A stretch of 64,000 nucleotides of DNA from Brachionus koreanus (taxonomy: Eukaryota > Rotifera > Eurotatoria > Ploima > Brachionidae), in contig PJRA01000313.1 in assembly GCA_016987375.1 (NCBI GenBank), positions 2,526,246 through 2,590,245 on the forward strand. Direction: 5' to 3'. The notes below the pieces were generated by a model. The model worked only from the letters and a program-made list of their open reading frames with translations, did not search any database and was not told where the DNA came from. Position numbers and translations under genes: made by a program. Shown here one piece after another: positions 1-64,000 of the stretch. How positions within the stretch are numbered: the stretch's first letter is position 1; the number at the start of each line of letters is the position of its first letter.

Positions 1-1
1 T

Positions 2-487
2 GTTTTCTTGATACCTTCATACATATTCAGAAATTACACAGAACCCAAATGGACATTTTTAGACGCTCTTTATTATTGTTATATTTCAGCTGCAACAGTT
101 GGCTTTGGAGATTTGGTACCAGGCGAAACTCATGTTGGAAGCGGAAGGGGTAATTATAGATTTATAATTACCTTATATTTAATAATAGCCGTCATTTCGA
201 ACATGCTTTTTTTAAATATGCTGTTACAATTGCCTCTTATGGCTAAAATTCATGGATCATGGCTCAAATTAAAAAGAAAAAAGCTGTTTAGATTTGGACC
301 GAATACTGCTGAATATTTAGAAAATGAACCCAATAATTTTGACTCAGATTCAAGCTCAAATTTTCCTAACGAAATCGACAGTAGTGGTAAATATTCATGT
401 GAGATTGCTGTTGAAAGTAAGCATAGCATAAATAGAAATGCACAAAGTCGTACAGGTTTTTTTATACCAAAAACAAAAATTGTCTAA
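2..487 (+). CDS. Two-pore-domain potassium channel, C-terminal part (gene runs off the left edge)
   Basis: This is the last part of a K2P (TWIK/TREK-type) potassium channel, which sets the resting K+ leak across the plasma membrane. The frame is open from base 2, so the true start lies outside the window; the leucine codon at position 8 is not a start. Visible in order: the second pore helix and selectivity filter (AATVGFGDLVPG, about bases 90-125), the final transmembrane helix (ITLYLIIAVISNMLFLNMLL), then a cytoplasmic tail with a basic stretch and a Ser/Asn/Glu-rich low-complexity segment. The stop is at 485-487. GFGD with this spacing is typical of the second pore loop of K2P channels. 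The subfamily cannot be assigned from this fragment. Confidence 0.85.
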   Translation, partial: VFLIPSYIFRNYTEPKWTFLDALYYCYISAATVGFGDLVPGETHVGSGRGNYRFIITLYLIIAVISNMLFLNMLLQLPLMAKIHGSWLKLKRKKLFRFGPNTAEYLENEPNNFDSDSSSNFPNEIDSSGKYSCEIAVESKHSINRNAQSRTGFFIPKTKIV

Positions 488-1849
488 TCTCTCTAAATTT
501 ATTTTAAATTTAGCTTAATTTTGCCATTGTCGATTCGCTATAAAGCATTTGATTTAAATTTTTATAAAATAAATTTTTTTTTTATTTTATCTTATTTTTT
601 TCAGAATGATAGGAAAAATTTATTGCACTCAAAATTCCATGGCTGCTTATTTGAAGCATTTTAATTAATTTTATCTTAGCTTGTTGGTTTATCTTATAAT
701 TTGTATATATGTTTTTTTTTTTCCATTATCACGATTAACCATAGACTTATTTTTCAAAAAATTAGCTCATGAAAATTAAAATAACATTAATCAACTTAAT
801 AGTAACTAAAAAAATGGTTATATATTTTTGATTCTAGCTCTTTTTCAGTTAAATATTGATGAAAATTTTGTTTATTTTACTTCGATATTATTGGAAAAAG
901 AACTAACCCGTAAAGTAGAAGTTGAAAATTTATAAGATTTTTTTAACAATTTTAGCTCTGAATAATACCAGCCTTCGAAGGAAGAAAGAGAACTTTGATC
1001 AGAATCCCTAGTTTAAATTGACTATTAATGTTCACAAACGCTACCAACTTGACATTTGACATCTTTTTCGATCCTTTGTGTTACCTTATCTTTTTTCTTT
1101 TTATTCCATGAGTTTTCAGCTGTTCCCGCGGTCCTGAGTCCGATTTCAATTTTTTTTCGTACAGGGACTGGGTCTGTCTGAACGTAACTTAACGATATGG
1201 TTTGGATCTGAGAGTTCTTTTCTTTGACTTTGACTGTTTGAAAGTCCCATTTTGGTGAACCCGTATCAAGGCCCGTCCCAATTTAATTTATAAACTTTGA
1301 ATCTAAAAAACAAATTAACTTAATTAAAAATTCAAAACAGCCTAGTGGTTGTAACAAATGAATTGGCAAAAAAATAAAATCTTCAAAAATAATATCTCTT
1401 AAAAGCAACTTGAAATTTAGATATTTAATTGAACAGAGACTGTGAAATATCATAAATAAAATGATTTTACCCGCCATAATGGGTTCGGATACTTGTATGG
1501 GCCCACCAAAAAGAATATTTATTTTTGACCGGACCCGTACCTGTATCTTCAGATTCGGATCTTAAGCGACCCTTTATCCAGGCCTGGACTGTTCATAGAT
1601 CCAGTGAGTAACCTGTCTGTTTCTGAATACATTGGCCCGTCTGACAACATTAAAAATAAGCATATTTTGCAACAAAAATTAATAAATTTTAATATTTTTT
1701 AATTTTTCGCTTCGATTTTTAACTTAAGATTTGTCTGTCAAATTCTTGTGTCTTCATATGATCTTCTGTACTAAATATTTACACCAGATAATTCGCTAAG
1801 TCTAAGTCTTCAAGCTTTTCTGTTAACTCCCATTGTATAACCCTCACAC
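488..1849. other. Non-coding interval with GC-richer repeat-like sequence
   Basis: No gene is supported here. The first 500 bases are AT-rich 3' flank of the channel gene. From about 1100 to 1640 the base composition shifts towards GC and phrases such as GGACCCGT and GGCCCGTC recur, as in decayed mobile DNA. At about 1067-1090 the phrase TTTTTCGATCCTTTGTGTTA closely matches one at about 27768-27792, so both belong to a dispersed repeat family. Confidence 0.5.
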
Positions 1850-2250
1850 TGACAGGTGTTTTCTTCATTACATAATCAATTACTATTAGGAATAGTATCG
1901 AAGAGAGAACGCACACTTGCCTGACTCCTTTGAACCTCTCAGATTGCTTTCCAGAATCACACTACACTCGAATTTCTCGTTCAAGGGTTTTATCAAGTCA
2001 ACTTTTTTCTGTGGCAAGCCATATGAATCAGTGGGATATTCCACTCCAGGCTTTGTTCTATAATGTTCCTAAGTGCAAAGATCTGGTCTTTGAATTCTCT
2101 CCCTAGTCTAAACCCTGCTTGTTCTTCGTGTAACATCCAAGGAGTTCCTGATTCTTTCCAAAATTATGCTGCATAACGCCTTGCTTGCTTTTTAGGGAGC
2201 TTAACTATCAGGCCTTTTGACCAGTCCCCTTGTATGATTTCTTGTCGCCA
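1850..2250 (-). mobile_element. Decayed LINE reverse-transcriptase fragment
   Basis: Read on the minus strand, this stretch gives consecutive phrases of a non-LTR retrotransposon reverse transcriptase in the right order: DWSKGLIVKLPKK (about 2245-2200), then AALCSIILERIRNSLD-like text, then EEQAGFRLGREFKDQIFALR and NIIEQSLEWN (about 2135-2035), then KGVRQVCVLSSILFLIVIDY (about 1935-1868), which corresponds to the usual GVRQGCVLSP motif. Frames shift between phrases, there are stops, and the segment between the first two phrases is shorter than normal. It is a dead relic, most like the RTE/CR1-type elements of invertebrates. Confidence 0.8.
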
Positions 2251-2254
2251 TTTT

Positions 2255-2435
2255 TTGCTGAAGAGATCGTGATTTCCTCATAACATAGTCTATCAAGACT
2301 AGGAAAAGAGTTGAGAGAATACGCGTCGTTGTATTATTCCTTTACTTTGAAGCTTTCAGATTGCCCCTTTTTCAGAATTTTACTACATTCGAATTCTTTG
2401 TAGAAAAGTTTTATCAAGTTGACGAAAATCAAAAA
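2255..2435 (-). mobile_element. Second, more decayed copy of the same LINE segment
   Basis: The bases at about 2270-2420 resemble 1865-1990 at DNA level (CTCATAACATAGTCTATCA against CATTACATAATCAATTA; then TTTGAAGCTTTCAGATTGCC against TTTGAACCTCTCAGATTGCT; both end in TTTTATCAAGT.GAC). On the minus strand this gives a degraded GVRQRxVLSPLLF-like motif with several stops. It looks like a diverged second insertion or a local duplication of the neighbouring relic. Confidence 0.6.
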
Positions 2436-2477
2436 ACACAGAAAAAGTCACAAAAATTTAATTCAATGTTATGACTT

Positions 2478-3122
2478 CCCGAGGGGACAAAAACAGGCAA
2501 AAAACACTGTTTAAACGCTATTTAAACGGCGTTTGGTAGCTGTTTTTTGGGCGTTTTCGCTTTGTTTTTTTGCGTTTAAAACGTGAGCGTTTTTGGACCA
2601 AAAAAACGAGGGAAAAACACTTTATAAACAAAACAAAATATTTCATTTAGAGTGTTTTTAAACCGTTTTGACACGCCAAAAACATTAAAAAACACCTCAA
2701 ACACCCAACAATGCTATTTAAACACTTAAAAAACCACTTAAAAAAATCTGAATAAAAATCTAATGCTCCTATATCGAAAAAAATTTTAAAAAAACAGCCT
2801 AAAACGCTCAAAAAACAAATAGAAAACACCTCAGACACCCAGAAACACTATTTAAACACATAAAAATGTTTAAAAAACACCCTTCTTTACAATATTTTTG
2901 AAAAATATTTTGAACTTTTTTATGTTAAATTTTATTTTAATTTAATTATTTACGACTTAATTTTTCTAATTTCTTATCTTTATACTTTTTTTAAAACAAA
3001 AATAATAAAGCTTTTTTTTCTGGCTGTTTTACGCCCGTTTATCCTCTGTTTTTATTTCGTTTAAACGCTCACGTTTAAACAGCGTTTAAACAGTGTTTTT
3101 TGTCTGTTTTTGTCCCCTCGGG
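2478..3122. mobile_element. 645-bp non-autonomous element with 51-bp terminal inverted repeats (MITE-like)
   Basis: The left end (2478-2528) begins CCCGAGGGGACAAAAACAG and is the reverse complement of the right end (3072-3122) over 51 bases with two mismatches. Copies of a GTTTAAACGTGAGCG-like subterminal motif follow both ends (about 2573-2590 and 3058-3075). The interior has no convincing ORF. It contains an imperfect direct duplication (about 2683-2727 and 2821-2866, both AACACCTCAxACACCCA...CTATTTAAACAC). No clear target-site duplication is visible; the flanks (ATGACTT on the left, TTAACTTA on the right) are only loosely alike. The structure fits a MITE or foldback DNA element. Confidence 0.8.
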
Positions 3123-3681
3123 TTAACTTAAAATTTTTATCAATACCTACTTCATTAGGACCAGTTGAAAGGCTTTCTTTCTAAATCTAGTTACATAAAC
3201 AGACCAGGTCAAGATTAACAGGCAAAAAATTAGAAGCAACTATTTTATTTATATCATATATGGATTTATTAAATGAATAAAAAATAAACTACTTTTATTT
3301 ATTACATTTCTTTATTTTTTTAATATACAATTTAATTTAATGAAAAATATGAAAAATCTATGTGTTGAAATTTACTTCATTTAGAAAAATATTGATTTGA
3401 CTTGACTTAAGACTTGTGACTTATGAACAAGTGTGATAAATTCTTTGCATTTTTTGTTTGTGTTTTTGTTTCTCGTCTCTGAATATTTTCGATCCTGACA
3501 CATGTAACTAGTGTTATTAAGACAAAAAAATTGGCAATGTATATTTGAAAAAAAAATTTCTAGATTCAATCGAAATCCACGTATGTAAGTAAGTAAACGC
3601 ATACAGAAACACATATAAACTATTAAATTCAATCGCTCCAAATTTAAATTTAATCCAATAGAATTTTAACATATATTGAAA

Positions 3682-3731
3682 TGACGTGTGTAGTCAGTGA
3701 ACGACTAAGCAACCAATTAGATGTCGACACG
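3682..3731 (+). promoter_or_regulatory. Unfolded-protein-response motifs upstream of BiP
   Basis: TGACGTG at 3682-3688 matches the core bound by XBP1/ATF6. CCAAT at 3713-3717, followed after exactly nine bases by ACACG (3727-3731), matches the ER stress element CCAAT-N9-CCACG with one mismatch. The decamer TAGTCAGTGA occurs twice (3691-3700 and 3796-3805). These lie 120-240 bases upstream of the BiP start codon, the expected place for stress-response elements of this gene. Confidence 0.6.
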
Positions 3732-3916
3732 CTACAAACTAAGCCAAGTTTAAGCAACTAAATTTTGTACAAAACATCCCTAATATATTTATGCTTAGTC
3801 AGTGACATAGTTCTTCCTATTGACGGATCATAATTAAGCGGTGCTTAAATACCCACAAACTTTCTCTTGATTTTTTATTATTTTATTCTAAAAATTTCTT
3901 CTAATTTAGAGAAATA

Positions 3917-5887
3917 ATGAACAAACTAGGACTATTTCTCCTACTGGTGCTAAGCATCAGTTCTTATTTGAACGCCCAGAAAGACGAGAAAAAAGAAAGT
4001 TATGGAACAGTGATAGGTATCGATCTCGGTACCACATACTCATGTGTTGGTGTAGTCAAGAATGGCCGAGTAGAGATAATCGCCAACGATCAAGGTAACC
4101 GTATAACTCCATCATATGTAGCGTTTACCAGCGATGGCGAACGTTTGATCGGTGATGCGGCCAAAAATCAGCTCACCTCAAACCCAGAGAACACCATTTT
4201 CGATGCCAAACGTCTAATTGGTCGCGAGTTCAAAGACTCGTCTGTCCAAGGCGACATGAAATACTGGCCATTTAAAGTAGTGGACAAAAACAACAAGCCA
4301 CACATCAAAGTTAAGTCAGCCGATGAGGAAAAACTGTTCGCTGCTGAAGAAGTATCTGCCATGGTCTTGGGAAAAATGAAAGAAATTGCCGAGGCTTATT
4401 TGGGCAAAAAAGTTACTCATGCAGTTGTCACTGTACCAGCTTATTTCAACGATGCTCAACGTCAAGCAACCAAAGACGCTGGAACAATTGCTGGCATGAC
4501 TGTCATGAGAATAATCAACGAACCAACCGCTGCCGCTATTGCCTACGGCTTGGACAAAAAAGAAGGCGAAAAGAACATATTGGTATTTGATTTGGGTGGT
4601 GGTACTTTTGACGTATCCCTATTGACTATTGACAATGGTGTATTTGAAGTAGTTGCTACTAATGGTGACACTCATTTGGGTGGCGAGGACTTTGACAATC
4701 GTGTTATGGAACATTTCATTAAATTGTTTAAAAAGAAAACTGGTAAAGACATTAGAAAAGATAATAGAGCTGTGCAAAAGTTGCGTCGTGAAGTTGAAAA
4801 AGCCAAACGTACTTTGTCCACTCAATTCGATACACGAATTGAAATCGAATCATTTTTTGATGGCGAAGACTTTTCTGAAACATTTACCCGAGCTCGTTTT
4901 GAAGAGTTGAACATGGACTTGTTCCGTAACACACTCAAGCCTGTGCAAAAAGTACTAGAAGATGCTGGACTTAAAAAAACTGAAATTGATGAAATAGTTC
5001 TTGTTGGTGGTTCAACTAGAATTCCAAAAATTCAACAATTAGTCAAGGAGTATTTTGATGGCAAAGAGCCGAGTAGAGGCATTAATCCAGATGAAGCTGT
5101 GGCCTATGGCGCTGCTGTTCAAGGCGGTGTGTTGTCAGGCGAAGATGTCGGAGGAGAAGTTGTACTACTTGACGTTAATCCATTAACTATGGGCATTGAG
5201 ACAGTCGGAGGAATGATGACAAAATTGATTGCAAGAAACACTGTCATACCAACCAAAAAATCACAAGTTTTCTCAACTGCTGCCGATAACCAGCCAACTG
5301 TGACCATTCAAGTGTTCGAAGGTGAACGTCCAATGACCAAAGACAACCATTTGTTGGGCAAATTTGATTTGACTGGTATACCACCAGCTCCAAGAGGAGT
5401 ACCTCAAATCGAGGTTACTTTTGAGATCGATGTAAATGGTATTTTGAAAGTAACTGCTGAAGACAAAGGCACTGGCAACAAGAACAACATTGTTATTAAC
5501 AATAATCAGAATAGATTGTCACCAGAAGAAATCGAGAGAATGATTAAAGATGCAGAGAAATTTGCTGACGAAGACAAAAAAGTGAAGGAAAAAGTTGAGG
5601 CCAAGAACGAGCTCGAGTCCTATGCCTACTCTTTGAAGAATCAGATAAGTGACAAGGAAAAATTGGGCGGAAAATTGTCAGATGAAGAAAAAGAGACCAT
5701 TCAGAATGCTGTCGAGGAGAGAATCAAATGGCTCGAATCGAATCCAAATGCTGAAGTAGAAGAATACAAGGAACAAAAGAAAGAATTAGAGGAAATTGTT
5801 AATCCGATCATGACCAAGTTTTATCAACAAACCGGTGGTGAAAATGCCGGTCCAAGCGGTGAGCCAGAAGATAAGGATGAATTGTAA
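3917..5887 (+). CDS. HSPA5: Endoplasmic reticulum chaperone BiP (HSP70 family, GRP78)
   Basis: BiP is the ATP-driven HSP70 of the ER lumen; it folds secretory proteins and holds the unfolded-protein-response sensors inactive. The 656-residue single-exon protein has a signal peptide (about residues 1-20), the nucleotide-binding domain with [25 protein letters not shown] and [15 protein letters not shown], a hydrophobic linker, the substrate-binding domain with [12 protein letters not shown], a helical lid, and a C-terminal DKDEL that retains it in the ER. Length matches animal BiP (about 655). Codons are noticeably richer in G and C than in most of the window, as expected for a highly expressed gene. 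A CTAATTTAG acceptor-like sequence lies seven bases before the ATG. Stress motifs are present upstream. Identity is secure. Confidence 0.97.
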
Positions 5888-6650
5888 ACCCAATCAAACT
5901 CAATTATTTTCTTTTCTTTTTTTTTGTTCATGTACTGTCTGTTTGTTACATTAAAAACAAAGATTTTAACTTTTAGTTGAAATCAATTTAGATGATTTCA
6001 AATATTTATTTCTATAATTACAAATTTTGTTTAAACGACTCGTTTTTAAAATTTTGTTTTCATTGTTTTTAATTTAAAATCGTCAAATAAAATTTAGATT
6101 GACAATTTTTTTTCCTTTAAAAACATAAAAACATTTTTTTTCCTTTATATAACAAGTATTATAGTTTATTTAGGTAATACAGTTAGAAAATTAACTTAAA
6201 AGATACAAAATAGTTTTTGTTTTGTTCACTATTTATTTGTAGTTGTTGAATCATCAAGGATACTGCATAAACTCAAACTTTGATGAAAAAATACTTACAT
6301 AACGCCATTGAAATCAAAAGTATGTGATTTTAAAATAATCTCTTTTAAATAGTTCAAGTTTATTCATAAAAAAAACATATAAACTGACCTTCTTATATTT
6401 TTATTTTAATCTACAAATTATTCATTTTATAATTTTTTTCTTTTTTCTGTGATTTTTTTCATGGCCCAAGAATTTTATGAAAAAAAAAATTTGTCAATAA
6501 TAATGAAATATATATTTTTATTGTTATTTCAGTGTGTTATGTATTTATTTTGTTCATGTTTTTGTTCATGTTTGTACATAACTTTATTCAAGTCTGTTTG
6601 TTTTGAGTATTATTTCTAAACTATTTGTGCTCTCTTATAGTCTTTTTTAA
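5888..6650. other. BiP 3' flank, non-coding
   Basis: AT-rich sequence with several AATAAA-type polyadenylation signals (for example near 6086-6091) and long T and A runs. No gene is seen. Confidence 0.5.
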
Positions 6651-7015
6651 ACAGTCCATCCACTTTATTTCTAGTCTTCTTCTTTAACGCTTTCCAGTTT
6701 CAATATCATCGAAAATGACTATCTTTGGCACCAACTGTTCACCATTAGTCTCACGTGACCGACCCATCTTAGTCTTATCATTCTGATGCTTTCTCTAATC
6801 TACTGCCGTTTTTGTTCAGTTATTTACAGTAAACATCTCATGTGAAAAACACTGATTTTTTGGTAATCATTTTCATTACATGTCCATGTCTCAGCACCAT
6901 AGAGAGTTGCTGTCAATACAATGGCAAAATAGATCTTCCTCTTAGTTCTAAAACTTATTTCTAGTCGGGCCAAAATTGAATTTAGGTACTGGAATCTGTA
7001 TGACCTCAGCCACAA
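6650..7015 (-). mobile_element. LINE relic: C-terminal tail of reverse-transcriptase ORF
   Basis: On the minus strand, 7015-6824 stays open and includes RTKRKIYFAIVLTATLYGAE followed by TWTCNENDYQKISVFHMRCL. The form xLLYGAETWTL...F..R.LR is the hallmark of the region after the reverse-transcriptase domain in RTE-like LINEs. Further along, at about 6800-6745, another frame reads IRLRWVGHVRLM, the usual RRLRWLGHVxRM closing motif. Frameshifts and stops show that it is dead. It may come from the same family as the relic at 1850-2250. Confidence 0.75.
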
Positions 7016-13493
<6,478 letters not shown>

Positions 13494-14379
13494 ACCGCAA
13501 TCAACGAACATGAACAAATTTTAAAAATCCGAGTTTCTTTATTTTTAAACAAAATGATTTCATTAAAAAATTTTTTTTTATTTATTAAATTAGCTGAATT
13601 AAATATGCGTTAAATTTTCGAAATAAAAGTTAATTGTACCATAATTAATCCAGAAACGAAGCGGACTCCGTTATTCCAGCCATTTAGCAAACATCATTGG
13701 TGCTTGAAATAATCAAATTTAATTTGATAATATTTGTTATTGTAATCGTTCTTGATTTAGAATAAAATTAAATTAGGAAAATTTATTACTAATCTCATTG
13801 TCTCTTTAGATAGACATCATTATCTTGAAAATTTTAGTTTGAAAAATGAGTTTTCCTCTAAATCAAAGAATGAATATAAGTTTTTTTTTTTCTTTTGTTC
13901 TTCTTAATCAGTTGTTTATATAAATATCAAGAATATTTATCAAAAATTCTTCTATATATTATTTTTTTGTAAATTGATCAAGTTTGAGAAAATATTTTAA
14001 ATATTTCTGTAATTTTTAAATATTTTGAAATAAATTAATGAATGAAAATTATTAAACAATCTTATTAATTTTCTTTTTTTTTTTTGTTAATTTTCAATTT
14101 ACTTAAATATTTATTTCAGTTAAATTTAGTTTTAAATAAATATAAATGGCACAGTTAGTGACATACACCGTTTTTTACAGTACGTTGATTGTGAATTGTT
14201 TTATTTATGTATATTTTTTTTAAATTTAATAAAATGATTAAACGAATAAGAAAAAAAAACTTAAAAAAAAATCATTAAAAAAAAGGTCTTAAGCGGAATC
14301 TATTTTGATGGTGTTTTTTGTTGTTTTACATCTTCTCATAGCCATTTTGTTTTGTTTATCGATAATTTTGTTCATTTAA
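13494..14379. other. Non-coding AT-rich interval
   Basis: ARF6 3' flank. No gene, RNA or clear repeat recognised. Confidence 0.4.
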
Positions 14380-15990
14380 GAACTTTATCTTCTGTAGATG
14401 GCCTAGTTAATATGTAGAGTTCTTGTTTGTCAAAGTCATCTTATCTCAGAGTTCGTTAGCATTTTTGTACTATGGTGTTTAAACCCGAATAGAGATTTAG
14501 AGCAGTAAAAATTTTTACCGCATTCACTCGTTCGATATTGCAGCCTCACAATCGGAAACACAACTTTGGCGCAGACTAAAAACACCATCTCGCCCATGTT
14601 AAAACATTCTTAACTTACAACCCATTCGTCAAAGTTGTGTTTCGAGTTTTGGATCGCGTTTTAAGTAAAGTTTTTTAATTTAATGCAGCATTAGAGAGTT
14701 TCTGTCAAAATTAACTAATATGATAAATAATTATAAGGCCAGCCAGCAATTTAGAAGCTCTTCTGAGACACATTGATTCGATACACTCGTTTGCATCTTG
14801 GATGTTAAAAAATTTCTTATTTTTAATAACAATCATTTTTATCATTCTGTTCTGGACGCTTTTAATATGCGCTTTAGTTTCGCAAGACCTGACATCAAAA
14901 TTGAACTGTTATAATCAAGGTGACTAATATATATATACTTTTGAAGAAAGTCACTAGAATTTCAGATTTGAGGTCATGTTGTTTGAGCTGTTTGATGAGA
15001 AACGAGACACTGTTCTTGTTTTTTATGATTCTTTTCCACTGTTGACTCCACTAGAGCTTGTTATTAATTTCGAACCCTTATAATTTAGGAATGGTAAAAG
15101 CTAAATCAAAAATTTCTTTTTTATTTAATCCTAATTTTATTAACTGTTAAAAATTATTTTTCGTAAAGAGACAACACACCGTTGTCAGCTATAGATCTCA
15201 ATTTTGTCTCAAACATCCAACATCAGTGATTGTAAAAAGTTTGAATTAATTTTTTTAAGCATTACTCAAAACTTCGAATCAATTGTTGTTCTGTAATTTC
15301 TTGCCAACCTCCTTCAAAGATATTTTGTGCAAAGATACCCCAAAAGCGCTATATTGTGCTTTCAAGTTTTCGCTGACTTTACACCTTTTCTATTGTTTGC
15401 CAATTTTTTGATTTTGTAAGTTTTTCTATACTCCATGATGTTGGACGACCATAATTTTTGTTTATTTGTAGACTTTGGCCTTTCTTCCTCTCTTGATTGA
15501 TTTGGTTATATGTCGTCTTTCTGCAAATGCATTCCTGGATGAAGTGATCAGCTTTTGAAAGTCACCCTTTTTCAAAAGCGAGTTTTTCAGCACCAGTTAA
15601 CAATTTTTCCAAACAAAAACTTTCTAATAATTATTTCCTTTTCACAAAATTTATTGACCATTGTTACAAATTGAAAAATTTTTAAAGTAAGCTTTGTTAC
15701 TGATTATTCAACACCCGTTAGAGGTAGGAATCGGCTGCTTCTAAGATTTCACCTTTCAGGAAAAGCTTAATTGGTTTGTCACAGTCTGTGTCGGGAGTGA
15801 AGACAATTTTAAATTTCTTGGTGTTTAATTTCATCTTGTTTTCTGTACACCACTTATCTACTCCACTAATAATTTTTTGTAGTAGATTACTTTTGGCTTT
15901 ACCAATTAAATAACCTAAGATGTAATCGGCATATTTTTTGATTTTAGCGCTCGATGGTTTAGATAATTGTTGACGTCAGAAATGAAAGTA
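14380..15990 (-). mobile_element. Decayed LINE (Jockey/CR1-like) with possible inserted transposase scrap
   Basis: On the minus strand at about 15990-15700 frames read YADYILGYLIGKAKSNLLQ and then IISGVDKWCTENKMKLNTKK, matching the region around and after the YADD catalytic box of LINE reverse transcriptases (LQ..I..V..WC.EN.MKLN..K). The second catalytic Asp is replaced. At about 14940-14700 other frames give SHLDYNSSIL and RILKASRTEMIKMIV, like the C-terminal SHLDYCSxxW...LQ.RA.R.I segment. Many stops and frameshifts are present. The two ends are in the right order, so one element probably covers the interval, perhaps interrupted by the fragment at 15170-15560. Confidence 0.6.
15170..15560 (-). 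mobile_element. Possible Tc1/mariner-like transposase fragment
   Basis: A minus-strand frame near 15355-15250 reads FWGIFAQNIFEGGWQEITEQ, which resembles the NLWGILARxVYxxGRQF segment following the last catalytic Asp of Tc1/mariner transposases. The DDE residues themselves cannot be identified, and stops are present. The similarity is short, so the call is tentative. Confidence 0.35.
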
Positions 15991-16157
15991 TTTACAAAGT
16001 TGAACCTAGAAAGCTCAAAAGAACGCTATTTTTTGTATTACTTTGTTATTTATATCAATTTATTTTTAAGAAAAAAAGAATAAATATTTATTGATAAATG
16101 AATAAAAATTATTTTTTAATTTGTAAAAATAAAAGAAAATTAAAAAAGTTAAGATTG

Positions 16158-17690
16158 TTAAAAATTTGTTTCGAATGTTTGACAAAATCCAACGTTTTCT
16201 TCGCCTAAATTTTTCGACCCATGAAAAATGCTTTCGACTGTATTTTTCGTACTACTTGGTTGATTTTGGCCGACTTTTTTTTTCGCTATCGGACTTGTCT
16301 TTTTAACTAGAGGTATTTCCTCATTTTCTGAGTCATAAGCTTTAATTGATTCATTTGTCATTGACCAACGATTAACAAAATTAGAGTTTGCTCTATTTGT
16401 CATTGAAATTTGGCTGTCAAAACTAGTGTCTTTAATTTCTTCATATTTACTACTAGATACAACTTTTTCTTTTGGTACTGGCAAAGATTGTTTCGAATTA
16501 TTATTGTTTGAATTTGAATTTGTGTCAAGCGAATTCTTTCGGGAATTGAATACATTTTTTATTTGAGTTTTTAGCTTAGAAGACTTTGGAAGGTCGCCTT
16601 CATTCGAACTACTAGGCTCTACAAAATTCATTTTTTCTATATTGATATAAGAACATTGTGGTTGATGGTAGTTAGTCAATAAAGCAGGATTCGATTTGGC
16701 CAATTTATCCGCTTTGATCTCTTGAGTTTGAATTATTTTGAATTTTTTGTTTAGATCACATTCTCCGTCTTCATCCAAGTCAAGTTTGTGTTGCAATATT
16801 TTGTCTTTAAGCAGAGGTTTTTTTAAAGCTAAACTAAGTTAATGAAAAAATATTTCAAATCAAATTAAAAATTGTTATAAAATGATAAAAATTTAAAACG
16901 AACCTTTCTATTAAACTATTGATTAGTCTGTTCATCTTTCTTAATTTCTCATTGTCGAATTTCTTTAAATTTAAAAATTAGTTAAAAAAGCCACAATCAA
17001 AATTTTTGTGCCAACCATCGGATCCATCATGGCCCACACAAAAAATTTATTAAATTCTTGAAGTGAATTTTTATCAAGAACAAAATCATCATTTAAATTG
17101 ATCAAATGTTCAATAAAATCTTCAAATTTTGTTGCAAGTTGTCTTCTATATCCACATTCAAACAAAGCATTTTCTTTGAAAATAAATTATTTAAATTATT
17201 TCTATTTTATAAATTATTTCTTGATACCAAGATTCTTGGAAACCTCAAAGGCTTTCATGCGAATAACAAATGTTTTGGCCTCTATTCATAAATAATTAGC
17301 TGCTGGAGATTATTTTCTATTAGATTTACTGTTGTCAGGTAAGTTTTGATACGGGGTGGTTAAAAGAGTTTCCGGTTCATGGTATTCATGAGACTTTTTA
17401 TGCTTTTTTTGTATTGCATCGTTCAATTCCTGAAAAAAAAGAAGATTTACAAACTAATTGATTAGTAACTAGAAAAAAACCTTTGGAATTGATTTACAGG
17501 TAAAAAAATGAGGATCACGTACATTTCGCAACTTGAGTCTTCTAATGTTTCGTTGCAAAAATATAAAAATAATAATGACAATCTTAATAGAAATAGATAA
17601 AAATGAATATTTAAAATAAAATTGAATTACCAATAAACTAAAAAACAATATTGTCACTATGTCAATAATTTTTATAGGTAAATTCATCAT
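16158..17690 (-). CDS. C1orf43/NICE-3-like membrane protein, six exons
   Basis: Exons on the minus strand: 17690-17481, 17429-17330, 17281-17228, 17173-17016, 16962-16904 and 16833-16158. Phases join into 418 residues. The protein opens with hydrophobic segments (about residues 9-50) and then IRRLKLRNVRDPHF and KSIPKELNDAIQKK. This follows the pattern of human C1orf43 (single membrane span, basic stretch, GPHxPVGHxAPKDLKEEI, then YLYRMKALDAI); here VIRMKAFEVSKNL fills the last position. C1orf43 is linked to Golgi/mitochondria and phagocytosis in mammals, but its mechanism is unknown. The last 210 residues are Ser/Asn/Lys-rich and longer than in vertebrates. The ATG directly follows a TTTAG acceptor-like site. 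Family assignment is moderate; the exon structure is stronger. Confidence 0.6.
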
Positions 17691-17995
17691 CTAAATCAAT
17701 TTGGCTTTCTTCGTTATTGATGAAATTGATGAAACATTGAATAGTAAATTTGTAATTTTATTCAATTAGCATAAATCAAATTAAATAATTTTAAATGATT
17801 TATGAAAATTTATTTAAAAAAATCCAAAATTAAAATTTAATATTTTTTGTTCAAATAAAACCTAACAAAATTTTATACTTAGTTAGTAAAGTAAGACTTG
17901 GAAATCAAAAAAAAAATTGAATTAACAAATAATAACTAAATAAATGAGCTAAGAAAAAATTTAAATTTTTAAAAATAAATAAAAAAAAAAAACTT
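17691..17995. other. Short AT-rich spacer
   Basis: The spacer lies upstream of the six-exon minus-strand gene and downstream of the tRNA. The A-run at 17980-17992 reads as a T-run on the minus strand just after the tRNA and would terminate RNA polymerase III. Confidence 0.5.
17980..17993 (-). terminator. RNA polymerase III terminator for tRNA-Glu
   Basis: A run of about twelve T residues on the minus strand starts within five bases of the tRNA discriminator base, the usual Pol III stop. Confidence 0.7.
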
Positions 17996-18067
17996 TTCCC
18001 ACACCGGGAATTGAACCCGGGCCGCCTGCGTGAAAGGCAGGAATCCTAACCACTAGACCATATGGGA
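17996..18067 (-). tRNA. tRNA-Glu (anticodon TTC)
   Basis: The minus strand folds as a complete 72-nt tRNA. The acceptor stem is TCCCATA with TGTGGGA, the D-arm contains the A-box TGGTCTAGTGG, the anticodon loop is CTTTCAC within stems CCTGC/GCAGG, and the T-arm is CCCGG-TTCAATT-CCGGG. It is essentially the standard eukaryotic tRNA-Glu. There is no intron and no encoded CCA. A long T-run follows at the 3' end. Confidence 0.97.
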
Positions 18068-18398
18068 ACTGTTTTAATGGAATATTAATAATGCTAAAAT
18101 ACCATGATGACTTTTTGGCTGTCTTGTTTGATTACTAGTAATTTTTTAAATTAATCTGGACTTGAGAAAATCTTAAAAAAGGACTTTTATTTTAGTAAAA
18201 TTATTTAAAATTTTCATTAAATTTTCGAGACATGTTAGATTGTTAGATTTCAAGTTAAAATTTTGATTAATGCAATGCAAAAAAATTTTCTCTCAAGTCT
18301 AAGGGTGTATACTCATTATTTTAAAAATCATAAGCTGCTTGTTTTTACTAAAAGTTGAAAAAAATAGACTTTGAATTTTAGATTTGAAAATTAAAAAC

Positions 18399-19340
18399 AT
18401 GGCAACAAATTTAGTCATCAATAATATTATTAAGCGTTCATTTTCTTCCTCTAATGTTTTGAGTAAGCACATAAACAGTGTTACTGTTATTGGTAGTGGT
18501 TTGATGGGCAGCGGTATTGCTCAAGTAACTGCCGAGGCTGGTTACAGTGTTTATTTAGTTGACCAAAATGATTCAGCATTGAATAAAGCAATGAAAATAA
18601 TAGAAACAAGTCTGACGAGATCGACTAAAAAGAAATTTAATCAGGAACCTGATCATGCCGTTAGATATATAAAGGATACTATGGATAGAATAGTTACATC
18701 TACTCAAGTAGACTCTGGTGCTGAAAAAGCAGATTTAATTATTGAAGCAATCGTTGAAAATATTCAGGCTAAGCATGATCTTTTTTCAAAATTAGACAAA
18801 ATTTCACCAAATAATACAATTTTTGCCAGCAATACTTCATCGTTACCCATAAGCGAGATTGCTCAAGCTGTTTCAAGAAAGGATAAATTCGGTGGACTGC
18901 ACTTTTTTAATCCAGTACCTATGATGAAACTTCTAGAAGTGATCAAAACACATGAGACAAGCGATGCAACATTTAGAACATTGTTAGAATATGGCTTATC
19001 CATTGGCAAGACTACAGTTGAGTGCAAAGATACTCCAGGATTTATAGTGAATAGACTTTTGGTACCTTACATGTTCGAAGCTGTAAAAATGTTTGAAAGA
19101 GGTGATGCTTCTTTCCAGGATATCGACACTGCTATGAAGTTAGGAGCTGGCTATCCAATGGGACCATTTGAATTAATGGATTATGTTGGATTAGACACTA
19201 CCAAGTTTATTGTTGATGGCTGGAAAAAACGATACCCAGATGATTCAACTTTCCAGTCGTCAGTAATTATCGATCAATTAGTAGCTGAAGGACGATTAGG
19301 CCGAAAATCTGGAGAAGGATTTTACAACTACAAAAAATAA
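18399..19340 (+). CDS. HADH: Mitochondrial 3-hydroxyacyl-CoA dehydrogenase
   Basis: HADH oxidises L-3-hydroxyacyl-CoA to 3-ketoacyl-CoA with NAD+ in mitochondrial fatty-acid beta-oxidation. The 313-residue single-exon protein (human 314) starts at ATG 18399; the in-frame TTG upstream is not a start. It shows an N-terminal presequence rich in Ser/Asn/Arg/Lys, the NAD-binding motif VIGSGLMGSGIAQ, the substrate-side motif SNTSSLPISEIA, the catalytic HFFNPVPMMKLLEV (His and Glu dyad), and the C-terminal helical domain with DTPGFIVNRLL and GAGYPMGPFELMDYVGLD. All expected active-site motifs are present. A TTTTAG acceptor-like site ends 17 bases before the ATG. No oddities. Confidence 0.96.
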   Translation: MATNLVINNIIKRSFSSSNVLSKHINSVTVIGSGLMGSGIAQVTAEAGYSVYLVDQNDSALNKAMKIIETSLTRSTKKKFNQEPDHAVRYIKDTMDRIVTSTQVDSGAEKADLIIEAIVENIQAKHDLFSKLDKISPNNTIFASNTSSLPISEIAQAVSRKDKFGGLHFFNPVPMMKLLEVIKTHETSDATFRTLLEYGLSIGKTTVECKDTPGFIVNRLLVPYMFEAVKMFERGDASFQDIDTAMKLGAGYPMGPFELMDYVGLDTTKFIVDGWKKRYPDDSTFQSSVIIDQLVAEGRLGRKSGEGFYNYKK

Positions 19341-21597
19341 ATTTTGAAATTTTAAATATTTAACATTAGCTAAAAATTTAATTTAATTATAGTTTTAAAA
19401 TGATTTATAAATAAACATCTTATTAGACTAATTTAATAATTAAGAAAGATTTTTACAAAAAATTTACTTTTAACCTTTAGTTTTTTAGAATTTTGAAAAT
19501 TTTTAATTAAATTATGAATTGGTTAAGATTAGATGATCACTAATATTTGATAGGTAAAATTTTTCTAAATTAAAGCCCAGATTTGTTTAAAAGTCTTAAA
19601 TTTTACTTGTTGGATAAAATTTAATAAGTACAAGTCATGACTTTGTAACTTTAAAGTAATTGTTAATTTATTTAAAGAAATTTATTAAATAAAAAAAAAT
19701 TATATTTAAAATAATTATTTAATTATTATATAATTTCTTGTTTTTTAATTAAAGTTTATTTTAAGTTAATATCTTTATTTAATTAATAATTTTTAAAGAA
19801 TTTTATTTTTTATTTAAATAAAAAAATATTTCTTATACATAATGAATATTCTTTAGAAATCAATCATTTTATCCAAGTCAAAGTCATGACTTTAACTTTT
19901 TAATGACCTGTTGAGACTTTTTTCCTAACTATTGTACAAGTCTGATTAAAGCTTTTTTTCTAATATACTAATTTTAATAAAGTAAAGTTGTTATTTAAAT
20001 TTTTTTTATTTTAAAAGCTAGTTATTTAATTTCCAAACAATATGATTACGCAATTACTTTTGTTGAATTAAATATTCATAAATGAACCTTGCAAATGATA
20101 TTAAATTGATCAAGATTATTTTTTATCATTTCTATAAATCAATTAATTACTCTTTTATCAATTAGTCATAAATTTTTTCAAATAATTTAAACCTGATAAA
20201 ATTAATTAAAAAAAATTCAAATTTTTCTCAAAACAAAAATTCTTGATTCATTCTTGAAAAATAATTTTTCTGAAACTTTAGAAAATTTAAATAATAATTT
20301 TTGTTTACAAGGCTTTAAACCAAAAATACCTTAAAAAACGATTTTCTTGAAATTTTGGGTAAAAAAAAGCGTGTAATTTTTCAATTCATTCAACCCATTC
20401 AATAAATATAATGGTAAATTTAAACTTAAAAAATTTTCAAAAAATTTATTTAATTAAAAAATAAATTGAGTAGATAAAATTTAATTATATTCTGTAACAT
20501 TTTGTTTAATTCCTCGACAAATAGTAGAAAACGAAATTTAGCAAAAATAAAAGTTAAGTTTTGTATGGATTTTGGATGACTATAGAGAAATGAATGCAGT
20601 CTTTGTAAATGTATAGAACATGCAGATAAAAATAAAGATTAGAAACAACTGGATTTTCATATTTGTTTGAATTATTTCAAAACTGAATTAATCATTTTAG
20701 CCTAGATAGATTATCTTATAGGTCAATAATTTTATTAGGAACACGTAATTGAATTCTTAATCCCAAACTGGAAATAATCTAGTTTAAATAAAAGATAAAC
20801 GTTTGTTTATTCAGAAATTTTTTTAATTATAGGTATTTTCAAAGTGAAGTTAAGTCAATAGAGAAATGCCAAAGTGACCAATAAGCCAACAATGTATCTT
20901 TGTAAATGAATTAAGAATTTGATATTTTTTATCATCATCACATACGCCGAAATTAACGTCGATTTAATCTAAATAACAATAGATGAGAAAAATGAAATAG
21001 AGGATACACTTAAGCTCTTTGTTTCTGTATTGCTTATTTTTTTAAGCCACGTTTTAGTCAACTTGATTCATATTTTGCTTATAAATAGCTTCTCTTTTAG
21101 TCACTATTTTAAGAAACTACTTCCAAGCAATTATTCGTTCAAAGCGATGATTTGAACAACAAAAAAAAGAATCAAGATAAAGATAAAAGCATGCTGTTTT
21201 CGAACAAAAGATATTCATTAAGAAATGTTTAAACATTTTCTATAGAATTATTTGTTATAAATTTTCAAGTTAAAAATTAAAAAATTTTCAAATTGATTCG
21301 TTCATCATTACAAAAAACATCTTAAGCTTAAATTTTTTTTTTTAAACTTAAGTTAGAAAAATATTTTGGCTAAAAATCTGACTGCTGAATTTTGAAAAAA
21401 TTTTGAAACTTTTCTTCAATGATTATTTAACACGTAAGCAACAAGGATAAACACGAACAAAAATTACTAAATTATGCTTAAAAAATTTCATTTTTTTTAT
21501 CAACAAAAATATGCTACCAAAATTAGGGTGTAATAAAAAGGAACATATTTTATTATTTTGTTCTAATTTGTTTAGATTCTAAATTTAAATCAGCAAA
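19341..21597. other. Non-coding AT-rich interval
   Basis: No gene, RNA or clear mobile element seen. GFPT upstream sequence ends with TTTGTTTAG, whose AG is at 21574-21575, 22 bases before the start codon. Confidence 0.45.
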
Positions 21598-24357
<2,760 letters not shown>

Positions 24358-25002
24358 ATGATAAAAGCATACTTCTTAAGATTCCATGATCTATTTTTTT
24401 TACTATAATCTCTCAATTTTAATATCATTTATTCTAATTCTTAGCCTTTTTTTATTACCAATATTTTTTATAATTTATACTTCGAAATTAATTTAATTGG
24501 AATCTATTTAATTTTTTTTCAATGTAAGATAAAAAAATACCAAAAAATTCCAAAAATTTTATTCAAATAGAACTTTTTAATCAAATAACAAAATAAATTT
24601 TAATCACAATAAAAAAAATTGATTAAACATGTTTTTTTTTTGTTTTATTTTCCCTCAGTTTATAGTATATCGATGGCCAGATGTACTTTATTACAAATTT
24701 TCACTTCCTATTAAATTAAAATTTTTTTATCAAACCCAGATAAATAAACTTAAAAAGGCCGCATTAATTTTCTTTTTTTTAAATATGATATGGCCCTGTG
24801 TTTAAAAAAAAATAAAAATAAATTATGACTAAAAATTCAAATTAAAATAAAAATAAAACTTTTATCTATTTGCCTAGCTTTTTTTTGAGTTAAATAGACA
24901 ATATTTGCCAATTGTTTCATTTTAGTGTTATCAAAAATTTTCTATCAAATTCGCGAATTTAGCAAAATAATTAGAAATTAATTTTTTAGAAAAAAATCAA
25001 CA
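24358..25002. other. GFPT 3' flank and MOCS2 upstream region
   Basis: AT-rich, with polyadenylation-like AATAAA motifs. No gene seen. Confidence 0.4.
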
Positions 25003-25317
25003 ATGTATACGTGTCAAGTGGAAGTATTGTTTTTTGGTAAAAGTCGCGACTTGACTAGAGTTGGTCAGACTCAATTAAATATCGACCTACCAGAAATAAA
25101 AGCATTTCAATTATTTGATTTATTGATTAGAAAGTTTCCACGGTGAGAAAATTCAACAAAAAAAATTATTGATTTAAATTTTTTTAATTAAAGACTAGCA
25201 GAAATAAAAAGTATTTGTAAGCTATCGGTTAATCAAGAATATGTCGAAATGGAAGATAATTTAAAGTTGAAAAATGGCGATGAAATTGCGGTGATTCCTC
25301 CAATTAGTGGTGGCTAG
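25003..25317 (+). CDS. MOCS2A: Molybdopterin synthase small (sulfur carrier) subunit, MoaD-like
   Basis: The small subunit carries a thiocarboxylate on its C-terminal glycine and donates sulfur to precursor Z (cPMP) to make molybdopterin in the cytosol. Two exons, 25003-25142 and 25194-25317, give 87 residues (human 88). The ubiquitin-like fold ends exactly in the required Gly-Gly (IPPISGG then stop). Other visible features are VEVLFFGKSRDL near the start and LKNGDEIAVIPP. The large subunit follows 122 bases downstream on the same strand. A TTTTTTAG acceptor-like motif ends 13 bases before the ATG. Confidence 0.93.
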
Positions 25318-25439
25318 AATTAAGAAATACTTTAATAAACTTTCTTAAAATTTATTTTAACTATTTAAATTTGTAATAAAATACAAATATGAATTTAGAA
25401 ATTATAATAAAATTTTATTCAATTATTAATTTTTTTTAG

Positions 25440-25880
25440 ATGAATGATTATCTAGAGATTAGGGCATGCAAACTTGATTTAGAAGAAATAACTAAATTGG
25501 TATCTCTGCCAGAATGTGGAGCCATATCAATTTTCATGGGTAGTTTTGTATTAAAATGTAATTATTAATCTATTTATTTTAAAGGTACGACCAGAGATAA
25601 TATGAACGGAAAATTAGTGACCAGACTCGAATACGAGGCATATAACAATATGGCTCTTAAAGAGATGAAAAAAATCTGTGATCAAATTCGAAAAAATTGG
25701 CCTGATATTAGAAATATTGCGATTTTTCATCGCATTGGAGAAGTCAAAATAGAAGAATCATCAATTATTATTGCCATATCATCGCCACATAGAAGAGATT
25801 CATTAGAAGCGGTTAATTATTGCATCAACGAGTTTAAAAGAACAGTTCCAATATGGAAAAAGGTGGATTTTGACTTTTAA
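25440..25880 (+). CDS. MOCS2B: Molybdopterin synthase large (catalytic) subunit, MoaE-like
   Basis: This subunit forms the heterotetramer with the MoaD-like protein and performs the dithiolene-forming reaction. Exons 25440-25539 and 25585-25880 give 131 residues, short for the human protein (188) but close to a core MoaE domain. Features: GAISIFMGTTRDN (MoaE GxxxxFxGxxR), LEYEAYNNMA, IAIFHRIGEVKIEESSIII, SSPHRRDSLEAVNYCI, and the catalytic PIWKK near the C-terminus. The ATG directly follows TTTTTTTTAG, so the first transcribed base after this acceptor would be the A of ATG. The close spacing to the small subunit suggests one pre-mRNA, as in the bicistronic MOCS2 of other animals. Confidence 0.95.
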
Positions 25881-26543
25881 TAAATGATTAGCTAAAAATA
25901 AATAAAATTTTATTTTAACTAGGAATGGTATGCTGATTCAACGTATATTTGGAAAGAAAATTGCGAATGCATTCATAATGAAACTAAATAATAAATATTA
26001 GATTAAATTTTATCAATAATTTTAAACCGATTTTTATTAAAACCATTAAATATCTTAATGAATTTGTTTTTAAATGAATTTTGAAAATAGTTGTATTTTT
26101 AAATGAATAAATTTAAAAATCGAGCTAATGTTTCCTTTTTTAAAATTTCCTTTTAAAATTTTAAAGTCATCTGCTTTAATTTAGATAATTTTTAGGACAA
26201 TAATGATAGAATGAAAATGAAAATTGGAAGTCAATATTTCCAAGAAAACGAATAAATCAATTGAAAATTTAAAGGAAATTTGTTAGCTTAAAATTTGTCA
26301 AATTCAAATAATTGATTTATAAAAAAAATTTAGCTATTTAGTTTTTTTAATTTATATTAATCAATTTTTGTTGTTATTTTACAGTCAATAAATTAGACAA
26401 AGATATTTCATTGCATGTTTAAAAATAAAAATTAGATTTTTTTTACTCAAATAAAAATAAATGATATCTTTAAACTTTAATTTATACAATTTAATTAAAT
26501 TTAAAAGTAGATTTTTGGTAAAGTGGAACATTCAAGTAGAAAA
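25881..26543. other. Non-coding spacer
   Basis: AT-rich MOCS2B 3' flank. No gene seen. Confidence 0.4.
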
Positions 26544-27587
26544 ATGAAAAATCAAACAATTCAATTTATTTATTCAAATATAAGCGATTACAAAAATGAA
26601 GCCGATTACAAAACTATAATTTTGATTACAGTCAAAGCTATTTTGGCTGTTTTAAACTTATTTTTCAATGGTTCGATCATTTTTATAATCTTATTCAAAT
26701 CTAATAAAAGAACTTATTCAAATTTTCTTTTTCTATCTGGAACTTTGTCAGACTTTATGATAGGATTAATGTCAATTCCATTCATGACTATATTTACCAC
26801 ATTCGGATTTTGGCCTTTAGGAGAAGCAACTTGCATATTTTGGGTAATTAATGATTTTTCTATAGGAACAGTAAGCATTTATAGCTTATTGCTTATGTCT
26901 GTACATCGATATAGGCAGCTTAAATGGCCTTTGGTAGTAAATGAAAACATGAACAAAGAAAAGTATTCTTTGATAATTGGAAAATGGATCCTGATTTATG
27001 CTTTTTGGGGCATATCTGTCATTCTTATAACTCGTCAAAATTTTGAGTCCAAGAATTGCTATTTCACGTATACATTTACTTATGTTTTGGTGGCCGACTC
27101 AGTTGGATACTTCCTCCCGGTTTTAAGCGTATTTATGATGAATACATTTGTTTATTGGGAACTTAGAAAAAAATTTATTAAAAAAGCAGAAAAATTGGGA
27201 ACGGCAAGCAAAAAGACAACAACAATTAAAGTGTTTAGTGATATTAGTTTGCAAAATCAATCGCAGAATTTTACTAGCACAAGATCATCGGAGAAACAGA
27301 ATGAAAAAAATAAGTTTCACGTGAAACAAGATCGTATTAACAAAGAAAAAAAAGCAATTATGTGCATTTGGAGTATATCAATTTTTTTAAGTGTTTTATT
27401 TTCAGTATTCTGTGTGACTTGGCCTTTAAAAGCCTACTGTAATGAATGTGTAAGTGATCTAATTCTAGAGATAGGTTATTGGATGAGTTACATTTATTCA
27501 TCATTTAATCCGGTTATACTCTTGATCTATAATAATAAATATCGTAGTGAATTTTTTAATTTTTTTAAATTTTGTAAATATTTTTAG
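26544..27587 (+). CDS. Aminergic (muscarinic/histamine-like) class A GPCR, HRY variant
   Basis: A seven-helix receptor of the rhodopsin class, 347 residues in one exon, starting at ATG 26544 (the GTG upstream is not a start). The N-terminus carries NQT and NIS glycosylation sites. Landmarks: N1.50 (FFNGSIIF), D2.50 (LSDFMIG), Cys3.25 (EATCIFW), the amine-anchoring Asp3.32 (VINDFSIG), Trp4.50, Pro5.50 (FLPVLS) and NPVILLIY in TM7. GYWMSYIYSSFNP in TM7 strongly resembles muscarinic receptors (GYWLCYINSTVNP). Two oddities: DRY is HRY (SVHRYRQL), and TM6 reads CVTWPLK, with Trp and Pro adjacent instead of W-x-P. The third intracellular loop is long, basic and Ser/Thr-rich. The ligand is probably a biogenic amine but is not provable. 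Confidence 0.88.
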   Translation: MKNQTIQFIYSNISDYKNEADYKTIILITVKAILAVLNLFFNGSIIFIILFKSNKRTYSNFLFLSGTLSDFMIGLMSIPFMTIFTTFGFWPLGEATCIFWVINDFSIGTVSIYSLLLMSVHRYRQLKWPLVVNENMNKEKYSLIIGKWILIYAFWGISVILITRQNFESKNCYFTYTFTYVLVADSVGYFLPVLSVFMMNTFVYWELRKKFIKKAEKLGTASKKTTTIKVFSDISLQNQSQNFTSTRSSEKQNEKNKFHVKQDRINKEKKAIMCIWSISIFLSVLFSVFCVTWPLKAYCNECVSDLILEIGYWMSYIYSSFNPVILLIYNNKYRSEFFNFFKFCKYF

Positions 27588-28255
27588 ATTAAAATTTGTA
27601 TCTTTATTTTTAGTTCATTTAATTAGAAAAAAAAAGAAAACATAAAAATTTTGAAAATTTTTAATAAAAAATTTTTGAAAAAAAAAGTATGTTTATTACA
27701 CGACTGTAAAATATGCCGGTATAAATGGTAAATAACTAGATCATTTTTTAACATTCAAAAACCGGAAAGGTTTTTCGACCCTTTGTGTTACTTTTCTTTT
27801 TTTAATTTGAAAAAAAGAACTATGAAAAAAAGCTGATCGTAATGTAACAATTATGGGAACACATATTAACATAACTTTATAGTAAAAAATAAGTATTTTA
27901 TCATATTATTGACAGAAACTTAAGTAATAAATAACATTAATTAAAATAAAAATGCTAAATTAAAGCTCGGCTTATTTTAGATTAAATTTAAAAGGGGTTT
28001 TTTAAATCACTGCCGGGCGTTCTACTGTTAAGGAAATATTTTCGATGGCACCTTTTGGATGCATTTTTTCTATAACTTTAATAAAAACGTTAGAGTCAAA
28101 AATAAAATTAATAAAATATAAAATTTATTTAAAAAAAAAAATTAAAAAATATAGAGATTAAAAAAAATTCAAAATCAAATATAAATTAACTGTTATATGC
28201 CACAAAATTACGCCACTTTTATTTAATCTTCTCAATTTCTAAATTATAAAAAATA
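27588..28255. repeat. Non-coding interval with dispersed repeat
   Basis: The phrase TTTTTCGACCCTTTGTGTTA at about 27770-27790 recurs (one mismatch) at about 1067-1088 on the same strand, both followed by a T-rich tract. CCGG-containing phrases flank it. This is probably the remnant of a dispersed repeat family. No gene seen. Confidence 0.45.
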
Positions 28256-31200
28256 CTAAAATCTAATTATTTTTTTATTTTTTTTCGAAACCACCCTCGT
28301 TTCGGGGTCAATTTGTTTCGATGCAAAATTTAAAAATATCTGCTCCAATTTGGTTTGAGTAACGATATAGTATTCAATTGAAAATTGTGTCTTAATCTCT
28401 TCTATTAGTGAAAATACTTTGGACAAAATAGAAGTTGAATTGTCATTTATGTGAATATTAACAAAACCATCACGATTCTCTTTTACATAACTATTTTTGA
28501 TTTTGTCTAATATAAATTCAATGAATTGATTCACTTTTTGATTTTTGTCAATTGATTCATCATTTTTTTCAATTAATATTTGATTGCCATCAACTATGGC
28601 TGTTCTATCTTGGTGTGCATTCATTTCATTGGAATTATTGTTCAAACATATTTTTACCATCAAAGTATATCCTTCTCCGTATTTACTCTTTAAATGCTGT
28701 AGACTGCCAATACACTTAAATTCACCATTGACCATAATACCAATATTTGAACACAAAACTTCGGTTTCATCCATACTAAAATTAAATTAAATTTTTAGAT
28801 AATTATAGCTTTTTTTTTTCCTATTAATAAAAGTAATTAAAATCACTAAATAAAAATAATAAGAAAAAAAATTGCTCATTTTATCAATTATTTACCTATG
28901 CGTAGTTAAAATCAATGATTTTCCTTTATTTTTTATTTTGATCAAACAGTTCCATAAAGTTCTTCTTGTAATCGGATCCATTCCACTAGAAAAAAAAGAA
29001 AAATTTACGTTTATTTGTGTTTGTTTTTTCCAAAAATAAAATTATTTACGATGTCGGTTCATCAAGCAAAACAACAAGAGGACTTCCTATGAGAGCTATT
29101 GCTACAGACAATTTACGCTTGTTTCCACCACTAAGTGTATAGCACATTTTCTCAATATGATCATCTAAATCAAGAAGATTTATCAACGATAGACATGTGT
29201 TTTTGATAATGTTTGGTTTGAGTCCTCTCAATCTGGCATACATAGTCATCGTTTCCATGACAGTCATTTGATCAATTAAAGGATCAAACTGGGGACAATA
29301 GCCAAGTTTTTTTTGATATTTTTTCAAGTTATTTTTAATGCTTATTCGATTGATTGAAGCATCGCCTTTGGTCAAATATTCATCACCGGTTAGCATTTTA
29401 AAACTTGTTGATTTTCCAGCACCGTTTACACCTAGTAAACCAAAGCACTCGGATGATTTAAGCGTAAAACTAATACCTTTAACTGCCATGAAATTCGAGT
29501 AATATTTTGTGATACCATCGACTATAAAAAATTCTTCATTCTTATAAGATTTGTTTCTAATTCGATTCTCTTCATTAACTACATCATTGTCTTTTTTAAT
29601 ATCCCCATATTCTCGTTCTAAATCAATTTGGCCATCATTATTCTTATTTGCTGAAGAAGATGGTCTTAACTTATAAAATATTTTTTTTAATATTCCAGCC
29701 TCATAGAGCAATATTATTCCAAATTGAACTAAAAATTGGATAATCATGAAAACAAGAAATCTCAAAAGACCAGGTTTCTCCCAGCTAAAATAGTTTTCAT
29801 TCCAATAAAAACAATCAAAATTTCCACAAGGTTTTTCTAGGCCTTCATTTATATATCGGCAACACGGATTCGGGAAAAGTTTGCATAAAGCTACTGCATT
29901 TTTTCCCGCGCAATACTCAATTCGATTATAATTTTCATACAAATCTACTATTCCTTGACTAATTATTTTTTAATAAAATTATTGTTATAAATATTAATCA
30001 ATTTTTGCTTACCCAAATGCGTAGTTTGGAAATATAATTAGAAACACCCATTCTAATGTTCTGGCTACATCAGACAAATCTAAAATTGGAGAACTTAATA
30101 TGTTCACAGCTGTTAGTGTTACTTGACCTTGTTGAATAAAAAACAAAATTTAAATTAAAACTCTAAAATTGAAAATTTAATTTTTGTCAATTACTAGATA
30201 ATATGTTCCATGATGTAATGATGGCAAAGCCTGTGGCCGAAATATTGAACAGATAAGAGAAAAGATAAGTTTGTGGCAAATGAGCTAAGCCATTTAAAAT
30301 AAGAAGAAGAAAAAAATACAGCCACTTATCGCCACTGACAAACTGTTCAATTTCAAAAATCTGAAAAGAATGAGATTTAAAAAGTGAAAAAATTTTTGTT
30401 TTCAAAATTTTTACTTTTAAAATGACCATTACAATTGCACACGGGATAATATAATTAAACATGTCCCATAATAATGAACTAGTCCAGTAAATATTTGAAT
30501 TACAACCGCTCATATATTGAATATGCTTTGCATTAGATGTTTTTTCTTTAATTAGAATAATAGCAAAACTGGCAATTAAAAACGAAAAGCCAAATGTCAA
30601 ACCAGATGCGACATTAAAACCAGCAGTTTCTCTTGTTAATGCGTCGTTTAACTCTTCGGTAGTATTTCGCGGCAAAGGATGATTAACAACAGTTATCGTA
30701 GCATCATTCTTATCAGAGTAAACTTTTAGCAAAGCATTTGTTATTTGATTCAAAATCAATGGTGGTGCATGGTATCCTTGATTATTAAAGTGACCTATTA
30801 TTGAATTGTTTTCATTAAAAGATGCTGCCAAAACTGTTCTATCAATCAAGTAATACCCGTTGATTAAGCCCAAGCAAATTAAAAAGTCATCGATATTTTG
30901 TGTTTCTGATTTACACTTGTCGAAATAAGAATTTTCTAGGATACTGACAACTTCGGTATTTTTAAGCTCTTTTAAATTTGATTCAAATACTTGAGCAATA
31001 TTTGTCATAAATTGATCAGATTTTGCGTAAATAAAAGGAGCTATATTTTGCTGGTAACTACCTAGGTTAATTGTAAGAGGGGGTGAATCACTTGGTTTAA
31101 TTGGAGCATATTTTAAATAGATCATATTTATTAGGACACAACCGATTGGAATGAGTAATTGGGTGATGAATAAACTCTTATTTCGAATAGAATGGATAAA

Positions 31201-34200
31201 GCGTTTTACAAATAGAGCATAAAATTGAAGAATGACGAATTTTAAGCCATGTAATTTGTCTTCTTTTTTAGAACCAGCCCACAGTCCAATGTTTTCGAAC
31301 TCACTATTTGTTTCAATGTGAGTGTTTTTTTTATTCATGTCATCATCAAATGCCTTGTTTACTTGCCCATTGCCTTTATTAGTCATTGTATTGTATTCTA
31401 TTTCTCCCTCTTCACCAATTCTAATTAATTAAAAAAAATAATTCATTCATTCATTCGATTTAAAAATAAAATTTACTTTAAAAAAACATCTTCAATTGTT
31501 GTCACACTAATTCCAACATTCATTATATCTAAATTTTCTCTATTTTTATCTATTTCATCCAAAAGACAACTAAATCTAGCTGTTTGTTCGGATGGCAAAA
31601 TAAAGCTTATTTCACTGGTTAAATTAGCATTTAGGCTAGAATTTGGAATAAGTCTTGTGACCAAATTAATGATTTCTTTATCATGATTGACACTATTTTC
31701 AACTGATCTCATTTTGGTCAAAACTAAATTGTAGCCAGAGCCGTATTTTGATTTTAGAAAAAGCGGAGAACCACAACAACGTAGACTGCCTTTTGACATG
31801 ATGGCTATTCGATCGCCAAGAAAATCAGCTTCGTCCATGAAATGAGTTGTTAGTAAAATGGTACATTTTCGTTCTTTTTTAAATTTTTGAAGCAATGTCC
31901 AAGTCGAGTGTCTTGCTTGTGGATCCATGCCTGAGCCTTTTTTAAATTTAATTTTTTTAATTTTTTTTTGGATTAAAATTGAATAAAATTTTTTACTTGG
32001 TTCATCAAGAATAACAATGCTTGAATTGCCAATAAATGCTATTGCTACACATAGTTTTCGTTTCATACCACCTGAGAGTGTTTTTGACAAAGCATGTTTT
32101 TTATCCTTTAAATTTATTAAATCAAGCATGTTGTCTATTTCGCTTTCGTTGAAATTTTCTTTTAATTTAGAAAAAAATTTCAAATGTTCGTAAACAGTCA
32201 AATTGTCAAAGAGAAGATTGTACTGGGGACAAAAACCAATGCATTTTCTAGCTTGTTTAGTTTGCTTCACAACATCAATATCATTGACAAGGATTCTGCC
32301 ACTTGTTGGCTCTGTTAGACCAGTAATCATCGAAATAGTCGTGCTCTTACCAGCTCCATTGTGACCAAGCAAAACTGATATTTGGCCTTCGTAAATATTC
32401 AATGATAAATCTCCCACGGCTTGCTTTATCATGCCAAGTTGTTTAAACTTTTTTGTTATTCTTTCTATTTTGATTCCTATTTTTTTATTCGAATAGACTG
32501 ATTCATTTTCAAATGATCCATTATCAATAGAATTCTCATATGTTCCATTAATATTTAGATTATTATCCATTTTTTTTAAATTTATTTCAGAATTAACTCG
32601 TTTTTTTTTTTTTTTTAAAATAAAATGAAAAGGAAATAACCAATCTTTTGCTATTCCTTTATCTCCAGGAAGTACGTTATCAAAATAGTAAAGAAGTATC
32701 AAATTTATTAAGTTATTTGCCAACATTATAATCATAACATTCAGTAGTGAAAAAGAATCATCAACACTCAACCCTTCACTCCAGTTACTAAAGTCTATGC
32801 CTGTTCCTTTACCTTCAAACATTCCAATCAATTGAATTCCTAAGCTCATGGCCAAATTATTCACAAAACAAGAGATTACTTTTAGTCCAAGGGTCAATTT
32901 TTCATAGCGTAGAGAAATAAAAATGTATGGTAAGTAAGAAAAGAACCAAATGACTCCAGCTCCGGCAGCTCCACTATTTGCCTTCTTGAAAAATGTAGAA
33001 CACACAAACGTCAATGTGACAGAACTCGAAGCGTACAAAATTAAAAATAAAAAGAATAAAAACGCATCAGTTTTATTTATAATTGATGCTTTAGCTCCAC
33101 TTTCTACAGTTAATGGAGTTTTGAAACTAATCACTATGAAAATAATTGCTGGTAATAAGATTCCCATAGTCTTAATGTACCAAGAAAGCCAGTATATCCA
33201 TGGTTTCATGCCCATTAATTTCATTCCTTCTTTGATGCCTGATTCTTTTTCAGCAACAATAGCTTTGGCAGTCAATACAACAGTGAATATAAAACTTAAC
33301 ATGATAATAAAGGGAAACAATGCTTGAATAATGGCCACAAAAGGATCATTGTTATATGGCGGATATGGGAATCGTTTTAAATCTAAATTAATTGATTTGG
33401 CTGAATTATTAAATCGATTCAAAAAATTAAAATCAATTGATTTTTGCAACGATAAAAATCCTTCGGCAAAATATCCTTTAAAAAAGATTAAAGTCAAAAC
33501 TACTAATTTATTTTTTAACCAATTTACCTGGTGTTCCTCCGTTAATTTGTTCTTTATTTCTTGGGCCTAGAACAGGAAAAAATGGATAAAGTGCATTGGT
33601 CTTCCAATCTCTTTCTCTGCTAAACTCGCTGAAATAAAATAAAAAATTATTTCAAATAAATTTTTTATTTTTTAGCCTAAATTTTACCTCAATCCAGGAT
33701 TGTTTCGTGGCGAATGACTTAAGCGAATTTTGTAGACAAGATTAGTTTCAGCCTGATTTGTAAATGAAATGACACCCAAGCATCTCTTTGAAGAATAAAT
33801 ACTTGTTGCAAAATCAACAGCCTCTTCTTCTGATCCAAATCCTTTTATGATTAAGATTACTAATGTTTTAAAAAAAATAAGTTTTTTTCTTTAACCTTCT
33901 GGTATTAAATTCAAATCAGATCCAACTGATTTCATTAGATCAGATATTAATTGTGAATTATTCGGTTGATATGCAATTGAGTAATTTGTGAAAACAAATG
34001 GCAATTGTTTGATTTTGAAAGATGGAAATAAAATAGAATCTTCATAATAAGTTGAATCAACAATTGATCTAATTGGGAGTAATATAAAAGCGAAAATTGC
34101 CGGTACTAAAATTTCCAATGCAAGTCCAATTGGTGATTTTAGTTGCAAACGAAAATTTTTCCATAATAAAAGAAACAACTGCTTTATGTTTGTTTTCCAT

Positions 34201-34214
34201 TCATTTTTTGTCAT
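28256..34214 (-). CDS. ABCA-type lipid transporter, complete copy (11 exons)
   Basis: A full ABCA half-plus-half transporter moving lipids across membranes, closest in layout to ABCA3. Minus-strand exons: 34214-33896, 33859-33688, 33628-33528, 33475-31997, 31936-31477, 31420-30415, 30360-30195, 30127-30013, 29958-29050, 28985-28896 and 28775-28256; phases sum to 1778 residues. Order: first TM helix (LEILVPAIFAFILLPIR) and lumenal loop, TMD1, NBD1 with Walker A GHNGAGKST, signature LSGGMKRKL and Walker B IVILDEP, the ABCA motif VGISVTTIEDVFLK, TMD2, and NBD2 with GVNGAGKST, LSGGNKRKL and VVLLDEP. The introns at 31937-31996 (60 nt) and 30361-30414 (54 nt) are stop-free multiples of three; retaining the first would add a Lys-rich insert after NBD1 Walker B. 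Two other family members lie downstream on the plus coordinate. Confidence 0.93.
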
Positions 34215-37200
34215 TTTTTATTATCTTAACAAAACTTTTAATTTAAAGGATTGAAAAATATTTCTTTAAATAAGAAATTTTCGCTAATTACATAAGTTTC
34301 AAGATATAAGTAGACGCTCAGGTGCATGAGACATAAATTTTAAAGTATAAGTTAAAAGTATTAATTTAATCATTAAAAATGTGCTCTATTGAGAAATAAT
34401 TTATCTAAAAAAATTTTAATCTAATAAAAGTGATAAGAAAACTTTTTATTTTACTATTTCTAAATAAAAATTTAAAAGATTAAGTCCTATCTTGACATTT
34501 TAACAGAAAAAATACATTTTAATTTAAATTATAATGTTGCAGTAAAAATTTAAAAGCTTTTAGATTATGTTTTTCTCATTGATTATTGCTATTTTCATTT
34601 TACTATTTTATCCCTAATTCAAATTTTTTTGTTCAAATCTAATCAAATTAATTCACGTTTTAATCAAAGATTTAAAAATATATATTTGTTTCACTTTAAT
34701 CAATACTAAATCGATAAAAGAAACAAATTAAAGCTAAATAAATTTCATTTCGCTGATTATGATTTTTTAATAATTTATCTAAATTTTAACTTTGAATTTT
34801 TAAACAAGATGCATATTTTTTTAAAGTACTTCAATAAAACGCTGTTTACTCAAAGTTTATCATTACAAATGTTAAATATTTTTCTTAATAAAAATTGAAA
34901 CCTTTTACAAATATAAAAAGTATACGAGGTCATTAAAAACTATTGTTTTTGACAAACAAACAAGGTGCTTTAAAAGTACTTTTAAATTTTCAGATAAGTT
35001 TGTAAAAAAACAAAAGTAAATAAATACCTCAATTATTTCTTAATCGATAAAAAAATAATCCAAGCCCATTCTCTTGGTTTTAATATCCTTTTCTATATCT
35101 ATTTTAAAATAATTCAGATATGAAAACTTTATTTAAAAGTAAGCTTATGATCAATATGTTAATAACAGTGAATTATTAGTAAAAAAATATTTAAAATAAA
35201 TTTACAAATTTAAACATAATTAAAAAAAAAAGTTTAAAATCAATTAAAACGTTTAATTATCTAGTTCTTATGATCATTGTCGTAATATTTTTCGATTTAT
35301 GTAGAAAAAATTTCTTTCTCAATATTTAATTAAATATACAATTTAGTGAAATTTAAATTAAATAAAAAGATTAACTTAAATATTTAGCAACAAATATTTT
35401 TAAATGTCAAAAACCCTTTGATGAATTTTTTTTCGTATAGAGATATGAATGGAGAAAATTTTGTAGATGTCAAAAATTGTAATAAAAATGTTTATTTAAA
35501 AAACAAAATGATTTACTTAATCTTTTTATTAGAGAAATTTGCATGTTAAAAATAGCGGTCATTATTTGCAAAATGTGTGTGTCACATCAACCTAGATTAT
35601 TTTATTGTACTTTAAAGTGAGCTAGAGTAAATCAATTGTTCTCTTAAATAGATTTCGGAATAATTTTTTTGTATAAATATCAGTTATATTAAAAAATGGT
35701 CAAAATAATAAAATAAAAAAATCTTATAAGCTTTTAGACAATATTTTCAAAATATTTGTTTTTTTGAGTTCAGTTAAATCACTGACTGTGAGTTTTTTTT
35801 TAAAAAGGAGAAATAAATAATTTGAAAAGTAGCATAACTAGTTTTTAAACAGTGGGTATAAATTAATTTTTTACATTAATTGAAAACGAAGCTTATTGAT
35901 TAATAATTAATTATCAATGAAAATTAATTTTTTATAATTTGGAAAATTAGTTTAAATTTTTCTTTTTAATTTAATCTTCATTTTTGTTAATTCACGTTTT
36001 TAGAACTTGCAAGGGTTTATGAGGAAGCATTAATAAAATTTAATTAATTTAATTATTTATTTATTCATCTGTGTCGAGTTAATGCTCCTTCCGAATTAGC
36101 TTTATTTAATATTATTATTAGAAATTGCCAACATTAACGCGATAATTTGTGCTCGCGAGCCAGCATCTATACTAACTAATGCTTAAAACTATTTCTTTTT
36201 TTTTTAAATAATTGCTGTACAATTAAATTTATTTCTCAAATCAATAATTATACTTATATTCAATAAAGCGTTTAAAACTCAACATCTTTTGAAATTTTTA
36301 CAAAATCTTCTTTAATTATCCTAAATCCAAATCAAAAATGATTAATTTATATAAACATAAATTTATTTTATTTTACTTTTTATCTAGGTATATGTTATAT
36401 CAGATAGAAAGTATATCAAGACCTCTTTATACTTTTCTCCACATTTAGTCTGCTAATTATTGTTATTTCTATTAGTATTATTATATACATTTTATTCATA
36501 TTCATTATTTATTTTCAAAATTACTAAAAGCCCTGTTGTTTTTTTTTGGCTAATTTTTTTTTAAAAATATCTTAATCCAGCATTAATTTTACTTAGATTC
36601 CAAGAAAAATACACAATTTTGCCAACAAATATTAATCCATCTAATTTTTTGGAATAATTTTTAAAATTCTGAATGCTTTTAAATTTTCTAAGAAAAAAAA
36701 TTTTTGTTACTATTTGTAGAAGCAAACAATATATTGATAAAAGATGTTCATTCTTTTAGAGTAAGGTTACCATTGTCTCAATTTATTGAACGTCTAAAGA
36801 TTTTCCACTTAAAAGTTAAGTTTGAAAAATTTGTAGGATGAGCCAGATATTTCGGAATTTTGGAAAATAGCTTTTTAATATTTAAACAAAAAATCGAAAA
36901 TCAAATTTGATCAGTATGAAGATACTTATTTTTTAAGCCTAGATCATAAGGTAGACTTTGATTGTTTGAATTTTGATAGTTTTTTTAAGTTCTCAATTTG
37001 TTCGTGAAAAAATTCCCGAAAAATATAATGATAGGGTTATAGGTCCAAAGCCTTAGCCCATTACGAAATAAAAGGTCAAGATTGGCATATAATACAAAAT
37101 ATTCACTAATTTTTGATCTTATTTTTAATTTTTGGTGCTTATTATATTGTTTTTGAAATTTTATTATAAATTTTTATATGTATAAAGAAATTTTTTATAT

Positions 37201-38398
37201 ATATAAAGATTAAGCTCCTTTTCAAATTGCCGGGCATTAAATCCTTAGTACATTTTTTATTAAATTAAAAGATCTGTGTCGATCTAGGGCTCCTTCTGAA
37301 TTCAATACAAATAAATTTAAATATTTTTTGATATAACTAAAGATTAGACATGTTTAAATATTTGATGATTCAGGAAAAAAAAGAAGAAACTGTTAGATGA
37401 GAATTACACAATAGAGTAAAAAATTGGCATACCTTGATTCGAACTCTTTTTATTCTTCTAGCAGTCTGACGACCAATGGAGTAGAATCAACAGTCTTGCC
37501 CTGAAATATCTTTCACTCAACTCAGAAATTGGACTCAAGACTGTAAGTAGTTTAAGTTTATTAACACTAGAAGCAGCAAGCATTTTTTCATGTTTTTTTA
37601 ATTCAAAAATATTTTATAAAAACTATAATAATTTATAAACTAATATCATTTTTTAGAGAAAATTGTATAATCTACATAATTCAAAAAATATATATATTTT
37701 TTTTTAAATCCATTCAAACGATACGAGGATTTAAAAATTTTGTAATGCTTCTAGTGTCAAAGGCCTAGTGATGCATGTTAATGGAAGGAGTATCGTATAT
37801 CACCTTCAAAATAGATCCAACTGCTGACCTCTGAATTACTCATATTTTAAATTTTAGTTTCTGATAATGATTTTGAGCAAGGAAAAGAAAAATCCATTCA
37901 TTGATCCTTTCAAGAATTTGTAGAGATTGCTTAGTATTTTTGGTTTTAGTTCCCATTTTCCATTTAAAACACATTTAATTTAATTAAGTCTTGAATTACA
38001 GGGCTTTTTTAATTCATCCAACATTGGACTAAATGTAAGTAAGTGTAAATTTGACTCTAATGTGATGCTTAAGAATTAATTATTTATTATTATACTTACT
38101 GATCGATAATTAAATTTATTAATAAATTTTTAAAACTATTTTCTATTACTCAATTTATCTTCAAAAAATTTATAACTAATTGCTTTGATAATTCCTAATT
38201 TTATAATTGTATTCCTTGCTACATAAAATACTATTGAAAGCTATCTTGGTACAACTATACAAATAAATAAAAGACAGTCAAAAATTTAAAATTTATATTC
38301 ATAAAAATCTAAATTATTTCGTAAACATGTCCTAAAAAATCATTTGAGAGTTTCAAATTTTCTTTTAAATATTGGTCAACTGACTGGCAAGTTTTTAT
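34215..38398. other. Gene-poor interval with small dispersed repeats
   Basis: No gene supported. CTGTGTCGAGTTAATGCTCC near 36069-36088 and CTGTGTCGATCTAGGGCTCC near 37267-37286, both followed by TTCYGAATT, are copies of one repeat. The first copy is also weakly inverted against GGAAGCATTAA at 36023-36033. A B-box-like AGTTCGAATCA (minus strand, around 37435-37445) hints at a tRNA-derived fragment, but no cloverleaf forms. Confidence 0.45.
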
Positions 38399-40221
38399 CT
38401 ATATAAAATAAAAAATAAATAATAAAAAATAAAAAATTAGTTCAATTACTTCAAATATTAAACTTGAATAATTTATCTTAATACTGTGTTCGATTTTTTG
38501 ATCAGAATCGAAAAGATTTTTGAAATAATCCACTTTGTTTTCCAACATGGTTTTGGACGAATTTTCTAGTTCAATTTTTAGATAATTTAATTTTTTAGCA
38601 AATGCAAAATCGTGCAAGTTCAATTTTTCAATAATTGATGATTCTTCAGAGCGAATAATTATAAAATCCAAATTTTCCAAATTTTGAAAAAAGTTTGTTT
38701 CAAAACCAAAAAAATTATTTATAATTAAAACTTGTAATTTTTTCAACTCTGGTCTTAATCTAAAATTTTCACACTGATTTAACGCTAAAAATTTTAGATT
38801 ACTTAATTTCAATTTTTCAATATTTATCAAACTATCATAACTTCGTAGATTAAGCACCTCTAAACTATTCAAATTGTTTAAAATTGATGCATCATTCACA
38901 TAATTGAAGCTAAAATCCAGAAATTTTAACTTTTTAAGATATTTAAAAACTTCTGCACTCATGTGCTCCAGTTTCATGTTATCTAAATAAAGAACCTCAA
39001 GATTTGAAATAGAATTGAATATTTCCGGGTTCAAAACAACATATCGTTTATTGTAGCTTAGACGTAGTATTTTTAAGCTATCTAGACCATTAAAACAACC
39101 ATTCTCTAAATTTTCTATGCAGTTTGTGCTCAATTTAAGATGTCTTAGATTTTTTAAATGAACAAAATTATTTTGTCTAATTTTCTCTAAAAGATTTGCA
39201 TCCAAATTAAGAAATATTAGATTATCAAGACCATTGAATACTTCAGGCTCCAGATCGATCAGATAACTATCCGTTATTTGAAGCTCTTGGAGTTTATTGA
39301 GTCCATAAAAAGCATTAGGTTCAATTGATTTTGTGCTGCAATGAAATATTGCTAGGAGCTTTAAATTTTCAAGGCAAACAAAATTATGTGATGATAATTT
39401 TTTGATAATACAACAATTGAAGGTTAATCTGGTGATAAATTTAAAATTTTTAAAAAATTCACTCGGAACTTTTTCGAGACACAATGACGTATCACTATTG
39501 CATTCAAGCTCTTGGATTTTTTTAATATTTAAATAATATGGAACGAAATCTAATTGATTTTCATTCAGATCTTGATTTATAAAAATTGTTTCGATTCTTT
39601 TTAGCACTGTTTCAGTTGAATTTGTTAAATCAATAATTGGATGGTCAAACTTATCAATCATTAATTCATGTATTATACCAACTTTAGTAACTAAAAAAAA
39701 TTTTTAAAAAAATATAAATGAAAAAATTATATTATAAACTTTTTTCCAAAGAATCAAATTTTCTATAATCCATTATTTCATACTTTTCACAATTATTTAA
39801 TAGATCTCTTCATAATTCATTTAATAAAAAAAATTAAAGTAAAAAAATTTTTTTACTTTAATTTTTCATAAACATCTATGGAAATCATTTCATTTATTAT
39901 GAGCAAAAGACCGAATTTTGGTTCAGATAAATATCTGTCATTATCATTGATAATAAAATTATAAAATCTATCCTTTTGTGCTTTAAAATTGGCAACTAAT
40001 TTATCAATTTTTTCGAAAAAAAAGCAGTATTTGTAATTCTTATCAATTGAATTTAAATTGTAATTCTGAACTTCTTTGATCTTTTGAATTATATCCTGAT
40101 GATCATGTACTTTCTCATTTGTCTGATTAGTCGAGTTTAAAAAAAAATTTTCGAAAGATACGTCAACATTATTGATCAATTCATCATGATAATTAATTAT
40201 TTTAATTTTAGATTCGAACAT
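38399..40221 (-). CDS. Leucine-rich-repeat protein with C-terminal membrane segment (three exons)
   Basis: Minus-strand exons 40221-39857, 39807-39740 and 39690-38399 join in frame to 574 residues. There is no signal peptide. Residues 1-120 are charged and Asn-rich and unrecognised. A short linker (NNCEKYEIMDYRKFDSLEK) comes from the 68-nt middle exon. Then about a dozen LRRs of roughly 24 residues follow, of the LxxLxLxxNxLxxLxxxxF type (for example LIFLNLDANLLEKI, LRHLKLSTNCIENL, LKILRLSYN). The extreme C-terminus is a hydrophobic span (LIFEVIELIFYFLLFIFYFI) ending at the stop, as in tail-anchored proteins. Function is unknown; LRRs imply protein binding. The gene sits between two ABCA copies with no evident link to them. 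Confidence 0.75.
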
Positions 40222-40616
40222 GATACAAGTAAATCTTAAATATCTATTTTAGTTACTAGGAAACAGAAAATAAAATAGAAAATACTTTAAAAGAATATTT
40301 CTGTTCTCAACTTGGATAAAGCTTTTTGTTTAAAAAAAACGAAAATAACTGACTAAAAAAGTCTAGTTACTTTAAATTGAAAAAATAAAGCTGCAAAATT
40401 TTAATTTTTTGAAATAAATTAGTATAAATTTTTTATTAATATTTTAAAATTGATTATAAATATTTAAATTACGCAATAAAAGTTATTTATAATTAAAATT
40501 TTGATTATAACAATAAAATAAATGAAAATAGTAAAATAAATATTTTTTAATTTTAATTAAATGCTATAAATTCTAAATCTTTAATTGAAATAATCGAAAA
40601 CATTTTAAATGACATA

Positions 40617-43600
40617 CTAACAACAATATGATTTTGACTTGCTAACTAACCGGGTCTCTGGGTCTATCTGCCTCGAAGCAAAATTTAAAAATATCTGCTC
40701 CAATTTGGTTTGAGTAACGATATAGTATTCAATTGAAAATTGTGTCTTAATCTCTTCTATTAGTGAAAATACTTTGGACAAAATAGAAGTTGAATTGTCA
40801 TTTATGTGAATATTAACAAAACCATCACGATTCTCTTTTACATAGCTATTTTTGATTTTGTCTAATATAAATTCAATGAATTGATTCACTTTTTGATTTT
40901 TGTCAATTGATTCATCATTTTTTTCAATTAATATTTGATTGCCATCAACTATGGCTGTTCTATCTTGGTGTGCATTCATTTCATTGGAATTATTGTTCAA
41001 ACATATTTTTACCATCAAAGTATATCCTTCTCCGTATTTACTCTTTAAATGCTGTAGACTGCCAATACACTTAAATTCACCATTGACCATAATACCAATA
41101 TTTGAACACAAAACTTCGGTTTCATCCATACTAAAATTAAATTAAATTTTTAGATAATTATAGCTTTTTTTTTTCCTATTAATAAAAGTAATTAAAATCA
41201 CTAAATAAAAATAATAAGAAAAAAAATTGCTCATTTTATCAATTATTTACCTATGCGTAGTTAAAATCAATGATTTTCCTTTATTTTTTATTTTGATCAA
41301 ACAGTTCCATAAAGTTCTTCTTGTAATCGGATCCATTCCACTAGAAAAAAAAGAAAAATTTACGTTTATTTGTGTTTGTTTTTTCCAAAAATAAAATTAT
41401 TTACGATGTCGGTTCATCAAGCAAAACAACAAGAGGACTTCCTATGAGAGCTATTGCTACAGACAATTTACGCTTGTTTCCACCACTAAGTGTATAGCAC
41501 ATTTTCTCAATATGATCATCTAAATCAAGAAGATTTATCAACGATAGACATGTGTTTTTGATAATGTTTGGTTTGAGTCCTCTCAATCTGGCATACATAG
41601 TCATCGTTTCCATGACAGTCATTTGATCAATTAAAGGATCAAACTGGGGACAATAGCCAAGTTTTTTTTGATATTTTTTCAAGTTATTTTTAATGCTTAT
41701 TCGATTGATTGAAGCATCGCCTTTGGTCAAATATTCATCACCGGTTAGCATTTTAAAACTTGTTGATTTTCCAGCACCGTTTACACCTAGTAAACCAAAG
41801 CACTCGGATGATTTAAGCGTAAAACTAATACCTTTAACTGCCATGAAATTCGAGTAATATTTTGTGATACCATCGACTATAAAAAATTCTTCATTCTTAT
41901 AAGATTTGTTTCTAATTCGATTCTCTTCATTAACTACATCATTGTCTTTTTTAATATCCCCATATTCTCGTTCTAAATCAATTTGGCCATCATTATTCTT
42001 ATTTGCTGAAGAAGATGGTCTTAACTTATAAAATATTTTTTTTAATATTCCAGCCTCATAGAGCAATATTATTCCAAATTGAACTAAAAATTGGATAATC
42101 ATGAAAACAAGAAATCTCAAAAGACCAGGTTTCTCCCAGCTAAAATAGTTTTCATTCCAATAAAAACAATCAAAATTTCCACAAGGTTTTTCTAGGCCTT
42201 CATTTATATATCGGCAACACGGATTCGGGAAAAGTTTGCATAAAGCTACTGCATTTTTTCCCGCGCAATACTCAATTCGATTATAATTTTCATACAAATC
42301 TACTATTCCTTGACTAATTATTTTTTAATAAAATTATTGTTATAAATATTAATCAATTTTTGCTTACCCAAATGCGTAGTTTGGAAATATAATTAGAAAC
42401 ACCCATTCTAATGTTCTGGCTACATCAGACAAATCTAAAATTGGAGAACTTAATATGTTCACAGCTGTTAGTGTTACTTGACCTTGTTGAATAAAAAACA
42501 AAATTTAAATTAAAACTCTAAAATTGAAAATTTAATTTTTGTCAATTACTAGATAATATGTTCCATGATGTAATGATGGCAAAGCCTGTGGCCGAAATAT
42601 TGAACAGATAAGAGAAAAGATAAGTTTGTGGCAAATGAGCTAAGCCATTTAAAATAAGAAGAAGAAAAAAATACAGCCACTTATCGCCACTGACAAACTG
42701 TTCAATTTCAAAAATCTGAAAAGAATGAGATTTAAAAAGTGAAAAAATTTTTGTTTTCAAAATTTTTACTTTTAAAATGACCATTACAATTGCACACGGG
42801 ATAATATAATTAAACATGTCCCATAATAATGAACTAGTCCAGTAAATATTTGAATTACAACCGCTCATATATTGAATATGCTTTGCATTAGATGTTTTTT
42901 CTTTAATTAGAATAATAGCAAAACTGGCAATTAAAAACGAAAAGCCAAATGTCAAACCAGATGCGACATTAAAACCAGCAGTTTCTCTTGTTAATGCGTC
43001 GTTTAACTCTTCGGTAGTATTTCGCGGCAAAGGATGATTAACAACAGTTATCGTAGCATCATTCTTATCAGAGTAAACTTTTAGCAAAGCATTTGTTATT
43101 TGATTCAAAATCAATGGTGGTGCATGGTATCCTTGATTATTAAAGTGACCTATTATTGAATTGTTTTCATTAAAAGATGCTGCCAAAACTGTTCTATCAA
43201 TCAAGTAATACCCGTTGATTAAGCCCAAGCAAATTAAAAAGTCATCGATATTTTGTGTTTCTGATTTACACTTGTCGAAATAAGAATTTTCTAGGATACT
43301 GACAACTTCGGTATTTTTAAGCTCTTTTAAATTTGATTCAAATACTTGAGCAATATTTGTCATAAATTGATCAGATTTTGCGTAAATAAAAGGAGCTATA
43401 TTTTGCTGGTAACTACCTAGGTTAATTGTAAGAGGGGGTGAATCACTTGGTTTAATTGGAGCATATTTTAAATAGATCATATTTATTAGGACACAACCGA
43501 TTGGAATGAGTAATTGGGTGATGAATAAACTCTTATTTCGAATAGAATGGATAAAGCGTTTTACAAATAGAGCATAAAATTGAAGAATGACGAATTTTAA

Positions 43601-43874
43601 GCCATGTAATTTGTCTTCTTTTTTAGAACCAGCCCACAGTCCAATGTTTTCGAACTCACTATTTGTTTCAATGTGAGTGTTTTTTTTATTCATGTCATCA
43701 TCAAATGCCTTGTTTACTTGCCCATTGCCTTTATTAGTCATTGTATTGTATTCTATTTCTCCCTCTTCACCAATTCTAATTAATTAAAAAAAATAATTCA
43801 TTCATTCATTCGATTTAAAAATAAAATTTACTTTAAAAAAACATCTTCAATTGTTGTCACACTAATTCCAACAT
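40617..43874 (-). CDS. ABCA transporter copy 2, C-terminal half; 5' part lost in assembly gap
   Basis: Matches the complete copy at a constant offset of 12355 bases from 43874 (gap edge) down to about 40678, introns included. Exons by analogy: 43874-43832 (VGISVTTIEDVFLK end of NBD1), 43775-42770, 42715-42550, 42482-42368, 42313-41405, 41340-41251 and 41130-40617. The 399-residue and 298-residue stretches read identically to copy 1; single substitutions are seen, such as A/G at 28490/40845. The last about 20 codons differ (SRQIDPETRLVSKSKSYCC against SKQIDPETRVVSKKNKK), and the 3' flanks are unrelated. The differing end argues against a plain assembly duplicate. The upstream half cannot be seen. 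Confidence 0.85.
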
Positions 43875-44699
43875 NNNNNNNNNNNNNNNNNNNNNNNNNN
43901 NNNNNNNNNNNNNNNNNNNNNNNNNNNNNNNNNNNNNNNNNNNNNNNNNNNNNNNNNNNNNNNNNNNNNNNNNNNNNNNNNNNNNNNNNNNNNNNNNNNN
44001 NNNNNNNNNNNNNNNNNNNNNNNNNNNNNNNNNNNNNNNNNNNNNNNNNNNNNNNNNNNNNNNNNNNNNNNNNNNNNNNNNNNNNNNNNNNNNNNNNNNN
44101 NNNNNNNNNNNNNNNNNNNNNNNNNNNNNNNNNNNNNNNNNNNNNNNNNNNNNNNNNNNNNNNNNNNNNNNNNNNNNNNNNNNNNNNNNNNNNNNNNNNN
44201 NNNNNNNNNNNNNNNNNNNNNNNNNNNNNNNNNNNNNNNNNNNNNNNNNNNNNNNNNNNNNNNNNNNNNNNNNNNNNNNNNNNNNNNNNNNNNNNNNNNN
44301 NNNNNNNNNNNNNNNNNNNNNNNNNNNNNNNNNNNNNNNNNNNNNNNNNNNNNNNNNNNNNNNNNNNNNNNNNNNNNNNNNNNNNNNNNNNNNNNNNNNN
44401 NNNNNNNNNNNNNNNNNNNNNNNNNNNNNNNNNNNNNNNNNNNNNNNNNNNNNNNNNNNNNNNNNNNNNNNNNNNNNNNNNNNNNNNNNNNNNNNNNNNN
44501 NNNNNNNNNNNNNNNNNNNNNNNNNNNNNNNNNNNNNNNNNNNNNNNNNNNNNNNNNNNNNNNNNNNNNNNNNNNNNNNNNNNNNNNNNNNNNNNNNNNN
44601 NNNNNNNNNNNNNNNNNNNNNNNNNNNNNNNNNNNNNNNNNNNNNNNNNNNNNNNNNNNNNNNNNNNNNNNNNNNNNNNNNNNNNNNNNNNNNNNNNNN
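43875..44699. other. Assembly gap (825 Ns)
   Basis: An unsequenced run of N. On its left is the end of NBD1 of ABCA copy 2; on its right is the first part of the exon that should carry NBD2 of copy 3. The missing pieces (NBD2 and C-terminus of one gene, promoter and N-terminal half of the other) need several kilobases, so the N length does not reflect real distance, or the join is wrong. Confidence 1.
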
Positions 44700-47600
44700 T
44701 GGTAATTATTGTACAAATCAATCATTCCTTGACTATTTAAGAAAATTTTAGTTTATACGAAATAAAAACATGTTTAAAAAAAAATAAGCTTATTTTTAAA
44801 CTTAAGAATCTTAATTTTTATTTTGTAAAACTTTAAAAATCTTTTAGTAGATTTAATTTTTGATTTAAAATAGAATTTTAAATTTCTCAAATTGTAATTA
44901 ATGTCTGGTTGGTCTGAAAAATCTTATGGAGGCTTTTGACAAAAGAAATTAGAAAATTATTATTTACCCAAAAGTGAAGTTCGGAAAAATAACCAAAAAA
45001 ATCCATTCAAGAAGTCTTGATACATCGAGCAATTCAAGTTGAGGTAGTGTTAAAATTTGAGTAGGAGTTAAAGTAGCTTGGCCTTAGAAAATTTATATTT
45101 AAATATATATATTTTTTATTTTTATGCTAAAATACTTGACATTATATTCCAAACAACTAGGGCTGCAAATCCTGTGGCTGGGACTCTGAACAAATAAGAA
45201 AATAGGTACATTTGTGGGATGTGAGAAAATCCGTACAATAAGAGCAATCCAATTACATACATCCAGCGATTTCCACCTATAAACTGCTCAATTCCAAATA
45301 TCTAAATTATTTTTTAAATTAAAAAAAAAAATTAAATAAAATTATCAAGCATTAAATTTTGGTAAATGAAACAGTTTTTAACGGGAATTATTTACAGCTA
45401 CTTTTTTTAAGGTGTTTTTCTAATTATTTTGTTACAAAGCCCAAAATAAAATGCATTTCTAATCGTAAAATTACTTTTAAGAATAAAGGAACTAATGCAA
45501 TAGAAATTAAATAATTCAATATGTCCCAAACTAGTGCACTACTCCAGAAAACATAAGAATTACAACCACTCAAATACTGAACATGTTTGGCATCATTTGC
45601 TCTTTCTTTGATGAGAAACAAAGCAAAACTAGCTATTAAAAAGGACAATCCAAAAGTTAAACCAGTTGCAATATTGAATCCAGCTACGTCTTTTGATTGC
45701 ATATCGTTTATTTGATCAGTTAAGTTTCTGGGCAATGGGTGATTTATAACTGTAATTTTGCTTGATTCATTCGAATAGAAAGTGAGAAGACTGGATGTTA
45801 TTAAGCTTATTGCTAGAGGTGGTACATGAAATGGTTGATTATTAAAATGACCAATGATTGAAATTTCATCAAATTCGTTCACAGTAAACTCAGTTGCAAC
45901 AATATTTTCATCGACAATGTAGCCTAGACTAAGTCTACCCAAGCATCCAATATAATCATCAATGGTATCACGCTGATATGCACATTCATTAGCAGATGAA
46001 TTATTTTCCAAATAGAATGAAGAAGCTGAATTAAATGTGCTAACGTAATCTTTGTAAATTTCGGCTAATTTTGAGACTGTATCAAAGTTTTTGTCTGATG
46101 AAGAAATGTTTAATTTTATGGGTACGAAATTATGATGATAGCTATTCAGACTTAGTATCAAAGCAGGTGAGTCTTCAGGTTTTATAGGACCATATTTTAG
46201 ATAAAATAAATTGATCAATAGACAAATAACAGGGATCACAATTTGAACTAATATTAGAATCTTGTTGCGGAGTGTATTTATCAAGCGCTTGATAATTAAA
46301 GCATAAAACTGCTGATATACAAGTCTTATGCCTTTAACTAAATCAAAACTTTGTGAACCAGCCCATAGACCGAAATTTTCAAATTCATCATTGTTATTTG
46401 GATTAGCAGAATTTTCTATATCACCATTTAGTGATGGTGTTTTTTGATTATTAACAGATTCATGTTTTTTTAAATCAATTTCGTCTATTTCTTGGATATT
46501 TTCCATTTCACCAATTCTAGTAATTAGAAAAAAAATAAAAATAAATTCAGTCATTCGATTTAAAAATAAAATTTACTTTAAAAAAACATCTTCAATTGTT
46601 GTCACACTAATTCCAACATTCATTATATCTAAATTTTCTCTATTTTTATCTATTTCATCCAAAAGACAACTAAATCTAGCTGTTTGTTCGGATGGCAAAA
46701 TAAAGCTTATTTCACTGGTTAAATTAGCATTTAGGCTAGAATTTGGAATAAGTCGTGTGACCAAATTAATGATTTCTTTATCATGATTGACACTATTTTC
46801 AACTGATCTCATTTTGGTCAAAACTAAATTGTAGCCAGAGCCGTATTTTGATTTTAGAAAAAGCGGAGAACCACAACAACGTAGACTGCCTTTTGACATG
46901 ATGGCTATTCGATCGCCAAGAAAATCAGCTTCGTCCATGAAATGAGTTGTTAGTAAAATGGTACATTTTCGTTCTTTTTTAAATTTTTGAAGCAATGTCC
47001 AAGTCGAGTGTCTTGCTTGTGGATCCATGCCTGAGCCTTTTTTAAATTTAATTTTTTTAATTTTTTTTTGGATTAAAATTGAATAAAATTTTTTACTTGG
47101 TTCATCAAGAATAACAATGCTTGAATTGCCAATAAATGCTATTGCTACACATAGTTTTCGTTTCATACCACCTGAGAGTGTTTTTGACAAAGCATGTTTT
47201 TTATCCTTTAAATTTATTAAATCAAGCATGTTGTCTATTTCGCTTTCGTTGAAATTTTCTTTTAATTTAGAAAAAAATTTCAAATGTTCGTAAACAGTCA
47301 AATTGTCAAAGAGAAGATTGTACTGGGGACAAAAACCAATGCATTTTCTAGCTTGTTTAGTTTGCTTCACAACATCAATATCATTGACAAGGATTCTGCC
47401 ACTTGTTGGCTCTGTTAGACCAGTAATCATCGAAATAGTCGTGCTCTTACCAGCTCCATTGTGACCAAGCAAAACTGATATTTGGCCTTCGTAAATATTC
47501 AATGATAAATCTCCCACGGCTTGCTTTATCATGCCAAGTTGTTTAAACTTTTTTGTTATTCTTTCTATTTTGATTCCTATTTTTTTATTCGAATAGACTG

Positions 47601-49428
47601 ATTCATCTTCAATTAAAACTGACGTAATATTATCATCCCCATTTATTTCATATTTTACATCTCTAATTTTTTCCAAATTTTTGTTTGACTTTGTTTCATC
47701 CAAAAAACTGTGGTATGATTCAGACGAGGAGAATTTTTTCTTGAAAAATGACGATATGCTTTTAAATGGATAATTCCACGGTTTACCAATGCCATGATCA
47801 CCTGGAAATAAATCATCAAAATAATATGTCAAAGCTATATGAACTAAATTGTCAAAAACCAAAACAGCCAAAACTGTTGTCATTGAAAATGTATCATCTA
47901 CACTTAACCCTTCATTCCAATTTGAGAAATTAATACCAGTTCCTTTTGCTTCAAACATTCCAATTAACAAAAGGCCTTCACTCATTGCCAAATTGTTAAC
48001 AAACAAAGCCAATACTTTATCAATTATTGTCATTTTTTCATATCGAAGGGAAATAAAAATGTATGGCAAGTATGAAAAGAACCAAATAATACCGGCTCCG
48101 GCAGCAGCACTGTTAGCTTTTTTGAAAAAAGTCGAAGTCATAAAAGTGAAAGTAATAGAACTTGACGCATACAAAAATAAGAATATTGTTAATAGAAATG
48201 GATCCGTTTTGTCAATAATGGCTGCTTCACCGCCTGATTTTAGACTCAATTTAACTTTAAAGCCAATAATCATGAACAACAGCCCGGGTAATAGTAGTAT
48301 AAAAGTCTTTAGGTACCAACTAAGCCAATATACCCATTTCTTCATTCCCATTAGTTTCATAGCCTCTTTAATTCCAGTCTCTTTTTCATAAACAATGGCT
48401 TTGGCTGTTAATATAACCGTAAATATAAAGCTAAGCATTACTATAAATGGAAACAAAGCTTGTACTACTGCTACAAATTTATCATCATTGTAAGGTGGAT
48501 AAGGATATCGTTTTAACCTAAGCTCATTAGTTTCTATTGATTCATTAAACTGATAGATTAAAGCAAAATCAATGGCTTTTTGTATTGAAATGAATCCTTC
48601 TCTATAGTAGCCTAAATCATTAAATATTTTTAGGTATTTCTGTTATGAAGTTAAATATAAAATTTTTACCTGGATCACCACCTTCTAAATCTTTTTTTTC
48701 TCTAGGACCCAAGATTGGAAAGAGCGAATAAATAAATTGAGTTTTCCAGTCCAAATCTTTTTTGAATAAACTAAAAAAAAAAAAAATTTTTTTCCTTTAA
48801 TTTTTTGTTTAAAATAATTACCCTCCTTGGTTGTATCGAGGAGAATAGCTAAGACGAATTTTGTAGGTAAAGTTTTTCAGGCTATGATCTAAAAACGAAA
48901 TGCCGCCAAGACCATTTTTACTATTGTTCTGATTTGTCAAATAGCCTATCATTTCATCTTCAGTTTTAAAGCCTTCAAATTAATAATGTTTATTTAATAT
49001 TTTTGGAAAAAAAATTATTTAGCTTTTTTACCTTTTATGGTCACGATCAAATCACTCTCAACTTTTTCCATAATTTTTTCAATCAATTCAACATTGTTTG
49101 GGCAGTAACAAATAGTCCACAAGCCTTCGTCCAAATCTCTTTTCCAAATTGATTCAAAATTTTGAGACGAAAACTCTGGTAAAAGATCACTTGGCAATGC
49201 ATCAATCGAAAATGAATCATAAACTGTATTGTTTAAATATTGATCAGATTTAACTATGCGCCGGATCGGCAACAGAATTAGAACAAACAGTGTCGGAACC
49301 AGGATTTCAATTATTGTGCCAACAATCCCTCTTTTTTGCAGTGTGAAATTTTTCCACATCAAAAGACCAATTTGCTTTAGATTACTCTTAAGCTCGGAAG
49401 CATTTTTCTTGAGTCCTGTTTGACTCAT
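44700..49428 (-). CDS. ABCA transporter copy 3, N-terminal part; NBD2 lost in assembly gap
   Basis: Exons: 49428-49032, 48972-48822, 48770-48670, 48611-47097, 47036-46577, 46516-45475, 45301-45136, 45082-44968, and 44732 running into the gap. Exon 7 and 8 lengths (166 and 115 nt) equal those of copy 1, and all intron positions correspond. The N-terminus has KQIGLLMWKNFTLQKRG and LPIRRIV, followed by TMD1, NBD1 (GHNGAGKST, LSGGMKRKL) and most of TMD2. Protein identity to copy 1 is moderate in TMD1 and TMD2, but about 46553-47602 is nearly identical to 31453-32502 at DNA level, including the 60-nt intron; one synonymous difference is seen (31655 against 46755). The gene is probably complete in the animal, truncated here only by the gap. 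Confidence 0.9.
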
Positions 49429-49947
49429 TTTATTCTAATATCTAATTTAAATTTTTTCTTATAGTCAATATTATATTTGAGTTAAATTGAATCTAAAATT
49501 TTAAATACTATTGATTGTTTAATTAAATAATATAAATATATTCATCACATGATTAAGTAAAAATAGCTAAATTATCAAATATATTTATCACATTCTTTCG
49601 ACTAATGTTCATTTATGTAACAAACTTAAATTTTGTTAAGCAAGAGTACGAAATATTGCGGCTGAATCAGACTTTAATTTTAAGAGTTTTCACCATAATG
49701 ATGTAGTCTAAGCGGAATTTTGAAATTAAAGCTTGAAGTCAGAATTTTAATTATAATAAGTAGATGCGAACATAAATGTTAAGTTTTATTTGGGAGCTGA
49801 ATTTACAAAATTTTAAATTTAAATTAAAAAAAATTGAGTTTAAAATACTTTATAAAAGCACATGCTGAATCATTAGTTAAATTAACAGTTAGACAATTTA
49901 TGCTTTAAAACATATTGCTTTAGCTTAGCTTAGCTTAATTGGATAAA
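49429..49947. other. Divergent spacer between ABCA copy 3 and H2B
   Basis: Both genes start here and are transcribed away from each other. A small tandem of TTAGC units (about 49922-49937) lies just before the H2B start. No other feature seen. Confidence 0.45.
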
Positions 49948-50319
49948 ATGGCGCCAACAAAGACTGAAGGTTCTTCCAAAGGTTCCAAAATAAAAACTGA
50001 CACACAGAAAAAAGATAAAAAGAAGAAAAGAAAAGAATCCTACTCTTCGTATATTTTTAAAGTTCTTAAGCAAGTTCATCCTGATACTGGTATATCTAGC
50101 AAAGCCATGAGCATAATGAATTCGTTCGTAAATGACATATTTGAGAGAATAGCCAATGAAGCAGCTAAATTGTCTAATCAAAATGGCCGTAGGACAATTT
50201 CTAGTCGCGAAATTCAAACTGCCGTTAGACTTATTTTACCAGGTGAATTGGCAAAACATGCTGTCAGTGAAGGAACCAAAGCTGTGACCAAATATACAAG
50301 CTCAACTGATAGAAAATAA
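49948..50319 (+). CDS. Histone H2B, solitary and divergent
   Basis: A core histone that pairs with H2A in the nucleosome. ATG 49948 gives 123 residues; the TTG upstream is not a start. The tail is Lys-rich, followed by [60 protein letters not shown] and [13 protein letters not shown], all standard H2B. The L2 loop region reads [12 protein letters not shown] rather than the usual LAHYNKRSTITS, and four residues (TDRK) extend the C-terminus. No histone-type 3' stem-loop is visible; AATAAA-like signals follow instead. No other histone gene is nearby. This suggests a replication-independent, polyadenylated H2B. Confidence 0.93.
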
Positions 50320-50725
50320 AATTCCGTCTTATTAATCTATGAAACTGATTGATTCGCTTTAAATGACCAAAAAATTCCTTAATTAGCTTTTTTTATTTGA
50401 TTTTTTTATAAATGTAATAAAATTTGTCTTAAAATTTAATTTAAAAAATAATAAAAATATTTTCGTAACTTTTTTTTTTGTTGTTGAACAGCTTTGACAA
50501 AAATTTTCTTTTTATTTTTAACTCAAATCAACTATCTCAATTTCTAAAACACGTTTGTTTGATAATTTTAAAATGAAGATAAGTTTTTGAAAATAAATAT
50601 TGCTAATCAGTAAGAATGAAATTTTATAACAGATTAAAATTTTGGTTATTGGACTTTGATGGATTCAAAATAATTAAAAGCGTCAAAATTGAATTAATTT
50701 GTTTATTTACAAATAATTCTAAAAT
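50320..50725. other. Convergent spacer, H2B and GAR1 3' ends
   Basis: AT-rich 3' flanks of two convergent genes with AATAAA-like signals. Nothing else seen. Confidence 0.45.
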
Positions 50726-51539
50726 TTAGTTACGACCACCAAAACCTCCTCTTCCTCCACGACCACCTCTGAAACCACCACCATTTCCGCCTCTAAAACC
50801 ACCACGGAAACCGCCTCCATTGCTTCCACCTCGAAAGCCTCCACCGCCTAAAAAATAAATTTAAAAACTTTCATCTTTGATTCTTTTTGTAAATACCTCC
50901 ACCACCGCGGCCGCCAAAGCTACCACCTCTTCCTCCAAAACCTCCGCCACGACCACCGCCTCGTGGTCCTCCTCGACCGCCTCCTCGGCTTCCACCAGCT
51001 CCTCCACCTCTTTTTTGAACCTTACCACCAGGCTGTGGTAAAAATCGTTGCAAGGGAATCAATTTTGCTGGATCGATAAAAAACTTTGATGCAAATAAAA
51101 TTAAAAAACTTTTTTAAGAAAAAAACTTTTCTAAATTACTTGATCATTTTTTTTAAATGATGCAGCTTTGACATTGTCAGTTAATTTTACGGAAAAATAC
51201 TTTTAATAAATATGTTTTTATTATTTTGTTTTATTTAACTAGGTATTTAAACATTACATAGTCTTTGATAGGTCCAAAAATTTCGTCAACTTTTCCTATC
51301 TGTTGTTTGTTTTCCAAATATATAGGAGCATTAAAAAATGGTACACTATCTTTGTTAGAACTTTTTAGAACAATCATGTCTTCACACGGATGCATCATTT
51401 CTCCTCCAGGTACTACTTGATCTGGTGGTCCCTGGTCTTCATCTCGTCTGCCAAAGCCGCGGCCACCACCGCCTCGGCCGCCTCGGAATCCACCACCTCG
51501 ACCACCGCCTCGACCACCACCTCCTCTAGGAAATCCCAT
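50726..51539 (-). CDS. GAR1: H/ACA ribonucleoprotein subunit GAR1 (four exons)
   Basis: GAR1 is the nucleolar and Cajal-body component of H/ACA snoRNPs that guide pseudouridylation, and of telomerase RNP in vertebrates. Minus-strand exons 51539-51258, 51199-51140, 51083-50897 and 50847-50726 join to 216 residues (human 217). An N-terminal RGG domain is followed by the conserved core: [54 protein letters not shown] (across an intron), ASFKK, and [17 protein letters not shown] long C-terminal RGG/GGF domain closes it. The G-rich domains make the exons stand out in base composition against the AT background. A TATTTTAG acceptor-like site lies upstream of the ATG. Confidence 0.95.
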
Positions 51540-53394
51540 ATTTTTTTTATTTTTTATTTGATTATTGTTTTCTAAAATAAACTTTTATGAAATATTATAA
51601 ATTTGTTCTAATTTAAAATTTCAAATTGTTTTTAATTTTTTTATCCATGTGCTTCTTTTAAATTTATGAATAAAATTTCTTGGATAAACTTAAAATGCTT
51701 AGCTTACTTGTACAGTACACATGTGTTTTCTAACCATATTAACATTTTTCTAGTGTTGATAAAAAAATGTCTCAACGATCATTCTTAAATTAACATTATG
51801 ATCCTTTTAAAATATATAATTCCAGATAGCATTAATAAATAAAAATAAATAACTGTCAATTATATTGAAAAATAGATAAAAATAATAAAGAACTATTTTT
51901 TTTTGGTACAACCGTTTGAACAATAAAAGCCTTTTTTTTCACTACCGTATTACATTAAGTACATAACTTATTATCATTACTTGGACAAAAGGTTATAGAC
52001 ATGGTACTGTTATCATTTTGGCGCCTTGTTTTTGTTTATTGTAAAACGAATTATCTGTGCCGATACTTTTGAAATTCATCAATTCTAAAAAACAAAAGTT
52101 AAATTCTAAGATTTTGAATAAAATATTAAAAAAATAACATCTTTTAGTTGGTAGCAACAAGCGATAGTGTGACAGCAGTAGTAGTTTTTTAATCAGTACC
52201 TACACGAACATTTAAGTTAATTTAGATGAGATTTTATCTTTAATTGTTTCTTTTTTTTATAAAAAAGTTTTTAACTATAAATAAAGTTCGATATATATTA
52301 ATTTAGTCAGTAACTTATTAAAATTTGTAATGAAATTTATCAATAAATTTTGTATAGAATATTTAACAAAAATTTTTTTACCCGACGAAGAATATCAAAA
52401 AAAAGTCACAGCAAATCATTATTCAATTATTTCTTTTTTATTTTTTAATAAAACTTTTAATTAATATAATTAATTTTATTAAGCTATTTCACAGACATTA
52501 ATATGCATGATTATTAGTTTATCAAATTGGTTTTTTTTTAATTTTACCTTTTTAAACAGATCAATTAATTGATATTTAATTATATTTTTATCACAATCAT
52601 TAACCTAAGCATTTTAGGTAAAAAAGCAACAAGTTCAATTATTTTCTTAGAAATATTAAGTTTGTATGATGAGTAGTTAGAAAAAAAAAGACAAAGTTTG
52701 AAATGCCTGAATATGGCATCATAAAAATTCAATTAAAATGCTAACCAAGCATTTAATTTTAATTTTAATTAACCAACTTAATTAAAAACACCACCATGTA
52801 TAGGATTGCTGACATAAATAGAAGACATTTGAAGGGAACATGCTTTAGTGTTGAATTAAAATTTGGAAAAAAGTCATCAAAAATAAATTAAACAAAACAA
52901 GTTTTGTTTATTTTCAATTTTTTATCTTGATAGTATTCAGGGTCTTTGTATTTATAAAATAACTATCTCGCTTGTAATGAGTCTTGATTAGTACAAAAAT
53001 ACAATACAATTGAAATAAATAAGAAAAGTTTAACTATTCAAGCATAACTACTCTGTGCTTAGATTGTTGGAAAATTTATTGTATTGACTAGGAAAATCGA
53101 AAAAAACACCACACATACATATATAAATATATAAATGCAAATGACATAAATTTCATTTTTCGCCTTAATAGTTATCAATTTGGAAAACATTAAAATTTAT
53201 TATTATTCTAAAAAAATATTTTTTTTTCCATTTATTAATTTAAATTTGAGAAATATCCGAAATTCAACCAATTCAAAGGCGTAAAATAAAAAGAGAATTT
53301 TCTAGATTTATTTTTTTTTCAAATAAATATTTTAAACAGGAAAAAAAAAAATTTTAGTAAAATTTTTTTTTAGAGAAATTTAGAATTATTCGTC
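51540..53394. other. Non-coding interval between GAR1 and the CABIT-like gene
   Basis: Divergent promoters face into 1.85 kb of AT-rich sequence. Short G/C-richer patches (about 51960-52070) do not form any RNA I can recognise. No gene or transposon seen. Confidence 0.4.
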
Positions 53395-54885
53395 ATGGAT
53401 TCAAAGCAACTAGACATATATAGCAATTTGAGTAGATTAAAATGGGCTCAAGAGCCCATGACTCTTTTACAACTGATTGAATCACTAGAAATGCCTCAAA
53501 TAGCCAAAATTGCTCGTTCAAATGTGTCCGATTTGAAAGAAAATGATTATTTGCTACTTCAGTCAGTTTACGATAGATATTTACTACTAGGTGCCACACA
53601 AAGTCCAGTGTCCAAAAACAATCATGCTTATTTAATTCCAGATTGGTACAGAGCTCAATGCAAAGTTAAATCCCCTAATCCAAGAATACAAAAACAATAC
53701 TGGAATTTCCAAGGTGCCAATGAACTGAATCGATTCGATTTACCACGTGAAATTAATTTTTTGGTCGAAACTCCCATTTATCAGTATTGGCAAAGAAACA
53801 GTTCAAAAATTGAGTGGAAAAGAGTCGTTGTGAAACGAAATACGAAATTAATAGCTACCAAATTGCAGAATTATTCGGTAGATAATACCAATAGAGGAAA
53901 CTGCTTTATTCTAGTAGATAAAAAAGGAAATAAATATTTACTGCCATGCGAATTTAACATTAAATTTTCGGTTGAGATCAAACCAGACGAGTACAATAGC
54001 GCTTATTTTGACCATCAAGGTGATTTTTCTTTACCAGAAGTAATTACCCGCTACGACCTACCAGTTGATATAAGCTTTGTACCAAGCAATGAACCTGGTT
54101 CGGTACCAGCAGCTAAACTGCCCAAAACTCAATTCAAACTTTTGTCACTAGCTATTGCCAAATCTATCATAGGTGCCATTTTCAATACAAGTACTAGAAA
54201 ATTTAGATACATTGAACTATCACCGGCAACTCAAATCAAATTAGCTATTCCGACGTAATTTATTATTCATTTAAATATATTTTTTGGTATTTTTTTTTTC
54301 ATAGGTGTTTACAACATGGCTTACTAAACCCAAATGCGACTTTATCCAAAGAAGAAGAAAATGAGTACACTTTGTATAATAAAACACGTGAAGCAGCACT
54401 TGGTACTTGTCATAAACAATGTGAACTTTATAAATTTGAAATGAGAGCAGCAACTGATGAAGAAGTAAAATATTAAAAAAAAAAGATTAAATTGATGTTA
54501 ATTTTTTTATTAAGAGAGATGCAATGATTAAGGTTTATGACGCCGGTATCAAGTACAAAAAAGAAGAAACTGCACAGCTAAAGGAAAATTTTTTTCTTGA
54601 TTTAAAGTCTAAAGAAGCTTTGAATCCAGATGCCAAAATTCCATTTGTTGCTTTAAAGAATATATTTCTACGACCAAATATTGATGAAGGTGATCCATAT
54701 GACGATTTTACTCAAGAACAAGAAGAAAATGGAAAAATTAAGTAACACTTTCTAACAATGTTTTGATTAGAATTTTAATTGTTTATTTAAGCTTTTCGCA
54801 TGATTTGAGCGTTTTGCCATCAATGCCAGAGAAATTGCTCACTGATTCTCTGACTGATGTGGAGAATGGAGGAAAGCAAAAATAG
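53395..54885 (+). CDS. CABIT-domain-like protein (THEMIS/GAREM-type fold), four exons
   Basis: Exons 53395-54254, 54305-54464, 54515-54741 and 54792-54885 join in frame to 446 residues; reading past the first donor would give a false stop at 54258. CABIT domains repeat a pattern of Tyr/Thr-Leu-x-Glu-hydrophobic...Leu-Pro-x-x-Val. Here it appears as MTLLQLIESLEMPQIAKIA then LKENDYLLLQS (residues 22-57), RFDLPREINFLVE, and FSLPEVITRYDLPVDISFV near residue 225, as in GAREM and THEMIS adaptors that act in receptor tyrosine kinase or lymphocyte signalling. The last 160 residues are highly charged and helical, without recognised domains (no SAM domain or proline-rich GRB2 sites seen). The family call is by pattern only. 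Confidence 0.6.
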
Positions 54886-55026
54886 CACATAATCTAGAGT
54901 TTAAAATTTTTTTAGATTAAATTAATTTTATAGTTTTAAATAATCAAATTTTTTTGTTCAATTACTATTTTAATTATATTTAGTTATTTTAAATGAAATT
55001 TTAAAATAAATTGTCGAAAATTTTTA

Positions 55027-56775
55027 TTAAATATTTTCTAGTTTGGTTTTTAGTAGGTCAATATCGTCCTGTTTTGTTAGATTATGATTGAAATCTTTTA
55101 TTCTTTCAGAATCTTCATCTTTTTCTTCTTCTATATCGTCATCGTATTCATCAGATTCGGGCATTTCTCCGACCATTCTATTTGGATTAAAATTTTTCGA
55201 TGACATGTTGAAAAAATCTTTAAAAAAAATTTAATTTAGCCAATTTCATGTGCAAATTTCCAAATTTTCCTAAAATAAAATCATGCTTGAGCATGTGTTC
55301 TTCATTATAAGAGAGTAATCAATTTTTATTTTAATAATGTTTCAAGAATTTAAAAAAATTTTTGAAATTGTTCAATGCCCTTTAAATTTAATTTGGAAAG
55401 TTTTAAAAAAAATTTCAAAATTAACTATAGAAAAATACTCAAAAAATGATTTTAAAGAAAAAAGCAATAATTTTTGATTTTTAAAAATTTAACACTCAAA
55501 GGACAGATGAATTTTTCGGCCCTTTTTATTTGACAGGTTTTTTTAAATTTTTTTGAATGATAATGAAATGATTCTCTAGTAAAAATTGAATAATTTTTTA
55601 ATATTTTTGATTTAAGATATGATTAAAAAAAAATAAAAAAAATTATTAAATTTATTCAATATAAAACAAATAAAGGAAGTAACTAAAAGGGTTCAAAAGA
55701 CCCAGCCGGTCTTTCAGTGCCACTTAGCTTTTTAAATTATATCACACACTATAAGAATTTAACATAGCTTTTTTTTTAAATAATTTAGTTTTTGTCAAAT
55801 TTTTAAACAATATTTCTAGAATTTTCAAAACATGATTTTGGAGAGAATTAACTAACATATAAGAAATTAAATATATAAGAAATTTATTCTCGATGATAAG
55901 TACAATTTTTGCCTTAAAATAAAATAAAAACTTGCCTTCTGAATTATCATTTAATCGGGACTCTTTTTCTTTTTTCAAAAATTCATTTTGTTTTTGAACA
56001 ACTTCTGAACCATCTTTGCAGCTGGCGTACATTTCCAACAGCTCTTCATTCACTTCATAAAAAGAATGGCCCCATTTAAATTTTCCAAGCAAAATTTGAC
56101 CATATTCTTTTAAGCCTTGGAAATTTTCAAGATTGTTGTATTTTTTCTTTTGTAAAATTAATTTTTTTGTATACTACCCACGATCCAAAAAGCAGCTGCA
56201 AAAGCCTCAACACAAGATAATTTGCATGGATTACCATAATTGATCGGATTTGTGGCAATTAAATAAGGTAGGAGGCGCGGATGCGCACACTTCATTCTAG
56301 AAAACGGTGTTTCAGCTAATTTGGCCCAACTGCAATCAACTACACCCAGGCCACATTTTTCAACAACTTCTCTATCATCAGGTCCGATGCATTTTGTAGC
56401 AACTGGGGTTAAAACAACACCGGTAAATCGCTGAGTCAATCTCAATGTTCTGACAAAGCCAAGACGTGCAAGTTTTCTACCAGAGCATTTTTTTGGATCA
56501 CACTGAATTAGATCCCACATGGCTAAATCAATAGGAAAATTCTCAACTTCATCTACTTCTTCAGAGTTTGAGTCATTTTCTGAATTGTTCTCGTCCAGTT
56601 CATTATCAGAATTCTGAAGCGCAGAGCTGAATGTGTCACTTTCATGCAAGAAACATTCTTCTTTGCTCATCCTCGAATGTCTAGATTTTGCTCCTGATTT
56701 AATTTTGTTATGACCAGATGTTTTGGCGCTTGACTTGGAAATTTCAGTTTTAATTTTTCGACTATTACGACTCAT
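55027..56775 (-). CDS. TSR3: 18S rRNA aminocarboxypropyltransferase TSR3 (three exons, one GC-AG intron)
   Basis: TSR3 transfers the 3-amino-3-carboxypropyl group from SAM to the hypermodified pseudouridine of 18S rRNA during late 40S maturation. Minus-strand exons 56775-56178, 56115-55936 and 55217-55027 sum to 322 residues (human 312). A Ser/Lys-rich N-terminus is followed by [68 protein letters not shown] and [14 protein letters not shown], then [19 protein letters not shown]: complete TSR3 core. The third exon adds an acidic tail ([14 protein letters not shown]) and connects only through a GC donor (AAG|GCAAGT) across a 718-nt intron. Alternatively the last exon is a separate 59-residue gene starting at 55206. 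Core identity is secure; the 3' end less so. Confidence 0.88.
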
Positions 56776-57371
56776 TTTTAGAATTTATCTAAAATAACCA
56801 AAATTATTTTTTAGCAATAATTAAATTAAATTATAAAAACACAGAAAATAATTAAAAAGAAATTATTTTTTTTTCATGCATGAAATGAATATGTTAATGG
56901 ATTTTTTTAAAAAGCTTTAATTTTGGATTTGTATTTAAGTTGAAATTCGATTAATTAACACTGGCCAAATGTTTAAATTGAATTGGAAAATTAATAAACC
57001 ATTCTAAATTAGCAAATTTTTTTATTTCTAAAAATAATAAGATATGGTGATAGATAGAAATAAAAAGATCACAAAATAACTTAAAAAATTGATTTCTACA
57101 AGTTTTTTTTTTTTTTTTATTCAACAATTGATGCCGTTTTATATGTAATTGCGGTGTTTAATACGCAAAATAATTTTTCTAATGATCTATAACCAAATTA
57201 TTCTTTCTTTTTTTTTAGCATTTCAAAATTTATATATTATAGATACAATGCAACAATTCGGATAAATCGCTTTAAAAAAAAACTCTTTATTTTTACAACT
57301 CATGAAAAATAACAATTAATATATATATATATATATGTAGCGGCTTCGTAAATATACTCTGGTAACAATAT
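56776..57371. other. Non-coding spacer with AT microsatellite
   Basis: Contains an (AT)n tract at about 57318-57336 and long T runs (for example 57103-57119). No gene seen. Confidence 0.5.
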
Positions 57372-58453
57372 TTATCTACTGCTATTACTGTCATATCTTC
57401 TACGACGCCGATAGCTCGAATGATAGTGATTCGAAGAGTTAATTGCTTCATCTTTGTTAGCTAGAATAAAAAAATGATTAAAAAAAAAAAGAAAAAAAAA
57501 TTTAAAAATATTTGTTTTTAATCAATTACTTGTATTTATAACTTGAACTATAGATCGAAGTTTTTTGCTTGGTTTATAGTCATCTTCTTCGTCATCGATA
57601 CTACTGTCGGTATCCTGACCCATGTAATTTGAGTCATCATTCGATTTATGCTTCGAAAAGTTGTTGTTATTCTTCCAATATTTAGTTTCACCATTCTTAA
57701 ATTTATCTGTATGATAAACAATTTTCGATTGATAATAAGAGTTTACATAAAAATCATTTTTGGTCAGACTGATTGGTTCTGTGATAGGTCGATAGGCGTG
57801 ATCAATGTGATGCAGAATCAAATCAGTGTTGTTAGGATCATTGCTTGATTCGCTTTCTTCCAATTTTTCCTTCAGAAGCCGCCCCAGATCCAAATTATTC
57901 AATGTTTCTTTTAAATTGTAGCTTATCATGTCGGGCTCATAGGCCTCATTGGACATGATTCTAGTACATCGGTCTCTATATCGTTGATATTTGTTTTTGA
58001 ATTCGTCTTGGAATTGTCTTGATTTAGAAGTATCACTTGTGATTGACTTTTTTGACTCTTCTCTACCTTCCATTTCTGCTTCATATTTTAAATTTTCATC
58101 TAATAAAAATTAAAAAGTTAAAGAAAAATCCAAAACTGTTTTATTCACTTCTTTTATTTTTATTATCTGTTTTATAATGTTTTGTTTTCAGAGCTTGCGA
58201 TCTTAATATTTCTAACTCGTCGTCTTCGCTTGAAGTATTCTTTTCGCCATACTTTTTCTTCGGATTTGGTGTTTTTTTCTAGAAATAAAACAAATTATTT
58301 TCTTGGAAATTTTTTTATTTCAAATGTTTACATTCAAGTCCTTTAAAAGTTCATTTCTTAAATTTTTTAGCTCTAAATCCTTAGAAAAAAATTAATTTCA
58401 AAAAATATAATATTGGCTTTAAAAGTTCTTACTGCGTCGAGATCGTCAGACAT
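57372..58453 (-). CDS. Unrecognised charged protein with Arg/Ser-rich C-terminus (five exons)
   Basis: Minus-strand exons 58453-58433, 58379-58332, 58278-58149, 58099-57530 and 57460-57372 join in frame to 285 residues. The first exon encodes only seven residues (MSDDLDA). Then comes a coiled-coil-like acidic/basic stretch (DLELKNLRNELLKDL; EDDELEILRSQALKTK), a conserved-looking middle (FKNKYQRYRDRCTRIMSNEA, DLILHHIDHAYRPITEPISL), an acidic patch (DSSIDDEEDDY), and a terminal YRRRRRYDSNSSR. The composition suggests a nuclear RNA-processing protein; the ELEILRSQAL phrase faintly recalls ZFC3H1-type proteins, but no domain is demonstrable. I do not recognise the family. Confidence 0.7.
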
Positions 58454-60334
58454 CGCTACCAATCGATACCGAAAATTCAATATTTCAATAACTATAATAA
58501 AATTGTTTTAATTGTACATTTTTATAATTTATTTTTTTAGATCGAAAATTAAGTTGAATGTGGACTAATAGAATATAATTTAAAATTATAATTTTTTTCT
58601 CTATATATTTGTAACTAAACTGAAATATTTGGTTTAAATGAATTTTTTATATGTTTCAAATAAATTTATTCATAAAAATCTAAACGAGAACAAAATTATG
58701 TTTTGCTAAGCAATCATTTTTAACCTTACATTTTTACATGAATAAGTAATTTCTAGAATATTTTCTAACCATTTTTTTGAAATGCATAAACTGTTTAGAT
58801 TATCCATTGCGTAATTATTTTGATATATCGTTACAAAAAATATTATTTTTCAAATAAATAGAAAATTCATAAAATTAGTAATTTAATTTAGTTTTTATTA
58901 AATAATTTTTTTAACACTAAAGAGCCCGAAAAATTAAGCTTAAATATTTTTTCTTATAGAATTAAAATTTTACAAAATAGCTCTTAATTAAAGCATCTTG
59001 TTTTTAATTCTTGGAAATTTTAGTTAATTTTTAATATCCCAAAAAAACAAGCAAGAAGTTACTGCTTTAAATATCACCAAGAAATTTCAAATCAATAAGT
59101 TGAAGCTTTCAATGTTAAGAGCTGTAAAGCAGCTTAATCAGGGATGAAAATTTCTGTTTATAAATGACAAAAGATTCTTTTTTCATCATAGCAAAGTAAA
59201 ATTTTTGATCAAATTTCATTTTTTAAAAATGATCAAAATATTTTAAATACAAGATTAAATTTCAATGCATTTATAGAAATTACAATCCTTTTTCAACAGT
59301 TCAAAAATAAAGCTTTGAAATGTTACAAAAATTCAAAAATCTGCGACCAAATTTAAATGCGCATTTAAAATGTTTTGATCATTTTTGAAAAATGAAATTT
59401 GATCAAAAATTTTACTTAGCCAAATTCATCCTTAAATTAATTAAACTAAACACTAATTACACTAATAAAATATTTTTAAAAAAATACTGCAAAAAAGGGT
59501 ACTTTGTTGTACCTTTTTGATCTTTTTCAAATAAAATATAATTTTTAATTTTTTTAAATCTTATTGATTCTTAATTTTTTATCTTTTATGATTTAATATA
59601 TTAAAGATTAGTATTTTAATGAACGCAAAATTCAATTCAAACCTTGGAGGAACACCGACCCATCACAGATTATTTTGCATAAGAAAATTTATTCTAAATA
59701 AAAAAGTGCAATATACTTATTTATTTATTTTATTTATTTATTATTTCAATGAACGCCTTTAAGGCAAAGTTAAAAAAAAAAAGAAAAGTTTATTTTAATT
59801 TTTCAAAATAGAATGAATTTTTGTTTTGTTTGTATTTGAATTTCACAATGATGAAATTGAAAATTCTACAATTTAAACATAAAAATTTATTACAAAAAAA
59901 CAAAAATCAATTTTAGCTTTGTTAAACTATTAATCAAAATTTTATTTCTTCTTTTTATTGATGATCAAATTTATATTGAAATTTAAAATTAATATAAAAA
60001 ATGACAAAGGAGAATTAAAAATTGATCAAAATTTTTGATCAAATAAGCAAATTGAAAACTGGGCAACAATTTTATTTTGCCTATAAATAAAAGAACCTTA
60101 AACAATAGTTATTTTATTCACATATAAAATATTATTATTTTCAAGATAAAAGGAATTGTGAACAAAGATTTTTTCGGTTTTTAAAATAAAAATTAAACAA
60201 AACAACAATTAGAAAATTTTTTTGTACTTTTTTCTGCTAACTATTTTCTTTTTTTAATAAATAAAATTAGATTTATAGCTTGTGTAAAAATAATTTACAT
60301 TAAAAAAATTGACTTCTTTAATTTCAAATTGATG
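58454..60334. other. Non-coding interval containing an inverted-repeat element
   Basis: AT-rich with no gene. Contains the 55-bp inverted repeat listed separately, a further single copy of its core (AAATTTTTGATCAAATAA at about 60029-60046), and a run of TTTATTTA units near 59720-59742. Confidence 0.5.
59194..59417. repeat. 224-bp inverted-repeat (hairpin) element
   Basis: Bases 59194-59248 (AAGTAAAATTTTTGATCAAA...) are the reverse complement of 59363-59417 over 55 positions with two mismatches, separated by 114 bases. The arms contain GATCAAA cores. No ORF is present. It could be a short foldback/MITE or a hairpin-forming transcript; no target-site duplication is evident. Confidence 0.75.
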
Positions 60335-61386
60335 TTATTCATTTGTTTTTTCTTCTTCAGGATCATTTTCATTCCAGAAAATTAATGGGGTGAAAACAAC
60401 AGAAAATTTGGCAAAAACAGGAGCTGCTGCAGCCAAACTAATTGGAATTGAATTTGGATCTGAAAAAATTGGCCACATATATATAGTGGCATATGGAGAC
60501 CATTCAATTATGAATAGCAAAATGATTATTACTATTCTCTTTTTAAAATAAATAAATTTTTTCCCTTTATTTGAAAATAATAATTCAATTAGAGAACAAA
60601 CCTGATAATTTTTACCAATATCGGATGAAACAGGCTGATAATCTTTGTTTGGCTTAATTCGAACGAAAAACATTAAACCTATTGGCAATAAATAGCAACA
60701 AATGAAGCATGAAATGATGTAAGTTATATAGGCTTTGTCCGGATGCATTAGATCAACAGTACAGCTGGTATATGTAGGTTCATATGAAATTCTAGACCAG
60801 CCAAAAAGAGGTGCTAGACTCCAAAATATTGAAATTATCCAGCCCCATGCAATCATCAAGCGTCTTGCTCTTATTTTATACAATTCTTTAAATAACTATT
60901 AAATTAATTATAAAAATATTCATTTGTTTTTTTACCATAATTTCTAAAGTAAAATCTTAGAAAAATGTCCAATACTAGCATCATAGTGGTGATCATTATA
61001 TTGAATCCGAATAGCAGTGAAACACAACCGTAGTAAGTGCACCATTCATCGCCCCAAATCCATCTTGAAATGTTATTTAAAGATGGAAAATAAATTTTTT
61101 TTCATATTACTCTAGTTTAAAGCTAGCCAAACCAGAAAGTGGAAATGCGAAAAAAATTATGCCTAAATTGGTCAAGCAAAGATTCGAAACCAAAGAATTC
61201 GGGTACTTATTTGAATCTTTCAAATAATTTCTATACAAAATGATTGAATTAATGAGTGTACCAGCGATACCTTGATACAGAAAATTCATTATTTCTTTTA
61301 ATACTTTAAATGTGATTACCCAGTGTCATAATGGATGCACCTACTAAATAGTGCTCCCAAGGTTCCATTACTTTTTGATTCATCAT
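60335..61386 (-). CDS. Divergent opsin lacking DRY and NPxxY (five exons)
   Basis: Minus-strand exons 61386-61320, 61270-61111, 61063-60936, 60885-60602 and 60538-60335 give 280 residues, shorter than typical opsins (about 350) mostly through a short tail. Opsin hallmarks: the retinal-binding Lys in TM7 (AAAAPVFAKFS), the Glu181 counterion and disulphide Cys187 at correct spacing (SYEPTYTSCTVD), Cys110 (DEWCTYYGC) and FGWSR after TM4. Counting from these, position 113 is Tyr, the (D/E)RY triplet is DIF with the key Arg lost, and NPxxY is TPLIF. The 63-nt intron 60539-60601 is stop-free and in frame. It probably binds retinal, but coupling to a G protein is doubtful; a photoisomerase (RGR/peropsin-like) role is possible. 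Confidence 0.82.
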
Positions 61387-61622
61387 TTGAACTGATCAAT
61401 TCTAAATTAACAATTTTTCTATTTTAAATAATCGAAATTATAATAAGAAATATTTTGATGCTCTTTAAATTTCAAAATTTAAGTTGCTATAACACCTAAA
61501 TTTTAATTTGTAGAAAGTTCCATTTACAACTATTTTAAGCTTCTTCATGTTTAAATTTAGAACCTGACACTAAGTAAAATAGTTTGCATTTTTTTTCGAT
61601 AAAAAAGTGCGAATTTTCAAAC
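61387..61622. promoter_or_regulatory. Head-to-head promoter region, opsin and DPCD
   Basis: Only 236 bases separate the opsin start (minus) from the DPCD start (plus), so the promoters must overlap or be shared. GTTGCTAT at 61483-61490 matches one half of an RFX X-box, the site typical of ciliary genes; the second half-site is poor. Confidence 0.4.
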
Positions 61623-62946
<1,324 letters not shown>

Positions 62947-64000
62947 AATAAAAATTATTAAAAAACCAATAATTAATTGTCTTAATTTATTAATTTTGTT
63001 ATGAAAAAATTGTAATCAATACTACACAAAAGTTTGACACAATGACATTTTTATTAAATAAAAAAAACAATGAAATATAATTCATTTATAATATTACTTT
63101 TATATTATTTAATAGTTCTATCTTGATGTCAAAAATTCATAATTGATTAAATTTTAATTACATTAAGTTAAAATTACATATTTCGATCCAAAATGTAATA
63201 TTGAATTCTATTAAATATTAGAATATACTAATTATAAAAAAAATGCAATATTGATTTTTTAAAATCGAAACAAAAAATTTGAACTATTGATTTCTTTCTT
63301 TTTGAAACACAATCTATTTTTGCATACTTATAAAAACTTTATTTTTGATTTTTGTTCGATTATTAATAAAAATAAATTTTCTGTTACAACTCTCCTAGAT
63401 TTAAAAGAAAATTTTGTGAAAAATATTTCAGAAAATTTGATTTTAAAAATTCTATTATATGATATAAAATATTAGCAATTACAAGAACATTAGTTAACTT
63501 TTAATTTATTCTCAAAGCGAACGAAAAATTCATTCTCAAAAAAAAAATCAATTTCATTTGATTTAAAAGAATAACGAATAATTGAAAATTTTAATTCAAG
63601 GATAAAACAGCCTAATTTTTAAAGCGCTTTTTTTATTTAATTTTAAATTTTTACTACTAACAAAATTTATTTAAAAAATAAAAAAATCTCAAATTTCTAA
63701 ACTCTAAAAATCTATTTTAAATATATTTTCAAAATTAAAAATGAATATCAAAGATAAGTAAGATGTGCTTGGGGCTTATCTCTTAAAAAATTAGATATTT
63801 ACTAGTGAGACACACTTGACGCATTTGAATATCTAATGACACATAAATTTTTAAAGAATTAGTAATCTTTTAGATGTAGTGCTTAGAGAAAAGCAACAAG
63901 TAGATCGAGATTGATAGAGATTGCACAGACAAAATATTTGCACTCAAGAATTTTAAAAATTTTCTGAAATGGAATATTCCAATAATGAATTGAAAAAAAG
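62947..64000. other. Non-coding right end
   Basis: AT-rich, with no gene, RNA or repeat that I can support. Around 63750-63920 the sequence is slightly richer in G and C but has no coding signal. Confidence 0.4.

What the first reader, a model, noticed from the sequence alone, without database searches (positions are those of the whole stretch)
28323..47602. Mosaic identity among three tandem ABCA genes
Copy 1 (28256-34214) is near-identical to copy 2 over 28323-31519 / 40678-43874, introns included. It is also near-identical to copy 3 over about 31453-32502 / 46553-47602, again including an intron. Outside these tracts the paralogs are clearly diverged: copy 1 and 3 TMDs, copy 1 and 2 C-termini and 3' flanks. 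Sharp borders with silent and intronic identity inside are the signature of recent gene conversion or partial duplication, and the two tracts overlap at 31453-31519. NBD1 homogenisation with free TMD divergence would keep the ATPase constant while substrate-handling parts change.
Basis: partly seen in the sequence, partly recalled or inferred. Interest (0 to 1): 0.75.

Follow-up and report, generated by a model that had tools for sequence, protein, structure and literature searches.

The report
Two transporter genes sharing ATPase domains
In a tiny rotifer, two neighbouring lipid-transporter-like genes (probably not three) appear to have kept copying their ATP-burning domains onto each other while the parts that span the membrane drifted far apart, and some relatives of the same genus show the same pattern.

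Summary
The identity tracts are real in the assembly. Copies 1 and 2 differ at 1 of 3197 bases, copies 1 and 3 at 1 of 1056. I read the locus (Brachionus koreanus) as two ABCA3-like genes: X1 (34214-28256) and X2 (49428 into the gap, its end at 40617). The X1-type TMD2 in "copy 2" is most likely misassembly: X2's own TMD2 lies across the gap, X2's distal exon 9 was not found in the assembly, and copy 2 ends with an X2-like cysteine tail. NBD1 homogenisation is well supported and recurrent. In B. koreanus, B. rotundiformis, B. rubens and (fragment) B. calyciflorus, NBD1 of X1 and X2 groups by species, while X1 TMDs group across species. Species-sorted against paralogue-sorted sites: 11-58 to 0 in NBD1, 0-4 to 27-100 in TMD1. 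NBD2 does the same in B. rotundiformis and B. rubens. In B. koreanus four-fold sites agree at 116 of 116 in NBD1, 29 of 90 in TMD1. Best reading: repeated gene conversion limited to the ATPase modules.

The parts
28256..34214 (-). Gene X1 (copy 1): complete ABCA3-like gene, 11 exons, 1772 aa
   Evidence: 10 of 10 introns GT-AG, one open frame; equals the B. koreanus 'ABCA3 X1' record P0001 once a 20-aa stretch (unspliced intron 4) is left out of P0001
44700..49428 (-). Gene X2 (copy 3), exons 1-8 and the first 33 bases of exon 9, running into the gap
   Evidence: 8 of 8 introns GT-AG, 1326 aa; 82% identical to B. rotundiformis 'ABCA3 X2'
43875..44699 (.). Assembly gap, 825 N, at the upper end of copy 2 and inside exon 9 of X2
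40617..43874 (-). Copy 2: 3' half only. Probably the true 3' end of X2 (NBD2 module and tail) plus a falsely placed copy of X1's TMD2
   Evidence: 1 mismatch in 3197 to X1; tail LVSKSKSYCC with an X2-like cysteine end; begins at the gap
31451..32506 (-). NBD1 conversion tract in X1: last 510 bases of exon 4, intron 4, exon 5 and the first 26 bases of intron 5
   Evidence: 1055 of 1056 bases identical to X2; four-fold sites 116 of 116 same; intron 4 60 of 60
46551..47606 (-). NBD1 conversion tract in X2
   Evidence: same as above
28323..29958 (-). X1 exons 9-11: NBD2 and its regulatory domain, shared with copy 2; how much of this is truly X2 sequence is unresolved upstream of 28490
   Evidence: NBD2 shared between paralogues within B. 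rotundiformis and B. rubens
40617..40677 (-). C-terminal tail of copy 2, diverged from X1
42314..43874 (-). Stretch of copy 2 identical to X1 from the end of exon 5 through intron 8 (TMD2); probable assembly error
   Evidence: 0 mismatches to X1; X2's own TMD2 lies at 46516-44968

Best explanation
The locus holds two tandem ABCA3-like genes, X1 and X2, that duplicated before the Brachionus species with both types split. Since then non-allelic gene conversion has repeatedly overwritten the ATPase modules (NBD1 with the segment after it, and NBD2, in some species with its regulatory domain) between the linked genes in each lineage. The membrane and extracellular parts, and the linkers beside the modules, have diverged so far at DNA level (about 60% identity, synonymous sites near random) that they no longer recombine. 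The likely mechanism is self-reinforcing: purifying selection keeps NBD DNA similar enough for strand invasion, conversion restores near identity, and tracts stop at the diverged linkers. Shown: identity of silent and intronic sites in B. koreanus, domain-discordant trees, and site patterns in four species. Inferred: the act of conversion, its direction and its frequency. Also inferred: copy 2 is the 3' end of X2 with X1's TMD2 wrongly carried into it, because X1 and X2 share both NBDs and an assembly graph can pass from X2's tail through the common NBD2 into X1's TMD2 and stall at the common NBD1.
For: NBD1 tract 1055 of 1056 identical. Four-fold sites same: 116 of 116 in NBD1, 29 of 90 in TMD1, 25 of 66 in TMD2; intron 4 60 of 60. 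NBD1 trees join X1 and X2 within B. koreanus, B. rotundiformis and B. rubens and also B. calyciflorus once its fragment is added (support 95/91), while TMD1 and TMD2 trees keep the X1 rows together (support 93-100). AU tests reject X1 as one clade in NBD1 (p 8.7e-89, one set of identical rows left free) and within-species pairing in TMD1 (4 of 4 pairs, p 1.4e-4 or less) and TMD2 (3 of 3 pairs, p 1.1e-31 or less). Site patterns, species-sorted to paralogue-sorted, in NBD1 over the six species pairs: 29:0, 58:0, 18:0, 53:0, 18:0, 11:0; in TMD1: 3:100, 4:40, 4:28, 3:41, 3:30, 0:27; NBD2 in B. rotundiformis/B. rubens 19:0. Block borders lie within about 10 residues of each other in the species compared. 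An unlinked ABCA paralogue on C1 is only 50-54% identical in NBD1. For two genes: gap at the tract end; cysteine tail; X2 distal exon 9 not found in the assembly; no third 5' half found.
Against: GC is not raised in the NBDs (third positions 26.0% against 25.4%, p 0.80; four-fold sites 25.2% against 21.7%, p 0.31), so a mark often seen after repeated conversion is missing. DNA was available for B. koreanus only; the other species rest on protein models, one of which (B. rotundiformis X1) has an internal break just before NBD2 and looks chimeric there. The tail of copy 2 is mixed: its end (CC) and length are X2-like, its first residues (LVSK) are X1-like, and only 2 of 10 (with B. rotundiformis) and 0 of 10 (with B. 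rubens) compared tail sites are paralogue-sorted. The X2 rows are less firmly held together in TMD1 (an unnamed rotifer protein, P0010, is unplaced). No X2 record of B. koreanus or B. plicatilis and no X1 record of B. angularis was among the best 120 listed. No reads were available, so the misassembly is inferred; the 825-N length does not directly match the expected join.
Confidence: 0.8

Rival explanations
1. Three real genes: copy 2 is the 3' part of a third ABCA gene that arose by recent partial duplication or a 3.2-kb conversion from X1, with the rest of that gene hidden in the gap.
For: Copy 2 has its own 3' flank and tail, different from X1's; the start of its tail is X1-like; gap lengths in assemblies can be wrong.
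Against: The gap (825 N) would have to hold about 1.67 kb of X2's 3' end and about 2.70 kb of a 5' half plus spacer (counted from the models); the tail of copy 2 ends like X2 tails; no third 5' half was found in the assembly; the listings name at most two ABCA3 forms per Brachionus species.
Confidence: 0.12
2. All near-identity is an assembly artefact (collapsed or mis-filled repeats); X1 and X2 NBDs are really diverged.
For: Gap and exact copies at this locus; an apparently chimeric model in B. rotundiformis.
Against: The same pattern with species-specific residues in four species, with a few differences between paralogues inside NBD1 (3 residues in B. rotundiformis, 2 in B. rubens, 3 in the B. 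calyciflorus fragment, counted from residue 519); two in-tract mismatches in B. koreanus, both synonymous.
Confidence: 0.05
3. Strong purifying selection alone keeps the NBDs alike.
For: NBDs are the slowest part of the proteins.
Against: Silent sites 116 of 116 and intron 4 60 of 60 identical; NBD1 distances between species are 0.13 (koreanus-rotundiformis X1) and 0.31 (koreanus-rubens X1) changes per site while the paralogues differ by 0-0.02.
Confidence: 0.01
4. Separate recent duplication in each species, followed by very fast TMD divergence.
For: NBD trees taken alone look like this.
Against: TMD1 and TMD2 trees hold the X1 rows of the sampled species together with bootstrap support 93-100 in the variants tried.
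Confidence: 0.01

Closest known systems
Regional gene conversion in clustered protocadherin genes (fugu; PMC1852091, passages read)
   Same: Tandem paralogues with >99% identity in one region (3' part of variable exons) and divergence in another; identity at silent sites argues for conversion
   Different: Adhesion genes in large clusters (at least 77 genes); GC3 is raised there, not here
Concerted evolution of the mate-recognition gene mmr-b in the Brachionus plicatilis complex (PMC3495898, passages read)
   Same: Same genus; [quoted passage not shown]
   Different: Arrays of near-identical repeats inside a surface glycoprotein gene, not separate domains of a large transporter
ABCA3-type full transporters (solved ABCA3, PDB 7w01/7w02, best matches; that these are the human protein is recalled)
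   Same: Nearest solved relatives of X1 by sequence; X1 shows two NBDs, membrane domains of the ABC2_membrane_3 family and an R1 regulatory domain
   Different: Substrate of the rotifer proteins unknown; NBD conversion in vertebrate ABCA3 was not examined here
ABCG2 and ABCG2-like in birds (PMC7362505, passages read)
   Same: ABC transporter paralogues tested for conversion
   Different: No clear evidence of conversion was found there

Membership tests
ABCA subfamily (ABCA3-like) | Two ABC_tran domains in one chain | tested here: met
   Two stretches of PF00005 in P0001 (X1) and in P0005 (B. rotundiformis X2); the window's X2 shows NBD1 only, its NBD2 lies beyond the gap
ABCA subfamily (ABCA3-like) | ABC2_membrane_3 membrane domains | tested here: met
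   PF12698 with two stretches in P0001 and in P0005
ABCA subfamily (ABCA3-like) | C-terminal R1 regulatory domain | tested here: met
   PF23321 in P0001 and P0005
ABCA subfamily (ABCA3-like) | Phospholipid transport | not testable with these tools
   No assay; name by similarity only
Domain-limited gene conversion (concerted evolution) | Paralogues closer than orthologues inside the tract | tested here: met
   NBD1 trees and site patterns
Domain-limited gene conversion (concerted evolution) | Silent and intronic sites share the identity | tested here: met
   B. koreanus only; no DNA for the other species
Domain-limited gene conversion (concerted evolution) | Orthologues closer than paralogues outside the tract | tested here: met
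   TMD1 and TMD2 trees, AU tests
Domain-limited gene conversion (concerted evolution) | Raised GC at silent sites in the tract (common, not required) | tested here: not met
Domain-limited gene conversion (concerted evolution) | Conversion events seen in pedigrees or populations | not testable with these tools
   No reads or population data
False duplication at an assembly gap (copy 2) | Duplicate ends at a gap and repeats sequence with near-zero difference | tested here: met
False duplication at an assembly gap (copy 2) | Half the expected read depth over each copy | not testable with these tools
   No reads held

The most novel reading that the evidence does not exclude
Brachionus keeps one common pair of ATPase motors for two otherwise distinct ABCA transporters: NBD1 and NBD2 are converted again and again with near-constant borders, and selection favours this because NBD1-NBD2 pairing or regulation must stay matched in both proteins while the membrane parts specialise.
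Probability: 0.25. Interest if true: 0.72.

Novelty: new member of a known kind. Interest (0 to 1): 0.55.

Why it matters
It would be a clear natural case in which an ABC transporter's engine and its substrate-handling part follow different genealogies inside one gene, repeatedly within a genus. It also warns that trees built from NBD alignments will mistake old paralogues for recent species-specific duplicates, and that assemblies and gene models can break at such loci: here one gene is split by a gap and a probably false third copy appears. Rotifers can be cloned and sequenced cheaply, so conversion rate and direction could be measured.

Tried and rejected
Rejected: three full genes (no third 5' half found, gap too small, X2 segment missing). 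Rejected: haplotype duplication as the source of copy 2 (1 difference in 3197, yet a different tail and flank; a judgement, since heterozygosity of this strain is unknown). I looked for general false duplication in three other pairs of ABC genes of the same assembly with equal or similar scores: the best blocks are 91.8%, 93.4% and 75.5% identical with indels, so they are not exact copies. GC-biased conversion signature: negative.

Literature: of the ten paper searches, seven joined ABC transporter or Brachionus terms with conversion, tandem or genome terms; two of these found nothing and two listed only part of their hits (20 of 24; 15 of 22). I saw titles and starts of abstracts, and passages of PMC3495898, PMC7362505 and (from another search) PMC1852091; none reported NBD-limited conversion in ABC transporters. 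Passages of PMC11954553 gave nothing on conversion. The library lacks most subscription journals, where papers on Brachionus ABC genes probably are (recalled).

Not done: AU test for NBD2 (the script stopped there because of identical rows); the site patterns that were to follow were run. Rows: 14 in the first alignment (three from the window, and P0002-P0012); one search added one B. calyciflorus fragment (P0250). Copy 2 was in the TMD2 and NBD2 trees and the NBD2 tree, and was left out of the trees printed. Ten other partial proteins, mostly from unnamed sources, were compared by BLAST only and not used. B. plicatilis and B. angularis could not be tested as X1/X2 pairs because only one type was found in each.
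Full report
What is there. The window lies at G000:C2:2526246-2590245 of an 83.26-Mb assembly. Gene X1 is a complete ABCA3-like gene on the minus strand, 34214-28256, with 11 exons, 10 of 10 introns GT-AG, 1772 aa. It equals the B. koreanus record P0001 exactly, apart from a 20-residue stretch in P0001 that is the unspliced in-frame intron 4, so the species is almost certainly Brachionus koreanus. A second gene, X2, starts at 49428 and can be read through eight introns to 44700, where it runs into 825 N. It is 82% identical to B. rotundiformis X2. "Copy 2" (40617-43874) is a 3' half that begins at the other side of the same gap.

The tracts. Copy 1 and copy 2 differ at 1 of 3197 bases (28323-31519), and copy 1 and copy 3 at 1 of 1056 (31451-32506). 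Both differences are synonymous. In the NBD1 tract 116 of 116 comparable four-fold sites and 60 of 60 bases of intron 4 are the same, against 29 of 90 and 25 of 66 four-fold sites in the first and second membrane halves. Selection on the protein alone cannot do this.

How many genes. Copy 2 stops at the gap, 69 bases after entering the NBD1 stretch that X1 and X2 share. Counting from the models, the gap would need about 1.67 kb for the rest of X2 and 2.70 kb for the rest of a third gene, against 825 N. No third 5' half was found in the assembly. A search with the B. rotundiformis X2 segment that should follow the gap found X1-type sequence at 52% twice (in X1 and in copy 2) and the C1 paralogue at 36%, nothing else, so that part of X2 seems to be missing. 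The tail of copy 2 (LVSKSKSYCC) has a cysteine in its last two residues, as have 4 of 4 complete X2-type proteins (B. rotundiformis, B. rubens, B. calyciflorus, B. angularis) and 0 of 4 X1-type ones (B. koreanus, B. plicatilis, B. rotundiformis, B. rubens); its first residues (LVSK), however, look X1-like. The one base by which copy 2 differs from X1 inside the tract (28490) lies near that tail, so the contig is probably X2's own at least that far; the upstream limit of true X2 sequence in it cannot be fixed. I conclude that copy 2 is X2's 3' end with X1's TMD2 carried in by misassembly. This is an inference without reads.

Conversion across the genus. Aligned with X1/X2-type proteins of five other Brachionus species, an unnamed rotifer-like protein and two bdelloid outgroups, X1 and X2 of one species are nearly identical in 40-residue windows from residue ~520 to ~840 (NBD1 and the segment after it): 100% in B. 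koreanus, 92-100% in B. rotundiformis, 97-100% in B. rubens. They are 38-90% identical before it and 10-67% over the next ~440 residues. NBD2 (1441-1640) is 100% in B. rotundiformis and B. rubens. Trees of NBD1 join the paralogues by species, also for a B. calyciflorus X1 fragment, while TMD1 and TMD2 trees hold the X1 rows together. AU tests reject X1 as a clade in NBD1 (p 8.7e-89; one set of identical rows was left free) and reject within-species pairs in TMD1 (4 of 4) and TMD2 (3 of 3). With the mixture model, and with B. rotundiformis X1 or the outgroups and P0010 left out, the result stays. Paralogue distances in NBD1 are 0.000, 0.009, 0.006 and 0.020 changes per site (koreanus, rotundiformis, rubens, calyciflorus) against 1.1-1.9 in TMD1; for X1 of koreanus and rotundiformis the figures are 0.13 and 0.44. 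By that ratio, my own arithmetic, about 0.55 changes per site would be expected between X1 and X2 of B. koreanus in NBD1 without conversion. Site patterns show no paralogue-sorted site in NBD1 in any of six species pairs, with 11-58 species-sorted ones (Fisher p 8.3e-10 or less in each against TMD1; the pairs are not independent).

Controls and results against. The unlinked ABCA gene on C1 is 50-54% identical to X1 in NBD1, so being an ABCA NBD is not enough. GC at third positions and four-fold sites is not significantly raised in the NBDs. B. rotundiformis X1 looks chimeric just before NBD2, so NBD2 there is weaker evidence; its NBD1 lies well away from that break. In B. rubens the NBD2 block ends at about residue 1642, before the regulatory domain, while in B. 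rotundiformis it runs on almost to the tail. The two B. angularis records are both X2-like and mostly 79-100% alike in TMD1 and NBD1 windows, so they say nothing about X1/X2.

Mechanism. The most likely course is non-allelic conversion between two genes in the same orientation about 15 kb apart, limited to stretches still similar enough to pair. The borders fall in the fast, indel-rich linker before NBD1 and, at the other end, in intron 5 (B. koreanus DNA) or right after exon 5 (B. rotundiformis and B. rubens proteins). Whether selection also favours a common ATPase pair is open.

Known or new. Region-limited conversion is known from protocadherins (PMC1852091, passages), and concerted evolution from the mmr-b gene of the same genus (PMC3495898, passages). 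A test on bird ABCG2 genes found no clear evidence of conversion (PMC7362505, passages). My searches (listings only apart from those passages) showed no report of conversion limited to ABC NBDs; the library is partial. I call it a new member of a known kind, of moderate to good interest.

Noticed in passing
31996-31937 (intron 4 of X1), record P0001: The public B. koreanus X1 protein keeps intron 4 (60 nt, no stop in frame) as a 20-residue insert between DEPS and SGMDP of NBD1; annotation error or an intron-retention form. X2 carries the identical intron.
   Followed up: partly
P0003 (B. rotundiformis X1), before NBD2: The model lacks the segment before NBD2 and jumps to X2-type linker sequence; probably a chimera at the same kind of shared-NBD junction.
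   Followed up: partly
L025 (G000:C1:4049000-4058500): A third, unlinked ABCA gene, 50-54% identical in NBD1, not homogenised with X1/X2.
   Followed up: partly
38399-39703 (-) and 39853-40248 (-): A leucine-rich-repeat protein gene and an ORF without Pfam match lie between the 3' end of copy 2 and X1.
   Followed up: no
22936-24357, 25569-25880, 26511-27587, 49939-50319, 51231-51584: Neighbours: SIS-domain protein (GFAT-like), MoaE, rhodopsin-type receptor, core histone (H2B-like), Gar1 (GFAT and H2B by recall).
   Followed up: no
L028/L029 and L026/L027: Other ABC genes occur as pairs on different contigs with 92-93% identity in the best block and many indels; recent dispersed paralogues or divergent haplotypes.
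   Followed up: no
2478-2534 / 3063-3122: An inverted repeat pair of about 60 bases, 92% identical.
   Followed up: no
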